From Arcticibacterium luteifluviistationis (lineage in GTDB: Bacteria > Bacteroidota > Bacteroidia > Cytophagales > Spirosomataceae), in assembly GCF_003258705.1 (NCBI RefSeq), contig NZ_CP029480.1, positions 2,418,001-2,482,000 of the forward strand: a stretch of 64,000 nucleotides of DNA, read 5' to 3'. This document shows, in pieces, positions 1 to 64,000 of the stretch. The stretch's first letter is position 1; each line of letters opens with the position of its first letter. Below the pieces are notes generated by a model, which saw nothing but the letters and a program-made list of their open reading frames with translations, did no database searches and was not told the origin of the DNA. The position numbers and the translations under genes were made by a program.

Positions 1-203
1 GAATTTTCATAGAAGGCTACTTTCTTTCTCAGGCTCTCAATTAAATGTGAGTCTCCGCCAGCTCCTATACTTTTCCTTTGGCTAATGAGCATTTCTAAAT
101 ACTCTGAAAGCGTAAGCCCAATCTGCTGAGCCTCCTTTGCTAGGTTAAACTTAAGCTCCCCATGGCACTTAAAACCTACCGTTACTTTGTGTGTGTTTGA
201 CAT
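1..203 (-). CDS. MobC-like ribbon-helix-helix protein (5' part, runs off left edge)
   Basis: The reverse strand opens with ATG at 203 and stays open to the window edge, giving at least 67 residues that begin MSNTHKVTVGFKCHGELK. The pattern of a basic beta strand followed by KFNLAKEAQQIGLTLSEYLEMLI is what is seen in ribbon-helix-helix DNA-binding proteins, including MobC-type relaxosome accessory proteins of Bacteroidota mobilisable elements. The MobC reading rests on the context: a VapE-type protein and an excisionase-like gene lie upstream on the same strand and an integrase is carried further along the same element. The C-terminus is outside the window, so a relaxase partner cannot be checked. 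It could instead be a generic plasmid-type transcription regulator. Confidence 0.5.
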   Translation of the reverse strand, partial: MSNTHKVTVGFKCHGELKFNLAKEAQQIGLTLSEYLEMLISQRKSIGAGGDSHLIESLRKKVAFYEN

Positions 204-261
204 TTGTTTGTGTGTTTGTTAAAATCTAAAATTACGACTAACGCTAACGGTGAATTTGGGT

Positions 262-303
262 TAACCTTGATTAACTCTAGTTAATTAGAGATAACCAAGG
301 TTA
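262..303. repeat. 18-bp imperfect inverted repeat upstream of mobC-like gene
   Basis: Arms 262-279 and 286-303 pair over 18 bp with two mismatches around a 6-base loop. The stretch also carries repeated TTAAC/TTAAT units on both sides. It lies between the start of the mobC-like gene (203) and the end of the 55-aa HTH gene (315), the usual place for an oriT or for an autoregulatory operator of a relaxosome protein. The hairpin is visible; the oriT role is inference. Confidence 0.5.
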
Positions 304-314
304 TTTTCTGTTAA

Positions 315-482
315 TCACTCAGGTTTTCCTAAATGATTGAAGATTAACTCGAGCTGTTTGGGCGTTAGCACCCTCGTTTTCTTATCTAAATTGAGTTCTG
401 GAACCATGCCTAACCATTTGTTTAGGGTAGGTAAACTAACTTCGTATAAAGATGCTAATGTGGATTTATTAATACTTTTCAT
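315..482 (-). CDS. 55-aa helix-turn-helix protein of mobile-element module
   Basis: A short open frame with ATG at 482 and TGA at 317-315 encodes 55 residues. The start, MKSINKSTLASLYEVSLPTL, followed by NKWLGMV, has the layout of a minimal winged or MerR-like HTH: a helix, a turn at the SLPTLNKW segment acting as recognition helix, then a C-terminal LTPKQLELIFNHLG helix. Small proteins of this sort are common next to primase/helicase genes in Bacteroidota islands. It sits between the VapE-like gene and the mobC-like gene on the same strand and is preceded by an unusual set of heptamer repeats (498-565) that may be its own operator. The specific family is not certain; it may regulate the module. 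Confidence 0.55.
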   Translation of the reverse strand: MKSINKSTLASLYEVSLPTLNKWLGMVPELNLDKKTRVLTPKQLELIFNHLGKPE

Positions 483-497
483 ATTGTAAAAATTTGC

Positions 498-565
498 CTA
501 CTCGCCTACTCGATTACTCGTTCAATCAGATTTAGTAAAAGTCGAGTAGACGAGTAAGCGAGTAA
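498..565. repeat. Two inverted triplets of a YTACTCG heptamer at 8-bp period
   Basis: CTACTCG or TTACTCG occurs at 498, 506 and 514 on the plus strand, and its complement CGAGTAR occurs at 543, 551 and 559. Each triplet has an exact 8-bp period and the triplets face each other across 22 bp. Folding gives an imperfect 23-bp hairpin. It lies in the 90-bp gap between the VapE-like stop (573) and the start of the 55-aa HTH gene (482). An iteron-like replication site, an operator array or a transcript hairpin are all possible. Confidence 0.75.
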
Positions 566-572
566 TAACGTT

Positions 573-1754
573 TTAGTTTAAAAGCAGCTTGATGCCTTCT
601 AATTTATTCTTATCTCTCAGTTTGATGTAGTAACCTTTTAATGAATGAGTATTTTTTGAGCGATAATGGCTCTCACGCTTATAATGCAAAGAAGACAAAG
701 CCCTGCCAATTCCATTTAAAGAAATCTTAGCAGTAGAATTGTAGTGAATCTTAATAATCCTTTCAATTTCCGTAGGTGTGAGAATAAAATCATTATCCTC
801 TCTTGTTCCCTCATAGAAATGCTTCCGAATTATCTCTATTTCGGCTGTTTCAACTTGGAATTCTTCATTTGAGATTTCGTTCTGATTTATTTCTTCTGAT
901 GATAGCTCATACTTAAACCCACTGATATAGAGGCAATAAGCTTGACTCCATATTTCATCAATATTAAAATCCTTCTTATAATTCCAGTCAATCTTCTTTA
1001 TCAAGTGACAAATCCACCGGACAGAACCCGTAGGGTCGTTTAGAAAGTTAGTTTGATTTGTAGAACCAACAAAACTAGTTCGACGTGCGGCACGTATTGT
1101 TTTGTCTCCAAAGGGAGGTCTAACCTTAACAAATTGTCTAGATATAAAGCTTTTGACGGAGGTAATCTGTCTTCTATTCAAACTGGCCAATTCGTCATAA
1201 TTAACTATAAAGTTTTCAGCTAAAGCTATTTCTCCATCCTTGTTGGGCTCAATATTCTCCTGATAATACTTTTCTAATCCAGGAGGCATTAACCACCTTA
1301 AAAAAGTCGTTTTCCCGCTATTTTGTTCAGGTTGTACTAACACAAAAATATGTTTATTGAATACGTTATCATTTAATGCACAGGCAACTGTCTGTACCAA
1401 CATTTTCTTAAACGATTCATTAAATTCACCTTGGTCACTGGCATGTACGTAAGAAGCCAAATTATCTATTAAATCATCACCACTCTCAGGCTTGTAAAGC
1501 TTCGCTACTTTATCAAAGTAATCCTGAAACGGATTGATGGAATCTATTAAGTCTGAGAGCATAAAGTACTTTAATGTACGCATTCCTATATTATGGCCTT
1601 CCTTTTCTAGGTTACAGAAAAGTGTATTTTCGTTTAACGTACCTCGCTTTCTCCCGACTACCTCTTCTATTTCTAAGGTTATTTCGTTTCTAATAAGTTT
1701 GGTATTCTTCTCTTCTAAGTATTCTTCTAATTCTGTTATCTTACTTTTTGACAT
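573..1754 (-). CDS. VapE-like P-loop NTPase (mobile-element replication protein)
   Basis: This 393-aa protein has the layout of the virulence-associated protein E family, P-loop NTPases related to superfamily 3 helicases and found in phage satellites and integrative elements. The P-loop QPEQNSGKT lies at about residues 141-149, an acidic FIVNYDELA Walker B-like segment at 182-190, a sensor segment SFVGSTNQ at 227-234 and a likely arginine finger in the DPTGSVRW segment near residue 246. There is no obvious N-terminal primase domain, so this looks like the helicase half only. Its start overlaps the end of the upstream 115-aa gene by 14 bases, indicating translational coupling. The likely role is replication or maintenance of the excised element; the exact activity is inferred from the family. 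Confidence 0.8.
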   Translation of the reverse strand: MSKSKITELEEYLEEKNTKLIRNEITLEIEEVVGRKRGTLNENTLFCNLEKEGHNIGMRTLKYFMLSDLIDSINPFQDYFDKVAKLYKPESGDDLIDNLASYVHASDQGEFNESFKKMLVQTVACALNDNVFNKHIFVLVQPEQNSGKTTFLRWLMPPGLEKYYQENIEPNKDGEIALAENFIVNYDELASLNRRQITSVKSFISRQFVKVRPPFGDKTIRAARRTSFVGSTNQTNFLNDPTGSVRWICHLIKKIDWNYKKDFNIDEIWSQAYCLYISGFKYELSSEEINQNEISNEEFQVETAEIEIIRKHFYEGTREDNDFILTPTEIERIIKIHYNSTAKISLNGIGRALSSLHYKRESHYRSKNTHSLKGYYIKLRDKNKLEGIKLLLN

Positions 1755-2088
1755 GATTTTGTTCTTTTAAATGGTGGATTATTTTTTCTAGTTGCGTTGC
1801 TCTTGTTTTATGAAACTCTAACTCCTCTATCATAGAAGAATAAGATTCATATGTGCTCTGAAAGTACTCTTCCATAGCCATCCAGTATCCTTTAATGGTG
1901 AGCATCAAGCCTTCCAGAGTGTTTAAGTACCTCTCTATGTTTTCTGCTTTTTGAGTAATTTGAGGAGACCACCGTTCTGGTGGCAGTCTCTCCAAATTCC
2001 TTTTGCTAACCTTTAACTCTTCAATAATCTGACAGAGCATGTTTTTTTCTATGGCATAGCATTCTTGCCAGATAGTTAAGCTGTTCAT
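1741..2088 (-). CDS. 115-aa coiled-coil protein of unknown function
   Basis: I do not recognise this protein. It is 115 residues, highly charged and apparently all-helical, with heptad-like leucine/isoleucine spacing over residues 15-30 and 85-110 that suggests coiled coil. It has no signal peptide or membrane segment. It overlaps the excisionase-like gene upstream by 4 bases (ATGA) and the VapE-like gene downstream by 14 bases, so the three genes are translated as one unit. A small helical protein between an excisionase-like HTH gene and a VapE gene fits an accessory role in replication or excision of the element, but nothing in its sequence shows this directly. Confidence 0.6.
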   Translation of the reverse strand: MNSLTIWQECYAIEKNMLCQIIEELKVSKRNLERLPPERWSPQITQKAENIERYLNTLEGLMLTIKGYWMAMEEYFQSTYESYSSMIEELEFHKTRATQLEKIIHHLKEQNHVKK

Positions 2089-2405
2089 CTCTTTGAAGCA
2101 TGTTTTTGGTGGATAAATGAATTCTTAACTACCCGTTGTGATTTTCGCACTAGATAATCGTCTAGCTCTTCCTTCCGAAATCGTAATCGATTCCCTAATT
2201 TGTGGAATTCGATTTTCCCATGGTGGGTAAGTTGGTAAATTGTGCTTTTAGGCACTTGCAAATAAGCGGCAGCTTCTTCAAGCTTTAACCAAGTACTTCC
2301 TTGGCTTTGTGGTTTCGATGAATTGCTTTTCATTAAAACTCTCTCTATCGTTCTTTCCAAAAGAACTTCGAGCTGTGTGGGGGTCATTATGACCAAGTCT
2401 TCCAT
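2085..2405 (-). CDS. Excisionase-type helix-turn-helix protein
   Basis: The C-terminal half is a typical MerR-like excisionase fold (HTH_17 type): WLKLEEAAAYLQVPKSTIYQ, then the wing THHGKIEFHKLGNRLRFRKE and the helix ELDDYLVRK, roughly residues 39-87 counting from ATG at 2405. A TTG at 2438 would add 11 residues, but the ATG start MEDLVIMTP is more natural. Residues 1-35 form a helical oligomerisation-like segment. Proteins of this type act as recombination directionality factors or as regulators of the integrase and mobilisation genes in Bacteroidota elements. The gene leads the three-gene unit with the 115-aa protein and VapE, and a strong palindrome (2482-2511) lies about 80 bases upstream of its start. 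Confidence 0.8.
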   Translation of the reverse strand: MEDLVIMTPTQLEVLLERTIERVLMKSNSSKPQSQGSTWLKLEEAAAYLQVPKSTIYQLTHHGKIEFHKLGNRLRFRKEELDDYLVRKSQRVVKNSFIHQKHASKR

Positions 2406-2475
2406 GTGTGTGTGGTTTGTGTTATTGGACCGTTCCAATAATGCAAACCTAGGGAGTAATAAATTGACTTTTCAC

Positions 2476-2525
2476 TTATCGTCCTAGTACGATATTATTA
2501 TCGTACTAGGAAAAAATTACGATAA
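2476..2525. promoter_or_regulatory. Perfect 13-bp inverted repeat upstream of excisionase-like gene
   Basis: Arms 2482-2494 and 2499-2511 are perfect complements around the loop TTAT, flanked by a second matching pair TTATCG (2476-2481) and CGATAA (2520-2525). No T-run follows the stem on either strand, which argues against a simple intrinsic terminator. Its place, right after the end of the 357-aa gene and before the excisionase-like gene, fits an operator or a transcript-processing hairpin. Confidence 0.6.
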
Positions 2526-3590
2526 ACTTCTATTAATAAGCCATATAACATCCTCCAATTCTTTTTTAATATTTTTCAAAGAAGTTACGTCCATTGTTTG
2601 TTTAGAGCTCAAAAATGGCATCAGTGAAGCAGCTCCATACCCCGCTAGGCAGGCAATCAATCTTGAAAGGTTAGTGTTTGACAATACCTTTGAATCTTTT
2701 ATTATCAACTTAGACCTTCTAAAAAAGCGAAACAAGTAAGCTGTTTCCTTTGCCGAAAGTTTGGTAATTTTATCTCTTCGTGACCTACCTATAGGCTTAT
2801 TTACTAAAAAATCATTACTTACTGACCTGCCTGGTTTAGAATTTGCATGACTAACCTCATCAACTATTAAGTTACTTGTTTCTATATTTCCCTTAAGTTC
2901 TATGACAACTTCGGGGCTGTTTTCAAAGTATTTTAATTTAAGCGGCCAGTTATTGAGATGGAGAATCTCGCTGTATTTAATTTCCATAAGCTGAAGCTGA
3001 CGGGAAACATCTTTATAATTCGTCGTATCAAAAAGTCCGCAGAGATACTGCTTTGAAAAAGATGGCGGTTCTAGGAATAATAAGTAGTATGCAATCACTA
3101 TTTCAAAATCTTCTTTTAGTACCCGAAGCGTTAGTTCACATTTTTGTTCATAAGTGTAAATATCATATGCCCATCGATGCAATTCTTGTATTTCAAGTTC
3201 CTCCTCTGTATACTCATAGTCAAAGTTATTTTCAAAATCGGCTATATCAATATTGTCTATCCCACGCTTTCGGTTTTCATCTAATATTTTTTCCAAAAAA
3301 CTGGCCGGCTTATAAGTATGATTACTTTCTATAAAGAAATCTAGGTCCATCATTTCACCTTTCTCTGTTTTACTTACAAATTGCAGATACTTACCCTTGA
3401 TGTACTCCATATTTTCTCTTGAAAATTTTAACTGTGGTTCCTTAAAATTCACAAGTACCTCCCCTATTTCCATTTTACCATCTATGAAAATAGATTTAGG
3501 CAGAAACTTCCGATTCTTGGTTAAACACTCATATACGTCACTTGTATTAATAGTATTTTCAGAAGTAGGTCTTAGGTAATGTTTTATCAT
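2517..3590 (-). CDS. 357-aa hypothetical protein of accessory region
   Basis: I do not recognise this protein. It is soluble, 357 residues, with no signal peptide or membrane segment. The N-terminal third is mixed alpha/beta, the middle (about 120-180) is acidic and helical with a hydrophobic stretch FEIVIAYYLLFLEPPSF, and the C-terminal 100 residues are basic (KPIGRSRRDKITKLSAKETA) followed by helices. The KLSAKETAYLFRFFRRSKLI segment could contact nucleic acid, but there is no known motif. It stands alone on the minus strand between the defence operon and the replication module, with 256 bases upstream free of genes. Such orphans in this position are often cargo of the element. Confidence 0.6.
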   Translation of the reverse strand: MIKHYLRPTSENTINTSDVYECLTKNRKFLPKSIFIDGKMEIGEVLVNFKEPQLKFSRENMEYIKGKYLQFVSKTEKGEMMDLDFFIESNHTYKPASFLEKILDENRKRGIDNIDIADFENNFDYEYTEEELEIQELHRWAYDIYTYEQKCELTLRVLKEDFEIVIAYYLLFLEPPSFSKQYLCGLFDTTNYKDVSRQLQLMEIKYSEILHLNNWPLKLKYFENSPEVVIELKGNIETSNLIVDEVSHANSKPGRSVSNDFLVNKPIGRSRRDKITKLSAKETAYLFRFFRRSKLIIKDSKVLSNTNLSRLIACLAGYGAASLMPFLSSKQTMDVTSLKNIKKELEDVIWLINRSLS

Positions 3591-3846
3591 ATTTTATTCG
3601 TTTGATTGTATGTACTATTAAACAACAGATTTGGCTGGCATAATGCTATTATCCTAATATTCCTTTCCCCACAACTATTCGGTATCAAATGCTAGATAGA
3701 CTGAAAACCAATACCTCGATTAGAGGACAACTGTTCTATATTTTTTACTTAGATTCTGAAGGTATAGGATAAGGCCATAATCACCTAACTCAAAGATGAA
3801 TAAAAGGGTTTATTCTGCAAATAGAAGCCTACTCAAAGACATTTTC

Positions 3847-4368
3847 CTATTTATTAAACAGCCGTAATTCCAATGAGGCTATGCAATTGTTGTCGATTGG
3901 TTCTAGTTTGGTTTGTGCCAAATTTATGATATCCATGTACTTTCTTGATTCTTTCATGGTAGTCCATGGCTCAATATCAGACTCTTTAATTTTAAGCAGG
4001 TATTGAATTTGCCTATCTACAGGAAAATGAGGTGGTACTTTAACTAGATTTAATACCCATAGATATTTCAAATATAGGTTCAAGACCTTTTGGGCTATTC
4101 CGAATCTTGAATACTCATTATTAATGAAGTCATACTTCTTGAAGAATTGAACTACAGATTCTATGTTTTGTAGATGTATCTCAGGTTTGATTGCCTTTGC
4201 TTCGTAAGCTTTAACAAGCTTGTCTACAGAAGCTCTTAATTCTTTCTTGAAAACCTCTCTTTGAGTTTCAGTAGCTTCTTTTTTGTAAATATTCGACCGC
4301 TGGAATGCTCCTGCTATTGTTAATGCCCAGACTTCGTTTCTTATGAATGTTGATTTCTGATTATCCAT
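3847..4368 (-). CDS. 173-aa protein coupled to Trypco2-like gene, unknown function
   Basis: The protein is 173 residues, soluble and mostly helical. A strongly conserved-looking core reads FGIAQKVLNLYLKYLWVL followed by VPPHFPVDRQI (about residues 88-123). I recall similar AQK...LNLYLKYLW...PPHxPxD cores in uncharacterised bacterial proteins, but cannot verify this here. No nuclease or NTPase motif is visible. Its ATG overlaps the stop of the Trypco2-like gene by one base (TAATG), so the two are translationally coupled and probably work together. It is the last gene of the type I restriction operon, which suggests an accessory defence role. Function unknown. Confidence 0.7.
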   Translation of the reverse strand: MDNQKSTFIRNEVWALTIAGAFQRSNIYKKEATETQREVFKKELRASVDKLVKAYEAKAIKPEIHLQNIESVVQFFKKYDFINNEYSRFGIAQKVLNLYLKYLWVLNLVKVPPHFPVDRQIQYLLKIKESDIEPWTTMKESRKYMDIINLAQTKLEPIDNNCIASLELRLFNK

Positions 4369-4712
4369 TAACTCTCACTCTTATTTACGCTTTTACCTTC
4401 GAAAAGAGGCTTCACATTATCATAAACCGCAACAGCTTTAGAAATCAGACCTTCAAACGCTTTTAAATCATTGGTCATTTTTTTCTCTTTATCGATAATA
4501 GGTGCAACTTCAAATTTGATTTTCTGAGTAAGGTGTTCTTGTTTTTCTGAACCAGCACTTACTAACTTAATAACCATCCCTCCTTTAGAAGTCTTATTTG
4601 TAATTACCTGAACTTCAAACTGAATATCATCGGTAATCTCAAAACCCTCTGGTAATCCCTGCTGTATGCTTTTAATGGTCTCTTCTATTAGGGTCGAGAT
4701 GTCATTTTTCAT
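4368..4712 (-). CDS. Trypco2-like domain protein
   Basis: This 114-aa protein opens with a helix (STLIEETIKSIQQGLPEG), then beta strands IQFEVQVITNKTSKGGMVIK and LVSAGSEKQEHLTQKIKFEVAPI. That is the plan of the trypsin-co-occurring domain 2 (Trypco2): an N-terminal helix, a V-x-L-E/Q-V strand, a glycine turn and a closing strand after a polar HxTQxIKF segment. Trypco domains were described in NTP-dependent conflict systems as partners or adaptors of peptidases, STAND NTPases and other effectors. No trypsin-like peptidase is encoded next to it; its neighbours are an FRG protein (7 bases upstream) and the 173-aa gene (1-base overlap). The assignment is by pattern and is tentative. Confidence 0.6.
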   Translation of the reverse strand: MKNDISTLIEETIKSIQQGLPEGFEITDDIQFEVQVITNKTSKGGMVIKLVSAGSEKQEHLTQKIKFEVAPIIDKEKKMTNDLKAFEGLISKAVAVYDNVKPLFEGKSVNKSES

Positions 4713-4719
4713 AATGTTT

Positions 4720-5982
4720 CTAATTTATTTCTTTCATTAGGTTATCATAAATAAATCTTGCTTTATCATTTTTAGATGGGTAAATAAATGCGTCTGTGAT
4801 TCCATCTTTTTCTAACCTTTCTTTGATATAAGGAACTAAAGATTTATTAATATTTATAGATTCGCAAAAGTTATATTGTCCGTTTTCTGCTTTTGTATAT
4901 TCATCTTTAGACATCTCTAATGCCTGCATTTCTAATGGTAAATTCGGGCTAGAATTAAAGGTAAATGCCCCTTCTTGATTTCTAATATTCTGATTATTAC
5001 TCATAGAGAATATGATTCCAGAAGCTGGGTCATTATCAGAATAATAAGCTATTTGAGTTTTAAGCATGTAATTCAATTTTGTGAGATGTTTAATCAGCCC
5101 AGAGCCATAATATCTACTTACGTCAAATAGAAAGTCATCAGCAAATTCAATTTTCATAGCTTCAAATCTTTTAATGTCTTTTCCACAAATTCTTTTCATT
5201 TCTTGCTCCTTGATTATTGGGTTAAGCCTTTTAAGTGTTCCTTCAAGCATTTTTCGCACATTACCACCATCAAAATAATGCTCTTCGCTATGATAAATGC
5301 TAAAGTAATTTTCAATTTCCTTTGGTGACTTGACTGGATTGACAATTCCATTTACCGCAAAATAAAGAGCGACTGAAAAACTTGAAGTCCAATCTAATAA
5401 AGGTGTAGGACATCCGTGGTGCTGCAAGTACCCCATGACTGAAATATCATTAATAGTATCATCATTTGAAACACCTAGAATACTTTCAATTTCAGTAGAA
5501 AAATTCTTTTCGCCCTCATCTAATGTTCTTTGAATAAATGTTTCATAAGACATTGTTTTGTTCCCCAATTTATTCAAGACCCAATTTCTTTGCAAAGTGC
5601 TATAGAGCCTCCATTTGGCTTCTGACTGACCTCTATATAAATGATTTGTTAATGTTTTAGACTTTTCATAAATCCTGTCGAAATTACTTTCTTTATCGAT
5701 ATTAACCTGTTCAAAAAAATTAAGCTTTTGGTATAAACTATCATACTCAGAAATTATATCTGGCTGATAAAACGGGGGTGATATTCTAGAGCTTAAAAGA
5801 GTACTCATAAATACATTTAAACTGGGGCTTATAGAATCTTCTATTATACAGCCAAAAGAATCCGTCTTTGCTTTAACTAGATCGTCTAAAATATGGACAA
5901 AAGGTATTTTTTCAACACCCCCATTTTCGAGGTATTCTTTAGTTACTTTAACTTTAAGGTCTAAATTTTTATACTTCGCCAT
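4720..5982 (-). CDS. FRG-domain protein
   Basis: An FRG domain is clear at about residues 115-210: LYRGQSEAKWRLYSTLQRN, then GYLQHHGCPTPLLDWTSS and VALYFAV. The F/YRGQ and QHHG.PTPLLDWT blocks are its hallmark. FRG proteins are widespread in defence islands and have been suggested to resemble ADP-ribosyltransferase-like or other effector folds; the biochemical activity is not settled. At 420 residues this one has a 110-residue N-terminal extension and a 200-residue C-terminal part with no motif I know. It follows the GmrSD-like gene by 49 bases and precedes the Trypco2-like gene by 7, so it is in the same transcription unit as the type I restriction genes. Confidence 0.85.
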   Translation of the reverse strand: MAKYKNLDLKVKVTKEYLENGGVEKIPFVHILDDLVKAKTDSFGCIIEDSISPSLNVFMSTLLSSRISPPFYQPDIISEYDSLYQKLNFFEQVNIDKESNFDRIYEKSKTLTNHLYRGQSEAKWRLYSTLQRNWVLNKLGNKTMSYETFIQRTLDEGEKNFSTEIESILGVSNDDTINDISVMGYLQHHGCPTPLLDWTSSFSVALYFAVNGIVNPVKSPKEIENYFSIYHSEEHYFDGGNVRKMLEGTLKRLNPIIKEQEMKRICGKDIKRFEAMKIEFADDFLFDVSRYYGSGLIKHLTKLNYMLKTQIAYYSDNDPASGIIFSMSNNQNIRNQEGAFTFNSSPNLPLEMQALEMSKDEYTKAENGQYNFCESININKSLVPYIKERLEKDGITDAFIYPSKNDKARFIYDNLMKEIN

Positions 5983-6031
5983 AAGTCATTTTGAAGTCTT
6001 TTTACAAAAAATATTTCATAATTATCACAAC

Positions 6032-8104
6032 CTATTCATTCACCTGAATTTCAAATGCTTGTTCTATTAGTTCGATAATATAATCTAATTCAGAACTGTT
6101 TTCTAAACCGACCTCCACATCTCCATTTCCCCATCTACCCAAACCGCTTACGTCTTTACATATGCCATTTGGGTCTCTAATCTGGTCAAATTCAATATTT
6201 AAGGAGAGTCTTAACCTTTTCTTTTGCGGTACAACATCAACAAAATTTGTTTGTGATTTGAAAGCGATATAGAGCTTCTTAAATTCTACTCTTACGGAAG
6301 AGTCAATATTTAAAACTCTTTTCTCTAATGCTTTATATAGCTCTAACATATCTCCCTGTAAATGATCATAATCATCTAAACTGTAGTGAGATTCAGATTT
6401 TGACTGCTCTGGTTCTTGGTAGATAGCTAAAGTAGTTTCATCCAAGACAGGGGCTGTCCATACCTTTAATGCTCTTTGGGCCAAAGTTGCTGCCCTTGTA
6501 TTTATAGCTTCTTCATTCCAAATAGCTTCGCTTCTAACCGACTGGTTTAAAAACAAAGGGCTGTCATTAAAGCCACCTGAAATACTTTTCTTGGTTGAAA
6601 ACGGATGGTCAGACAGCTCGGAATTATAGGCGGTTAAAGAGAGGTTACCCAATGTATGAAGATAAGTCTCCTTAACCGATTTCCAGTTTTCACCTAACTC
6701 TTGTTTCCACTCTACTGAAACCTTTTCATTCTGTGGTATTATGTGTTCTATGGTATAGTTCTCCGCATTTACTAATTCTTTCCTTTTATAGTTCTCCAAA
6801 GACTCCAAAAGGTAGTTTCGCGACCTGAAATTATAGACATCCTTTAGTTTTATCTCCCGTTCAAATTCTACATTATCTGGAAACCTTTTGTAGGAATCTA
6901 AAAGTAAAAAAGCTGCCTTTACAGATTCTAAATAGGTTTCTCTTTTTATATTCTTATAAAATGTAGCGAACGTCTTATTAAGGCTATTAGTAGGAATACC
7001 TACTATGGCTCTTCGAAAAACATAGTTCTTGGTAAGGTTTAATATCTCCTTAAAATCGTCTTTGGTGATAACGTCATCTTCATAATCGCTATAAGCTGCA
7101 ATCAAAAAAGGGTACGAAGTATCCATTTTAAGTTTAGTAAGTGCCTTAAATATAGGCAGTAACGATGTATCTGTTTCTTTTCTTAAAGCAACTCGGACAT
7201 AATATTGGGAGTAACGATAGAGGTCTTTCACGATAGCCTCAACTTCTATAACATCCTTAGTGTTTTTAAAAATGGTTTTGAATTTTTCGTAAACGGAATC
7301 AATGTTTGGAATACTACCCATTTTCATGGTTAAGTAATCCCTCATAAAAAAAGGTAGCGATGTTATGTTCTCTCCGAAACTCTGTTCCATTGGGTACCAA
7401 TATTGCTCATACAGATGTTTTTGAAAGTCTGACTCTTGCCCCATCAAGATATAGTTTCTAATCAAATCGGCTTGAGATAGATTAAGACCTGTGGAGTTAA
7501 GGCTTTCAAAGATAAGTTGTGGGTTATCTTTTTCTCTTTCCAGGGCTACATCTACCACTATAAGTTTTTGAAGGCCTTGATAGATTATGCTTGCGTTTTC
7601 GGCACTGATTTGCTTATAGAAATATTCGAAGTTTTCTATAACCTTTGTTGATGATTTTTCTGGTAAAGGCTTACCCGAAAGTAAACTTTTAAGAGTTTCT
7701 TTATCTCTTTTGGTTAATAGTAACTTATAGTACAATTCATCTTCTTCCTCCGTATTAAACAAGTAATAATTGTTTAATTTTTTTGGCGTGGTGCCAATAT
7801 CAGTATTGGAGTTGTCTTCCAAAAACTTAACCAATGCGGCAATAAGCAGGGTTATAGTAGTTAACCTTTGCTGTCCGTCAATCACTAAGTACTTGTGTAT
7901 TTCAGCAATAGTATGAATATCAGGTTGAAAATAGACGATGGAGCCAATAAAATGACCTTGTTCTGAGTCTGCGGCAGCCTTAATATCTTTTAATATCTGT
8001 ACACATTGTTTGGGCTGCCAACTATATGTTCTTTGATATATGGGGATGACGAACTGTTTAGGTTCTTTAATTATGGATAGTAGATTTTTAGCGGATGCTT
8101 TCAT
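6032..8104 (-). CDS. GmrSD-like DUF262/DUF1524 nuclease with C-terminal DUF5655
   Basis: Three domains are visible in 690 residues. Residues 1-230 are a DUF262 (GmrS-like, ParB/DndB-related) domain with FVIPIYQRTYSW (18-29) and the DGQQRLTT motif (76-83), linked to NTP hydrolysis. Residues about 440-560 are a DUF1524 HNH-type nuclease (GmrD-like) with TIEHIIPQ (451-458) and LGNLSLTAYNSE (485-496), supplying the His-Asn metal-binding nuclease core. Residues about 590-685 match DUF5655, common at the end of such proteins. Related fused GmrSD enzymes cleave modified phage DNA (type IV restriction). Embedding one behind hsdRMS is a known arrangement that would cover both unmodified and modified invaders. 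The start codon lies 30 bases after the hsdS stop. Confidence 0.88.
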   Translation of the reverse strand: MKASAKNLLSIIKEPKQFVIPIYQRTYSWQPKQCVQILKDIKAAADSEQGHFIGSIVYFQPDIHTIAEIHKYLVIDGQQRLTTITLLIAALVKFLEDNSNTDIGTTPKKLNNYYLFNTEEEDELYYKLLLTKRDKETLKSLLSGKPLPEKSSTKVIENFEYFYKQISAENASIIYQGLQKLIVVDVALEREKDNPQLIFESLNSTGLNLSQADLIRNYILMGQESDFQKHLYEQYWYPMEQSFGENITSLPFFMRDYLTMKMGSIPNIDSVYEKFKTIFKNTKDVIEVEAIVKDLYRYSQYYVRVALRKETDTSLLPIFKALTKLKMDTSYPFLIAAYSDYEDDVITKDDFKEILNLTKNYVFRRAIVGIPTNSLNKTFATFYKNIKRETYLESVKAAFLLLDSYKRFPDNVEFEREIKLKDVYNFRSRNYLLESLENYKRKELVNAENYTIEHIIPQNEKVSVEWKQELGENWKSVKETYLHTLGNLSLTAYNSELSDHPFSTKKSISGGFNDSPLFLNQSVRSEAIWNEEAINTRAATLAQRALKVWTAPVLDETTLAIYQEPEQSKSESHYSLDDYDHLQGDMLELYKALEKRVLNIDSSVRVEFKKLYIAFKSQTNFVDVVPQKKRLRLSLNIEFDQIRDPNGICKDVSGLGRWGNGDVEVGLENSSELDYIIELIEQAFEIQVNE

Positions 8105-8134
8105 ATTTATTCTTTTATAAAAACCATTCTAATT

Positions 8135-9370
8135 TTAATTTTCCTCCCCAACCCTAACCTGACCATTCATCAACATTGGCAACAACCAATCTCGTAACTC
8201 CGATAGCTTTTGGTTTTCTACATTATTACCAGATATTTTTTTATTAAACGAGGTTAGAGTTTGATTAATATGGCTTAATTTTTCTCTGTCTTTAGGTAGA
8301 ACAATTCTTAACGCGAGAATATCATTCGGTGAAATTGAAGGGTAAGATGTAACTGCTAAGTTTGCTATTCTTTGTAATTGTTCCGTAACCCACTTTGTTG
8401 TCAAAAAAGAATAAATTAAATCATTAGTAATTAACTTATCCTTTGAACTAAGTTGTGCGTATCCAGTTGAAGCAATCAAGTTACTAACTGGCTGCTTAAT
8501 AAGGCCATAATGGCATTGATTTGGCCTTACAGTTGAATAGAGAATATCATTTTCTCCCACAATTCTTTGTGCTCTACTGGGAATCTTGTCAACATTGGGA
8601 ACTAGCTCCTTTAGCTCATTAATAACATTCTTTGTAAGGTTACTAGTGTCAAGATATCTGAGAACCTTATATCCATTATTTTTCTTGAGGGTATTTTTAT
8701 TACAGTCTAATACTTTCTTTAATGCTACAACCTCCCACCCCTCAGGAATCTCCCTTTTAAGCTCTTTATTATAAACCATTTTCCCACCAGAAGTTTTGTA
8801 TGGTTTTCTTTCTAAAGATGGATTTCCCATTTTTTCTGCGGTGGCCTTATCTATCGGAAAATCAAACTGCACAAACCAATAATCATAAATGAGCTTTGCC
8901 ATGGCTTCTAACTCCGCATTGATTTTGTTGTTTAGTTCTATTTTGGCGTCTAGATCTGAGAGAACTTTGGCTATTTGTATTTGGTATTCTTTTGGTAAAA
9001 ATGGGATTTTAATTTCATGTAAATCATTCCGATTAATACCTGGTACTGCACTTTTGTCTGAGGTTTTTAAATTCCCCAGACTCTTAAGTAAATAGTAGAG
9101 ATATTTCGGAAAATTGCCCTTAAAGTCAGTAGCATATAAAGTTGTATTGTGCGGCCAATAATTTCCATTTATATAGTACATTTCTCCTAAAGTACCATAT
9201 CGCCCAGTTACTAACCCTTCTCCACTACATTTGAATTCATTATGATAACCAGAAATTCCAGAAGAACTAATTATAGGAAATTGACCATTTTCTCTTTTAG
9301 AAGCTGGCAAGTCATAGCCCCTTTTAAAATTAATTATATCTCCTAATCTTTTACTTTTCACTTCCAGCAT
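8135..9370 (-). CDS. hsdS: Type I restriction-modification specificity subunit HsdS
   Basis: At 411 residues this has the two-repeat plan of HsdS: a first target-recognition domain (about 1-150), a conserved coiled-coil spacer (YQIQIAKVLSDLDAKIELNN, near 130-155), a second TRD starting around REIPEGWEVVALKKVL (about 210) and a second spacer helix near the end (EKLSHINQTLTSFNKKI). The subunit determines which bipartite DNA site the HsdM2S methylase and HsdR2M2S nuclease recognise. Its start overlaps the end of hsdM by 20 bases, which implies coupled translation. Only one hsdS is present and no inverted partial copy lies next to it, so I see no sign of specificity switching by inversion here. 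The target site cannot be read from sequence. Confidence 0.93.
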   Translation of the reverse strand: MLEVKSKRLGDIINFKRGYDLPASKRENGQFPIISSSGISGYHNEFKCSGEGLVTGRYGTLGEMYYINGNYWPHNTTLYATDFKGNFPKYLYYLLKSLGNLKTSDKSAVPGINRNDLHEIKIPFLPKEYQIQIAKVLSDLDAKIELNNKINAELEAMAKLIYDYWFVQFDFPIDKATAEKMGNPSLERKPYKTSGGKMVYNKELKREIPEGWEVVALKKVLDCNKNTLKKNNGYKVLRYLDTSNLTKNVINELKELVPNVDKIPSRAQRIVGENDILYSTVRPNQCHYGLIKQPVSNLIASTGYAQLSSKDKLITNDLIYSFLTTKWVTEQLQRIANLAVTSYPSISPNDILALRIVLPKDREKLSHINQTLTSFNKKISGNNVENQKLSELRDWLLPMLMNGQVRVGEEN

Positions 9371-10985
9371 AGACTAATCCTGTTAAGTTTTTTGATATTT
9401 CAATTTGAATTAATCTGGATTCATTGAAAAGAACCTCAAGTTCTTTGTCAAAACTTTCCATTTTTTGTACAAACTCATTTTGAGTTATATCCACATAATC
9501 TATTTTTACTTCAAAATACTGTCCAGCACTTAGAGAATAGTTTTTAGACTTAATATCATCGCAAGTTACAACCACAGAAAAATCATCAATAGGTTCTTTT
9601 GTATTGAATGTATTAATGATAATATCTTCTTCTTCTGGCGATAGCACTGTTTTTTGATTCTTCCCTTCTTTTATGGTTGTGCCAAGATTAGAGGCATCTA
9701 TCAGCACTACATCACCTTTGTTTTCTTTGTCGATAAAAATGATGGAGACATTGGCACTTGTAGAAGCAAAAATATTAGATGGCATACTCACCGCACCAGC
9801 TAGCATTTTTTCGTCTACCAGTTTTTGACGTATCGCCTTATCTATTCCACTCTGTGCCGTTATAAAGCCAGTAGGCACCACCATGGCAGCTTTACCATTA
9901 TCTTTTAGAGAGAATATGATATGCTGTAAAAACAGCAGGTAAATAGCCATAGATTCCTTTTGCTTATTCGGAATCTTTGGTATTCCAGCAAAAAAACGCT
10001 CCTTATTTTCTTTACTATCTAAATCATCTCTGTAATCAGAAAAATCAAGCTTAAATGGGGGGTTGGATACTATATAATCAAAGGTCTCTAGTTTGCCTTT
10101 ATCGTCTTTATGATAAGGTTCAGAAATGGTATTACCCTTTACCACATTTGGGATAGAATGTACCAAATCATTCAAAATCAAATTTAAACGAAGTAGATTA
10201 GATGATTTCTGAGAAATATCTTGCGTATAAATAGTGCATTCATCTTCACCTATCTCGTGAGCTAAATTCATGAGTAAGGAGCCAGAACCTGCCGCTGGGT
10301 CATAACAAGTGACATTGCTCACATCTTCTGGCACCAAACATTTCGCCATAACTTTAGCTACCGCATGAGGCGTAAAATACTCGGCATATTTGCCTCCACT
10401 GTTTGAGTTATAGTCCTTTATTAAATACTCAAAAATGGCTGCATAAAAATCAAACTTCTCTTCAAAAATATGCTCGAAACTAAAGCCTATCAGTTTGTTA
10501 ATAATGGCTTTGCAAAACTCATCTCTTTTATCAGTCACATACTTACTGATATTCTCAAAAAGTACTATTTTCTCCCCTCCATCGGTAATTACAGAAAATA
10601 TATCACTGTTCTCTTTGGCAATATCTAAAAGCGTATTGTCAAAAATATCTGCAAATTTGGGTTCGTTTTGTCGCTTAAAAAGAGAGGATATAAAATGATG
10701 CGGATTAATGCGAGCTGTACTTTCACTTAGCTGCATCATGAGCATTTCATAGTCGTCTGTACTATATGCACTTAAAGCCTCTTCCCAGTTTTCTGCTTTA
10801 GCTATATTAGGGTCTATTTTCTTTACTTCATATACAAACTTATCGTTCAAAAACTTGTACAAAAATACCTGCGTAATAATCTTAAATTCGTTGCCATCAT
10901 TGCCAAGGCCGTAATTAGCACAAACACTTTTCAGGTCGTCTATCAGTGCTTTTGTTTGCGTCTCAAAAGCTATTGTTTTTGTCAT
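9351..10985 (-). CDS. hsdM: Type I restriction-modification methyltransferase subunit HsdM
   Basis: This 544-aa protein has the N-terminal helical HsdM domain (about 1-160) and an N6-adenine methyltransferase domain of the gamma class. The AdoMet motif I reads CYDPAAGSGSLLMN (227-240), the preceding segment GGKYAEYFTPHAVAKVM (197-213) is typical of HsdM, and the catalytic motif IV is SNPPF (307-311). It methylates adenine in both halves of the site set by HsdS, protecting self DNA. The start overlaps the hsdR stop by 4 bases. All motifs are intact and the length is normal, so the enzyme is probably active. Confidence 0.95.
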   Translation of the reverse strand: MTKTIAFETQTKALIDDLKSVCANYGLGNDGNEFKIITQVFLYKFLNDKFVYEVKKIDPNIAKAENWEEALSAYSTDDYEMLMMQLSESTARINPHHFISSLFKRQNEPKFADIFDNTLLDIAKENSDIFSVITDGGEKIVLFENISKYVTDKRDEFCKAIINKLIGFSFEHIFEEKFDFYAAIFEYLIKDYNSNSGGKYAEYFTPHAVAKVMAKCLVPEDVSNVTCYDPAAGSGSLLMNLAHEIGEDECTIYTQDISQKSSNLLRLNLILNDLVHSIPNVVKGNTISEPYHKDDKGKLETFDYIVSNPPFKLDFSDYRDDLDSKENKERFFAGIPKIPNKQKESMAIYLLFLQHIIFSLKDNGKAAMVVPTGFITAQSGIDKAIRQKLVDEKMLAGAVSMPSNIFASTSANVSIIFIDKENKGDVVLIDASNLGTTIKEGKNQKTVLSPEEEDIIINTFNTKEPIDDFSVVVTCDDIKSKNYSLSAGQYFEVKIDYVDITQNEFVQKMESFDKELEVLFNESRLIQIEISKNLTGLVYAGSEK

Positions 10986-13900
10986 GCTACTCTACCGTAA
11001 AATTCGTTCATATATTCTTTTACTATCATTCCGTTTATTCGTTTTGATGCCGCTGCATCCAAAGGAATCTTATGTTTGTTTTTCAATTGGTCAATGACTA
11101 ATCTAACCATCATTTTCTCTACAAAACTCTCATTTTCCAGCATCTTGGAGTTTTTCAGAATGTGTGTATCCACTTCTGTTTTTAAATCTTGTAAAGCCTC
11201 AAAAAGCTTGCTCTCACTATCTGTCAACGGGTTTTTCTCCATTAAGCGTTTATGGAGGCGAGTGTATTTTTCGTCATTCTGGTATTTGGCTTTCAGCAAT
11301 TGGTTTTTCCTTTCTAGCTCTCTGGCCACTTTATAAATGGATTCCAATTCCTTGATGTTGCTCTCCATTTCTTCCTTAGTTACCTCACTTAGGTTTTTCT
11401 TTCTGAAAAGCCTTTCCAGTTCCTCCTTCAAAGATATGAAAACAGGGTCGGCTTGGTCAAAATTGCCGCCTAAAGCTTCTCTAGTTTTTTGTAAAGTGTT
11501 TCTTAAAGCATCTGCCAATACCATCTCTTCTTCCTTAACCTTGGTAAAGGCAAATATTACATCTTCTAAAGCAACATTGAGCAAGTTTGTGGTATCTAAG
11601 TTCTTATCTAATGCTTCTTTGGTATTGATTAACGCAAGGCGATTATTGGCCTCTCTAGACAGTACTGTGAGCTTATTGAAATCAAGCTTATCCAGCATGT
11701 CATAATTACCAGACAAACGAATGAGGTTATAAAGGCTTTTGGCATTGTTTAACACTCGGGTGATTTTTAGCATCTCACCTCGTTCATTTATTTCACTTAC
11801 CTGCTGAGAAAAAACAGCGGCATTTAAGGTGTCAAAATGAAAAAGCACATCTTTAATTTCATTAATCTCTTGGTCTATTTCATCAGGAGATTTGAAGATG
11901 TTGGAATAGTGCTGCATTTCATCTCCCAGCTCAGATTGGAGTTCATTGAAATAGTCTTGATTAGTTTTGTCAAACTCCTTTTGAATATCTGCAAAGTCTA
12001 CAATATAGCCATACCTGAAATTCTCATACCTTCTATTAACACGGGTAAGCATTTGTAATAAGTTATGAGACCTCACCACACGCCCTACATAAAGTTTCTT
12101 TAGCCTTTTGGCATCAAAACCCGTAAGCAACATATTATAAACAAAGAGGAAATCTATTTTTCCATCTTTAAAGTCTTCTATTAATGCTTTTCGCTCTTCA
12201 ACGTCATAAAGTATTACCGCAGCACTTTTTACTTTTCTTGATTGCTTTCTTTTAGCGTTATAAGAAGGTGCTGGTTCAGCTGCTATAGAATAGCTCATAG
12301 TGCCTTCTGCTACCAGCGGAATAATTTCATCTAGTGCGTATTTCTCCTGAAATATCTCATACATCATTTTAGCTTGCTTAGAGGAGTCACAAACCACCAT
12401 ACCTCCAATGGTATCGTCGCCCATAGCCACTCTTGCCTTCTCAAAATCTGTCACTATGTAATCTAACATAGGCTCTACAAATTTAGGATGTGCAAAAACT
12501 TCTTCTTTACTGGATTTCCCCTTTAAGACCTCAATCTCTTCAAGAGCTTTTTGAAGTGTGAGTTTATAGGTGGTTTCTATCTCTTCTCGTATAAGCCTTA
12601 GTGTATAGCCATCTTTTATAGAGGCATTGTAGTAATATTTATGAATATAGCCTCCAAACAGCGATTTGGAATTATAATCATCACCTAAAAGTGGGGTACC
12701 TGTTAAGCCTATTTTAATGGCGTTTGGGTCAGATTCATTCAAATTAGCCAAGAAGCTACCTTTTGGGTTATAACTTCTGTGTACTTCATCTAAGAAATAG
12801 ATTCTCTGAATGTTTAATTGATAATCTGTATTACGTATTACATCAGGGTCGTCTTGAAATTTCTGAATGTTTACTACCGTTATTTCAGCCTTTCCAGAGT
12901 CATTGTGTATAACACTTTTAGACTTAATTTCTCTAGAAAACTCCTCTCTAGAGTTTACATTATGTACTACTAATCCTCTGCTTATAAATTCCTTTCCAGC
13001 CTGAATCATTAAATCAAGCCTGTCTACTATGAAATAGAACTTTGGTATGATTCCTTTCTTTTGGAAATAGGCGGTCATGTAATGCACATTATAATATGCT
13101 AAAGCGGTTTTACCACTGCCCTGCGTATGCCAAATGATACCTTTACGTATTCCTTCATTTAGCTTAGCTTCAATGGCCTTGGTCGCAAATATTTGCGGAT
13201 ACCGCATCACATGCTTTTCTAAGCCTTTATACTCTTTTACATAGGCAAAACCGTACTTCAGAATAAAAGCCAAACGCTCTCTTTGGAACAATGAGGTACA
13301 TATTCTATTGGTAGCTGAATCAGGATTCTTATTGGTAATAAACTCTTGAGAGTTCTTAATACTTATAAGGTTTGTGTCTTTTAAAACTTCAATCTCTTTG
13401 TCTGTATCTTCCTTATTCAGAAGTAGTTCTAAGTCAAAAGTCTCCTCTTCTCTGAAATAATTCAAAACGGGCTTCTTATACGAAGCGGATGCATAAAACG
13501 CTCCTTGTATGGTTTGAGGCGTAGTGTCATCGTACCCCATATTATTGGAGAATACCATGAGCTGCGTAATATTCACAAACTTCCTAAATTTCTTATTCTG
13601 AAATCTGGTGTTAATTCGTTTTTGCTCCGCCAAAATTCCATCCAAATTATTGGGCTTTTTAACCTCAATAAAGAATAAAGGCATTCCATTAATCAGAAGA
13701 ATGATATCAGGACGAAATTCATCGTCGTCCTTTTTATAGGTCAATTCGGTGACAACGTGATAATCGTTATTATCCAAATCATCAAAATCAAAGAATTTAG
13801 TACCAGAGTTTGCCGTCAGTTTTTCAAAGAAAGCCTTTCCTAAATCTTCATTTTCTAAAGAAAGAGATACTTCATCATATACTCGTTTAAGCTCGGCATC

Positions 13901-14065
13901 ATTAAGCTCAGGGTTAAGCTTTGCTATCCTTTGAAAGAATATATCAGTGAAAATATTGGTAGACTCGTCCCATTTCTGATTAGACAGCGATAAATAGGTA
14001 TAGCCTAATCTGATTAGGTGTAAAATTGTAGGGATTTTGACTCTAGAGTCTTCGTTGAATTTCAT
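10982..14065 (-). CDS. hsdR: Type I restriction endonuclease/translocase subunit HsdR
   Basis: The 1027-aa protein carries an N-terminal PD-(D/E)xK nuclease with D120 in EFRPDIILL and E134/K136 in FFIEVKKP, followed by a superfamily 2 motor: Walker A IIWHTQGSGKT (310-320), motif II LDEVHRSY (425-432), motif III GLTGTP (453-458) and later RecA2 motifs including LLTGFDAK and QMLTRVNR. The C-terminal 250 residues are helical, as expected for the part that binds the HsdM2S core. HsdR translocates DNA and cleaves at distance when the site is unmethylated. It is the first gene of the operon; about 210 bases upstream free of genes must hold the promoter. Catalytic residues look intact. Confidence 0.95.
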   Translation of the reverse strand: MKFNEDSRVKIPTILHLIRLGYTYLSLSNQKWDESTNIFTDIFFQRIAKLNPELNDAELKRVYDEVSLSLENEDLGKAFFEKLTANSGTKFFDFDDLDNNDYHVVTELTYKKDDDEFRPDIILLINGMPLFFIEVKKPNNLDGILAEQKRINTRFQNKKFRKFVNITQLMVFSNNMGYDDTTPQTIQGAFYASASYKKPVLNYFREEETFDLELLLNKEDTDKEIEVLKDTNLISIKNSQEFITNKNPDSATNRICTSLFQRERLAFILKYGFAYVKEYKGLEKHVMRYPQIFATKAIEAKLNEGIRKGIIWHTQGSGKTALAYYNVHYMTAYFQKKGIIPKFYFIVDRLDLMIQAGKEFISRGLVVHNVNSREEFSREIKSKSVIHNDSGKAEITVVNIQKFQDDPDVIRNTDYQLNIQRIYFLDEVHRSYNPKGSFLANLNESDPNAIKIGLTGTPLLGDDYNSKSLFGGYIHKYYYNASIKDGYTLRLIREEIETTYKLTLQKALEEIEVLKGKSSKEEVFAHPKFVEPMLDYIVTDFEKARVAMGDDTIGGMVVCDSSKQAKMMYEIFQEKYALDEIIPLVAEGTMSYSIAAEPAPSYNAKRKQSRKVKSAAVILYDVEERKALIEDFKDGKIDFLFVYNMLLTGFDAKRLKKLYVGRVVRSHNLLQMLTRVNRRYENFRYGYIVDFADIQKEFDKTNQDYFNELQSELGDEMQHYSNIFKSPDEIDQEINEIKDVLFHFDTLNAAVFSQQVSEINERGEMLKITRVLNNAKSLYNLIRLSGNYDMLDKLDFNKLTVLSREANNRLALINTKEALDKNLDTTNLLNVALEDVIFAFTKVKEEEMVLADALRNTLQKTREALGGNFDQADPVFISLKEELERLFRKKNLSEVTKEEMESNIKELESIYKVARELERKNQLLKAKYQNDEKYTRLHKRLMEKNPLTDSESKLFEALQDLKTEVDTHILKNSKMLENESFVEKMMVRLVIDQLKNKHKIPLDAAASKRINGMIVKEYMNEFYGRVA

Positions 14066-14273
14066 AATACGTGAGTATTACAAACGGTATTCTTTAATGA
14101 ATACTTTATGTAAGCGGTTTAGTTTTCTATGAATTACTAAAGTAGGGAAAAAAGTTAGTTTGTGGTACTCTGCGAAAAGTAAAACTGTGTCTTCAAAAGA
14201 ACTATTGAGTAATATCTAAGAAATTAGGGAATAGGTTCGAATAAATGTTCTGCTTTTGCAAATTGAACATTCT

Positions 14274-14893
14274 TCAAACCAACCCCTCCATATAACTCCT
14301 TACTTGTTCATCTTCAAAGCTGCCTAAATAGGCTTCTGTGGTTTCTAGATTAGTACCCTAACGACTTCGATACTAAGGCAATTTAGTGGAAGATACGGGT
14401 GAACCCTTCCCTAGAACCTTTAGTCCGTTTCCCCTCTGAGAGCATCCACATTTCATACTCCACTAAGAAAGCTACGTCAACCGTATCAAATGGAAGTATC
14501 TCACTTTCTGAATACTTCGCAGCTAAGCCAAATTCTAAACGCTTATTTTGTTCTAAAGTTTTTGCAAAACCTTTTAAGTGAAGCCATGGAGTTTTGGTAG
14601 GAGTTTGCATTACCTATTCTTTCTTCCTTGTTTAGTTTCCGAATTACTGCGTCATAAAAGCCATAAATATCGTTTGCTCGAATCCTATTAGTTGTTTTGC
14701 CATAATTGTCAAAATTATACTTAAACTTATCGAATGAGAAGTTGCTACCCATGTTTTCAATAATCTCATTACTCCTAGGAATAAAGCCCAACGTACTTTT
14801 GCCAAACTTTTTAAAAGTTTCATATAAAACGTTATAAAGCTCAATGAAAGCCTCATCTCTTAACCGACTTGAAAGACCATTGCTTTCATTTTA
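14274..14893 (-). pseudogene. Decayed integrase copy with catalytic domain deleted
   Basis: Compared with the intact integrase at 32961-34328, this stretch retains the core-binding region in broken frames: NGLSSRLRDEAFIELYNVLYE, then PRSNEIIENMGSNFSFDKFKY, then a segment ending WMLSEGKRTKGSREG. It then jumps, near 14384, to the extreme C-terminal end (SKSLG...TTEAY...EDEQV..YMEG), which is read in several frames. About 610 bp equivalent to 33069-33677 are missing; these encode the arginine and YxxR catalytic boxes. The first 50 codons are also missing at the 14893 side, right beside the cusB-like stop at 14909. The copy cannot make a working recombinase and marks an older boundary within the island. 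Confidence 0.85.
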
Positions 14894-14908
14894 TTAACTC
14901 AAACAATC

Positions 14909-16222
14909 CTACTTCATCTCGCCGTGATTGTGCCCAGCCATAGCTTTACCACCTTCTGGATTCATCATACTAGGTTTGCCGGCCAGCTGAGCTGCCGCAT
15001 CTATGCTAAAAGTGCCATAGGTTACTATTTCCTCACCGTATTTTAAACCTTCTGTAATGATATATGAATCTCCTAGTGATGGCCCTAATGTCACTTCACG
15101 CATGGCAAAACTCATACTTTGTTCATTGAAGGATTTGACATAAACGACTGAACGTTCACCTGTCCACATTACTGCGGACTTTGGAACCACAATATCAGAT
15201 TGACTACCCTTTACCTGACTTAATAACATACCCGTAACAAACATCTCTGGCTTAAGTTTATTTCCTGGATTAGCCGTAACAACTCTTGCCTTAGCCACTC
15301 TAGTGGTAGGGTTAATAAATGGGTCAATAAAACTAATTTTCCCCTTGAATTTTTGACCCGGAAATGCCTGAATGGTGTATTCGATAGGGTCTCCTGTCTT
15401 GATCCAAGTTAAATCACTCTCATAAACATCAAACAATACCCATACTTGAGATAAATTAGCCAATTCAAATAATGAAGAGCCTCTGTTAATGTAATCTCCT
15501 AATTGGATTTTTTTATTAATGACTATTCCATTAATATCGGATAGAATTGGAAATCTTTCTTGAGGCTTTCCTGCAAGCAAAATGTTTTCTATTTGGCTAT
15601 CGCTTAGCTTCCAATTTTTCAATCGTTCTTTTGACGCCGCAAATAATTGAGGTTGCATAGCCTTCATCTTTTGAGCCTCAAATAATTCTTCTTGTGCTGT
15701 CACCAATTCTGGCGAATAAATTTCTGCAATAACTTTCCCTTTCGATACATATTCCCCTGTGGTATTGATATACAACTTCTCCACTCTTCCAGAAATGTGT
15801 GCTGTTTGTGTAGAAACAGATCGCTCGTCTACCTGAATTTTACCAGACAAACGTAACTCTTTGGTTGCTTTTCCTTTTTCAATGATCGCTGTTTGCACGT
15901 TTGCCAATTGCATTGCTGTAGGAGACATCTTTACTTCCATCGGATTTTCATCATCTGAATCGCCCATATCTACAGGTATTAAATCCATTCCACAGAGAGG
16001 ACACGAGCCCGGTTCACCCTGCCTAATTTGTGGATGCATAGAACATGTCCAGACTTCTGAGCCATTAGCCATGGAGTGATTGTGCTCATCTTGAACTGCT
16101 TTACCCTCACCAAAAAACAACCAACCAAAGAATAAACCTAGGATTAGAGTTGAGAGGGCAAACAGGAGTGTTGGTCGGTTTACACTTTTCATTTTCTTAA
16201 AATTCCATTTTATCTTTTTCAT
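14909..16222 (-). CDS. cusB: CusB-like RND periplasmic adaptor with HMBD
   Basis: This 437-aa membrane-fusion protein starts with a basic N-terminus and a single membrane anchor (about 18-37), then a His-rich stretch and a heavy-metal-binding domain (HMBD) with WTCSMHP, then SCPLCGMDL (about 58-81). The rest is an RND adaptor: barrel-sandwich hybrid halves flank a helical hairpin (AQEELFEAQKMKAMQ..., about 170-210), then the beta-barrel FDVYESDLTWIKTG and a membrane-proximal domain. It should bridge the CusA-like pump to the TolC-type channel and may pass Cu(I)/Ag(I) from the HMBD. It starts 4 bases after the P-type ATPase stop, so the two are cotranscribed. Its partner pump gene is two genes further upstream. 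Confidence 0.88.
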   Translation of the reverse strand: MKKIKWNFKKMKSVNRPTLLFALSTLILGLFFGWLFFGEGKAVQDEHNHSMANGSEVWTCSMHPQIRQGEPGSCPLCGMDLIPVDMGDSDDENPMEVKMSPTAMQLANVQTAIIEKGKATKELRLSGKIQVDERSVSTQTAHISGRVEKLYINTTGEYVSKGKVIAEIYSPELVTAQEELFEAQKMKAMQPQLFAASKERLKNWKLSDSQIENILLAGKPQERFPILSDINGIVINKKIQLGDYINRGSSLFELANLSQVWVLFDVYESDLTWIKTGDPIEYTIQAFPGQKFKGKISFIDPFINPTTRVAKARVVTANPGNKLKPEMFVTGMLLSQVKGSQSDIVVPKSAVMWTGERSVVYVKSFNEQSMSFAMREVTLGPSLGDSYIITEGLKYGEEIVTYGTFSIDAAAQLAGKPSMMNPEGGKAMAGHNHGEMK

Positions 16223-16226
16223 ACAT

Positions 16227-18713
16227 TTATAACTTTAAACCTCTCAATCGCAAAGAATTAGCTATTACTGAAACCGAACTAAAACTCATTGCAGCAGCAG
16301 CTATCATAGGCGAAAGTAACAGACCGAAAAAGGGATATAAGATGCCAGCAGCAATAGGAATTCCCAAAACATTATAGCCAAAGGCAAAAAACAAGTTTTG
16401 TTTAATGTTTCGCATCACTTTATGGCTGAGCGTTTTTGCTTTTACTATACCCTGTAAATCACCTTTCAACAAAGTGATTTTAGCACTTTCTATAGCCACA
16501 TCTGTTCCCGTACCCATGGCAATTCCGATATCTGCCTGAGCCAGTGCTGGTGCATCATTGATACCATCTCCTGCCATTGCTACCACTTTGCCTTCTGCTT
16601 GAAGTCTTTTTATTTCAGCCAATTTATCTTGTGGTAAACATTCGGCTTTGAAGTTGCTAAGGTTTAGTTCGTTTGCAACCGCAGCTGCCGTATTATGATT
16701 GTCTCCTGTGAGCATAATTACTTCAACACCCTCATCCATTAACTTTTGGATAGCATCCTTGCTACTACTTTTTATGGCATCAGAGATAACTAAAAAACCT
16801 TCCAATTTCCCATCAACAGCAAAATAGGAAACGGTTTTTCCTTTTTTCTGTTCAATTATAATTTGCTCTTTTTCGTTTTCAGAGATGGCTATATTTTTAT
16901 CTTGCAAAAGTTTATCATTACCAATTACAATGTTTTTATTATCTACTATTCCTATAACACCTTTTCCAGAAACCGCTTCAAACTTGGAAATAGCTTTAAC
17001 AGCTATACCTTCATTTTTCGCTTTATTCACGATGGCCTCAGCCAAAGGGTGCTCACTTTGGGAATTAATAGAAGCCGCTAATAATAAGAGCTCGTTTACA
17101 GCATAAGAATTGAAAGAATGAATCTTTTCTAAAGATGGTTTACCTTCGGTTATAGTGCCTGTTTTATCTGTAATGAGTACATCCACCTTATCCATTTTTT
17201 CTAAGGCTTCAGCGTTTTTAATCAATACACCACTTTGGGCACCTTTGCCTACACCCACCATCACGCTCATCGGTGTGGCTAAACCTAAAGCACATGGGCA
17301 AGCTATAATAAGCACTGCTAAAGCATTGACAAAAGCATAAACATAAGAAGGTTCGGGTCCAAAAAACTTCCAAACAATAAATGTAATTACGGACACGATA
17401 AGAACCGTAGGAACAAAATATTTAGAAATAGTGTCTGCCAATTTTTGAATGGGTGCTTTGCTTCGACTGGCATCGTTCACCATTTTAATTATTTGAGCAA
17501 GCAAGGTTTCATCTCCTACTTTTTCGGCTTTCATCACAAATGATTTATTGCCGTTAATAGTCGCTGAACTTACTTTATCATCCACATTTTTTTCAACGGG
17601 AATAGGTTCACCCGTAATCATACTTTCATCTACATTGCTACCTCCTTCCGTAATGCTGCCATCAACAGGTATTTTATCGCCAGGTTTCACTCGCAACAAA
17701 TCACCCACTTTAATATCATGGATGGAAATTGTTTTTTCAACCCCATTTTCCACCAAAACAGCTTCTGTAGGTGCTAATTTCAGTAATTCTTTTATGGCTC
17801 CGCTGGTTTGGCTGTGTGCCCTTGCCTCTAATAATTGTCCTAATAAAACCAAGGTTAGAATTACAGTTACCGCTTCAAAATATAGAAAAACACTTCCATC
17901 CGCATTTTTGAATTGGTCTGGAAAAATAGAAGGAAAAAGTAAGGCCACAATGCTAAATATAAATGCAGCCCCAGCCCCAACACCTATCAAACTGAACATA
18001 TTTAAGTTCCAAGTTTTAAAGGAAACCCAAGCACGTGTAAAGAACATCCAACAGGCATAAAAAACAACAGGAAGAGACAGCACAAATTGAATCCAATTTT
18101 TAAAATCAACATTAAGGTATTTTGTGATTGGATTATTAGGAATCATTTCGCCCATCACCAAAATCAAAATGGGTAATGTAAACACCACCGCAACTTTAAA
18201 CTTTTTAAGTAATTTTTGATAGGTTTTGTTTTCATCATCTGTTGGGACTAATGGCACTAAATCCATTCCGCAAATGGGACAGTTTCCAGGCCCACCTTCA
18301 ACTATTTCTGGGTGCATCGGACAGGTGTATTGTGAGCTGCTCACAGCACTTGCTTGTTTCACTAAATCCATGCCGCACACGGGACAGTTGCCTTCTTCGT
18401 CATACATTTTATCGCCTTCGCAGTGCATTGGGCAATAGAATTTTCCATTATTATCTGATGTTGGGCTATGTACTTTTAATGGAACTTCTTCCATTTTTTC
18501 ATTCAGCATTCCTATTTTATACTTTCCTCCTTCTTTTTCTAAGGCTGCCTTAAACGTTTCTAATGGAATATGATTTCCCATATCAATAGTTGCCGACTTG
18601 TCATCAAAATTTACTTCCACATCAGTAACCCCTGGCACTTCACTTAACGTTTTTTGAACGTGGCTTCGGCAGCCATTACAGGTCATTCCTGTTATTTGAT
18701 ACTTATGTTTCAT
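16227..18713 (-). CDS. copA: Copper/silver P1B-type ATPase with one HMA and two HMBD modules
   Basis: The 828-aa protein has an N-terminal HMA domain with GMTCNGC (9-15), then two HMBDs in tandem (YCPMHCEG...CPVCGMDL, 93-117; YTCPMHPE...CPICGMDL, 129-152). The ATPase core follows: TGEP actuator motif (367-370), the CPC ion-binding motif in [11 protein letters not shown] (471-481), the phosphorylation site DKTGT (516-520), SEHPLAEA and [10 protein letters not shown]. The CPC motif and the C-terminal membrane segment with GYNVLGIP and MSFSSVSV fit the Cu(I)/Ag(I) class (P1B-1). It pumps monovalent copper or silver out of the cytoplasm into the periplasm, where the Cus-type system would take over. 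A terminator lies between it and the upstream lipoprotein gene. Confidence 0.93.
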
Positions 18714-18727
18714 TTTTTTAAAATTAA

Positions 18728-18757
18728 ATGAGGGTACAACCTTTATTATACCCTCAT
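18728..18757 (-). terminator. Intrinsic terminator after the HMBD lipoprotein gene
   Basis: On the minus strand a 9-bp stem (ATGAGGGTA/TACCCTCAT, 18728-18736 with 18749-18757) closes a 12-base loop and is followed by TTTAATTTT. It lies 9 bases after the stop of the small lipoprotein gene and before copA, so it may end or attenuate the upstream transcript and set copA-cusB apart. Confidence 0.65.
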
Positions 18758-18766
18758 AATTATAAA

Positions 18767-19057
18767 CTAGTCATTATTCATACTTTCATCCGTTGGCTTT
18801 AAATCCATTTTACAGATGGAACATTTGTCTCCGTCAGCACCTGTAATTTCAGGATGCATAGGGCAAGCGTAAATTGTTTCAGCCATTTCCATACCTTCAT
18901 GATTCATGTCGTCATGATTCATTTCACCATGTTCTTCGCCGTCCATGTGTTCGTGTGATTCTTCATTGTTCTCTGCACTTCCACAAGAGCTAAATATTAA
19001 AGCTGAAGAGAATAAGAAAGTAGATGACAGGGCGATTGCTAAAATTGATTTTTTCAT
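18767..19057 (-). CDS. Small periplasmic HMBD metal-binding lipoprotein
   Basis: A 96-aa secreted protein. The signal sequence [20 protein letters not shown] ends in a lipobox-like IFSSC (Cys near residue 25). A His/Glu/Met-rich linker ([24 protein letters not shown]) follows, then one [12 protein letters not shown]...CSICKMDL. Such stand-alone HMBD proteins are thought to capture Cu(I)/Ag(I) or related metals in the periplasm and hand them to Cus-type adaptors. It is 23 bases after the TolC-family gene and is the last gene of the cusA-tolC transcript before the terminator at 18728-18757. The role as a metallochaperone is inferred from composition and place. Confidence 0.8.
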
Positions 19058-19080
19058 TTTTGAAATTGATTTGTTAAAAG

Positions 19081-20310
19081 TTAAAGAATATTTTTTGCGG
19101 TAATGAAGTCAATCTTAGCTATAGCTAAATGATAATTCTTTAAGACCGTAGCTTTAGCCATTTCGTACTTAAGTGTTTCTTGTTGCACCCTAAGCACCTC
19201 CTCAAAATCTCTTCCTGAATTGGCATAGGCCGTATATAGCAGATTTATGATTCGGCTATTTCTATCTATTTGATTTTGATAATGCTGATAAAGTTCTTTG
19301 GCCCTATCTACTTCGAAAGATGCCGTGGAATAAGTACTCCAAAGTTTGTTTTCCATCCCCTCTTTCTTTTCAGAAAGTGCTACTTGAATCAGTTGTGATT
19401 CTTTCACAAAAGCTACATTCTTCTTTTTGAAAATCGGTAGGCTCAACGTAACCATTGGCATTAAAACATCTTTACCATTTTGTGCCATTTCCACATCCTT
19501 TCTTTTGGAAATCATGGCGTAATCTAGACCTATTCCAAAATTTGGTTTAGATTTTAATTTGGCTAAATTCTCATTTGCTATCTCCGCTTCTATTTTAGCA
19601 TCAATCAATTGAAGTGATGGATTGGTCTTTATGAATGCCTCAATAGAATTCTCGTTTATTGGGAAAAGTAAGGGGTTTTCAATATGTACTATTAAAGTAT
19701 CATTTCTATTCAAGAGTCTGTTAAACGATACATAAAGTGGGTTAAGACTTTCATGAAGTATTTTAATATCTGTTTTTACATTTTCCAACATAATATCCAC
19801 TCTGAGAATATCTGTAAGAGGAACTTTCCCATTGGCATATTTTATAGTACTGAGCTGTTTGTAGGTATCAAGGATTTTTAGGTTTTCTTCATTGATTCTA
19901 ATATGCTCCATGATTTCATAAATTGGAAAATAAGTCTGTTTAACGTTTAGAAATAATTCATTTTTGATAGAAGCGACCTCTTTATACTTAGTATCGGCCA
20001 TAAGACTTGCCACATCTTCACGAGCTTGTAAAGTGCCAAACCAAGGAAACATTTGGCTCAGGGAAAGTTTTGCCCTTTGGGCACCTACCCGAGTTTCAAT
20101 AGGGCTCACAAAAACACCAAGTGAAACCGTTGGGTCTGGCAGCGTATTTACTTGGGGTATTTTTTGAAGTGCTGCATTGAATTCACTAAATCCAGCTTTA
20201 ATGTCTGGATTATTCTCAGCAGCCTCTTTAAGATATTCCTCCAAAGTCTGGCCTTGGCTGCATATTGATAAGGAAACGAAGAATAGGATATGAATAATTG
20301 ATTTCATCAT
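19081..20310 (-). CDS. TolC-family outer membrane channel (CusC/CzcC-like)
   Basis: The 409-aa protein has a signal peptide (MMKSIIHILFFVSLSICSQG) and two TolC-type repeats with EEYLKEAAENNPDIKA near the start and a second helical repeat opening around NENSIEAFIKTNPSLQLIDAKIEAEIANENL. Conserved proline-rich turns LPDPTVSLGVF and SLPIF are visible. It would form the outer membrane exit duct for the adjacent CusA-like pump; its start overlaps the pump stop by 4 bases, so the two are translationally coupled. It lacks a clear lipobox, unlike E. coli CusC. Metal specificity cannot be read from this protein. Confidence 0.9.
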   Translation of the reverse strand: MMKSIIHILFFVSLSICSQGQTLEEYLKEAAENNPDIKAGFSEFNAALQKIPQVNTLPDPTVSLGVFVSPIETRVGAQRAKLSLSQMFPWFGTLQAREDVASLMADTKYKEVASIKNELFLNVKQTYFPIYEIMEHIRINEENLKILDTYKQLSTIKYANGKVPLTDILRVDIMLENVKTDIKILHESLNPLYVSFNRLLNRNDTLIVHIENPLLFPINENSIEAFIKTNPSLQLIDAKIEAEIANENLAKLKSKPNFGIGLDYAMISKRKDVEMAQNGKDVLMPMVTLSLPIFKKKNVAFVKESQLIQVALSEKKEGMENKLWSTYSTASFEVDRAKELYQHYQNQIDRNSRIINLLYTAYANSGRDFEEVLRVQQETLKYEMAKATVLKNYHLAIAKIDFITAKNIL

Positions 20311-23300
20311 GATTTCAGTTTTTTTAGTTTCCTTTCCTCCCTTATAGAGAAAAGTACGGGTAGTATGAAATAAGAAGTGATGTCGATTATCATTCCGCCA
20401 AATGCCGGAATAGCCATAGGTAACATAATGTCTGCTCCTTTACCCGTAGAAGTGAAGATGGGAAGCAGTGCTATGATAGTGGTGGTGGTGGTCATGGTAC
20501 AAGCTTTTATTCTTCTGTGCCCACCAATAACCACCGCCTGACGGAGTTCTTTTAAATTGCTATACTTGTTGTCTTTAAAGCTTTGGGTAAGATATGTTCC
20601 CATAAGCACGCCATCATCTGTGGCAATACCAAAGAGAGCAATAAAACCTACCCAAACTGCCACGCTTAGGTTGACGGTTTGCATTTGAAATAGATCATGC
20701 ATATTAGTCCCAAAGAAACCGAAGTTCATAAACCAGGGTTGACCCCAAAGCCAGAGCATGATAAAACCTCCACTAAAGGCTACTGAAATACCAGTAAAAA
20801 CCATTAAAGAACTGGAAACGGAATTGAACTGAAAATATAAAATCAGGAAAACGATTCCCAATACTAAAGGGACAATCACAGCCAGTCTTTTTTCGGCACG
20901 AATTTGATTCTCATAACTTCCAGAAAACTTATAACTGATACCTGACGGAACCACCAATTCCCCGTTATCAATCTTACGCTGAATATGTGCTTGAGCAGCT
21001 TCTACCACATCTACTTCGGCAAAGCCTTCCTTTTTATCAAGAAGCACATAACCCACCAAAAATGTATTCTCACTTTTGATCATTTGGGCTCCTTTTACAT
21101 ATTTCAAATCAACTAAATCACCTAAAGGAACTTGAACACCAGTTGGCGTCGGGATATAGATTTTTTTTAGACTGCTGGGGTCGTCACGGAGTTCTCTAGG
21201 ATATCGAATCCGAACAGGAAATCTTTCTCTACCTTCTACCGTAGAAGTTATTTGCATCCCGCCTATGGCTGTTTCTATAGTTTTTTGAACATCTTCAACG
21301 GTTAGGCCATATCGAGCGATGGCATCTCTGTTAATATTCAGATGTATATAAGGTTTACCTACAATTCGGTCTGCAAAAACGGCTTCTTGTTTTACAGAAG
21401 GTACTTCTTTCAGAATAGCTTCTAGTTCCATTCCAAATGCCTCAATGGTTTTTAAATTTGGTCCATATACCTTAATTCCCATTGGTGCTCGCATACCTGT
21501 TTGGAGCATAACGAGTCGTGTTTCTATGGGTTGCAGTTTAGGAGCTGATGTAACGCCGGGTATTTTGGTTACACGAACAATCTCATTCCAAATATCGTCA
21601 CTTGACTTAATTTCTTTACGCCAATTTCTGAAGTACTCACCATCTGGGTTTGTCAATAAATCTGTCGAACCAATACCTTTTAACAGAGCACCTTGATTGG
21701 AAAGGGTATCGCCGCTACTAGTGATGAAATCGTTATTCTCATCCACCATAAAACGCTGTCTATGTCCTTTTGAATTTACAGCGTATTCTGGCTTATAATT
21801 GATGATGGTTTCATACATTGAAATAGGTGCTGGGTCTAATGCCGTCTCAGCTCTACCCATTTTCCCTACTGCCAGGTCTACCTCAGGAATGTTGGCCAAA
21901 AGCATATCCAATTGCTGAACCACCTGCTTGTTTTGAGCTACACCTGCATGAGGCATAGAAGTCGGCATTAAAAGAAAACTTCCCTCATTTAAGGAAGGCA
22001 TAAATTCTTTACCCATACCAGGGAAAGAACTTGACATACCAGACCATACCACCGTATTACGGATATTGATATCTGCTTTATCAAAACCTGTTGCTACAAA
22101 TCCAAAAATAGAATTAAAGCCCAACCAAATGTTTGCAGCCAGAAATATTAGAAACGAGGGAATCAAAAGAAAGCTGGTTTTGTGCTCCAGACACCAGCCT
22201 AAAATGCGGGTATAATAATGCTCCAAAAGAAGAAAAACACTAATTATGACACCCACGATGATAGCCACGAAAACAAAATTGGTCATTAAAGAGGTGGATG
22301 CACCCAAGGGTAACCAATATTTAGCTAGAAGCCACACAACCGCTATAAGTGAGACAATTAATTCCCCATGCTTTAAAACAAAGGCAGGTATTTTAGGAAG
22401 ATGTTTATTCTTGAAAAGAAGGTAATTTTTGGCTGTTCCGATGAGGCCGAACAGAAATAAAATGCTACCCGGCAAGAAATAGCCCATGGTGAACGTGACT
22501 AAACCAATAAGAATTAAAGCAAAGCTTCCATATTTTTTAACCTTGTCATTTTTTATTTTGAAACCAAAAAACCAATGAGCAAAGCTTGGCAACAGTAATA
22601 AGGCCACTATCAATGCCGCTATAAGTGCGAAGGTTTTGGTAAATGCGAGTGGTGTAAAAAGCTTACCCTCTGCGGCTTGTAAAGTAAATACAGGCACAAA
22701 GCTTACAATAGTAGTGGCTACAGCCGTAAGTATGGCAGAGCTCACCTCTGAGGCACCTAAATAAACTGTTTCAATGAGCTTTTGTGACGGAGGGGCTTCC
22801 TCCATCTTTTTAATTACATTTTCTGAAAGAACTATTCCTAAATCTACCATGGTACCAATGGCTATAGCAATACCAGAAAGAGCCACAATGTTGGCGTCAA
22901 CGTGGAAATATCGCATAGCGATGAAAACCATCAAAATTGCTATTGGAAGTAAACTTGAAATTAAAATGGAAGCCCTCAGATTTAAGACCATCACCATCAC
23001 TACTAATAAACTGATTAAGATTTCTAGTGAGAGAGCTTCCTCTAATGTTCCGAGTGTCTCCTGAATAAGCTGTGTTCTATCGTAAAAAGGGACTAAAGTC
23101 AATTGACTTTCTACACCATTGGCCAATGTTTTCTTTGGTAATCCGCTCGAAATATCTTTGATTTTATCTTTTACCGCATTTATGACATGTAGCGGATTAG
23201 AACCGTATTTGGCGACTATTACGCCACCAACCACTTCAGCTCCATCTTTGTCTAGTAATCCTCTTCTGGTAGCAGGCCCTAGAGTAACTACGCCAATGTC

Positions 23301-24131
23301 TTTAACTCGAATAGGAACATTTTGATTAACCCCAACAACGGCTTTTTCCAAATCTTCTACCGAACGTATGTAACCTAAACCCCTTACTAAGTATTCCGCT
23401 TTATTTATTTCAATAGTTTTAGCCCCTACATCTCGGTTAGACTCTTTAACCGCTTGCATAATCTTATGCAAAGGAATGCCATAAGCCCGCATGGCATCGG
23501 GATTCACATCAATTTGGTATTCCTGTATGTATCCTCCAATAGAAGCTACTTCTGACACTCCTTCAACAGCATTCAGTCCGTATTTAACATAGAAGTCCTG
23601 AACTGAGCGAATCTCGTGTAAATCCCAGCCTCCCGTAGGGTTGCCATCTTTATCTCGCCCTTCTAGCGTATACCAATATACTTGTCCCAATGCTGTAGCA
23701 TCAGGGCCTAGAGCTGGCTGTACCCCTTCTGGTAAAAGATTAGTTGGTAAGGAATTAAGCTTTTCTAGAATTCTGGATCGAGACCAATAGAATTCTATGT
23801 CCTCATTAAAAATAATGTAGATACTGGATACCCCGAAAATGGATGAACTACGGATAGACTTTACGCCTGAAATTCCCAATAATGAAGTGGTGAGTGGGTA
23901 GGTAATTTGGTCCTCAATATCCTGCGGAGAACGACCCATCCATTGCGTGAAAACAATCTGTTGGTTTTCTCCTATATCGGGGATAGCATCCACAGGAACG
24001 GGGTCTGAAGGCAGAAAACCTGTTTGCCAACCGAAGGGTGCGGTTATTATCCCCCAGCCCACTATAAGAGCTAGAAATAAGAGAGTTACAAGCTTATTGT
24101 AAAGGAAATATCGGATTATTTTATTTAACAT
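20307..24131 (-). CDS. cusA: CusA-like Cu(I)/Ag(I) RND efflux pump with extra membrane insertion
   Basis: A heavy-metal RND pump of 1274 aa from ATG at 24131 (MLNKIIRYFLYN), longer than E. coli CusA (1047 aa). The TM4 proton-relay aspartate is in AIGTMVDLGIVLSEN (D430). The three methionines that bind Cu(I)/Ag(I) in CusA (M573, M623, M672) appear conserved as M722 (FLLMPTSMP), M772 (PISMYET) and M875 (RLVMLQTGM). The first pair keeps exactly the 50-residue spacing of E. coli, while the third is shifted by a soluble insert of about 54 residues (KPEYAVNSKGHRQRF...). A second insertion of about 120 residues (about 525-645) adds several hydrophobic helices. It should export monovalent copper or silver from the periplasm and inner leaflet. 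It is upstream of and coupled to the TolC gene. Confidence 0.92.
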   Translation of the reverse strand: MLNKIIRYFLYNKLVTLLFLALIVGWGIITAPFGWQTGFLPSDPVPVDAIPDIGENQQIVFTQWMGRSPQDIEDQITYPLTTSLLGISGVKSIRSSSIFGVSSIYIIFNEDIEFYWSRSRILEKLNSLPTNLLPEGVQPALGPDATALGQVYWYTLEGRDKDGNPTGGWDLHEIRSVQDFYVKYGLNAVEGVSEVASIGGYIQEYQIDVNPDAMRAYGIPLHKIMQAVKESNRDVGAKTIEINKAEYLVRGLGYIRSVEDLEKAVVGVNQNVPIRVKDIGVVTLGPATRRGLLDKDGAEVVGGVIVAKYGSNPLHVINAVKDKIKDISSGLPKKTLANGVESQLTLVPFYDRTQLIQETLGTLEEALSLEILISLLVVMVMVLNLRASILISSLLPIAILMVFIAMRYFHVDANIVALSGIAIAIGTMVDLGIVLSENVIKKMEEAPPSQKLIETVYLGASEVSSAILTAVATTIVSFVPVFTLQAAEGKLFTPLAFTKTFALIAALIVALLLLPSFAHWFFGFKIKNDKVKKYGSFALILIGLVTFTMGYFLPGSILFLFGLIGTAKNYLLFKNKHLPKIPAFVLKHGELIVSLIAVVWLLAKYWLPLGASTSLMTNFVFVAIIVGVIISVFLLLEHYYTRILGWCLEHKTSFLLIPSFLIFLAANIWLGFNSIFGFVATGFDKADINIRNTVVWSGMSSSFPGMGKEFMPSLNEGSFLLMPTSMPHAGVAQNKQVVQQLDMLLANIPEVDLAVGKMGRAETALDPAPISMYETIINYKPEYAVNSKGHRQRFMVDENNDFITSSGDTLSNQGALLKGIGSTDLLTNPDGEYFRNWRKEIKSSDDIWNEIVRVTKIPGVTSAPKLQPIETRLVMLQTGMRAPMGIKVYGPNLKTIEAFGMELEAILKEVPSVKQEAVFADRIVGKPYIHLNINRDAIARYGLTVEDVQKTIETAIGGMQITSTVEGRERFPVRIRYPRELRDDPSSLKKIYIPTPTGVQVPLGDLVDLKYVKGAQMIKSENTFLVGYVLLDKKEGFAEVDVVEAAQAHIQRKIDNGELVVPSGISYKFSGSYENQIRAEKRLAVIVPLVLGIVFLILYFQFNSVSSSLMVFTGISVAFSGGFIMLWLWGQPWFMNFGFFGTNMHDLFQMQTVNLSVAVWVGFIALFGIATDDGVLMGTYLTQSFKDNKYSNLKELRQAVVIGGHRRIKACTMTTTTTIIALLPIFTSTGKGADIMLPMAIPAFGGMIIDITSYFILPVLFSIREERKLKKLKS

Positions 24132-24218
24132 ATCAATAGATAACATTAAGAAATTAATGTTTTAAGACATAGTCATGCCTTATGGTCTGTTATTACAGAC
24201 CTATTCTATGATAGTGTA

Positions 24219-24638
24219 TTAAATAAGGAAAGATTGAAACAAGATCTGAACGTCTTGTTTTATTAATGGATGCGGAGTATAGTTGGTATAAAAATTATGA
24301 CCTTCTAATAAAGGGAAATTAATATTAAAGAACGTGTAAACAAAGGCAATGCTAAAATCAGGGTTTACGGTTATTTGTTCTATAGTAGACTGATAATCAT
24401 CCTGAATATCAAGCTGATAGATAAGATTGACACAGCAGTCTTGCGAAAGAAATGGCTGACCGTTGTGAACCACAGCATTGTCAACATCCATGGACGACAT
24501 TCCACAATCCAAATTATGCTGACCAAAGCCCACCTCTGATTTTACAGCATGACCACCACAAAAGTGGGTGGCAAATGTAAAACCCATATTACTGAATAGA
24601 ATCAGTGAGGCTAACGATATGGCGATTAGTTTTTTCAA
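24219..24638 (-). CDS. HYC_CC_PP-type small secreted protein
   Basis: A 139-aa protein with a signal peptide (MKKLIAISLASLILFSNMGF, TTG start at 24638) and a Cys/His pattern: THFCGGH, then LDCGM, then QDCCVN. That order matches the HYC_CC_PP family, small exported Bacteroidota proteins that are regularly encoded beside CzcA/CusA pumps. The paired cysteines and the His-Cys motif suggest metal binding, but no function has been shown as far as I know. The terminal PP is represented only by TPHPL here. It lies 87 bases upstream of the CusA-like gene and is probably the first gene of that transcript. No ATG start is available in frame near the signal sequence. Confidence 0.8.
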   Translation of the reverse strand: MKKLIAISLASLILFSNMGFTFATHFCGGHAVKSEVGFGQHNLDCGMSSMDVDNAVVHNGQPFLSQDCCVNLIYQLDIQDDYQSTIEQITVNPDFSIAFVYTFFNINFPLLEGHNFYTNYTPHPLIKQDVQILFQSFLI

Positions 24639-24949
24639 TACTTCAAAATAGACAATTATCTCATCGAAAAAAAATGACGAGAATCATTATTACAAAATAA
24701 CAATGATTTCTTTGTAATGGTCTTACACAATTATTGTAAGAATTTATATAATTGGCATAATCAATTATTTGACAACAAAAATCTTAAATAGGACCGTTAA
24801 GTGTTTTAGCTCCTTAATACATCAGATAATTAAAGGATATTAGCTACGAACCCGATAACTAACGGGAGATTGCCTAATGAATAAAGCGGGTTAAAAAAGG
24901 ACTGCGGTTTAATTCCAACAGTCCTTCTAAAATTTATATGAAATAAAAA
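24639..24949. other. Intergenic gap between the two metal-efflux operons
   Basis: This 311-base stretch holds no gene I can support. It contains the end of the CzcCBA-like transcript with its terminator (24891-24926) and should hold the minus-strand promoter of the HYC_CC_PP-cusA unit. I see no clear palindromic operator for a MerR, ArsR or CsoR regulator. Confidence 0.5.
24891..24926 (-). terminator. Intrinsic terminator of the CzcCBA-like operon
   Basis: On the minus strand the stem AAGGACTG/CAGTCCTT (24919-24926 with 24897-24904) closes a 14-base loop and is followed by a run of six T (TTTTTTAACCCG). It lies 23 bases after the stop of the CzcA-like gene, the expected end of that transcript. 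Confidence 0.85.
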
Positions 24950-27900
24950 CTATTGTTTTCTAATAACCAATTGATACACGCAAGGAATTACCACCAAGTT
25001 TAGAATTGTAGCCGATAATAAACCTCCCAAAATTACTACAGCCATAGGACTTTGGATTTCACTCCCTGGTTCTCCGCCTTTTATGGCTAAAGGTATAAGT
25101 GCTAATCCTGTGGTGAAGGCTGTCATTAGAATTGGGTTTAACCTGTCTAATGCTCCTGTTTTGATTAATTGAAATCCTTTCATTCCTTCTTTTCTCAAAT
25201 CTTCGTATCGAGAGACCAATAGGATTCCGTTGCGAGTTGCAATGCCAAACAAACTAATGAAACCGATAGTAGCGGCGATGCTGATAATGCCTGATGTAAA
25301 ATACACAATCAGGATACCACCGATTAAGGCTAATGGTAGATTGATTAATACCACAAAAGCTAATTTGACATCTTTAAATTCAAAATAGAGCAAAAGAAAA
25401 ATAAGTGCTATGGCTATAATAGCTGTTGCTAAAAGCAATTGCGAAGCTTTTGATTCGCTTTCAAACTGCCCGCCATATTGTACTCGGTAACCTTCTGGAA
25501 TGTTTACATTGTTTGCGACCACTTCCTTTATTTCGTTTACTGCACCACGTAAATCTCGACCTTGAACATTTGCTGCAACTACAATTTTACGTTGCACATC
25601 TTCTCTATTAATCGTGTTGGGACTGCTTACCGAAGCTACTGTTGCTAACTCTCCCAAATTGGTCTGACCTCCATTGGGTAAACTGATTAAGGTATTCTTG
25701 ATGTTATCAATATTATCGCGAAATTGTTTTTCATAGCGAACTATCAAATCAAAATACTGCTGACCTTCATAAATCTCACCTGCTTCTTCTCCTGCAAAAG
25801 CAATATCGACTTGTTCCATTAAATTGCCAACTGTCATTCCATAGGCCGCAAGTATTTGACGTTTTGGTTGAATGCGTATTTGCGGTACTTCAATCTGTTG
25901 GTCTACTGCCACATCTGCTAATCCATCAATTTCCCTAATATTTTGTTCTACACTTTTACCAACTTCAAACAAACGTTGCAAATCTGTGCCAAATATCTTT
26001 ATGGCAATATTGGCACGGGTACCGGAAAGCATATGGTCTATTCGATGGGCAATAGGTTGTCCCAAGGTTATATTAATTCCAGGTGCAATGCTCAATTTAT
26101 TTCTCACTTCCTCAAAAAACTCTTCTTTGGTTTTGTCTTTTAAGACAAAAGGAACATCAATTTCGGAAGCATTTACACCTTGTGCATGTTCGTCCAATTC
26201 TGCCCTTCCTTGCCTTCTGGTAACTACTTCCACTTCGGCTAAGTCCAATAATATGGTCTCTATCAAATTGCCTGTTTTGTTGCTTTCTTCCAAAGACATA
26301 GATGGTGGGCCTACAACGCTAATTACCAAAGAGCCTTCATTAAATTCTGGCAAAAAACTTCTTCCCAGCTGTGTGAGAACCATCATACTTAAGATAAAAG
26401 CAATAAGTGTTAGACCAATAATGGTTTTTGGAATATTTGTGGCTCGTTGCAAAAGGTTTCCATAATGCTTCTGTAACCAACGTTCCACACTTGTGCCTTC
26501 TGCCTGTTTGTTCAGTAACTTTTCGTTGTTCAATAAATAGGAACACAAAATAGGTGTTACTGTTACCGCCACAATCAATGAAGTTAAGACGGAAGTTACA
26601 AATGCAATTCCAAGAGGTTGCAACAAACGACCTTCCATTCCACTTAAAAAGAATAAGGGAATAAACGATACGATAATAATCAATGTAGCAATGATGATTG
26701 AACTTCGTATTTCTACGGAAGCATCACGAACCACGGTAAGAGTTGATTCTCGTTCTTCTTTTGGTTTTCTAATATTTTCACGTAAGCGTTTATAAACGTT
26801 TTCGACATCTATAATGGCATCGTCTACCAATGCACCTATGGCAATTGCCATACCGCCCAAACTCATTGTATTAATAGTATAACCTAGCCATTTTAGAATA
26901 ATGATAGAAACTAATAATGAAATAGGAATTGCCAATAATGAAATAATGGTGGTTCTCCAATTCATCAAAAAGATGAAAAGAATTATCATTACAAAGAATG
27001 CACCTTCCAATAAGGTCTGGTTCAGATTACTGATAGAGGCATCAATAAAATCAGATTGTCTAAAAATTTGACTTTTGATGTTCACACCTTTGGGTAAGGT
27101 TTTCTGTAAATCGGCAATAGCTTCATCCAGTCGGTTGGTCAATTCCAATGTATTGACATCAGGTTGTTTTGAAACGGTTAAAATAACTGCTGGTTTTGCA
27201 TTTAATGAACCATCACCAATTTTATCAGCCGCACCAATTTTTACAGTAGCTACATCTTTAACCTTTACGGTTTGCCCATTGACTTGTTTTAAAACGGCTT
27301 CTTGTAAATCTTCTAAAGCATAAGCTCTTCCACTGCCTTTTATAATATATTGATTACCATATTGGTTGATAATACCTCCTGGTGCGTTCGTATTTGCTTC
27401 TTTCACGTGTTCCACCAATTCAGAAAGGCTTACCCCGTAATACTTCATCTTTTCAGGATTGGCAAATACTTGATATTGTTTGTAGTCTCCACCAATAACC
27501 ACCACGTTTGCAATTCCACCAATCGCCTTTATTCGAGGTCTAATTACCCAATCCGACAATGTTCTTAATTCCATCGGTGACAGACTATCAGAGGTTACTC
27601 CTAAGAGCATTATTTCACCCATAATGGATGAAATTGGTGCCATAGTTGGTGTTCCAATGCCTTCAGGTAAGTTTTCGCGAACCATTGGAATACGTTCACT
27701 TACAATTTGTCTGGCTCTATAAATATCGGTTCCCCATTCAAATTCTATCCAAACAATGGAAATTCCAGCTGCAGATGAAGAACGAATTCTTCTCACATTT
27801 GGCGAGCCATTCATGGCTGTTTCCAGTTGATAGGTAACTAATTTTTCTACTTCTTCAGATTCCATTCCGTGGGCTTCGGTAAGAATGGTTACCGTAGGTG

Positions 27901-28030
27901 CCGTAAGGTCTGGGAATACGTCAACATTCATGGTGCGAGCGTAATAGACACCCAATAAACTCAATGCAGCCGCTCCCAACAGAATGAGTAATCTGTTTTG
28001 AAGAGAAATTGATAATATTTTATTTAACAT
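24950..28030 (-). CDS. czcA: CzcA-like heavy-metal RND efflux pump
   Basis: The 1026-aa protein is of normal heavy-metal RND length. TM4 carries AIAIGALVDDAIIDVENVYKRL with the proton-relay acids, and the periplasmic porter domain has the usual RQIVSERIPMVRENLPEG and GDYKQYQVFANPEKM segments. The sites that correspond to the CusA methionines are not methionine: FNEGSLVISVVGPPSMS replaces the LLMPTSMP segment and SEIDVPFVLK replaces ISMYET. This argues for a divalent-cation (Zn, Co, Cd, Ni) or other specificity rather than Cu(I)/Ag(I). It starts 12 bases after the adaptor gene, is the last gene of the operon and is followed by a clear terminator. Confidence 0.92.
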   Translation of the reverse strand: MLNKILSISLQNRLLILLGAAALSLLGVYYARTMNVDVFPDLTAPTVTILTEAHGMESEEVEKLVTYQLETAMNGSPNVRRIRSSSAAGISIVWIEFEWGTDIYRARQIVSERIPMVRENLPEGIGTPTMAPISSIMGEIMLLGVTSDSLSPMELRTLSDWVIRPRIKAIGGIANVVVIGGDYKQYQVFANPEKMKYYGVSLSELVEHVKEANTNAPGGIINQYGNQYIIKGSGRAYALEDLQEAVLKQVNGQTVKVKDVATVKIGAADKIGDGSLNAKPAVILTVSKQPDVNTLELTNRLDEAIADLQKTLPKGVNIKSQIFRQSDFIDASISNLNQTLLEGAFFVMIILFIFLMNWRTTIISLLAIPISLLVSIIILKWLGYTINTMSLGGMAIAIGALVDDAIIDVENVYKRLRENIRKPKEERESTLTVVRDASVEIRSSIIIATLIIIVSFIPLFFLSGMEGRLLQPLGIAFVTSVLTSLIVAVTVTPILCSYLLNNEKLLNKQAEGTSVERWLQKHYGNLLQRATNIPKTIIGLTLIAFILSMMVLTQLGRSFLPEFNEGSLVISVVGPPSMSLEESNKTGNLIETILLDLAEVEVVTRRQGRAELDEHAQGVNASEIDVPFVLKDKTKEEFFEEVRNKLSIAPGINITLGQPIAHRIDHMLSGTRANIAIKIFGTDLQRLFEVGKSVEQNIREIDGLADVAVDQQIEVPQIRIQPKRQILAAYGMTVGNLMEQVDIAFAGEEAGEIYEGQQYFDLIVRYEKQFRDNIDNIKNTLISLPNGGQTNLGELATVASVSSPNTINREDVQRKIVVAANVQGRDLRGAVNEIKEVVANNVNIPEGYRVQYGGQFESESKASQLLLATAIIAIALIFLLLYFEFKDVKLAFVVLINLPLALIGGILIVYFTSGIISIAATIGFISLFGIATRNGILLVSRYEDLRKEGMKGFQLIKTGALDRLNPILMTAFTTGLALIPLAIKGGEPGSEIQSPMAVVILGGLLSATILNLVVIPCVYQLVIRKQ

Positions 28031-28042
28031 TTTATGCTGTTT

Positions 28043-29545
28043 TTAATGTTCGTGACCGTGAGCAGGTGTTGAACCCGACATGGAGGCCATTTTAACTTGG
28101 TAAGCTCCAGTAGTTACCACCACTTCACCCACAGCCAAACCTTGCAATATCTCTGCATTTTCGCCATTTCGTTTTCCAATCTTCACAGGCCGTCTTTCAA
28201 AGCTTTCGCCTGAAAGCTGTACGATTACTGAGAAACTTCCGTAATCTTCTAGTAAGGCATTCACCGGAACTATTGTGTTCTGGGTAGCATTTCCCATCGC
28301 AATTTGAACAGGTGTTAGGCTTCCTTCTGGCATGTCTATTTCGGCGTTCACCTGTGTATAAACAGAAATAAATGGATTTTCACGTTCTACATCCTTACCA
28401 ATAGAAATGATTTTACCACCTTTATCTGTGGCATTTGCCCATTTCTCGTCTTTGCTTTGATACCAAATACCCTGTACATTCTCCATTGTTAAGCCGTAAT
28501 TAGGGGCTATTTGAGTTTTTAGGACTTTGGATTTATGGGTGCCAAGTGATACCAAAGAAGCACCTTGTTCCACATAATCGCCATTTGAAATAGCAATAGA
28601 CTTAATATAACCAGTAAAAGGGGCATATATATGCTTGCTTCCACCTGAAACGCCAGCCGTAAGAGATTGATAGTTAGATTGTGATATCATAAAATTGCTT
28701 TCCACTTTTTCAAATTCTGCTTTTGCAATAATTTTAGAATTGTACAATTCTTTTTTACGCTCATATTCTGCTTTTGCTTGTTGAAAAGATGCACGTGCAT
28801 TGGCAATTTCAGTATTCAAATTATTAGAGGTTAAGCCTTGACTACTTACACTCATCAATAATTGACCTTGTTTTACTGCTGTGCCCTCTATGAGGTTATT
28901 CACTTTAAAGTCAACCACACCGTTAGATTTTGACGCCAAAGTTTTGATAGAACCAGGCGATGGCATCCAAACTCCTGAGGTGTTGATAACATCGTAAATT
29001 TTACCAGAAACCACTGGTGCCGTTTGAAAGTCAATTTTCCAAGCTTGTTCTTTTAAGAACGAAACACTTCCATCTTCTTTGGCAGTGCCTATTTCTTTTG
29101 CGGCAGCCTCTGCGTTGGCATAAACAGTTACATCATTAATCGTGATTTTATCGGAATATTCGGGAGTTTTCAATTCGAAAACAAGCTGATATGTTCCTGC
29201 TTCTTTCGGTTGAATGCTTGGTGAGAAAATCCCCGGTGATGAAGGTGCCTCAGCCGTGTTTCTAATACCTTTACCATCTTTAATTAAACTAACCGTCACA
29301 GCCCCCCCAATTACGGGCTGGTGCTTATCCAATACTGTAAAGTGAGCTGCAAATTTGCTCGAATTGCCATTAATCAAAGCAGGAAACTCAACAAATAGTT
29401 CTGTCTTATCTGTCCAGACGGTATAAGCTATACGAGGGGTTTCCTCCCCTACATGGCTACCATCGGCGTTATGAGCGTGTGCTTTTTCTGCCTTTTTGTT
29501 ACACGACATTGCCAAAAAGGCAAACACAATAATTATATATTTCAT
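28043..29545 (-). CDS. czcB: CzcB-like RND adaptor lipoprotein
   Basis: The start is set at ATG 29545, which gives a lipoprotein signal MKYIIIVFAFLAMSC and a 500-aa product; the upstream in-frame extension would overlap the His-rich gene and is unlikely. After a short His stretch (HAHNADGSHVGEETPR) comes an Ig-like/FixH-like domain (about 35-160: VEFPALINGNSSKFAAHFTVL...), typical of metal-type adaptors in Bacteroidota, then a barrel-sandwich domain with a short helical hairpin (SNNLNTEIANARASFQQAKAEYERKK), a beta-barrel and membrane-proximal domain, ending SGSTPAHGHEH, which could bind metal. It links the CzcA-like pump (12 bases downstream) to the TolC-type channel. Confidence 0.88.
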   Translation of the reverse strand: MKYIIIVFAFLAMSCNKKAEKAHAHNADGSHVGEETPRIAYTVWTDKTELFVEFPALINGNSSKFAAHFTVLDKHQPVIGGAVTVSLIKDGKGIRNTAEAPSSPGIFSPSIQPKEAGTYQLVFELKTPEYSDKITINDVTVYANAEAAAKEIGTAKEDGSVSFLKEQAWKIDFQTAPVVSGKIYDVINTSGVWMPSPGSIKTLASKSNGVVDFKVNNLIEGTAVKQGQLLMSVSSQGLTSNNLNTEIANARASFQQAKAEYERKKELYNSKIIAKAEFEKVESNFMISQSNYQSLTAGVSGGSKHIYAPFTGYIKSIAISNGDYVEQGASLVSLGTHKSKVLKTQIAPNYGLTMENVQGIWYQSKDEKWANATDKGGKIISIGKDVERENPFISVYTQVNAEIDMPEGSLTPVQIAMGNATQNTIVPVNALLEDYGSFSVIVQLSGESFERRPVKIGKRNGENAEILQGLAVGEVVVTTGAYQVKMASMSGSTPAHGHEH

Positions 29546-29552
29546 ATTTATA

Positions 29553-29840
29553 TTATTTGTGGTCTTTGTGTTCCGAACCGTCATCATGCTTATGAGTTTT
29601 AGAATCATCGCTGCTTGAGTGCATATCGTCATTGTGGTGTTCGTGCTTTGTTTCCATAGAATCCATGCCTACTACAAACTCCTCTTGCCCGATAGTTTCT
29701 TCATTAATATGGTTTCCATTTTCGTCATGCTCGTGCCCATGCTCTTCGGTCGTTTCTGATTTTGATTCTGAATCGTTACACGATGCCATTAAAAAGGTTG
29801 AAACTGTAACTATTGCGATTGCTATTCTTGAAATTTTCAT
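29553..29840 (-). CDS. His/Asp-rich small lipoprotein in czc operon
   Basis: A 95-aa exported protein with a lipoprotein signal (MKISRIAIAIVTVSTFLMASC). The mature part is nearly all His, Asp, Glu, Ser and Lys (HGHEHDENGNHINEE, HEHHNDDMHSSSDD, HKHDDGSEHKDHK), with no fold signature. Composition suggests a periplasmic or surface metal buffer for divalent ions such as Zn(II) or Ni(II). It lies between the channel gene and the adaptor gene, 7 bases before the adaptor start, so its product likely works with the CzcCBA-like complex. Function is inferred from composition and place only. Confidence 0.75.
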   Translation of the reverse strand: MKISRIAIAIVTVSTFLMASCNDSESKSETTEEHGHEHDENGNHINEETIGQEEFVVGMDSMETKHEHHNDDMHSSSDDSKTHKHDDGSEHKDHK

Positions 29841-29857
29841 TGTCTTTTTTTTATGTG

Positions 29858-31042
29858 TTATAATTGATGTTTTAATAATTGAGCTTGCTGTATATGAAGC
29901 TCCTTTTCCATTTGCAGCATTTTATCTGATGCATTTCTATAAAACTGTAACTCTAAGTAATATTCCATAAAGGAATACTCTCCTAATTTATAGGCTTCAA
30001 ATAACAGACTCTCGCTATTTAAATCGCCCATTACAGTCTTATATTCATTGTATTTTTCAAGCATTACCTCATATCGAATATAATTTTCTTGAAATTCTGC
30101 ATGAAGCGAAGAGGTGATAATTTGAGTATTGGATTGCTGATAATTATGGTTTGCTTCGGCAGCTTCAACCTTGTACTTACTGTTCCATAGTGGAATGGAA
30201 ATACCTCCATAAAATCCTGAATAATTACTACCTCTAACTCCTTGGTAATTTAGCCCAAAAGCCATATTTGGCAAGGTTTTACTTTTCTCCAATTTAATCT
30301 TTAGAAGCGAAGCGGTTTCATTTGCCTTCAATTCTTCGAAACGAGGGTCGCTTGTCAATTTATCATTCCAAAGATTTTCTATTGTACCAATTTCGGTAGG
30401 CAAGGTTATTTGTGAAGAAATGCTTTCAATAGGGTTTCCCCCGTTCAAGGTTTTGAGTTTGGACATTTCGATTTGAATGTCGCTATCAATTTGTTCAACA
30501 ATAAATTGCTCTTGCATCCAAGCAATTTTAGCCTTATTCAAATCCAAAATACCTACTTGCTCACTGTCGAAAAGTTCTTGAATTTGGTCGAAAACCCGTT
30601 TGCTCTGGGTTCTTCTTTCTGACTCTATCGCCCTTTGTTTTTGGAAGAAAGCGAGTTCTATTAAAATGTTTTTTGCTTTTAATAAAAGCTCTTGCCTTCT
30701 TTTGGCAAAAGCCGACTCTAACTGTTCAGTTTTAGACAAATTCCATTTGTCACGTGCAGCATATACTGTAGGATATTCAAATGATTGTGAAATTTGAAAT
30801 TCGGTATAATCTCCCGTTGTCTTTTTCCCAAAGGGTAAATAAAACCCAGAAAACTGCGGGTCAGGTAAATTATTGATACTCTTGTTTTCGAGTTGCTGGC
30901 TGTTAATGTATGATTGATAGCCTTTTAACTCTGTATTGTTTTGTTCTATTTCTTCTAATAATTTCTCAATGCTTGAAGATTGTGAGAAACCATTAATAAA
31001 GAACAGGCACCCGCAAATTGCGAATACGATGTGTTTATACAT
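29858..31042 (-). CDS. czcC: TolC-family channel (CzcC-like)
   Basis: This 394-aa protein has a signal peptide (MYKHIVFAICGCLFFINGFSQ) and the TolC family layout: N-terminal helix IEKLLEEIEQNNTELKGYQSYINSQQLENK, the LPDPQFSGFYLPFG turn, and a repeat with SDPRFEELKANETASLLKIKLEKSKTLPNMAFGLNY, ending in helices with EYYLELQFYRNASDKMLQMEKE. It should serve as the outer membrane channel for the CzcB/CzcA-like pair. It is 17 bases upstream of the His-rich lipoprotein gene. The order channel, small His-rich protein, adaptor, pump follows the CBA order of classic czc loci. Confidence 0.9.
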   Translation of the reverse strand: MYKHIVFAICGCLFFINGFSQSSSIEKLLEEIEQNNTELKGYQSYINSQQLENKSINNLPDPQFSGFYLPFGKKTTGDYTEFQISQSFEYPTVYAARDKWNLSKTEQLESAFAKRRQELLLKAKNILIELAFFQKQRAIESERRTQSKRVFDQIQELFDSEQVGILDLNKAKIAWMQEQFIVEQIDSDIQIEMSKLKTLNGGNPIESISSQITLPTEIGTIENLWNDKLTSDPRFEELKANETASLLKIKLEKSKTLPNMAFGLNYQGVRGSNYSGFYGGISIPLWNSKYKVEAAEANHNYQQSNTQIITSSLHAEFQENYIRYEVMLEKYNEYKTVMGDLNSESLLFEAYKLGEYSFMEYYLELQFYRNASDKMLQMEKELHIQQAQLLKHQL

Positions 31043-31111
31043 TGTTTGAAATTTTAGGTTTAATCCGATTTTTTAATAGAATACTACCCTAGGGAAAGTA
31101 TTCCTAAACGA

Positions 31112-31537
31112 TTAACCTAAAGAAGGGGGACCTCGGGAGTCGAGGGAAGAGCGATATGGATTAAAATAAATATTGGGCGGATGATACACCGCTACCTTTT
31201 CAGCTACATCGAAGCTTATAAAAAACCTAGGATGATTATGGAAAATGGCTGTATTAACAAGTTTTTTAACGGTGAGTTTCTCAACAGCACTTTCGTTTGT
31301 TACCAAAACTTCATTAGTAACTACTGAATGTATATGAAACTCCAAAAACAAATCTAATAATCCTTTTTTAGGACTTTCTTCATCTGAATCATCGTGATGA
31401 TGACTATGGCTTGCACCATGGGCAATAACCTCATGAGAATGGTGCTGATGATGTAAATGAGGGAGTAACTGATGCAAAAGCAATAGGCCAAAGATGCCTA
31501 AAAAGAATATTGCCTTTATTTGTTTATGTTTTTGCAT
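31112..31537 (-). CDS. His-rich membrane-anchored small protein
   Basis: The product is 141 aa from ATG 31537 (an upstream TTG at 31555 is less likely). An N-terminal hydrophobic segment (IKAIFFLGIFGLLLLHQLLP) is followed directly by a His cluster (HLHHQHHSHEVIAHGASHSHHHDDSDEE), then an amphipathic region and the end SSLDSRGPPSLG. Proteins with this plan, a membrane segment, a His cluster and a terminal RGPP, recur at the front of CzcCBA loci in Bacteroidota. A role in sensing or binding Zn(II)-type ions is plausible but not shown. It is the first gene of the czc operon, 69 bases ahead of the channel gene. Confidence 0.7.
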   Translation of the reverse strand: MQKHKQIKAIFFLGIFGLLLLHQLLPHLHHQHHSHEVIAHGASHSHHHDDSDEESPKKGLLDLFLEFHIHSVVTNEVLVTNESAVEKLTVKKLVNTAIFHNHPRFFISFDVAEKVAVYHPPNIYFNPYRSSLDSRGPPSLG

Positions 31538-31974
31538 GAATTGCGAATATAGCAATTTCTTAAGTAAAGCTGTTTTTTTACAAATATTTATTAGTTAAGT
31601 ATTGCCGCTTGAGGTCTCTTAAAGCATGCCTATTAGTTTCTACACTTTCATTCTATTAAATGCACATTCAGGAGATTTTATCATAAACCATAAAGTAATG
31701 TACTCTTTACCTGCTTATTCTGTCAAAGTATAAAATACTCAAATAATGACGAATATGCACTTCTAAAGGATGCTGCAAGATAAAAGGAACTTAAGGCATG
31801 GTCTCTTCTTGAAATTACCATGGCACGCCCCGGGTTCTATCAAAGAAAAGGGAGGTAGGTAAGTGTACTTACTTTTTATGAGAGGAGGATGTAAACAAGA
31901 GAGTGCTTCACTAAGGGCAAAGCCAACTCAATTTTAAATTCCAAATCATCATCAATTCGCTATAGAAAACTAAT
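31538..31974. other. Gap between metal island and Rhs remnants
   Basis: About 437 bases with many stops in all frames and no RNA gene or repeat that I can recognise. The part next to 31555 should hold the promoter of the czc operon on the minus strand. Confidence 0.4.
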
Positions 31975-32280
31975 CTATTTACGCCTAAAAATTCTTATTT
32001 CAACGGCATAGCTTCCTCTGTTATTTCTGGTGTCTGCGTCATTAGTATTGAAACTTATTTTACCCTTAGCGTTACTTATTAAGGTGCTCCTTCGGCCAGG
32101 AGTCATCCAAACGCCATTAGGTAATTGAATTAATAAAGCTCCATGCTTAAAACCACTTTTATAATTATACGGACTGTATATTCTCATCTTCTCTGCTAGT
32201 GGATCTACCTTATTCCACCGGCTTATTTGAGCATCATACATCCTATCCCCATAGTCATACCAGCCGACTTTTAATTTCAT
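31975..32280 (-). pseudogene. Rhs core fragment fused to a lectin-like tail
   Basis: The first 37 residues, [17 protein letters not shown] then [17 protein letters not shown], are the end of the RHS-repeat-associated core that normally sits near the C-terminus of very large Rhs/YD-repeat proteins. Here the preceding several hundred residues are missing and the frame opens at an internal ATG. The tail, [12 protein letters not shown]...[25 protein letters not shown], resembles a PA-IL/LecA-type jelly-roll ending (ND...NxGSYxVxI). The fragment follows the frameshifted immunity-like gene by one base. It is best read as a displaced Rhs tip, i.e. debris or a recombination donor, not a working toxin. 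Confidence 0.65.
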
Positions 32281-32281
32281 T

Positions 32282-32667
32282 TCACCTTTTCAATTTCTCC
32301 GTCCATTTTAAGCTATCGGGAAAAGCTAATTCAAATTCTTCAAAATGCTCAGAGAGAATTAAAATTTGATTGTTCTCAGGTTTATTTTTTTCAAAAATTA
32401 AAGGGAATTCCATTCCAATTAATTTTCGCCAATCATTTTTTGCACCAATTGACGATTCATGTAATACATTTTCATAATTAAAAGTATAATCAATAAATGC
32501 TCCCCCATTATGTGCTCCTGGAAGATACTCAACAATCTTAGCCTGGGTAATTACATGGTTCTCCCTCAACCTTTTTTTTCTTTTTGTCCGTATATGTACA
32601 TAAAAAATAATACGACAGATATAGAAGAAAAAATTATAGAATTATCTTTTATGTTTTTCTTATTCAT
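32282..32667 (-). pseudogene. Membrane-anchored immunity-like protein, frameshifted at an A8 run
   Basis: Translation from ATG 32667 gives MNKKNIKDNSIIFSSISVV followed by LFFMYIYGQKEKK (one N-terminal membrane anchor), then runs into TGA just after a run of eight A (32572-32579, minus strand). Restoring one base joins it to RLRENHVITQAKIVEYLPGAHNGGAFIDYTFNYENVLHES..., which continues to the stop at 32282. The joined protein would be about 128 aa with one anchor and a small beta-rich domain, a layout common for immunity proteins of polymorphic toxins. Its ATG overlaps the stop of the upstream toxin fragment (TAATG). The break could be true decay, slippage-based switching, or a sequencing error. 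Confidence 0.65.
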
Positions 32668-32828
32668 TATGGGTTTGAATCTGGGTCCTCATTTAATTCA
32701 ATGGCATTTGCCATTCCGCCTGTAACAAAGTTTGCAATTGTATCATAAATGTGTCTCACATTTCCATTTGCAGAATAAATGTCTAGTCCTGAATAAGCGA
32801 TACACTTATTTAGGTTTAAAAATCTAAT
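32667..32828 (-). pseudogene. C-terminal end of a toxin-like gene
   Basis: An open stretch without a start encodes IRFLNLNKCIAYSGLDIYSA, then NGNVRHIYDTIANFVTGG, then MANAIELNEDPDSNP, before a stop that overlaps the next ATG as TAATG. It is bounded upstream by an in-frame TAA at 32829-32831. The overlap with the immunity-like gene is what would be expected of a toxin tip coupled to its antidote. The fold is not recognisable from so short a piece. Confidence 0.45.
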
Positions 32829-32835
32829 TTAATAG

Positions 32836-32870
32836 AATCCAGTTGACATTTGTTGACTGGATTTTTGTTT
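32836..32870 (+). terminator. Hairpin with T-run
   Basis: AATCCAGT (32836-32843) pairs with ACTGGATT (32856-32863) across a 12-base loop and a T-rich tract follows on the plus strand. No plus-strand gene precedes it here, so it may be a left-over or may act on both strands below the integrase gene. Confidence 0.4.
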
Positions 32871-32960
32871 TTAGGTCATGATTCTTAAAACGACGTCATA
32901 GACTGTAGCCTTCTCTTTTTTTCAGGCAGCGTTTTAATAACTGGGATGACACTATCCTTA

Positions 32961-34328
32961 TCAAACCAAACCCTCCATATAACTCTTAACCTGTTCATCT
33001 TCAAAGCTTCCTAAGTATGCTTCTGTGGTTGCTAGACTACTGTGCCCCAATGACTTTGATATTAAGGCAATAGGAGCTTCATTTTGAAGTAAAATTGTAC
33101 TAAAGGTGTGTCTGGCTACATAGGTCCCAAGAAGGCTATCAATTTCTAGTTTCTTAGCTATCTTGTCCATCCAATTATTACAAACGCCATTGAAGTTTTT
33201 TATGGTGTTTCGTTGTGCTTTGGCATCCATGTCTGGCTTAATGAATGGGAATACATACTCCGTTTCTTTACACGACCATCTCTTGATTATCTCCTTTTGA
33301 ATATCACCTAGCACCACATGAATGTCTTTTTGATTATGCTTATTAGTACGTTTAGTTTTTTCTCTAATGAAAGTAAATGTATTTTGTTTTTTGTCAAAAT
33401 CTGACCATTTCAGTCTTAACACATCGCTTAAGTTCAGCCCATTACTAAGATAAATAAATACCCAAACATCCTTACTCCGTTGCTCATATTCACTGCTGTA
33501 ATCCTCGTAAGCAATAATCTTTAACACTTCAGCCTTGGTAATAGCTTTCTTTACACTTCTACCAGAAGGAATAGTATACTTCTTTTTACCAAAAGGATAA
33601 TCACTGGTCAAGCCTTCCGAAATGGCTTCATTTATTATTGCCCTTAAGTGCCTTAGGTAAATCCCTATAGTTGTTACTGAAGCGGGAGTACCTTTTAAAC
33701 CTGCTTTTTTAGGGCGTTTACCCTCCTTTAACATCCACCGCTCATATTCATTCAAAAATGATACGCTTATGGCTTCAAACGGAAGTAGCTCGTCTTCTTT
33801 ATGTTTAAGAGGTAGCTCAAACTGTAACCGCTTTTCTGATTTCAAGTTAGTACAAAACCTTCGGATGGAAGCTTTTGAATCGCGATAAGCACTGGCATTG
33901 CCAATTCTATCTTCAGCGTTTAGTTTACTGATAATAATATCATATAAGCCGAAGACATCTTTCGCCTGAGAGGTTACTATTCTTTTACCATAATTATCCA
34001 GATTGTATTTGAATTTGTCGAAAGAGAAATTGCTACCAATATTTTCAATAATCTCATTACTTCTCTTTAGAAAGCCAGGCTTCATTTCTCCAAACTCTTC
34101 GAAGTCCTCATACAAAACATTGTAAAGTTCAATATAAGCTTCCTCCTTAATACGACTTGAAAGCCCGTTAACATTGACATTCTTTTGAAGCTTTTTCCAT
34201 ACAATCTCTTCTACTTGAATCTTTGTAGAATAAAGTCGTTGGGTACGTTCATGAGTAACCAAAATCTTAACTGTTCCTTTTCCAGATTTATTCTTTCTCT
34301 TATCAAAGAAAAGAGTTGCCTTTGCCAT
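32961..34328 (-). CDS. Tyrosine recombinase/integrase of the island
   Basis: An intact 455-aa phage-type integrase. The N-terminal arm-binding-like part (MAKATLFFDKRKNKSGKGTV) and a SAM-like core-binding domain (about 90-240) precede the catalytic domain. Catalytic positions that can be read: R305 (SDVLRLKW), the box YVARHTFST (403-411) with R406, H429 (SLGHSS) and the nucleophile Y438 (TTEAYLG). The first position of the HxxR box is Tyr403 rather than His, a variation to note. Its start is about 180 bases from a 3' tRNA fragment that should be its attachment site. Two broken copies of the same gene (14274-14893 and about 34.60-34.98 kb) show repeated integration by related elements at this locus. 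Confidence 0.93.
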   Translation of the reverse strand: MAKATLFFDKRKNKSGKGTVKILVTHERTQRLYSTKIQVEEIVWKKLQKNVNVNGLSSRIKEEAYIELYNVLYEDFEEFGEMKPGFLKRSNEIIENIGSNFSFDKFKYNLDNYGKRIVTSQAKDVFGLYDIIISKLNAEDRIGNASAYRDSKASIRRFCTNLKSEKRLQFELPLKHKEDELLPFEAISVSFLNEYERWMLKEGKRPKKAGLKGTPASVTTIGIYLRHLRAIINEAISEGLTSDYPFGKKKYTIPSGRSVKKAITKAEVLKIIAYEDYSSEYEQRSKDVWVFIYLSNGLNLSDVLRLKWSDFDKKQNTFTFIREKTKRTNKHNQKDIHVVLGDIQKEIIKRWSCKETEYVFPFIKPDMDAKAQRNTIKNFNGVCNNWMDKIAKKLEIDSLLGTYVARHTFSTILLQNEAPIALISKSLGHSSLATTEAYLGSFEDEQVKSYMEGLV

Positions 34329-34363
34329 TGTCGTTTAAAATTAGAATGTGATAATTTGTCTAG

Positions 34364-34387
34364 GGTTGCAATACAGGTTGCAATACA
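34364..34387. repeat. Tandem 12-bp direct repeat upstream of the integrase
   Basis: GGTTGCAATACA is present twice without a gap (34364-34375, 34376-34387), between the integrase start and the tRNA scar. Position and form fit arm-type binding sites for the integrase or its excisionase, but this is inference. Confidence 0.6.
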
Positions 34388-34511
34388 AATCTACAAAATA
34401 GGCAAACACAAAACTAAATAAATAAAAACAAAAATTACACAATGACCATATATTCAGTCATTTATACGAAATTCTTAATTTTAACAAAAATAGAAAAAAC
34501 CTATTTTGACC

Positions 34512-34555
34512 GACTCATAATCAGGTGGTCCATGGTTCGAATCCATGTGGGCCCA
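34512..34555 (+). other. attR: 3' fragment of a tRNA with CAU anticodon
   Basis: The segment reads as the 3' half of a tRNA: anticodon loop CTCATAA (34514-34520), stem TCAGG, variable loop, T arm CATGG-TTCGAAT-CCATG (34531-34547), acceptor TGGGCCC (34548-34554) and discriminator A34555, without an encoded CCA. The 5' half is absent; the bases upstream do not rebuild the anticodon stem. The anticodon CAU points to elongator tRNA-Met or tRNA-Ile2. A 3' tRNA piece beside an integrase gene is the standard scar of integration into the 3' end of a tRNA, so the element extends leftward from here and the chromosome continues to the right. Confidence 0.85.
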
Positions 34556-34557
34556 CT

Positions 34558-34586
34558 AGCCTCTCCTTTTTAGGAGGGGCTTTTTT
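34558..34586 (+). terminator. Intrinsic terminator of the former tRNA gene
   Basis: AGCCTCTCCT (34558-34567) pairs with AGGAGGGGCT (34572-34581) and runs into TTTTTT. It directly follows the tRNA 3' end, so it is the native terminator left at the chromosomal side of attR. Confidence 0.9.
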
Positions 34587-34919
34587 ATGCTTAATTATTA
34601 GATAAAGTAACTATGTGCTTCCGTAGTTGCTAGAACACGAACCTAGGAGATTAAAGTGTGATAATAGACTAAAATCCACTGCATACTCATTCAGAACTGG
34701 TATAAAAGCAAGGAATGGGAATTTCATGAATTTTCAAAGAAGATACTTTAAACGCTTATTGCTTTTAAAATCACCAACATTTGTGAATTTTACCAGAAAA
34801 ATGGCCCACCGACAAACCATTTCATAAATCGTGTTACTCAAGAGGCTAAACCCTAGTAAATAAGAAGATTAATAGACTATTTATTAATTTCAAACCTGTA
34901 AAAAAGGGAAAGGCTACCT
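34587..34919. other. Scrambled stretch after attR
   Basis: About 330 bases without a supportable gene. Bases 34601-34636 on the minus strand (VLATTEAH in one frame) resemble the integrase segment around the catalytic tyrosine (SLATTEAYLG), suggesting a very decayed C-terminal piece of another integrase copy. The rest shows no clear homology by eye. Confidence 0.35.
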
Positions 34920-34979
34920 AGTACCTTTTCCAAACTTGTTCTGTTGCTTGTTAAAAACAAAGTTGCTTTAGCCATTGTT
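34920..34979 (-). pseudogene. 5' relic of a third integrase copy
   Basis: The minus strand reads MAKATLF, LTSNRTSLEKVLG, and the DNA aligns with the intact integrase start (MAKATLFFDKRKNKSGKG) over about 60 bases with scattered differences and one small gap. The frame is lost beyond this. It lies outside attR, on the chromosomal side, as expected if an earlier related element had used the same tRNA and then been eroded. Confidence 0.55.
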
Positions 34980-35635
34980 GTCAAAAATCACTTGTATAGC
35001 TTCGTTTGTTCTACTAGTCAGTTCATTAAAACGTTTTAAATCTTTCAATAGTAACCATGACCTTTTATAACCAGCAAATGGGCATGCCCAAACTATTGTT
35101 AATTCGTTTGGTTCAAATATTTTGCAGGTTTGGTCAGCTACAATTTCAAACTCTTTTTTACGATTAACGATTCCAAAAAATCTCTTTATGGTAAACCTTG
35201 CCAATAATTAATGTTTTGTGCACTTGTAATTCCTATCATATTCATCTCGGCCAATTAAGTGCTTGTAAAGTTTATCTTTACAAACACTTTTTATGAAGTT
35301 TGACACCAATAAAAACTCTTCAATATCTCCTTTCGCATAAAAAGAAATTTCTTCAGGAATGCCTTTAAACTCATTGGCAAGTATCCGTTCACAGCCATCC
35401 AGTGCCTCTCCTTAACTCACCCCTTCCATCTCATTATGTTTTTCGGTGAAAAAGAAAAGGCTCTGTAAGAAATCGTTCTAAACGTCTTGCTCTATTCTCC
35501 GTATTGTGCTGTAGGCAATTGTTCCATCCTAAGCATCGCGATGATGTCTTTTAGTTCTTCGTATTATGCCAGTGTCCTTCTTCCTTTTTGAGCTAAAGCG
35601 TAATGTCTTTCACCAATAATTCCTGGAGTAGTCAT
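34968..35635 (-). pseudogene. Broken gene with several in-frame stops
   Basis: Pieces of open frame succeed each other on the minus strand: MTTPGIIGERHYALAQKGRR (ATG at 35635) then a TAA and YEELKDIIAMLRMEQLPTAQYGE, then EGVS, a TAA, GEALDGCERILANEFKGIPE and EISFYAKGDIEEFLLVSNF to CTKH, a TAA, and finally LARFTIKRFFGIVNRKKEFE onward to 34968. The last two pieces share one frame with a single TAA between them; a TTG at 35204 could restart the last 78-aa piece. I do not recognise the family. The pattern of single stops with otherwise protein-like sequence indicates recent decay of one or two small genes of the former element. Confidence 0.5.
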
Positions 35636-35716
35636 TTTTAGATTAGACTGTAGTAGATCAGCTGGTTAAGAGCTTTCGCTTCCTTGTTTATATGAGGTAC
35701 ACTAATAAAAGTTATT

Positions 35717-36964
35717 TCATCGTTTAGCCAAATTCTTAAAATCCCTACCACTAGGGTCTTGAAATACTCGTAAATCAAATTCAGGTACAACAGCTAAAAT
35801 ATGATCAAAGATATTTGCCTGAATATTTTCATAGTTGGCCCATTCTTGGTCTTTGCTAAATACGTAAATTTCTAGCGGCAACCCATGTTCAGTGGGCTCA
35901 AGCTGCCTTACCAAAAAAGTCATATCCTGGTTGATTGCCTGGTTGTTTATTAAATATGCTTCCACATAGGCACGAAATGTTCCAATGTTGGTCATCCTCC
36001 TACCATTCACTAGGCTGGAATTATCAACATGACCCAATTTATTATCTTCTTGCACCTCTCTTTTCTTTTTTTCAATATAATCGGAGATATACTGGATTTT
36101 ACTAAATCGAGCAATCATCTCTTCTGTACAAAATTGAATGGTATTAATATCTAGATTAATGGAACGTTTAATTCTCCTACCGCCTGATTCAGACATACCT
36201 CGCCAGTTTTTAAATGATTCGGTAATTAATGCATAGGTCGGTATTGTGGTAATTGTTTTGTCCCAATTTTGCACCTTAACGGTGGTTAATGCTATTTCAA
36301 CAATGTTTCCATCGGCACCATATTTTGACATTTCAATCCAGTCACCATTAGCCACCATTCTATTTGCAGATAATTGTATTCCAGCTACAAATCCCAAAAT
36401 AGAATCTTTGAAAATAAACATCAAAACGGCAGTAAGTGCCCCCAAGCTACTAAATAGATAAATTGGCGTTTTGTTTAACAAAATGGAAATGATGAAAACG
36501 CCACTAGTAAAATAAATGAATATTTTAGCTACCTGAATAAACCCCTTTATCGGAATTCTATTTGACACGTCATATGTTCTGTAAATACTCAATGAAGCAT
36601 TTAAAAAAGCATCAAGTGCTAGTATACCAATGCCAATCATGCATATCAAAACAACTCCATTAATCAAATTAATTAACCAATCATAACCTTCAAAGGGAAT
36701 GGGAATAGATATATAAATTACCATAGCTGGAACTAGGTAAGCTAGGCGATTGAATACTTTTTTTCTTAGTATAATGTCATCCCATTGCGTTTCTGTCCGA
36801 CCAATAATTGCGGTCAACCCTTTTAGTATAAATCGTTTCGAAATCCAATAAGCTACTAGGCTTAAAACAATAATCAATACGAAGATTATAACTCGAGCCA
36901 AAGTATCTGCCCCAGATAAGTCAAAACCTCTATTTACTAAGCGATTTATAAGAATTTCAAGCAT
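35717..36964 (-). CDS. MscS-type mechanosensitive channel (YbdG-like)
   Basis: The 415-aa protein has about five N-terminal membrane helices (from VIIFVLIIVLSLVAYWI to FIYFTSGVFIISILL) and then the MscS pore and cytoplasmic beta domain: LFSSLGALTAVLMFIFKDSILGFVAGIQ, with the following GDWIEMSKYGADGNIVEIALTTVKVQNWDKTITTIPTYAL typical of the family, and a C-terminal part with EVQEDNKLGHVDNSSLVNGRR like the YbdG/MscM branch. It would release solutes on hypo-osmotic shock. This is the first gene to the right of the island that looks ordinary and intact, and is likely chromosomal. It is a single-gene unit; about 590 bases upstream are free of genes. Confidence 0.9.
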   Translation of the reverse strand: MLEILINRLVNRGFDLSGADTLARVIIFVLIIVLSLVAYWISKRFILKGLTAIIGRTETQWDDIILRKKVFNRLAYLVPAMVIYISIPIPFEGYDWLINLINGVVLICMIGIGILALDAFLNASLSIYRTYDVSNRIPIKGFIQVAKIFIYFTSGVFIISILLNKTPIYLFSSLGALTAVLMFIFKDSILGFVAGIQLSANRMVANGDWIEMSKYGADGNIVEIALTTVKVQNWDKTITTIPTYALITESFKNWRGMSESGGRRIKRSINLDINTIQFCTEEMIARFSKIQYISDYIEKKKREVQEDNKLGHVDNSSLVNGRRMTNIGTFRAYVEAYLINNQAINQDMTFLVRQLEPTEHGLPLEIYVFSKDQEWANYENIQANIFDHILAVVPEFDLRVFQDPSGRDFKNLAKR

Positions 36965-37553
36965 ACGTTCTCTGAATTTGATTCAATTTGTTTTACGCTA
37001 ACATTTAATACTACTGCCTAATTTTAAAACTTACTTATCAAGGCATGTTTGACCAAATCGGTACTAAAAAGACAGCAGAATCAAAGGTAGCTAAACTCTA
37101 TACACCAAAGCTATAAAAGAGCACCCTAGGCGTTCTTCAATAAATTGATGATTCAGCAAGCAGTGTTTCAGCCTCTCGTAAAATTGTTTTAATAGTTTTA
37201 AGGCATTTTTAATAAAGCTCGGAATGAGCTGCCGACTAGAAAAATTGAATATTTATAGCATAGAAATATTCAGTATTGAAAAATACAATACTATGACCAG
37301 AAGAAAATCTTTATTAAAGTTCAAACTCAAAATAGTTTTAGAAGACTTGACCAAACTAGCACATAAACTTTCTCCGTAACAAATTAGTCTTTGAAACAAT
37401 CACTTATAACTAATGGAGAAGCTGTTTTAAGGTAAAAATGTATTTGTAAGTTAATTCTGTGAATGTGAAGCACAAGAACAAAAATATAGCTCCTTTTCCT
37501 CTTAACATACGATTTTCATGTAAACCTCTAATCTAAGAACAAACGTCTGACAA
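36965..37553. other. Gap with a possible transposase relic
   Basis: About 590 bases between the MscS channel gene and the sialidase-like gene. Besides the MscS promoter region, the only protein-like trace is a 28-codon frame on the plus strand at 37293-37379 (listed apart). Nothing else supportable. Confidence 0.4.
37293..37379 (+). pseudogene. Possible IS3-type OrfA N-terminal relic
   Basis: The 28-residue frame MTRRKSLLKFKLKIVLEDLT then KLAHKLSP resembles the opening helix of IS3-family OrfA proteins (RRKFxxxFKxKVxLEAL...LAxKxxxxP). There are no terminal repeats or OrfB near it. The match is short, so this is tentative. Confidence 0.3.
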
Positions 37554-38756
37554 TTATTTAATTGAAATTTTAGCTGGGTTAATAACCACGTACTTAATAG
37601 ACTTATTATCGTTTGGCAAATGGTGCGAGTACGTTATGTGCAATAAGCCATCTGAAGTTTGTATCAAGCTAGGATACGAAAACCCACCAGCGTTAGGCTC
37701 CACATTTTCGAGGCTAGTTTTCCACTTCCATGTTTTGCCCTCATCGTCAGACAAAAAAAGCACCAGACGATTTCTGCCATCAGGCATATCATTACCGATA
37801 AAAGCCCAACGGCCATCAGCCAAAGCAAGAATTTCCACGCTCGCTGTATTTGGTATATCAGTTTTTACACTCATAGACCAAGACTCGCCAAGGTCTGAGG
37901 ATTCACTATAATGTACCCTAGGAGGATAATCGCCACTGTCACGTAAAAAAGCCACCAAGTTTTTATTCTTTTTCTGAACCAAAGCAGGCTGAATAGGCCC
38001 GCGACCCACCAAAGGCAAACTTGGCCTCCATGTGGTGCCTTTGTCGTCAGAAATAGCCATCATAGACATATTATAACCATCAGAGTACAAAGGCAGCACT
38101 ATCCTACCATTCTCCATAACCAAAGGTTTGATTCTGGTCATCCAGCCAATACTCCTTTTAGTGATGTCTTCACTGGCTTCTATTATCATTTCATCGTATT
38201 TGGGTGCATATTCTGACCACCCCTTGCCCTCATCTGGTTGCTCTTTGAATTTGTTCACAACTTCTTTTGCAAAATCATCGCTAGGCTTTAGTAATATATT
38301 GTCTTGCCAAGTCCAATTTGGAGCACCAGGTTTAAGGTAATCCATTGTTGTTTTATACCTTAATATAGATTGCTCCCATTTATTGGCCTGAACCGCAATC
38401 CAAACCAAGAAAAGTTTTTTATCTTGATTCAAAAAAAGCACGGGATTGCAGTCTGGAATATTTGGTGTGTCTGCCATCGGAAAAGGTTCACTCCACTTAG
38501 TTTCACCTTTTCTAAGCCTTGCTCCCATCAATTGAACATCATCAGAATTACGCTCACCACTTCCATAAAACCATACAACTAAAAAATCACCATTCGGTAA
38601 ATCCACTATGCTACTACTGTGCACATGCTTGGCCTGAGGGGCAAAAACAAGACTTGAACTAACTAAGCCATCTTCCTTACTTATCACTTGCTGGGAAATA
38701 GCAACGAAAGAAGTCAGAAACAACGTGATTAAAATCCAATTTTTACAACTATTCAT
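37554..38756 (-). CDS. Secreted BNR/Asp-box sialidase-like protein
   Basis: From ATG 38756 the product is 400 aa with signal peptide MNSCKNWILITLFLTSFVAI (a GTG at 38798 would place 14 residues before the signal, so it is rejected). The six-bladed propeller family is shown by Asp boxes ISDDKGTTWR, SSDLGESWS and LSDDEGKTWKW and by the opening HSSSIVDLPNGDFLVVWFYG. It belongs with the BNR_2 'exo-alpha-sialidase family' group, many members of which sit in glycan-use loci without proven sialidase activity. It is divergent from the ECF sigma gene, with 510 bases between. The substrate is not evident; release of sialic acid or another terminal sugar outside the cell is inference. Confidence 0.8.
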   Translation of the reverse strand: MNSCKNWILITLFLTSFVAISQQVISKEDGLVSSSLVFAPQAKHVHSSSIVDLPNGDFLVVWFYGSGERNSDDVQLMGARLRKGETKWSEPFPMADTPNIPDCNPVLFLNQDKKLFLVWIAVQANKWEQSILRYKTTMDYLKPGAPNWTWQDNILLKPSDDFAKEVVNKFKEQPDEGKGWSEYAPKYDEMIIEASEDITKRSIGWMTRIKPLVMENGRIVLPLYSDGYNMSMMAISDDKGTTWRPSLPLVGRGPIQPALVQKKNKNLVAFLRDSGDYPPRVHYSESSDLGESWSMSVKTDIPNTASVEILALADGRWAFIGNDMPDGRNRLVLFLSDDEGKTWKWKTSLENVEPNAGGFSYPSLIQTSDGLLHITYSHHLPNDNKSIKYVVINPAKISIK

Positions 38757-39266
38757 TTTGCTTAATGTTATATCTCTAAATATAAAATAATACTTCACTT
38801 TGGAGATTTGTTACTATTCCTTGATTATAAAACATGAATTTCCTCAAATTCACGGAGCTTTAAAAACTCAAAATATTTTAAATAGGTCTGCATCCTCTCA
38901 CTACAACAATAAGGGTCTTAAGTTTTTAGATTCATCTTAAAAAACTTCAAGAAGTAGCTTTCAATATTCATAAATCAACTACGATTACTAGCTAAAAGTG
39001 AGCACTATAGGTCATTTGCGTAATTTGAGGAATTAATTACGCAATATGCGAATACTTATTATCAAAAATGACGCAAATTTATTACAGAATTTATCTAAAC
39101 ATCATTTCAAAGTTTAGGAACTACATATAATTCTGTCATCAATCACATAGTTTTTTTGTATTGTAAAATTGACGCAGAAGTAAAAAATGCAAATTCCAAA
39201 ATATCAATATTTGTTGTTTTTTTTAGATGATTCTAGCATCTCCTTTCACTATAATCTCTAGCTATC
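38757..39266. promoter_or_regulatory. Divergent intergenic region with inverted repeat
   Basis: The 510 bases between the divergent sialidase-like and sigma factor genes must hold both promoters. TTGCGTAATT (39016-39025) and AATTACGCAA (39035-39044) form a perfect 10-bp inverted repeat with a 9-base spacer, and TGACGCA recurs at about 39069 and 39172. An operator for a shared regulator is plausible but unproven. Confidence 0.45.
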
Positions 39267-39806
39267 ATGGAAACATTAAATGGAACAATTCAGAAAGTTG
39301 CCAAAGGCGATTCTAAGGCATTTACTAAAATATATGATTATTACAGAGAACCAGGGCTACGGTTTATTACCTCTATTGTAAAAGACAATGAGGAAGCCGA
39401 AAATATGCTTCAGGAGGTGTTTATTAAGATATGGCATCGCAGAGACCAAATTAATCCTGAATTAAACTTCAATGCCTATCTTTATACTTGCTTAAAAAAT
39501 ATGGCTTTTGATCATTTGAAAAAAATTGACAAAAACCAGCAAATGCTCGCTCAGTACTTGATAAAAGTGAAAGAGAACCACGAAACGGCCGTTGATGTCG
39601 AAGAAATAAAAATAGACATGTTGCTTTCTGCAATGTCTACCCTTCCCAAAAAGCGAAAAAGGATTTTACAACTTATTTTAGAGGAAGGAAAGTCATATCA
39701 GGAAATTGCCGAAATAATGCGAATATCCAAAAACACAGTTAAAAATCAACTTGTGAAAGCAAAGCAGTACTTAAGGTTAAATATGGATATCTCGTCTGCA
39801 TATTAA
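39267..39806 (+). CDS. ECF-type RNA polymerase sigma factor
   Basis: The 179-aa protein has sigma region 2 at about 10-80 (FTKIYDYYREPGLRFITSIV, AENMLQEVFIKIWHRRDQI, FNAYLYTCLKNMAFDHLKK) and region 4 at about 118-170 (STLPKKRKRILQLILEEGKS, YQEIAEIMRISKNTVKNQL). This is a typical Bacteroidota sigma-70 family ECF factor of the type found by SusC/SusD loci. No FecR-type anti-sigma gene follows it directly, and the SusC downstream lacks an STN signalling domain, so the classical trans-envelope relay is not complete here. An orphan fragment that resembles the FecR N-terminus is encoded at 48043-48243, beyond the susCD genes, and might be its partner. Confidence 0.92.
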   Translation: METLNGTIQKVAKGDSKAFTKIYDYYREPGLRFITSIVKDNEEAENMLQEVFIKIWHRRDQINPELNFNAYLYTCLKNMAFDHLKKIDKNQQMLAQYLIKVKENHETAVDVEEIKIDMLLSAMSTLPKKRKRILQLILEEGKSYQEIAEIMRISKNTVKNQLVKAKQYLRLNMDISSAY

Positions 39807-40155
39807 GCCCCCTAAAAACTTCTTACTATAAGTATATTACGAATCAAAAAGGCTAGAATGATAGCTTTATTACTTTCAATTTAGTGGTAATTTGAAAGCA
39901 TTCCATTGATCTACCATTATTCCAAAATTCTTCTATACAAACCCTAGTTTTCGAGTTATATCCCAAAAAGTAATTATCTAGGTGCTTATTACTTCATTAC
40001 TAGTAGTCTGCATCTTCTCCCTTGCCTGTATCCTCAAAAACAATTGACCTCAATAGCGAAATATGAATATTTATTATTTTAATAATAATATCGAATAGCC
40101 TTTTTTTTTACTATCAAAGTATTAACAGTATAATCAATTCTAAAACATAAACAAT
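39807..40155. other. Leader region of susC
   Basis: About 350 AT-rich bases with no gene. The 3' part should hold the promoter and leader of susC. I see no clear terminator after the sigma gene, so read-through is possible. Confidence 0.4.
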
Positions 40156-43100
40156 ATGGAACTACGCTTTACTTATCATCGTATGTTACGGCGTTTATTT
40201 ATTACGACCGTAATAATTGGACTTTGTTTTTCAAATGTTTGGGCACAGGCCCAAGCAATTACCGGTACGGTTACAGCCGAAGAAGACGGCTCTGTTATCC
40301 CCGGTGTAAATGTGGTATTGAAAGGTACATTCAAAGGCACCACCTCCAATGCAAGCGGAAAATATTCGATTGACGTCGAGAATGCCAACTCCGTTCTGAT
40401 TTTTTCTTTTGTGGGTTATAACCCTATAGAGGTACCCGTCGGAACTCGTAGCATAATTAACGTTTCAATGTCGCAAAATTCTTCCACGCTAAATGAAGTG
40501 GTGGTGACCGCTCTTGGAATCAAGAGAGAAGAAAAGTCTCTTGGTTATTCTGTTGCCAAAGTAGACGGAGAAGATATGAACCGAGTTACCACCGAGAATG
40601 TGCTAAATGGTATGTCTGGTAAAGTAGCTGGTGTTAGTATCAATTCCACAGGTGCTACTGGCTCATCTGTAAGTATGGTAATCCGTGGTGCCAAATCACT
40701 TTCTAGCGACAATCAACCTCTATTTGTGATTGACGGTGTTCCAATTATTAATTCACTTAATAATGTGAGTGAAATTGGTCGTGACAATAAGGTAGATTAC
40801 GGAAATGCAATATCAGATTTAAACCCTGACAACATTGAGAGTATATCTGTCCTGAAAGGCCCTAGTGCTGCGGCATTATATGGTTCTAGAGCAGGTAATG
40901 GTGTGGTGATTATTACTACAAAAAATGGGTCAAAAAACGGAAAAATGACTGTTAATGTAACCACAAACACTGTTTTTGACAAGCCTTACAAGTTTTTGGA
41001 TATGCATTCACAATTTGCTACAGGTATTTTACCTTTTACTCCTGATAATAACCCTTATCCAGGTGGTGTGTTATATATTGATGAAGGTTCTGCTGGTGGA
41101 GCTGGCCCTGAACTGGACATTGGAAATAATGCAATTCAATGGAATAGCCCTTTAGATGCCAACGGTAACCCTGTTCCTTCTCCTTTGGTTTCTTATCCTA
41201 ATAATGTTGAAAATTTTGTTCAAACTGGGATTACAACTACAAATGGTATCTCACTGGCAAATAGTAATGATGTGATGAATTATAGAGTATCATATTCAAA
41301 CATGACCAACAGAGGAATTATTCCAAATTCTGACCTCTTCAAAAACTCGTTAGCCTTGAATACTACTATAAACGTTAGCAAAAAGCTTCGTTTAAGTACT
41401 GCACTGGATATGAGCCGAAACAACTCAAACAATCGTCCTGCAGGTGAAAGAGGTACTAATCCACTTCAATGGGCTTATGCTGTTTCGCCACATATTAACA
41501 TTTTAGAACTTGAAGATTATTGGGTACCTGGTCAAGAGGGACTTCAACAAAGGTCACAGTCAATTGGCAACTTCAATAACCCTTATTTTCTGGCAAATGA
41601 AGTTAATAACGCATTTGAAAGAAATAGACTATTTGGTAATATGAAACTTGATTATCAAGTAACACCAAATATCAACCTGATGGCTAGGTATGCTCTAGAT
41701 ACTTACAAAGAAACCAGAGAAACCAAAATTGGAGCTAGCTACACCGGAGAACCACGTGGAGCTTATGGATTGATAAACTTGGGCAGATACGAAAGGAATA
41801 TTGACGTTTTAGCAACCTACAGTAAGAGCTTAGAAAATTTCTCACTATCTGTTTCGGCAGGAGGTAACTCTCGTAGCTCTAAATTCACCGATGTGAGTAA
41901 TACTAGTAGAAGCGGAACGGGATTGGTAATACCTGGATTATATACACTGCAAAACATTGCACCGTCTAACATGGCATACGCCAGTAGCTTACTTAATAAA
42001 GTGGTTTATAGTGCTTATGGAATAGCAAATCTTGGTTTCAAAGATATGATTTACTTAGACTTAACAGCTAGAAATGACTGGTCAAGTACTTTACCAGTAG
42101 AAAACAGATCTTACTTCTATCCATCGGCCTCATTGAGTGTCCTTGTTAATGAACTCTTCCCTATTTCATCAAATGCCATAAATATGTTGAAACTGAGAGG
42201 TGGTGTAGCACAAGTAGGAAATGACACTAACCCTTATGCTTTAATAAATACATTGGACAACAATGAAGCATGGGGTGGAACTACCAGGTTATCAAAATCA
42301 GGAACCATTCTTTTACCTGATTTGAAGCCGGAAATTTCTACTTCTTATGAAGTTGGTGTAGACCTTACCATGTTTAGAAATAAACTTAGATTCTCTGGAA
42401 CTTACTATAGGGTAGATAACAGAAATCAGATCATCCCGACTAAGCTTCCTTCTTCAACCGGTTATACTTCTAAAAACATCAATGCCGGCTTACTAGTTAG
42501 TAAAGGTATTGAGTTGACTTTAGGTGGTACTCCTTTTGAAAGAAATGGCTGGAGACTTGATTTGACAACCAATTTCTACAAAAACTCTACTACTATCAAG
42601 AGTCTTTCTGAAGGTTTAGATTTCTATACCCTATGGACAGATGCAAAAGGTGGTGCTTGGACTTATGTGGGTGAAGAAATAGGTGATATTTATGACCGTG
42701 AGTTAGTTACTGTTAAAGACAAGTCTTCTCCTTATTATGGTTATCCTATATTAGACTCAGACGGCTCATGGCAGGACATTAATGCTAATAATACTAAAAC
42801 GAAAATCGGAAATTTCAATCCTGATTTCATTTTAGGAATGCAGACGTCATTGACCTATAAGAAATTGAGTTTGAATATGACTTTTGACTGGAGAAGTGGT
42901 GGTGATTTTGTTTCTCAAACATATAGATACGGGGAATCAGATCTTAAGTCTCAAAGATTCTTAGACAACCTTATTAATCCTAATGGTATGACGGGTGATG
43001 CTCTTCGTGACTATTTGGTTGCCAATGAAAATGACATGATTATAGTTAATGGGAATGATTTCAATATTGTAGGTGGGCCTACCGCAGAATACGGCGGATT

Positions 43101-43551
43101 CCCATTCGAATATGGTGGAAATACTTATCCGTATGCTGTGTTTAATCCTGGAGTTTTGGCTACTTATAACGAGAATGGTGAAATAGAATCTTATACAGAA
43201 AACCTAGGAGGAGCCGGTACTAAATATATACCATATGGAGACAATTACCCATGGAGTTTTACAAAAGCCGCTTTATTTGATGCTTCATTTATCAAGCTTA
43301 GAGAAATATCATTTGCTTATGATATCACAGGAAGCGTAACTGAAAAGCTTGGTTTACAGAATGCTTCGTTCTCAGTATATAGCCGAAACATCATACTATG
43401 GACGGCAGCTAATATAGGCATTGACCCAGAAATGGCTTTCCAACCTCAAGCGAACTCGCAAGCGGGTACGCAGTTTAAACAAGGTATAGAAAGATACAAT
43501 GTAACCCCTTGGGTAATTCCAGTTGGATTTAAACTAAATCTAACATTTTAA
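40156..43551 (+). CDS. susC: SusC/RagA-family TonB-dependent outer membrane transporter
   Basis: The 1131-aa protein has a signal peptide (ending SNVWAQA), a carboxypeptidase-D-like regulatory domain (about 35-115: ITGTVTAEEDGSVIPGVNVVLKG...), the family TonB-box region (LNEVVVTALGI), a plug domain (about 130-245: NVLNGMSGKVAGVSINSTG, QPLFVIDGVPI, IESISVLKGPSAAALYGSRAG) and a 22-stranded barrel ending in FKLNLTF. It imports an oligosaccharide or other large nutrient with the SusD lipoprotein as lid. There is no STN domain, so it does not signal through an anti-sigma factor in the usual way. susD follows after 19 bases. Substrate unknown; the amino-sugar enzymes further on are a hint only. Confidence 0.95.
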   Translation: MELRFTYHRMLRRLFITTVIIGLCFSNVWAQAQAITGTVTAEEDGSVIPGVNVVLKGTFKGTTSNASGKYSIDVENANSVLIFSFVGYNPIEVPVGTRSIINVSMSQNSSTLNEVVVTALGIKREEKSLGYSVAKVDGEDMNRVTTENVLNGMSGKVAGVSINSTGATGSSVSMVIRGAKSLSSDNQPLFVIDGVPIINSLNNVSEIGRDNKVDYGNAISDLNPDNIESISVLKGPSAAALYGSRAGNGVVIITTKNGSKNGKMTVNVTTNTVFDKPYKFLDMHSQFATGILPFTPDNNPYPGGVLYIDEGSAGGAGPELDIGNNAIQWNSPLDANGNPVPSPLVSYPNNVENFVQTGITTTNGISLANSNDVMNYRVSYSNMTNRGIIPNSDLFKNSLALNTTINVSKKLRLSTALDMSRNNSNNRPAGERGTNPLQWAYAVSPHINILELEDYWVPGQEGLQQRSQSIGNFNNPYFLANEVNNAFERNRLFGNMKLDYQVTPNINLMARYALDTYKETRETKIGASYTGEPRGAYGLINLGRYERNIDVLATYSKSLENFSLSVSAGGNSRSSKFTDVSNTSRSGTGLVIPGLYTLQNIAPSNMAYASSLLNKVVYSAYGIANLGFKDMIYLDLTARNDWSSTLPVENRSYFYPSASLSVLVNELFPISSNAINMLKLRGGVAQVGNDTNPYALINTLDNNEAWGGTTRLSKSGTILLPDLKPEISTSYEVGVDLTMFRNKLRFSGTYYRVDNRNQIIPTKLPSSTGYTSKNINAGLLVSKGIELTLGGTPFERNGWRLDLTTNFYKNSTTIKSLSEGLDFYTLWTDAKGGAWTYVGEEIGDIYDRELVTVKDKSSPYYGYPILDSDGSWQDINANNTKTKIGNFNPDFILGMQTSLTYKKLSLNMTFDWRSGGDFVSQTYRYGESDLKSQRFLDNLINPNGMTGDALRDYLVANENDMIIVNGNDFNIVGGPTAEYGGFPFEYGGNTYPYAVFNPGVLATYNENGEIESYTENLGGAGTKYIPYGDNYPWSFTKAALFDASFIKLREISFAYDITGSVTEKLGLQNASFSVYSRNIILWTAANIGIDPEMAFQPQANSQAGTQFKQGIERYNVTPWVIPVGFKLNLTF

Positions 43552-43570
43552 ACATTAAATTTTAAAAATC

Positions 43571-45202
43571 ATGAAAAATAAGAATCTTATAGTTCTATTT
43601 ATTCTGGTGGGTTCCTTCTTTTCTTGCGAAGATCTCACAGAGGTAAATATAAACCCAAATGGTGTTCAGCCTGAGTTGGTCAATCCTAACCTGATAATGC
43701 CAACAATTTTGACTGAAACAGCTAAGCTTTACTTAAACTATGGCTATCAGGACATAGCTGGAGTGGTACAGCATACGCAGAAAGATGCTTGGTCATCAGG
43801 TCATAATGATTATGACTGGTCTAGCCAAAGTTGGAGTTCTAATTATGACATACTTAGAAACAATGCCTTATTTTATGACAGAGCAGTGGCTTTAGATCTT
43901 GAGTTTCATCAGGGCGTAGCTTTGGTGATGAAGGCTTTCAATTTTGGTCTTATTACAGACCTTTGGTCTGATGCTCCTTATACCAATGCCTTAAAAGGAG
44001 AAGTAGGTGGAACAGAGAATATCTTACCTGCATTTGATAGTCAAGAGGTTATTTATACCGGAATATTAGCCGATTTAGAAACAGCAAATACCTTACTTTC
44101 TAAGTCAAAAAGTGAATACTCAAGTATAGTTAGTGATGTGGATGTATTTTATAATGGAGACCCTGCCAAATGGAGAAAAATGGCCAACTCTTTAGCTTTA
44201 AGATACTATATGAGAATTTCTGAAAAAAAACCTGATGTAGCTAAAGCTGGAATCGAGAAAATAGTTGGAAACGCTGCTCAATATCCAATCATTCTTTCAA
44301 ATTCTGATGATGCCACAATGAGTTTCCCTGGAACAAGTAGCGGTACTTCATGGCCAGCAAATACAGTTTATGATGCGAGTGGAAGTAACTATCGTAGAAT
44401 AAAAATGGCATCTACGTTAGTGGAGACCCTACAAAACCTTGAAGACCCAAGAATAGCCGTATGGGCCAATAAAGTGCAAGTACCTTTGGTAGTAGACGAA
44501 ACATTACCAGCAGGAACAGACGAAATAGTAGATGGAAAAAGGTTATTATCGCCAGATAAAGTTGGCAATGCGGTTTTAGATTTAGACCAAGAATATGTTG
44601 GATTGCCACCAAGTTTCTCGGCATTACCATCGGCTTATAATCTTAATCCAACTCCCGGTCAAACATCATTTAACCCACATGTATCTTTCTTGAATGACAT
44701 ATACAAGCAGGCATCTGGTTCATTGCTAAAAGCTAGATTAATATCAGCTGCAGAGGTAAACTTTATATTGGCAGAGGCTTCATTAAAAGGATGGGCTACT
44801 GGAGACGCCAAGACAATGTATGAAGCTGGTGTAAAAGCCTCAATGAACACTTGGGGAGTAGGAAGTTCTTCTGATACTTACCTCGCTAATGAGGGTGTAG
44901 CCTATAATGGTTCTTTAGAGCAAATTATGGAACAAAAATGGATAGCGAGTTGGACAGCTGCCACTGAGTCATGGTTTGACTTTAGAAGAACTGGGCTACC
45001 TGCACTTCAAGCAGGCCCAGCAGCTAAAAGACAAGCTCTTCCGTTACGTTTTTATTATATGCAAGATGAGTTAAATATCAATAGTGCAAACGCCAATGCG
45101 GCTTTAGATAAATTAGAAGTAACAAATTTCTCTCAAGCAGACGGAAAAAATAGTGCTTGGTCAAAACCTTGGCTTAATCAAGGTACAGGCAAACCTTGGT
45201 AA
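43571..45202 (+). CDS. susD: SusD/RagB-family nutrient-binding lipoprotein
   Basis: The 543-aa protein starts with a lipoprotein signal (MKNKNLIVLFILVGSFFSCE, Cys near 19) and then VNINPNGVQPELVNPNLIMPTILTE, typical of the SusD-like subfamily often annotated 'SusD/RagB family nutrient-binding outer membrane lipoprotein'. TPR-like helices (DPAKWRKMANSLALRYYMRISEK) and the C-terminal TESWFDFRRTGLPAL segment are conserved in that group. It caps the SusC barrel at the surface and binds the ligand. It is cotranscribed with susC and followed by hydrolase genes, so it belongs to a small nutrient-use locus. Confidence 0.94.
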   Translation: MKNKNLIVLFILVGSFFSCEDLTEVNINPNGVQPELVNPNLIMPTILTETAKLYLNYGYQDIAGVVQHTQKDAWSSGHNDYDWSSQSWSSNYDILRNNALFYDRAVALDLEFHQGVALVMKAFNFGLITDLWSDAPYTNALKGEVGGTENILPAFDSQEVIYTGILADLETANTLLSKSKSEYSSIVSDVDVFYNGDPAKWRKMANSLALRYYMRISEKKPDVAKAGIEKIVGNAAQYPIILSNSDDATMSFPGTSSGTSWPANTVYDASGSNYRRIKMASTLVETLQNLEDPRIAVWANKVQVPLVVDETLPAGTDEIVDGKRLLSPDKVGNAVLDLDQEYVGLPPSFSALPSAYNLNPTPGQTSFNPHVSFLNDIYKQASGSLLKARLISAAEVNFILAEASLKGWATGDAKTMYEAGVKASMNTWGVGSSSDTYLANEGVAYNGSLEQIMEQKWIASWTAATESWFDFRRTGLPALQAGPAAKRQALPLRFYYMQDELNINSANANAALDKLEVTNFSQADGKNSAWSKPWLNQGTGKPW

Positions 45203-45334
45203 AACATGTGTTGCTTTTAAATCTGAAAATTTAGATTGATTATAAAATTGGTAGTGGATATCATTGAAGCTACCAATTTTTCAAATCAAAACCGTACTAA
45301 GTCAGAATACATTCCACCTTATCATTTCTTTTCT

Positions 45335-46624
45335 ATGTTAATTTATCTCCACAAGAAAGCCGTTTTTTACATCTTTTTGTTCGGTCTTATCTTTTTGTCT
45401 TTCGGAGTATTTGCTCAATCACTTCAAGTAGGAGCTGCTAAGAGAATCATCACACCAAACCCATTATTGCCAGTATCTGGCGGAATAGGAAAACCCAATC
45501 CTGCTACAGAAAAAAGAGGAGACCTTTATGCAAGAGCCCTAGTGCTAGAAAACGGTAAAAACCGTATAGCCATTGTTAGTGTAGATAACCTAGGATGGGC
45601 TTCAGTATTAGGTGATAAATCTCGTGCTTTAATTAAAGGCATCTTACCAGAAAATATAATCATAGCCGCAACTCATACACACAGTGCACCAGATGCTTAC
45701 GGTTTTCCAGACGAAACAGGCAAATCTTATGCTGATTTAGAATATCTGGACTGGTGTGTTACACAAATAGCGGATGCTGTAAATGAGGCCGTCAAGAATC
45801 TTGAACCCGCTTCTTTAAAAATTGCTGTAGGTGAAGCCAAAGGCAAAATTGCTTATAATTACTATGCTCCTGAACTTTATGATCCACGTTGTGGGGTGAT
45901 TCAGGCTATTGCAACTACTGGTAAAAATAAAGGTCAAAAAATAGCCACTTTAGTAAATTACGCCATCCATCCTGAGGTATTAGGCTCAGGTAGAGGAATT
46001 CTTAGCCCAGACTTATGCGGCCCACTTTATGACCGAATTGAGAGCAAAGGTGGTGGAATGGCAATATTCTTAAATGGAGCACAAGGAGGAATGGTCACTG
46101 CAGATACTCGTTTAGAAAACGAAAAAGAAGCCAATACTTGGGAAGAGTGCATAAGAATTGGTGAACTGTTAGCCGATGAGTCCCTCAGAATCGTTGAAGA
46201 CGCAGCTCTCCTTGAAAATCCATCTCTATTTTGTGTTTCTAAACAATTAGAAATACCGATAGAGTCTGAAGTAATGCAGTTTATCCTGAAGAATTCACCA
46301 TTGAATTACACATTTGCCAAGGAAGGCCATGTTGAAACTCAAGTGAATTTAATCAACATCGGTCCAGCTCAAATTCTAACCATACCTGGCGAAGCTTTAC
46401 CTAATATTGGTTTTTATTTGAAACGTAAAATGCCTACCAAACTTCCATTTTTATTCGGTTTGGCAAATGATGCATTTGGCTATATTCTAACAAAAGAAGA
46501 TTTTAATAGTTTTAAAAGATATCAGTATGTCAGCAAAACCAGTTTGGGCGAAATGACTGGTGATATATACATCAATCAAGCCCTAGAATTAATAAAAGAT
46601 AGTCCGAAACCTTCATCGAAATAA
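45335..46624 (+). CDS. Neutral/alkaline ceramidase N-terminal-fold hydrolase
   Basis: Starting at ATG 45335 gives a signal peptide (KAVFYIFLFGLIFLSFGVFAQ) and a 429-aa product. The start LQVGAAKRIITPNPLLPVSG and the metal-binding AATHTHSAPDAYG and NYAIHPEVLG segments match the N-terminal domain of neutral/alkaline non-lysosomal ceramidases; FLNGAQGGMVTADTR carries the region of the nucleophilic serine in true ceramidases, but here the sequence reads GAQGG rather than the usual GDxSPN, so true ceramidase activity is doubtful. The C-terminal Ig-like ceramidase domain is absent. Proteins of this short type are common in polysaccharide- and cyclitol-use loci. It is exported and probably acts on the substrate of the adjacent SusC/SusD. 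Confidence 0.8.
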   Translation: MLIYLHKKAVFYIFLFGLIFLSFGVFAQSLQVGAAKRIITPNPLLPVSGGIGKPNPATEKRGDLYARALVLENGKNRIAIVSVDNLGWASVLGDKSRALIKGILPENIIIAATHTHSAPDAYGFPDETGKSYADLEYLDWCVTQIADAVNEAVKNLEPASLKIAVGEAKGKIAYNYYAPELYDPRCGVIQAIATTGKNKGQKIATLVNYAIHPEVLGSGRGILSPDLCGPLYDRIESKGGGMAIFLNGAQGGMVTADTRLENEKEANTWEECIRIGELLADESLRIVEDAALLENPSLFCVSKQLEIPIESEVMQFILKNSPLNYTFAKEGHVETQVNLINIGPAQILTIPGEALPNIGFYLKRKMPTKLPFLFGLANDAFGYILTKEDFNSFKRYQYVSKTSLGEMTGDIYINQALELIKDSPKPSSK

Positions 46625-46643
46625 TCTCTTAAAATCCTTATAA

Positions 46644-47996
46644 ATGAAAAAGAGTGTTCTAAAACTTGTACTTAGTTTATTGCTAATAACAACTATCAGC
46701 AATACTATTTATGCCCAAATAATCACACCTGAAACAGCATTAAAAAGTTATATCAACAATGGTGACAAAACCTATGACTGGGAGTTAAAAGACTCTACTG
46801 TTTTAGGAAATGTGACAGCCTACCATCTACTTCTAACCTCACAGAAATGGCGAGAATATACATGGCGACATCAGCTAACTATATTTATTCCTAAAAATAG
46901 ACTTTACGACGGAGCCTTACTCTTTATTACTGGTGGCTCAAACAAAGAAGAACAACCGAACTGGACAAATTCAGATGGTCTCTGGATGCCTTTGGCACAA
47001 ACTGCTTTAAAGAGCAAAGCGGTAGTAGCTCTTATTAGGCAAGTACCAAACCAACCAATTTATGGGAACTTGAAAGAAGATGCTCTAATTTCATACACCT
47101 TTCACCAGTTTAAAAAAGATAAAGATTACTCATGGCCACTACTATTTCCTATGGTAAAATCGGCTATTCGAAGTATGGATGCAATCCAGGAATTTTCGAA
47201 ACAAAAAGTAAATTTTGATGTCAATAATTTTGTCATCGCAGGAGCTTCAAAAAGAGGCTGGACCACTTGGTTAACTTCCGCAATTGACGACAAACGCGTG
47301 AAAGCCATTGCTCCAATGGTGATAGATATGCTCAACATGCCAGCTACTTTAAATTATCAATACACCACTTATGGCGAATACAGTGCTGAAATAGAAGATT
47401 ACGTGAAATTAGGAATTCCACAGGGAACCGAAACGGAAGATGGCAAGGCTCTTTCCACTATGATAGACCCTTTTTCTTACCGTAAAGACATGACAGTACC
47501 AAAAATGATTTTCATTGGAACCAATGACCCTTATTGGACTGCGGATGCCATTAAACATTATTTTGGTGAAATTCCAGGCAAAAATATGATTCACTATGTG
47601 CCAAATGCCGGCCATGATCTTGGTGGTGGTAAACAAGCCTTTGAAGCTTTAAGAGCTTTTTTTTCAAGCACAATTATGGACAAAACCTATCCTGTGAGCA
47701 CATGGACCACAAACAATACTAGTGGCGGTGTTGAACTCTTGGTAAATCCCGCTCAAGATGACCTACTTGGAGCAACATTGTGGCAAACCACATCAAGTGA
47801 TCAAGACTTTAGAAATAATTTATGGATGAGTAAAAAAATCAAACTCAATGATTTACCAAATATCAAATTAACTCAAGAATATCCGAAAAAAGGGTTTCAG
47901 GCATTTTATGTTGATATGAAATATAAAAGTCCTACTGGTGGTACATATACAGTAAGCACACGGGTTTTTGTGACCGACGGTGCTAAAGTATTATAA
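46644..47996 (+). CDS. PhoPQ-activated pathogenicity-related (PqaA-like) alpha/beta hydrolase
   Basis: The 450-aa protein has a signal peptide (MKKSVLKLVLSLLLITTISN...YA) and an alpha/beta hydrolase fold. Family features are the opening TPETALKSYINNGDKTYDWEL, the WRHQLTIFIP strand, the nucleophile elbow GASKRGWTTW (Ser near 197), the IDMLNMPATLNYQYTTYG block, and the GTNDPYW and NAGHDLGGG acid/His regions. Members are exported hydrolases of unknown substrate, named after a Salmonella PhoP/PhoQ-regulated gene. It is 19 bases after the ceramidase-like gene, so the two are cotranscribed behind susCD. An ester bond in the same substrate may be the target (inference). Confidence 0.88.
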   Translation: MKKSVLKLVLSLLLITTISNTIYAQIITPETALKSYINNGDKTYDWELKDSTVLGNVTAYHLLLTSQKWREYTWRHQLTIFIPKNRLYDGALLFITGGSNKEEQPNWTNSDGLWMPLAQTALKSKAVVALIRQVPNQPIYGNLKEDALISYTFHQFKKDKDYSWPLLFPMVKSAIRSMDAIQEFSKQKVNFDVNNFVIAGASKRGWTTWLTSAIDDKRVKAIAPMVIDMLNMPATLNYQYTTYGEYSAEIEDYVKLGIPQGTETEDGKALSTMIDPFSYRKDMTVPKMIFIGTNDPYWTADAIKHYFGEIPGKNMIHYVPNAGHDLGGGKQAFEALRAFFSSTIMDKTYPVSTWTTNNTSGGVELLVNPAQDDLLGATLWQTTSSDQDFRNNLWMSKKIKLNDLPNIKLTQEYPKKGFQAFYVDMKYKSPTGGTYTVSTRVFVTDGAKVL

Positions 47997-48042
47997 AAAT
48001 CGGGGGATCCTGTGGATGTTTTTGAATAAAAATAAACAAGAA

Positions 48043-48243
48043 ATGACATCGTCACGTCCGGCATATTTAATAGATAGACTCCTTAAAAACAATATTTCCA
48101 AAGAAGAATTGGAGGAGTTGCTGGCCAATATCGGTGATACAGAAATGTCGGAAGATTATGCCGTAATACTTAAAGAGTATTTCGATCAACTTCTGGCCGA
48201 GAATATTACTAAAAAATTCATTAATAATGACCTTCCAGAGTAA
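48043..48243 (+). CDS. Orphan FecR-type anti-sigma N-terminal domain
   Basis: From ATG 48043 (or 48016) this gives a 66-75 aa cytoplasmic protein: MTSSRPAYLIDRLLKNNISK, then EELEELLANIGDTEMSEDYA, then VILKEYFDQLLAENITKKF. The three-helix pattern, with LIDRLLxNxISxEELEELL, is that of the N-terminal anti-sigma domain of Bacteroidota FecR proteins. The membrane helix and the periplasmic FecR domain are absent; the frame ends in TAA and no continuation is seen in the other frames downstream. It overlaps or nearly touches the end of the PqaA-like gene, so it is translated from the susCD mRNA. It may be a small cytoplasmic antagonist of the ECF factor at 39267 or the remains of a full FecR gene. 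Confidence 0.6.
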   Translation: MTSSRPAYLIDRLLKNNISKEELEELLANIGDTEMSEDYAVILKEYFDQLLAENITKKFINNDLPE

Positions 48244-48329
48244 GGCCAGTATTCATGTAACCAATTATTAGTTGAAACCTGAAAGCCTCCGATTAAAGCA
48301 AAATTAACATACCTAAAAGTGACCCAGAA

Positions 48330-48373
48330 ACCCGTAAAGATGTAAAACTCGCATCCTTTACGGGTCTTTCTTT
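48330..48373 (+). terminator. Intrinsic terminator of the susCD transcript
   Basis: ACCCGTAAAGATG (48330-48342) pairs with CATCCTTTACGGGT (48352-48365), one base bulged, and is followed by CTTTCTTT. It comes 87 bases after the last gene of the unit. Confidence 0.8.
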
Positions 48374-48561
48374 ATAGAGGGAATACCGAAATAGCAGTTA
48401 AAATACTTTAGCTACTCTTTTGAATAACATTTGTCTTGGGTAAGCAAAACCACCGTAATGTCCCTTTTCGAGGGCTTTATCACGGAATATTACGTCCCTC
48501 TGGTGCTATGCGAAATGATATTTCTTAAATTGAATCAGGTTTTAAGTCAACTGAGTTTAAT

Positions 48562-49881
48562 CTACTCTGATTTTACAGCTCTTTCCTCCACTCCAAATCT
48601 TTTCTGAGAATGATCCATTTCGCCGTGCGTATTTATAGCAACAACAGCAAACAGAGCAATCAAAATAACTACCCCAACAAATCCCCAAAGCCAACTTTTT
48701 ACATTAATAATACTGTGCGAAGTGGAATGGCTATTATCAAAAGAGACCTCGGCTCTATTGATGAGTAAAACAATGACAATAAAATTGACCAAATAGAGGT
48801 ATTGTTCAATACGATAAGTACTCAAAAATGCTCCAGTGATAAGCCAAGAAAAAATAATATAAATGGCAAAAATACCGACAAAGAAAACCTTGATCTCTAA
48901 GTATGGAAACTTACCAGTATTTAAAGCTTTGATTCTTCTATAAGATAGCACCGAAAAGGCTAAAATCAAGACTAAAGAAAACCACAGAGTAATATTGACT
49001 CCTAAACTCAAATTTGAAAAATTGACTTTTTCAAGCATAGAACTGATACGGTCAGAGGTAAAAGATTGTTGCCAAACTATAAATGGAATAAGCAACGATA
49101 CACCTAGCAAGGATAGCAATTCCGTATTTCCAGACTCCTCTTCTTCATTTGCTTCCCATGTAGCTGTAAAAGCTCCATAAGCCATTCCCAGGCCACCAAA
49201 AAAGCCTAATGAGTACTCCATTACATTCCAGAAATTAAAATCTATTTCTGATACTCGACCTAGCACATGAAGAAAATTACCAAAAGCAAAGCCAAAACCA
49301 CCACCTAAACCTGCAAAAACCGCAACACGCAGTGGTGCATATTGTTTATTTCTAATTAGATGTGCAGTAAGTGCTACGCCTAATCCGAAACAAATGGCCC
49401 AATGTTCAGCTCTTGGTGGCGTCATATTCCAGCCCAGTTGTTCTATCATGAAAAAGTAAAAAACAAGACCACTAACTACCATTTCTACAATTAACCTGGA
49501 CCAATTCACTTTTGTTTTTTTAGAATTTAAAAGTGCAAAACCGAAAAAACCACCACCTATAAAACCGTAAAGTCCACCTATAACGAAGAGCATTAATAGA
49601 CCATAATAGACATTAATAAAATCGGTAGCACGTCCATAACCCACCACCATTCCATAACTCATCATGCCTCCTAAACCCCACCCTATTCCACCAGCAAGTG
49701 CAACAGAGAAAGCTTTTGAAAGCCAATCCTTTCGTTTGGCAACTAACAAAATACTTAAAGAACCAATAGCTCCTGCCCAAGCCGCACCTTGCTCATGACC
49801 AAACTGACCACGAATAGCCCAAGCTGTTCCTAAAGACATGCCAACCAAAAGCATACTAAACCACAATTTCTTACCTTTCAT
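48562..49881 (-). CDS. Polytopic inner membrane protein of glycan-use locus
   Basis: The 439-aa protein has about ten to twelve membrane helices, many glycine-rich (AGGIGWGLGGMMSYGMVVG, VFAGLGGGFGFAFGNFL, SLGFFGGLGMAYGAF), and a conserved-looking start with AWAIRGQFGHEQGAAWAGAIG. I do not recognise a transporter family with certainty. Similar proteins are found beside sialidase-like and GH genes in Bacteroidota and Planctomycetes, which fits the place here, but the function is unknown. It is divergent from the GH2 gene (142 bases between) and convergent with the susCD unit. The histidine in GQFGHEQGAAW and the charged C-terminal tail are possible functional residues. Confidence 0.7.
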   Translation of the reverse strand: MKGKKLWFSMLLVGMSLGTAWAIRGQFGHEQGAAWAGAIGSLSILLVAKRKDWLSKAFSVALAGGIGWGLGGMMSYGMVVGYGRATDFINVYYGLLMLFVIGGLYGFIGGGFFGFALLNSKKTKVNWSRLIVEMVVSGLVFYFFMIEQLGWNMTPPRAEHWAICFGLGVALTAHLIRNKQYAPLRVAVFAGLGGGFGFAFGNFLHVLGRVSEIDFNFWNVMEYSLGFFGGLGMAYGAFTATWEANEEEESGNTELLSLLGVSLLIPFIVWQQSFTSDRISSMLEKVNFSNLSLGVNITLWFSLVLILAFSVLSYRRIKALNTGKFPYLEIKVFFVGIFAIYIIFSWLITGAFLSTYRIEQYLYLVNFIVIVLLINRAEVSFDNSHSTSHSIINVKSWLWGFVGVVILIALFAVVAINTHGEMDHSQKRFGVEERAVKSE

Positions 49882-50023
49882 CTGATTTTCAATGTTTACT
49901 AGTTTCTTATTCCTAATACTATTTGATGTCGACTTTAGGCTATTACCAAATTAAAAAAGCAGTTTCAAATAGCCCATTGATACTAGTTTAGAGTATTCTT
50001 TTATATTGCTATATACAATCATC

Positions 50024-52693
50024 ATGAAAAATACACTTCGTTCACTTTCTTTACTCTTAATTAGTTTTGCCGTTTTCAGTTGTAGTTCCAATAAAAAAAT
50101 TGGAGAAACCATATTGAATCAAGGTTGGACTATAGCACCCACTGCTGAAATATCAGCTAATGGCGAAACGCTATCTTCTAATGCCATTGATGCTGAAAAG
50201 TGGACTAAAACTACCGTGCCTAATACCGTAATGGGAGCTTTGGTGGATGCTGGAAAATACCCAGACATTTTCATGGGTGATAATTTGGCGAAAGTGCCAT
50301 CAAAACAATTTGAATCATCATGGTGGTTTAGAAACTCGTTCAACCTGGAGGATTTTGACAATAAAACGGAGCATTTAAGGCTGCTGATTGACGGGATAAA
50401 CTATAGAGCCAACTTCTGGTTAAACGGTAAAGAAATAGCCCATAAAGACTCTCTATTTGGGGCATTTAGACAATTTGAATTAGATATTTCTGGACAAGCT
50501 AAATCAGGAGAGAACATACTTTTAGTAGAAATATTCCCACCACAAGTTCGCGATTTCTATATGGGTTTTGTGGACTGGGCTCCTACTCCACCCGACCACT
50601 ACATGGGTATTTTTAGAGAAATAAGACTAAAACGCTCAGGAAAAGTATCCATTGATGCCAGCTTTGTGGCACCAGATGTAAACACCTCCGATTTAAGTAA
50701 AGCCTCTGTAACTATAAGTACAGAAGTGAGTAACCACAGCGATGAAATTAAAAATGTAGCACTGAGTGGTACAATTGAAAACATCTCGTTCAAAAAAGTA
50801 TTAACGCTTCAGCCGCATGAAAAAACTGAAATAAAGTTTAGCCCAGAAGAATTTGAACAACTAAACATAAGCAATCCACGACTTTGGTGGCCAAACGGAC
50901 TTGGAGAGGCAAATATGTATGCTTTAGAAATGCAATTGGTAGATAATGGCGTAACGCAAGATGTACAAAATACAAAATTTGGCATTAGAAAAATAGAAAC
51001 ATACCTCAACGCCAAAAATGTTCGTGGATATAAAGTAAATGGTAGAGAAGTATTGATAAAAAGCGGCGGTTGGGTAGATGATTTATTCCTAAGATACATG
51101 CCTGAAAAAGATGCTGCACAAATTAGGTATGTGAAAGAAATGAATCTAAACTCACTTCGGTTTGAAGGAGTTTGGGGTAATAATCAGCACATCTATGACC
51201 TATGTGACGAAAATGGCATACTGCTAATGGTGGGTTGGAGCTGTCAGTGGGAATGGCCTGATTACCTTGGCGAAGTATTAGAGAAAAGCGAAGGCGACGA
51301 AAACTTACCTATAAATGAAGATGTGGCCAAATATGGCGTTAAACTTAGCCCTGATGAGGAAACTTTATTGTCAGACTATTTTAGAGACCAAGTAAAATGG
51401 TTACGAAATCACCCTAGTATATTTACTTGGGCAGGCGGAAGTGACGCTATGCCAGCTCCTTCATTAGAGAAGAGATACTTACAAACCTTAGAGCAATACG
51501 ACCCAACAAGACCATTCTTGGTGTCTGCAGGTGATTTCGACAGTAATATTACCGGAAAATCTGGTATGAAAATGAATGGCCCTTACGAATATGTGCCACC
51601 CATATATTGGTACGAAGACAAAGAGCTAGGTGGAGCTTATGGCTTTAATTCAGAAGTTGGTCCTGGGCCACAAATCCCTCCAATTGATGCTATTAAGAAG
51701 ATGATACCAGCAGATAAACTCTGGCCTGCAGAAAACGAAATCTGGAATTTCCATTCTGGAAGAAAAGATTTCAATACCATGGGCGTTTATCTCAAAGCTC
51801 TTTATGCCAAACTAGGCGAACCGAAAGACCTTGAAGACCTTGCGTTTAAAGCACAAATAATGAATTATGAGGCCATTAGACCAATGTTTGAGTCGCATGT
51901 AATGAATAGACCTACCTCAACAGGTGTGGTACAATGGATGCTAAACTCGCCATGGCCAGAATTCTATTGGCAGTTGTATGATTATTATTTAATGCCAACA
52001 GGGGCTTATTATGGCACTAAAAAAGCCGCAAAGCCAGTTTCGGTTATGTATAATTATTTTGACCAGACTATACACCTGAGTAATGATACCCAATTGAATT
52101 TGAAAAATGTCACAGCTAATGTGACGCTTTTTGACTCAAACTCTAAAGTGGTTTTTGAAAAAACTATCACCGCAGATTTGGCAACTAATAGCACTTTAAA
52201 CGCCCTAAAAATCCCAGAACTTGAAGGCGAAAATCAAGTATACTTTCTAGATCTAAAGCTCGAAAAAGCATCAGGGGAGCTCATTGCAGATAATTTCTAC
52301 TGGTTGGCTACGAAAGGTGATCAAATGGATTGGAATCAGCGTTACTGGTTTTATACTCCGCAAAAGGAATATGCAGATTTCAGTGCACTTAATAATTTGA
52401 CAAAAACTGAAATTGAAGCATCAAAAGAAACTTCAATTATAGGAGATGAGTACGAGGTAACGCTCAAGCTAACAAACCCAAGTGATGATATTGCATTCTT
52501 TATTGAAGCTGAATTAATCAATGCTGATTCGCAAAGGGCTGTAACACCAGTTTTTTGGTCAGATAATTATATATCCATTTTGCCAAATGAAACCAAAACC
52601 ATAACGGTGAAATGCTATAAGAAGGACACTGGAGACAAAGAACCTAAAGTTAAAATCAAAGGATATAATTTGGAAAATATAATAGTCAGATAA
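50024..52693 (+). CDS. GH2 exo-beta-D-glucosaminidase-like lipoprotein
   Basis: From ATG 50024 (MKNTLRSLSLLLISFAVFSC) this is an 889-aa lipoprotein of glycoside hydrolase family 2. The N-terminal sugar-binding domain (about 25-200), Ig-like domain (about 205-325) and TIM barrel (about 330-620) are in the usual order, followed by beta-sandwich domains. The sequence is close to exo-beta-D-glucosaminidase CsxA: SGMKMNGPYEYVPPIYWY and GAYGFNSEVGPG match it almost word for word. The CsxA acid/base D469 and nucleophile E541 correspond to D474 (AGGSDAMP) and E544 (FNSE). It would remove non-reducing glucosamine from chitosan-like or other GlcN-bearing glycans at the cell surface or in the periplasm. 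The kinase and transporter genes downstream on the other strand support an amino-sugar path. Confidence 0.87.
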   Translation: MKNTLRSLSLLLISFAVFSCSSNKKIGETILNQGWTIAPTAEISANGETLSSNAIDAEKWTKTTVPNTVMGALVDAGKYPDIFMGDNLAKVPSKQFESSWWFRNSFNLEDFDNKTEHLRLLIDGINYRANFWLNGKEIAHKDSLFGAFRQFELDISGQAKSGENILLVEIFPPQVRDFYMGFVDWAPTPPDHYMGIFREIRLKRSGKVSIDASFVAPDVNTSDLSKASVTISTEVSNHSDEIKNVALSGTIENISFKKVLTLQPHEKTEIKFSPEEFEQLNISNPRLWWPNGLGEANMYALEMQLVDNGVTQDVQNTKFGIRKIETYLNAKNVRGYKVNGREVLIKSGGWVDDLFLRYMPEKDAAQIRYVKEMNLNSLRFEGVWGNNQHIYDLCDENGILLMVGWSCQWEWPDYLGEVLEKSEGDENLPINEDVAKYGVKLSPDEETLLSDYFRDQVKWLRNHPSIFTWAGGSDAMPAPSLEKRYLQTLEQYDPTRPFLVSAGDFDSNITGKSGMKMNGPYEYVPPIYWYEDKELGGAYGFNSEVGPGPQIPPIDAIKKMIPADKLWPAENEIWNFHSGRKDFNTMGVYLKALYAKLGEPKDLEDLAFKAQIMNYEAIRPMFESHVMNRPTSTGVVQWMLNSPWPEFYWQLYDYYLMPTGAYYGTKKAAKPVSVMYNYFDQTIHLSNDTQLNLKNVTANVTLFDSNSKVVFEKTITADLATNSTLNALKIPELEGENQVYFLDLKLEKASGELIADNFYWLATKGDQMDWNQRYWFYTPQKEYADFSALNNLTKTEIEASKETSIIGDEYEVTLKLTNPSDDIAFFIEAELINADSQRAVTPVFWSDNYISILPNETKTITVKCYKKDTGDKEPKVKIKGYNLENIIVR

Positions 52694-52711
52694 TGCTTTA
52701 ACTTAAAAGCT

Positions 52712-53869
52712 TTAAGCCAAAAATTGATTCCGATATTCGCTGGGAGTGCAACCTTTAATTTGCTTAAACTGCCTTGCGATATTCTTGGTGTCTGAAAAGC
52801 CCAACTCAAAAGCAATTTCGAATACGCTTAAATCCGTTTCAAGTAATTTCTGGCTCAATTTCTCTATTCTCAAATTAAAGATGTATTTATATACAGGGTA
52901 ACCCGTCATAGCTAAAAAACGCTTTTCAAGAGCTCTTCTTGATAACGGAACCTGCCTTACAATATCATCTACCTGTAGTTTTTTATCTATATTCTGATGA
53001 ATATACATTAAGGAGGTAGCTATATGTTTATCGTTTGTTGAGTAAATATCAGTGGATTGCCGCGTTATAACCTGCGTTGGTTTTACTATTATATCGTAAT
53101 GCACTGAGGTACCATTTTCCATCATTTGATGCAAGAGCTTTGCAGCATCGTATCCGCCCTTTTCGGTGTCTTGCCCTATGCTGGACAATGGAGGATCTGA
53201 AAATGAGCAAATCATTTCGTCATTATCAACCCCTAAAACGGACACTTCTTGCGGAATTCTAATACCCGAATGACGACAAGCCTCCGTAATATGCTGTCCC
53301 TGATTATCATCACAGGCCATTAGGGCAATAGGTTTAGGTAGAGATTTGAGCCATTGACTTAGTGAACTTGGCTTGTAGTACCAGACCTCGGAAGAGCGAG
53401 CCATCGCATGCTCGAAATAGTGAACTTTATGACCGCTCTTTACCACTTTCTCTTCAAAACCTTCCGCTCTTTCTCTTGACCAAACAATATCTTTAAAGCC
53501 ATAAAAAGCAAAGTTTTTGAAACCCTTTTTTAGGAAATAATCGGCACCCATAATGCCCGCCTCTTTATGTGCACCTGTTATATTAGGAATTTCCTCAAAT
53601 CGCTCCTTAAAATCTTGGGCAATAACTGGAATCCCTGCTTCTATAAACTTCTCGATTCCAGGCTCGTTATATAGCTGTCCAATAATGCCATTTGCCCCCC
53701 ATTCCTTTGCCCACTCTAAAATGCCATCTAAGCCAATAGTTTCTCTCTGAAAAAGCGGCATTCGACAAAAAATCCATTGACCATTTTCTTTAGAATATTT
53801 AGCAATTCCTCTTAAAAGGTCTTTACTATATTCCTCAGCAAAATCAATCAATAGAATAATTTTATACAT
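52712..53869 (-). CDS. XylR-like AraC-family regulator with sugar-binding domain
   Basis: The 385-aa protein joins a periplasmic-binding-protein/LacI-type sensor (about 1-270: IILLIDFAEEYSKDLLRGIA, GIIGQLYN, IALMACDDNQGQHITEAC, EVSVLGVDNDEMICSF) to a C-terminal AraC DNA-binding domain (about 285-385: IHQNIDKKLQVDDIVRQVPL, SRRALEKRFL, SVFEIAFELGFSDTKNIARQ). This is the plan of E. coli XylR. It should sense a sugar and control the operon. Its start overlaps the MFS transporter gene by 8 bases, and the GH2 gene ends 19 bases away on the other strand. The ligand is unknown; a glucosamine-like sugar is suggested by the neighbours. Confidence 0.92.
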   Translation of the reverse strand: MYKIILLIDFAEEYSKDLLRGIAKYSKENGQWIFCRMPLFQRETIGLDGILEWAKEWGANGIIGQLYNEPGIEKFIEAGIPVIAQDFKERFEEIPNITGAHKEAGIMGADYFLKKGFKNFAFYGFKDIVWSRERAEGFEEKVVKSGHKVHYFEHAMARSSEVWYYKPSSLSQWLKSLPKPIALMACDDNQGQHITEACRHSGIRIPQEVSVLGVDNDEMICSFSDPPLSSIGQDTEKGGYDAAKLLHQMMENGTSVHYDIIVKPTQVITRQSTDIYSTNDKHIATSLMYIHQNIDKKLQVDDIVRQVPLSRRALEKRFLAMTGYPVYKYIFNLRIEKLSQKLLETDLSVFEIAFELGFSDTKNIARQFKQIKGCTPSEYRNQFLA

Positions 53870-55118
53870 GAAAGAGTTCTTTCCAGTTTTTAATGGTTGA
53901 ATTATTTACCAAAGGTTTGGCCCAGAAGCCAATACTTAAGATATAACCTAAAGTTACCAACAAAAATAACATAGCCATACGTAATCCGACAAGTTCGCCC
54001 AAACCGCCAATAATTAAAGGCACAAAGGCTCCTCCAGCTATACCCGTACAAAGAATGCCTGACAAAGTACCGTGGTTCTTAGCCACAGAATTAAGTGCCA
54101 ACGACACAACAATAGACCACATGACAGATGCAAAGAATCCAGTTAGAGGAAAACAAATCAATGCCCAATTAAGTGGCCCGAATAGGCCTAAGAGCAAAGC
54201 AATAATAGCACCTGAGCTAAAGAATATCAGCACTTTACGGCTATCAAAAATCTTTAGAAGTAAAAGGCCTAAAAAACAACCGATTGTGAGTAAACCCCAA
54301 AAATATGAAATAACACTGGCTCCCAAAGTGGCTGGATCTACACCATGATATTCTTGAAGAAATTTGGAGGTCCAATTTGCTATTCCTTGTTCAGTACCCA
54401 CATAGCAGAAAATACCTATAAAAAATAAAATCACTTTTTTGTCTTTCAACAATTCACGAAAAGCCTTCCCTGTGTCAATTCGCTCATCATCGGCCAACTC
54501 CACCTCTGGGAATTTTATGAATTTTATAATTAAAATCATCAATAATGCGATAATAGCGAATACCCAGTATAAGGAGATCCAAGTTAAATTTGGTGGCACT
54601 ATCTTATTCATAGTTTCAATGATAAAATTGCTTGATTCACCTGCATGTACATTTTTCACGAAATAGGAATAAAGCATAGGACTAAGAAAAGACGCTCCAC
54701 CAAAAAACAACTGAGCCATAACCGAATTAAAGGCAAAGTTTACTCCGCCACCAGCCACACGTAGTAGTGGATTAATCACCACTTGAAGCATGGCCATACC
54801 TGTACCAATAATGAATAAAGAGAGTAATGCCACAGGAAAAATAGGGACTAAAGCAAAAAACAAGGCTCCTATAAAAGCTAGAAAGAATGCCAACAACAGC
54901 ACCTTCTTTTCCTTATATTTTTCAACCAAAACACCCGCAGGTATAGAAGCAACACCATAAGAAACAAAAAACGAAAAAGGTAGAAATCCTGCTAAACCAA
55001 GACCAAGGTCAAAACTATTTAGAATATCAGGTATAATGGGTCCAAGAATATTACTCAGAAAAGAAATTACAAAAAATATAAAGAAGATAAGGACGACGAT
55101 AAATGTGTTTTTTTGCAT
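53862..55118 (-). CDS. FHS-type MFS sugar transporter
   Basis: The 418-aa protein has 12 predicted membrane helices with the MFS fold. The opening FLSNILGPIIPDILNSFDLGL and the conserved GTGMAMLQVVINPLLR segment are typical of the fucose-galactose-glucose:H+ symporter (FucP/NagP) branch, which in Bacteroidota carries fucose, N-acetylglucosamine or glucose across the inner membrane. The loop with FGGASFLSPMLYSYFVKN and the NSVAKNHGTLSGILCTGIAGGAF segment follow. It lies 40 bases after the ROK kinase gene and overlaps the regulator gene by 8 bases. It should bring the released monosaccharide to the kinase; the precise sugar is inferred. Confidence 0.87.
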   Translation of the reverse strand: MQKNTFIVVLIFFIFFVISFLSNILGPIIPDILNSFDLGLGLAGFLPFSFFVSYGVASIPAGVLVEKYKEKKVLLLAFFLAFIGALFFALVPIFPVALLSLFIIGTGMAMLQVVINPLLRVAGGGVNFAFNSVMAQLFFGGASFLSPMLYSYFVKNVHAGESSNFIIETMNKIVPPNLTWISLYWVFAIIALLMILIIKFIKFPEVELADDERIDTGKAFRELLKDKKVILFFIGIFCYVGTEQGIANWTSKFLQEYHGVDPATLGASVISYFWGLLTIGCFLGLLLLKIFDSRKVLIFFSSGAIIALLLGLFGPLNWALICFPLTGFFASVMWSIVVSLALNSVAKNHGTLSGILCTGIAGGAFVPLIIGGLGELVGLRMAMLFLLVTLGYILSIGFWAKPLVNNSTIKNWKELFHV

Positions 55119-55158
55119 TCTGTTTTGAGCTTGATTTAAAGAGATTCAAAAAGTCTGA

Positions 55159-55986
55159 TTACCTACTCAGTGCGGCAGCACCTAATAGAGCAATGTTCTC
55201 GTTATTAGATTTTAATATTTTAATGTTTTTCAAAGATTCTGGGAATTCAAAATCTTTTAAGCCTTCATGCATGGTATTTTCAAAAAATGAAAAGGCATGA
55301 CTGATAGAGCCTCCTAATACTACCACTTCTGGGTCATAAGTGTACATTACAGCCTGAATTGCCGCCCCTAGATGCATTCCAAATTCAGCATAGGCGTCCA
55401 GTGCCCACTTATTACCATCTTGAGATGCTATAAATACCTCGCGTGCATTAAATCCAAAATTTCGCTCAAAAAATGAGCTTCCTAGATAATATTCGTAGTT
55501 TTTTTCAAGGTATTTCAAAAGCCCTATCTCACCTGCACCGGTATTGAAACCTTTATAGAGCTTATTATCAATAATTATTCCTGCACCAAGCCCAGTACCA
55601 AGAGTTAGCCCCACTGCTGTGTTATAACCTTTAGCTTGGCCAAAAAGATGTTCACCAAGCGTAAAACAATTAACATCGTTATTGACAAAAGTCGGTAGAT
55701 GAAACTCTTCTTCAAGTATGTCTTTTAAAGCTACTTTTTCCCATGAGGGAATATTGGTCACATTATACACTATTCCTCTTTCTGTGTCTACTACAGATGG
55801 AACCCCAATCCCTATCTGATCGATATTCTTAGAAACATGTGGCCTTATTAGATCCTTTATTTGTTTCAGTGTAGAAGATAAGGAATCTTTTTGGAGCAAA
55901 AGGGCTGTATTCTGCTCTAGAATTAAACCTTCACTTGCTATTCCAACTTTTATTTTAGTCCCCCCTAAGTCAACCCCTATATTCAT
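55159..55986 (-). CDS. ROK-family sugar kinase lacking the zinc cluster
   Basis: From ATG 55986 (MNIGVDLGGTKIKVGIA) the product is 275 aa. ROK features are the phosphate-1 motif IGVDLGGTKI, GIGVPSVVD, the catalytic Asp in FVNNDVNC, the LTLGTGLGAGIIIDNKL phosphate-2 segment and GFNTGAGEIG. After GEIG the usual H...CxCGxxGCxE zinc motif is replaced by LLKYLEKNYEYYLGSSFFERNFG, with no cysteines. It therefore belongs to the non-zinc ROK group. It likely phosphorylates glucose, glucosamine or N-acetylglucosamine with ATP. It is the first gene of the operon kinase-transporter-regulator. A TTG at 55992 is an alternative start only two codons upstream. Confidence 0.88.
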   Translation of the reverse strand: MNIGVDLGGTKIKVGIASEGLILEQNTALLLQKDSLSSTLKQIKDLIRPHVSKNIDQIGIGVPSVVDTERGIVYNVTNIPSWEKVALKDILEEEFHLPTFVNNDVNCFTLGEHLFGQAKGYNTAVGLTLGTGLGAGIIIDNKLYKGFNTGAGEIGLLKYLEKNYEYYLGSSFFERNFGFNAREVFIASQDGNKWALDAYAEFGMHLGAAIQAVMYTYDPEVVVLGGSISHAFSFFENTMHEGLKDFEFPESLKNIKILKSNNENIALLGAAALSR

Positions 55987-56798
55987 GGTCAAATTATTAG
56001 ATTAGCAAAGTATTTCAAATTAAAACCCAACTCTATTACTCTGATTTTAATGAAAAATACTACTAGGGAATGTAAAACTTAAGAATCTCTTTCCATTGCT
56101 ATACTTATAAGTAACGTCACTTAGTAAATTTCCCTTTCTTGGAGACCGCGTTTGAACTAGCAAGTAATCTTTTCAATCTTACCATTTTCTCAAAACCGAA
56201 TTCCCAAGAGACTCGACTATCAAATACTTATAATCCTCATTATAATACAGAATTCAGCCCTAAACCCTAATGAGTAATTAAGATATAAGCGAAACACACC
56301 ACTTTCATAAATATTACTGGAATTAAAAGCTCCCAATAACTCTAAGAGCTTTTGCAAGGTAAATAGAGAACGTCCATAAAAACGATGCTTACAAGCATCT
56401 GGTTACTCCATGCAAAATGTCGTCGGATAATTCTTAACTCAATTTGAATTAGGGCAAAAAACGAAAGAAGAAAGCATTGGCAATAAATAAAAAGGCATTC
56501 ATTCAACAAGATTTCTTCAATCGAAAGATGAACAATTCATCAATTACGGCTTTCCAACTTGACTAATCAAAAGCAAATGAAAGCTTCTTTTCAGTGGAAC
56601 AATCTTTTAAGCTACCAAGTAGAACTAGGAAAGTGTATAAGGAAAACCCCACAACACTTTAAAATGCGTGATAAAAAATAGCATCGAAGCCTATCAATAT
56701 CTGTCTACTGGACGATCAAAAGGGGAATTTATAATAATGATATCTTAAAATTTCAAGAATTGAAATGATAAGTGTTAAACCAAATAAAATGAAAAAGC
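55987..56798. other. Gene-poor stretch with a cstA-derived relic
   Basis: About 810 bases without an intact gene. The main content is a decayed copy of a cstA segment at 56243-56463 (listed apart). The part next to 55986 should hold the promoter of the kinase operon, and the part before 56799 that of the SDR gene. I see no RNA gene. Confidence 0.5.
56243..56463 (-). pseudogene. Decayed duplicate of a 220-bp segment of cstA
   Basis: Bases 56243-56463 align along their whole length with 59815-60034 inside the cstA gene, in the same orientation, with many substitutions and few or no length changes (for example both carry CAGAATTCAG, AATTAAGATATAAG, CATAAATATT.CTGGAATTAAA and TTACTCCATGCAAAAT). 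The relic has no open frame. It corresponds to the C-terminal membrane part of CstA. It must come from a former second cstA copy, or from a local duplication, on the other side of the SDR and poxB genes. Confidence 0.85.
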
Positions 56799-57431
56799 AT
56801 GAATGAACTAAAAAATGTATTAGTGGCAGGAGCCAATGGTAGCACGGGAAGAACGATTGTCAATCTATTGAAAAAATCAGAGACCTATAAGCCTATTGCA
56901 ATGGTAAGGAAGCAAGACCAAAAAGACCATTTTGAAAATCAAGGGGTAACAACAGTACTTGCTGATTTAGAGGAAGACTTAAGTAACACCGTAAAAAACG
57001 TAGACAAGGTGATTTTTGCCGCAGGTTCAAATGGTAAAAATGTAATAGCTGTAGATCAAGAGGGAGCAAAAAGCCTAACCGATGCTGCCAAGCAGGCAGG
57101 AGTCCAAAAGTTTGTAATGTTGAGCTCTATGGGAGCAGATCACCCCGATGAAACTAGTAATCTGGAGGATTATTTGATAGCCAAGCAAAATGCAGATACT
57201 CATCTGCTTACAAGTGGCTTGAATTATAGTATTGTAAGGCCCGGTCAATTGACAAATAGTGATGGTACAGGTAAAATCCAACTGAATGAAAAACTAAAAA
57301 TACAAGGAAGCATTTCAAGAGAAGATGTGGCTAAAACGTTAGTAGAAGCCTTAGATAGTGATGTAAGGCAGAATCAGGTTTTCGAAATTATAAGTGGAAA
57401 AGTGCCTATAGAAATAGCTGTTCGTTCCTGA
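56799..57431 (+). CDS. Atypical SDR (NAD(P)-binding, YwnB/HSCARG-like)
   Basis: A 210-aa Rossmann protein with the nucleotide-binding glycine motif VLVAGANGSTGRTIV (about 8-22), an acidic residue at the end of the second strand region (VLADLEEDL) and the YxxxK-like segment LEDYLIAKQNAD. This fits the NAD(P)H-binding atypical SDR group (SDR_a5-like), which act as quinone or flavin reductases or redox sensors. The product has no signal or membrane helix. It is on the same strand as poxB with about 200 bases between. That gap has a 50-codon open stretch (57461-57610) without a clear start, ending GYLPQGVYVTPIFRSKKI, which I cannot assign. Confidence 0.85.
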   Translation: MNELKNVLVAGANGSTGRTIVNLLKKSETYKPIAMVRKQDQKDHFENQGVTTVLADLEEDLSNTVKNVDKVIFAAGSNGKNVIAVDQEGAKSLTDAAKQAGVQKFVMLSSMGADHPDETSNLEDYLIAKQNADTHLLTSGLNYSIVRPGQLTNSDGTGKIQLNEKLKIQGSISREDVAKTLVEALDSDVRQNQVFEIISGKVPIEIAVRS

Positions 57432-57628
57432 CAAACGAATTAGTATAAGAGAAACCATAAATCCTGCATAATCACCATAAGGTAAAATTAGAAGTGTTAT
57501 GTGCCTCAAATAATGGTGATAAGGTTAATGGAAAAAACATAAATGAAGAAGATGGGTATTTACCGCAAGGAGTATATGTAACACCCATTTTTCGCTCAAA
57601 GAAAATTTAATAAAAAAATAAGTAAGTC

Positions 57629-59368
57629 ATGTCAAAAAATGTATCAGATCAAATAGTAGAAATGCTTGTAGAAGCTGGGGTAAAGAGAGTTTATGCCGTA
57701 ACAGGTGATAGCCTCAATCCTGTTAACGATGCCGTACGAAGGGATGGTAGACTCCAATGGATACATGTAAGGCATGAAGAAGCTGGAGCCTATGCTGCTT
57801 CCATGGAAGCGGAGTTAAACGGTATAGGTTGCTGTATGGGAAGCAGCGGGCCAGGACATGTCCATTTGGTTAATGGACTATATGATGCTAACAAAGCGGG
57901 GAACCCTGTTATCGCTATTGCATCAACCATCCATACTGAAAAAATGGGGCTAGAAAACTTTCAAGAGACAAAACCTGAATTATTATTTCAAGATTGCTCG
58001 AAATATGTTTTTCAAGCCAATACACCCAAGCAAGCTATAAATGGCATGCAAACCGCTATTCAACACGCTATAAGCAAAAAAGGTGTAGCTGTTCTTGGGC
58101 TTCCAGGCGATGTGGCTTCAGCTAATCTAGAATCGGTGCATTCGTCTAATGGTAACTTTTATACACAACCAAGAATAAGCCCAAGCCATGAACACCTATT
58201 AGAATTGGCTAAGATTATCAATTCTCATGAAAAGGTTATGCTGTTTTGCGGCCACGGCTGTCGGAATGCAGTAGATGAAGTAATGCAACTGGCAGAAACA
58301 CTTAAGTCGCCATTGGGCTATAGCTTTAGAGGGAAAATATTTTTTGAACGTACTGACAATCCTTATGCGGTTGGATTAAATGGACTCTTGGGTAACAAGT
58401 CTGGTTTTGAAGCCATGCACGAAGCAGACGTACTGTTGATGTTGGGTACAGATTTCCCCTATAGTGAGTTTCTTCCCGAAAAATGCAAAATTATTCAAAT
58501 AGATACCAAACCTGAAAGATTAGGGCGTAGAGCCAAAGTAGATTTTGGATACTGTGGTGATATTAAATCAACACTTCAAGAACTCATGCCTATGGTGGAA
58601 GGAAAAACCTCCACCGTTTTTCTTGACAAAATGCGTTCATTACATCAAAAAATAGAAACGATATATGATAGCTATGTAGAAGAAAAGGGAGCCGAAAAGC
58701 AGATTCACCCCGAATATGTTGCCCACCTAGTTGACAAATTAGCAACTGATGATGCCATATTTACGGTGGATACTGGAATGAGTGCCGTCTGGGCAGCGCG
58801 CTATTTAAAAGCTGGCAGAAATCGTTACCTGACAGGTTCTTTCAATCATGGTTCTATGGCGAATGCTATGCCAATGGCTATTGGAGCAGGACTATCCCAC
58901 CCTGAACGTCAAGTAATAGCATTTTGCGGAGATGGTGGTATTTCAATGCTTTTGGGCGATTTGATGACTATTAGTCAATATCAAATTCCTGTTAAAATTA
59001 TAATCTTCAATAATCGGTCTCTGGGTATGGTAAAGCTAGAAATGCGGGTGGAAGGTTATATGGACTGGCAAACTGATATGGTAAATCCTGATTTTGTAAA
59101 ATTGGCAGAATCCATGAACATTGCAGCATGGGAGGCTAAGGAATCCAAAGATGTGGAAGCGGCTATCTTAAACGGATTAAAACATGATGGCCCAGCCATT
59201 ATCAACATTTTCACAGACCCCAATGCCCTGGCAATGCCACCTTCCCTAAATTTTGAACAAGTAAAAGGTTTTGCACAATCTATGACAAAACTTATGGTCA
59301 ATGGAAATTTTGCCGAAATAGTAGATACAACCAAGAGTGAACTAAAATACTTACGCGAGCTATTATAA
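57629..59368 (+). CDS. poxB: Pyruvate dehydrogenase (quinone)/pyruvate oxidase PoxB
   Basis: The 579-aa ThDP enzyme aligns well with E. coli PoxB: GVKRVYAVTGDSLNPVNDAV (17-36), the cofactor-activating Glu50 in VRHEEAGAYAA, GSSGPGHVHLVNGLYDANKAG and FQETKPELLFQDCSKY, then FAD-domain and the ThDP-Mg motif GDGGISMLLGDLMTISQYQI...FNN. It decarboxylates pyruvate to acetate and CO2 and passes electrons through FAD to quinone at the membrane; a short C-terminal amphipathic tail (ELKYLRELL) may mediate lipid activation as in E. coli. The gene is convergent with cstA, a pyruvate importer family, so pyruvate uptake and oxidation lie together. Confidence 0.93.
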   Translation: MSKNVSDQIVEMLVEAGVKRVYAVTGDSLNPVNDAVRRDGRLQWIHVRHEEAGAYAASMEAELNGIGCCMGSSGPGHVHLVNGLYDANKAGNPVIAIASTIHTEKMGLENFQETKPELLFQDCSKYVFQANTPKQAINGMQTAIQHAISKKGVAVLGLPGDVASANLESVHSSNGNFYTQPRISPSHEHLLELAKIINSHEKVMLFCGHGCRNAVDEVMQLAETLKSPLGYSFRGKIFFERTDNPYAVGLNGLLGNKSGFEAMHEADVLLMLGTDFPYSEFLPEKCKIIQIDTKPERLGRRAKVDFGYCGDIKSTLQELMPMVEGKTSTVFLDKMRSLHQKIETIYDSYVEEKGAEKQIHPEYVAHLVDKLATDDAIFTVDTGMSAVWAARYLKAGRNRYLTGSFNHGSMANAMPMAIGAGLSHPERQVIAFCGDGGISMLLGDLMTISQYQIPVKIIIFNNRSLGMVKLEMRVEGYMDWQTDMVNPDFVKLAESMNIAAWEAKESKDVEAAILNGLKHDGPAIINIFTDPNALAMPPSLNFEQVKGFAQSMTKLMVNGNFAEIVDTTKSELKYLRELL

Positions 59369-59509
59369 AATAACCTATTAAGAACACTTTAGGACTAAAT
59401 AATAGCTTGTCAGAATATTTAAAAATACGGTGTAAGTAGTTCTTCAAATAAGACTTGAGAACGTAAAAGTCGCTTTTGGCAGATAAATCTTGTAATAACA
59501 AACAATCTT

Positions 59510-59545
59510 TCGTTTTCCTTGGGAGCTAGCTCCCAAGGAAAACGA
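59510..59545. terminator. 36-bp perfect palindrome between convergent poxB and cstA
   Basis: Bases 59510-59545 are a perfect 18+18 palindrome with AGCT at the centre, i.e. CCTTGGGAGC facing GCTCCCAAGG inside T-rich/A-rich flanks. The stem has no loop in DNA form and its T run is on the 5' side, so it is not a textbook bidirectional terminator. It lies in the 349-base gap between convergent genes, where a terminator is expected; no other hairpin of note is visible there. Confidence 0.6.
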
Positions 59546-59717
59546 TTTCTAAATTAGCAGGTCCCCCCTATTTTAGTAATTAACAGAAATGATTATTGTA
59601 TAACCTTCTCGTCATTTTTTTTGATAAAATTCATAAACACTGATAAGCTAAAAAACCACTAGGTATAAGAATATGTTCTGTGAAATATCTATTTAGCAGA
59701 CTTTCTTAGCAGAATAT

Positions 59718-61163
59718 TTATTCATTATTCACATGATTGACTTTGCTAATTTTCTTACCCCTAACTACAAACCAAGCCAATACAATTAGCGTAAAAAACA
59801 GGGCAATGGGATAAGATAATGCAGAATTCAGTCCGAAACCCTCAGGAGCAATTAAGATATAAGTAGAGCACACCGCTGTCATAAATATTGCTGGAATTAA
59901 AGCCACCCAATAGTTCTTAGAGCTTTGGACAAGGTAAATTGAGATTGTCCATAAAACGATGGTGGCAAGGGTCTGATTACTCCATGCAAAATATCGCCAA
60001 ATAATTCCGAACTCAATTTGAGTCAAGGCAACGGCGATTGCGAATAGTGGAAGGCTTAATAGAAGCCTTTTTGAAAACTTGATTTGAGAAACATTAAACG
60101 TATCTGCAATGATAAGCCTTGCCGAACGAAAGGCGGTATCTCCTGATGTTATTGGAGCCGCTACAATGCCAAACAATGCCAAAATTCCACCAACAGGGCC
60201 AAGCATTTTTAAAGAAATTTCGTTTGCAGCCCAAGCAGCATTGTTTCCGTTTAAAGCCATCGCCCCATTCAATTCTTCTACAGAGCCAAAAAAGGTCATT
60301 GAAACGGCAGCCCAAATTAAAGCAACTATCCCTTCGGTTATCATGGTTCCTGCAAAAATCACTTTACCCGATTTTTCATTGCCCATGCATCGTGCCATAA
60401 GTGGTGACTGCGTGGAATGAAATCCGGAAATTGCTCCACAGGCAATGGTCACAAAAAGAATCGGAAATATTGGCGTATCCTGTGGTGAAGAACTCATATT
60501 TCTCAGGTTATCGTAAGTCAGTTCAGGAATATGATAATCGCCAAACATTAATACTCCTAACAAACCCACCGCCATTAAGAGCATAGCTACACCAAAAACT
60601 GGATAAACCTTACTGATAACCTTATCAATTGGAAGTAATGTAGATAAGAAATAATAAACCAAAATGATAGCAACCCAACCCCAAACAGAGAGGAAACCAT
60701 CTGTCATGCCATCTAGTATTTTTGCAGGACCAACCAAAAACACTGTCCCAACAAATATTAATAACAAGACCGTAAAGACTCTCATGATCTGCTGGGTATT
60801 TCTCCCCAAGTAAATTCCGACGACCTCACTAATGCTTTTTCCCTCGTGTCTTAGTGATAACATTCCAGAAAAATAGTCATGAACGGAGCCTGCAAAAATA
60901 CTTCCGAAAACAATCCATAAAAACGCTACCGGACCAAACATAGCTCCCGCAATAGCTCCAAAAATGGGCCCTAATCCAGCTATATTTAAAAATTGAATCA
61001 AAAATACTTTCCAGTTTGGTAACACCACAAAGTCAACACCATCAGCAAGTCTGTTGGCGGGAGTTTTATTATGTTCATTCACTCCGAAAATCCTCTCCAA
61101 AATGTTTCCATAAACAAAATAACCCAGGATTAAAATGGCGATAGATATTAGAAAACTAATCAT
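59718..61163 (-). CDS. cstA: CstA-family pyruvate/peptide transporter (short form)
   Basis: The 481-aa membrane protein is a short-form CstA (E. coli CstA has 701 aa). Family features: YGNILERIFGVNEHNKTPANRLADGVDFV near the start, the GLGPIFGAIAGAMFGPVAFLWIVFG segment, GSVHDYFSGMLSLRHEGKSISEV, the SGFHSTQSPLMARCMGNE motif, ITSGDTAFRSARL, and the five-helix C-terminal part with FGIIWRYFAWSNQTLA. CstA/BtsT proteins take up pyruvate, and CstA was also linked to peptide use in starvation. It is convergent with poxB. A decayed copy of its C-terminal segment lies at 56243-56463. Confidence 0.93.
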   Translation of the reverse strand: MISFLISIAILILGYFVYGNILERIFGVNEHNKTPANRLADGVDFVVLPNWKVFLIQFLNIAGLGPIFGAIAGAMFGPVAFLWIVFGSIFAGSVHDYFSGMLSLRHEGKSISEVVGIYLGRNTQQIMRVFTVLLLIFVGTVFLVGPAKILDGMTDGFLSVWGWVAIILVYYFLSTLLPIDKVISKVYPVFGVAMLLMAVGLLGVLMFGDYHIPELTYDNLRNMSSSPQDTPIFPILFVTIACGAISGFHSTQSPLMARCMGNEKSGKVIFAGTMITEGIVALIWAAVSMTFFGSVEELNGAMALNGNNAAWAANEISLKMLGPVGGILALFGIVAAPITSGDTAFRSARLIIADTFNVSQIKFSKRLLLSLPLFAIAVALTQIEFGIIWRYFAWSNQTLATIVLWTISIYLVQSSKNYWVALIPAIFMTAVCSTYILIAPEGFGLNSALSYPIALFFTLIVLAWFVVRGKKISKVNHVNNE

Positions 61164-61336
61164 TGGTATTGTTAAGTATTTGAAATGGAAAATGAAGAAT
61201 TAAAGGCTTCGGTTTTATTATGGTATATTTTGAAATACCAGCTTATTTTAAAACGGTTTCTGCAATTTTCAATAAGCGACATTCTAGACTGGCTTTTAAA
61301 ATCAATTGCAATATAACAGAAAGAGATATTGAGTTT

Positions 61337-62614
61337 TTACTTTTCTAAGAGGATTTCTGTTAAAGTATCTGTTCGTTCTTTATAAATATCATCAACATTC
61401 TTCATACCTCTTTTTAGTTCAGACTTGGCTTTCGGGTACTTGTCCCAAACCTCTCTTAGGCGATTAGCAATTTGTTTGCCTTCAGTTTGTTCTATTTCGA
61501 AAACCCAATTATCAAAACCTAAGTCATAATACATTTGCCCTTTTATGGTGTCTTCGGGTTGGCGAAGGTAAAAGAAAGGTGTATCGTTGGCTGCAGAAAT
61601 AATGGGTGAATGGCATTCAAAGCTCAACACCGCAAGAGCTTTGGCATAAATGGAAGCTGCTTCGTCTGGCAACCAATAGCCTCGTTTTACTACAAATGGT
61701 TTCACGTCTTCAGGTAAAGGGTCAATCAGCAATTCGTCCATAATATCCACCTGATAAGTCATTTCAGGGCAAATCAAGACTTTATTTCCTGTTTCCCTGA
61801 CCCAAGCAATCATAGCTTCACGGAGTTTTGCATGATCCTCTTCTTTATACTTCTCGTTGGTTTCTTCCACTTTCTTTATTTTCGCATCGTCCCAAGTATT
61901 ATATTTCGTGAACTTGTGATAAGGCGTATAGCGTAAGCGTGGAATAGCACAAATAAACTTATTCTCATCTAATCCGTTCGATTTCAAGAAAGCATCTGCT
62001 CTGTCATCATCTCGGATATTTATAAAAAAAGTAGCATCAGGAGCAAACTGAACATGTTCGCCTGAGATACCTACTTTTCTCAAATGCTCAAAAGACTTAG
62101 TTTCTCTTGTAAAGATAAATGACGCTTTTTTCAAAATTCCTTGTTGAAACTCGCTCGGTTTTTCAAGTGTTGTCCCAAAAACGCCAAACGGTTTGTTGGT
62201 ATGTTTTATCCAACTTGCCAAATTATCTGCTCCAACTAGGCTAGGCCCTGAACCGTGTAGCATAAAATCTGCCTTTAGGAAAACATCATTGAATTCAGGA
62301 TTAGTTACATCTTTGTCTTTATTCACTCTTCCGTAAATAATTTTCACTTTAGGGAAGTTTCTATTGAGTAGTTCTTTTACTTCTTCCCCCTTGCTCCGTT
62401 TCCATAAAATAACAGTCGCGTTAGGAATGAATGTTTCTAGAATATGCAATAAGCCTGGAGTGTGCCCTATGTCACCAATATTAACATCTTGCCAACCCGA
62501 CACTAGTAAAATGGTTGGATTCTCTTTCCCTGTAGCGTTTACAATAAAAGGTGCAAGCAAAGCTGTGGCTGATAAAAGACTAGTTTGTTTAAGAAATTGT
62601 CTGCGATTTTGCAT
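61337..62614 (-). CDS. Exported polysaccharide pyruvyl transferase-fold protein (copy A)
   Basis: From ATG 62614 the product opens with a twin-arginine-like signal MQNRRQFLKQTSLLSATALL and is 425 aa. The body fits the polysaccharide pyruvyl transferase (PS_pyruv_trans) fold: GWQDVNIGDIGHTPGLLHIL, FMLHGSGPSLVG, KPFGVFGTTLE, FIFTRETKSFEHLRKVGI, FAPDATFF and, near the end, SFECHSPIISAANDTPFFYLRQP. Such enzymes normally use cytosolic PEP, so an exported form is odd. A paralogue with the same signal and length is encoded 125 bases upstream (62739-63998), so the two probably work on a related exported substrate. The function outside the cytoplasm is unknown. Confidence 0.8.
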   Translation of the reverse strand: MQNRRQFLKQTSLLSATALLAPFIVNATGKENPTILLVSGWQDVNIGDIGHTPGLLHILETFIPNATVILWKRSKGEEVKELLNRNFPKVKIIYGRVNKDKDVTNPEFNDVFLKADFMLHGSGPSLVGADNLASWIKHTNKPFGVFGTTLEKPSEFQQGILKKASFIFTRETKSFEHLRKVGISGEHVQFAPDATFFINIRDDDRADAFLKSNGLDENKFICAIPRLRYTPYHKFTKYNTWDDAKIKKVEETNEKYKEEDHAKLREAMIAWVRETGNKVLICPEMTYQVDIMDELLIDPLPEDVKPFVVKRGYWLPDEAASIYAKALAVLSFECHSPIISAANDTPFFYLRQPEDTIKGQMYYDLGFDNWVFEIEQTEGKQIANRLREVWDKYPKAKSELKRGMKNVDDIYKERTDTLTEILLEK

Positions 62615-62738
62615 AGTAATAATATAGGCGTAAAAGAAAGTCAACATTAATGTTAACCTTCTTTCAATACTTTTTTTTTAAATTTAAATACTTTGAATTT
62701 CACTCCAGTTATGCACCTGTACAGGCAGGAGTATTACC

Positions 62739-63998
62739 TTATGGCAACTTTTCTATTTCAGATTCTAATAGTTTTAAGTTCTCTTTTTGATAACTTTCTA
62801 CTACCATCTTAGCCTTCAATGCTTTGGCTTTGGCTTCTTCATTATTTTGAGCAATAGCTAAAACGGCGGGTACAATACCAGCAACTTCAGCCTCATTATC
62901 CATATCAAACAGCCAGTCACCCAAACCTATATCTCGCCACATTATTCCTTTGCTTGTTTGCTGCTCCCACCTGCATACTATGGCAGGAATTCCCATTCCA
63001 ATGCACATGATGGGTGAGTGCTGTTCGTTTCCAAATATACCAGCAGATTGTGCGTAAGTACTTAATGCCTCATCAGTTAGCCAATATTTATCACGCCATA
63101 CTACATTCTTTTTAATGTTTTCTGGAAGGGGATCGTAAAGCATTTCTTTCCCTATAGCCACTTGAGTTTCATCTTCAGGAACTATCAAAACTTTCATTTC
63201 CGTTTGCTCTACCAAGGCTATTATGGCCTTTCTTAATTGCAGATGGTCGTGCTCTTTGTTAGCTTGGTTTACTGCATCTCTTTCCACATCAAGGGCTCTG
63301 TTTTTAGATGGAATTAACCAATAAGGAGTATATCTATATTTAGGAATCACGCACATGAATTTACCTTTTTCTAAGCCATGGCTTGACAAAAAAGCATTAG
63401 CGGCTTCGTCATTTTTAACATCAGCAGCAAAGGCTCCATCTGGTCCAAAAGACATGACTTTAGAATTTACTCCAATTTCCTTAGCATATCCTAAAGAAAA
63501 TGAGTCCCTAAACAAGACAAATTCTGCATTGGTAAGCAGAGCGTTTACCTTTGGAGACATGTTTACTTCATTGTAAGTAATGCCGAATACTCCGTAAGGT
63601 TTTCCCGTTTTTTCTGCCCAATCTTCTACATCATTAGCCACCACCAAATATGGGCCAGAGCCATGCAAGAAGAAATCACACTCTTTATAAGCTCTTTCTA
63701 GCGAAACTTCATCCTCTCGTGTAAATATTTCCAATCCAGGAAAACGATTTAAAAGCATTTCTCTTACACCATTACCTACATCACTTGCCCATAGCCTCAC
63801 CTCTACATCTGGGAGATATTTTTCCAGCAAAGCTAATACACCAGGAGTGTGTCCGATGTCGCCGATGTTGACAGTTTGCCATGATGAACGAAGCAAAATC
63901 CTTTTCTTAGCCTTATCATCAAAACTGCAGGCATTAATTCCCAATATAAGCCCAATGATGGAGGGCGTTTGTATTATAAAATCTCTACGTGTTTGCAT
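62739..63998 (-). CDS. Exported polysaccharide pyruvyl transferase-fold protein (copy B)
   Basis: The 419-aa protein starts MQTRRDFIIQTPSIIGLILG, a twin-arginine-type signal that runs into a possible lipobox (GINACS). It shares the whole plan of copy A: RSSWQTVNIGDIGHTPGVLALL, FFLHGSGPYLVV, KPYGVFGITYN, FVLFRDSFSLGYAKEIGV, FGPDGAFA, the FMCVIPKYRYTPYW strand (FICAIPRLRYTPYH in copy A) and NEQHSPIMCIGMGIPAIV. The gene is complete; its ATG is 3 bases from the window end. The two copies differ enough to be old paralogues. A PEP-dependent role is hard to see for a protein on the outer side of the inner membrane, so the fold may have been taken for another group-transfer or binding function. Confidence 0.8.
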   Translation of the reverse strand: MQTRRDFIIQTPSIIGLILGINACSFDDKAKKRILLRSSWQTVNIGDIGHTPGVLALLEKYLPDVEVRLWASDVGNGVREMLLNRFPGLEIFTREDEVSLERAYKECDFFLHGSGPYLVVANDVEDWAEKTGKPYGVFGITYNEVNMSPKVNALLTNAEFVLFRDSFSLGYAKEIGVNSKVMSFGPDGAFAADVKNDEAANAFLSSHGLEKGKFMCVIPKYRYTPYWLIPSKNRALDVERDAVNQANKEHDHLQLRKAIIALVEQTEMKVLIVPEDETQVAIGKEMLYDPLPENIKKNVVWRDKYWLTDEALSTYAQSAGIFGNEQHSPIMCIGMGIPAIVCRWEQQTSKGIMWRDIGLGDWLFDMDNEAEVAGIVPAVLAIAQNNEEAKAKALKAKMVVESYQKENLKLLESEIEKLP

Positions 63999-64000
63999 AT

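Follow-up and report, generated by a model that had tools for sequence, protein, structure and literature searches.

Close to the left end of the window, as we call the whole 64-kb stretch of DNA analyzed here, six copies of the heptamer YTACTCG lie between two genes, and the question raised by this locus is which protein, if any, reads them. Three copies on the plus strand (CTACTCG, CTACTCG, and TTACTCG; positions 498–504, 506–512, and 514–520) form a first triplet at 498–520 with a period of 8 bp. The second triplet, at 543–565, is inverted and has the same period; it consists of one CTACTCG and two TTACTCG copies on the minus strand (543–549, 551–557, and 559–565). The 22-bp centre (521–542) has only 5 G or C residues and is a candidate melting site. 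It contains AATCAGATTTAGTAA, which bears a loose likeness to a TGATWWTCA...TTA block found in some relatives. This is the geometry described by the sequence-only reading, two facing triplets at an exact 8-bp period and 22 bp apart, and all its positions were confirmed.

The number of copies is what chance would give, with six YTACTCG in the window against 6.5 expected. However, all six lie within 68 bp in two facing triplets with exact 8-bp spacing, so that the non-random feature is their clustering and spacing and not their number. Across the 5,379,839-bp genome, TACTCGNNTACTCGNNTACTCG matches at these two triplets and nowhere else, and the reversed control pattern does not match at all. A chance origin of the array is ruled out by this whole-genome pattern search. 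The sequence-only reading would have been refuted if the heptamer were common elsewhere at similar spacing; this is not the case, as such a triple occurs nowhere else in the 5.38-Mb genome. In a generic 7-mer shuffle test, the array is not significant (p = 0.15) because the degenerate first position splits the six copies three and three; its significance therefore rests on the spacing and on the whole-genome search. With six copies in about 66–68 bp, it is far shorter than the arrays of most relatives and resembles the short form of locus L064. Being so short, it could be a remnant.

The array is contained in the 90 bp separating the stop codon of a VapE-type gene from the start of a 55-aa ORF. 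The VapE-type gene (573–1754, minus strand) encodes a 393-aa AAA+ helicase (Pfam PF05272, E = 2.1e-37) that we propose to be a self-loading replication initiator on the basis of this profile match and of its predicted fold. Only 7 bases separate the end of the array (565) from the last base of the stop codon (573), and the repeats are therefore immediately 3′ of the gene. The 55-aa ORF (315–482, minus strand) belongs to the DUF4248 family (PF14053, E = 1.1e-6) and is probably not the reader of the array. The same gene cluster encodes an HTH_17 excisionase-like protein (2085–2438, minus strand; PF12728, E = 2.2e-15; phrog_66, excisionase and transcriptional regulator). A Pfam primase domain was found in none of the seven other window proteins scanned alongside VapE; in a distant relative (L085), primase-associated domains are carried by the same protein as VapE. 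We consider it highly probable that the array is the iteron replication origin of an integrated mobile element, which the adjacent VapE-type helicase would bind as its initiator.

The AlphaFold2 model of the 393-aa protein has a pLDDT of 94 and a pTM of 0.89. Its residues 326–379 (window 618–779, minus strand) form a predicted C-terminal domain with helices at 327–337 and 346–355 followed by strands at 360–364 and 371–379, an order of elements that we read as a winged helix. The six best fold matches in the PDB are the six chains of 7pds, PriRep1 with double-stranded DNA (E down to 6.9e-15, TM 0.65–0.69 by query). Similarly, the family profile matched 7pds over positions 45–269 (E = 4.1e-25), which was its only PDB match at E ≤ 0.01. 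The record is named "Similar to D. nodosus vapE", and its PriRep1 is presumably of SaPI origin. These predictions make the candidate initiator a relative of the Rep proteins of SaPIs: an AAA+ helicase that carries a DNA-binding domain at its C-terminus.

The element carrying this gene is an island of about 54.9 kb (genome contig positions 2397635–2452557), of which window positions 1–34557 are the right part. A tyrosine integrase gene lies at its right end (32961–34328, minus strand; PF00589, E = 3.3e-17). At the right boundary, 46 bp from the 3′ part of a tRNA-Met gene are repeated (34512–34557, plus strand); the matching left copy belongs to the intact tRNA-Met gene outside the window (contig positions 2397635–2397680). 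This pair was found after the 3′ end of a tRNA had been spotted by eye to the right of the integrase gene; comparison of positions 13001–18000 of L002 with window positions 34301–38000 by 13-mers had given no convincing pair of end repeats, nor had 9-mers in narrower stretches. By reading, the left 20 kb of the island contains mostly metabolic-looking genes, and the island may therefore be composite. Window positions 4720–14065 hold a defence-like block with an FRG-domain protein (PF08867), a GmrSD-type enzyme (PF03235/PF07510), and apparent type I restriction-modification genes, the specificity subunit being identified by a test for PF01420 and the other two by reading. Between this block and the integrase gene (14909–31042) lies what reads as heavy-metal efflux cargo: a copper-type P-ATPase, RND pumps, and outer-membrane factors.

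Homologs of the VapE-type protein are encoded in 73 of the 222 genomes of the same family, Spirosomataceae, including the genome of the window. We took 90 family loci, leaving out the homolog places G081, G076:C18, G176, and G092. Three loci without a tblastn match (L088, L091, and L092) and one that was too short (L079) were set aside, so that 86 entered the array test. In this test, each locus supplied its own most frequent 7-mer from the 300 bp spanning and following the stop codon, with significance set at p ≤ 0.005 against 200 dinucleotide shuffles. A significant array follows the vapE stop codon in 64 of the 86 loci, some of which are close relatives of one another. The controls gave 0 of 86 in the middle of the gene and 0 of 82 at 600–900 bp downstream.

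The arrangement extends beyond the family. Named genomes gave no match when searched with the window protein alone; searched with alignment A2, they yielded 80 loci, many of which coincide with records of the family loci. For the outside set, we kept loci less than 85% identical to each other and to the alignment of family proteins described below (A1). The 122 rows obtained comprise 111 from outside the family and 11 distant family loci, several of which had already been tested. By the same test, 55 of the 111 outside loci have an array, compared with 2 of 111 in mid-gene controls, both in class- or phylum-level genomes. The positive loci are distributed among named genomes (15/27), class- or phylum-level genomes (13/37), viral contigs (25/41), and phage or plasmid records (2/6). 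Eight of the 11 distant family members also passed. Among phages, GTTACAC and TGGAACA are the words of the arrays in FPSV-S8 and pippi8-1 of Flavobacterium; phi17:1, in which TGACCAG occurs a few times, failed the test (p = 0.34); and no array was seen after vapE in phi38:2, nor in a Bacteroides plasmid and a Terrisporobacter plasmid. The test was failed by 22 of the 86 family loci and 56 of the 111 outside loci, some of which, by reading, have divergent arrays that split the 7-mer. The arrangement is thus frequent and not universal. The expectation that related elements share the array was accordingly borne out in part: many relatives have one, usually of another word, and some have none. One genome (G391) has six VapE-family matches (L115, L121, and L123–L126), none with a significant array.

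The arrays of the relatives have common features despite the diversity of their words. These words include TTACTCG, TTACTACA, TCACTACA, TACTTAGT, TTACCTA, TTACCTG, and TTACCACA, as well as TTACAACA, TGACTACA, TGACCGCA, TTGCTACC, TAAGCCA, TGTCACC, and others. Among 65 arrays to which a repeat label could be given, 55 open with an inward-pointing copy and 63 close with one. Same-strand neighbours at most 14 bp apart are most often spaced at 8 bp (71 of 207), and 55 of the 65 arrays contain 6 to 12 copies, mostly spread over at least 200 bp. Between the iteron sets of some relatives (e.g., L024 and L021), we observed a near-palindrome TGATWWTCA, often followed by TTA and enriched about ten-fold over controls. 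It occurs 0.99 times per kb downstream of vapE, 0.08 in genes, and 0.11 further downstream, densities uncorrected for composition, and is exact in only 16 of the 65 loci. We therefore give it little weight; this block is possibly a second protein site or a melting element. The array begins inside the 3′ coding end of vapE in several loci, among them L006–L010, L012, L042, L057, and L058, so that the last codons partly constrain the repeat word. L013 has an expanded array downstream of vapE, with 23 TACTTA (overlaps counted), 14 of them in one same-strand run.

We compared the repeat words with the protein sequences in alignment A1, which has 74 rows. A repeat label, defined as at least four copies of a listed core, was given to 65 rows, including L004, which has three copies and was added by hand; 51 rows remained after removal of near-identical ones. 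The list of cores was drawn up by eye from the printed sequence and was not blind. When the 65 rows are placed on a tree of the helicase core, 18 changes of the repeat core are counted; 300 shuffles of the labels gave 36 on average and never fewer than 31. The repeat core therefore evolves with the gene, yet changes often. Among the segments tried, word distance is best fitted by residues 361–372, in the wing (partial r = 0.354 over the 51 non-redundant rows with whole-protein distance removed; family-wise p = 0.0005, by permutations that ignore relatedness). With permutations of the same kind, residues 205–216 of the helicase core (window 1107–1142) also track the word (partial r = 0.26, p = 0.001). 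Likewise, when the protein is divided into seven broad segments, the winged helix (partial r = 0.218) and residues 161–230 (0.206) are about equal, again ignoring relatedness. In a tree-aware simulation over 335 columns, the top three by z-score are 371, 364, and 370, all in the wing. Residue 371 reaches p = 0.0007 alone and 0.064 family-wise; an independent-pairs test of this residue found only three pairs and has no power.

Of all columns in these covariation tests, residue 371, a serine in the window protein (codon at 642–644, minus strand), shows the strongest link to the repeat word. In A1, all 21 TACTCG rows have S or T there. P is found in 19 of the 22 TACTAC rows, the other 3 having S, and in every one of the 3 CACTAC rows; 8 of the 10 rows whose words end in TA have Q. 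The window combines TACTCG with S371, like a distant TACTCG clade, and its nearest relative, L004 (46% identical), combines a TACTTA word with C371. Outside A1, we took for each row the most frequent word of one general form and scored, with at least four copies each, the classes fixed from A1 (TACTCG, TACTAC, and TACTTA/TACCTA). The residue is as expected in 18 of the 19 scored rows, some of which are related by descent: S in all 3 with TACTCG, P in 8 of 9 with TACTAC (the ninth has A, and a tenth row is gapped), and Q in 7 of 7 with TACCTA or TACTTA. By reading, Q goes with TTACCTA in Salegentibacter, Christiangramia, Salinimicrobium, Flavobacterium, and similar genera, and homologs in these genera with TTACCC have mostly R or G (E in L280). 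The rule is broken by other words: residue 371 is S or T in rows with TACCAC or GACTAC, Q with GATTAC, T with GACCAC, V with TACAAC, and T or K with AACCTA, the word of two viral contigs. Residue 371 is therefore not a general code for the last two bases.

These observations bear on the other ways in which the array could be explained. Facing short repeats are also typical of operators, and the 55-aa ORF begins just downstream of the array; the DUF4248 protein, the HTH_17 protein, or VapE itself could bind it and control transcription around the end of vapE. Initiators may autoregulate. However, the array adjoins the 3′ end of vapE, the wing of the encoded protein is what its word tracks, and 6 to 12 copies would be a large number for an operator. 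Moreover, of 87 family loci, only two, the window and L004, were found to have a DUF4248 relative in the 900 bp that follow vapE; a third case, outside the family (L102), was seen by eye. An operator for the 55-aa HTH protein, as the sequence-only reading had suggested, consequently fails as a general explanation, and we judge transcriptional control of any of these kinds very improbable. The same reading had also considered a structured 3′ end of the vapE mRNA, in which the inverted triplets would make a hairpin that terminates transcription or stabilizes the message. The window copy is predicted to fold as RNA (−35.4 kcal/mol, z-score −7.4, with none of 200 shuffles as good), its two arms being a 22-nt inverted repeat with 86% complementarity. 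Yet the mismatches between the printed arms affect three of the four inter-core spacer bases and none of the 18 core bases, and their restriction to bases between cores indicates that the words are conserved rather than the stem. Direct repeats are needless for a hairpin, whereas here one word recurs on both strands and differs between elements; many arrays are long, of mixed orientation, and offer no single stem; and window positions 1–4000 have no Rfam match at the gathering threshold. The window copy may form a hairpin, but the direct repeats, the shared word, and its link to the wing are left unexplained by an RNA element, which seems to us very improbable.

A site of recombination or transfer, either an attachment site or an oriT, would suit an island integrated in a tRNA gene, and part of a neighbouring 115-aa protein inside the window gives a weak NikA-like match (E = 0.033). 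This match is lost at E ≤ 0.01 when the whole 115-aa protein is used. The ends of the island are formed by the different, 46-bp tRNA repeat, and PF03432, the sole relaxase family searched, is absent from the genome; both results disfavor such a site. The array, in addition, goes with VapE and with its wing, and we regard a role in recombination or transfer as extremely improbable.

The iteron reading of the array is, conversely, well supported: repeats accompany vapE in many relatives, face inward around an AT-rich centre, and have a word that tracks the wing of the helicase. From the anatomy of the array, its association with VapE genes, the fold predicted for the helicase, and the covariation of word and wing, we infer binding by VapE, ring assembly, melting, and replication. 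The C-terminal winged helix of VapE would read the TACTCG repeats, and the two facing sets would position helicase rings (one hexamer or two) so that they flank the AT-rich centre. The helicase would then melt this centre and unwind outward, allowing the excised element to replicate. Related elements would use words of their own, the helicase wing having changed along with the word.

A broader proposal, to which we give even chances, is that the VapE helicases of many Bacteroidota elements and phages are self-loading initiators, each reading a private word beside its own gene. A few wing residues, 371 foremost, would set part of the word and give rise to dozens of mutually blind origin specificities. 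The same evenly balanced proposal would assign S or T to TACTCG, P to the CTAC of T/CACTAC, Q to TACTTA or TACCTA, and R or G to TTACCC, with other residues for other words. Word diversification would perhaps be driven by incompatibility between co-resident elements or by rival nucleases attacking origins. Avoidance of a same word between co-resident elements, judged by eye and not counted, gave a mixed picture.

A self-loading helicase with an adjacent iteron origin is of a kind already known. A search for literature on VapE or VirE with iterons, repeats, or Bacteroidota, in which many subscription papers were out of reach, gave, among the papers listed, none whose entry describes such a system. 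To the extent that this search can tell, neither the spread of the arrangement over VapE genes of Bacteroidota nor the apparent wing–word link has been described. Many genes annotated only as "virulence-associated protein E" would thereby receive a testable function, that of an origin-reading replication initiator, and the position of the origin could be predicted in such elements. They would also provide a natural series of initiator–origin pairs whose DNA specificity appears to depend on a small wing; such a series could serve studies of replicon incompatibility and the construction of new Bacteroidota replicons.

Classical iteron plasmids of the RepA_N or RepE/TrfA type have long direct iterons, of about 20 bp or more, and a Rep protein that is not a helicase. 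The window does not match them, as its repeats are of 7 bp and in facing sets, and the neighbouring initiator candidate is a helicase. A closer parallel in one respect is RepA of PLE, the Vibrio cholerae satellite: its DNA-binding domain is reported to covary with the origin, and the PLE replicon types to need cognate partners (PMC8263062). RepA differs in belonging to the RepA_N family and in not being a predicted helicase or primase (PMC7145576). The PLE iterons, moreover, are semi-palindromic and of about 30 bp, and there are two replicon groups rather than many words.

The helicases of SaPIs and SCCmec elements are reported to bind iterons directly 3′ of their own gene by their C-terminal domain (PMC7581432). 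The arrangement of the window resembles that of SCCmec Cch2 and its putative origin: this helicase, as we suppose VapE to do, uses the domain to bind short iterons that directly follow its own gene. Cch2 differs by its Primase_Cterm/D5-type domain, by a polymerase-type primase pair in its operon, and by having three AAGTG iterons within a direct-repeat region of 23 bp, with inverted repeats dispensable for binding. In the origins shown for Escherichia coli PICIs, two iteron sets flank an AT-rich region, and one pri-rep-ori segment drives plasmid replication (PMC6092414, a paper whose main text does not contain the string "Bacteroid"). The window differs from SaPI and PICI Rep-ori modules by its host, a member of the Bacteroidota (Spirosomataceae) and not a staphylococcus or an enterobacterium, by its minimal 3 + 3 array, and by the lack of a recognized primase beside the helicase. 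It also lies in a 54.9-kb tRNA-Met island that carries, by reading, metal-efflux and defence genes; the likeness covers the Rep-ori, and we do not class the island as a whole as a PICI. Within this scope, features of the SaPI and Gram-negative PICI modules are present here: iterons directly 3′ of the gene for a helicase-initiator, two sets of short repeats (3 + 3) around an AT-rich region (22 bp, 5 G or C), and an initiator predicted to have the PriRep1 fold with a C-terminal domain suited to DNA binding.
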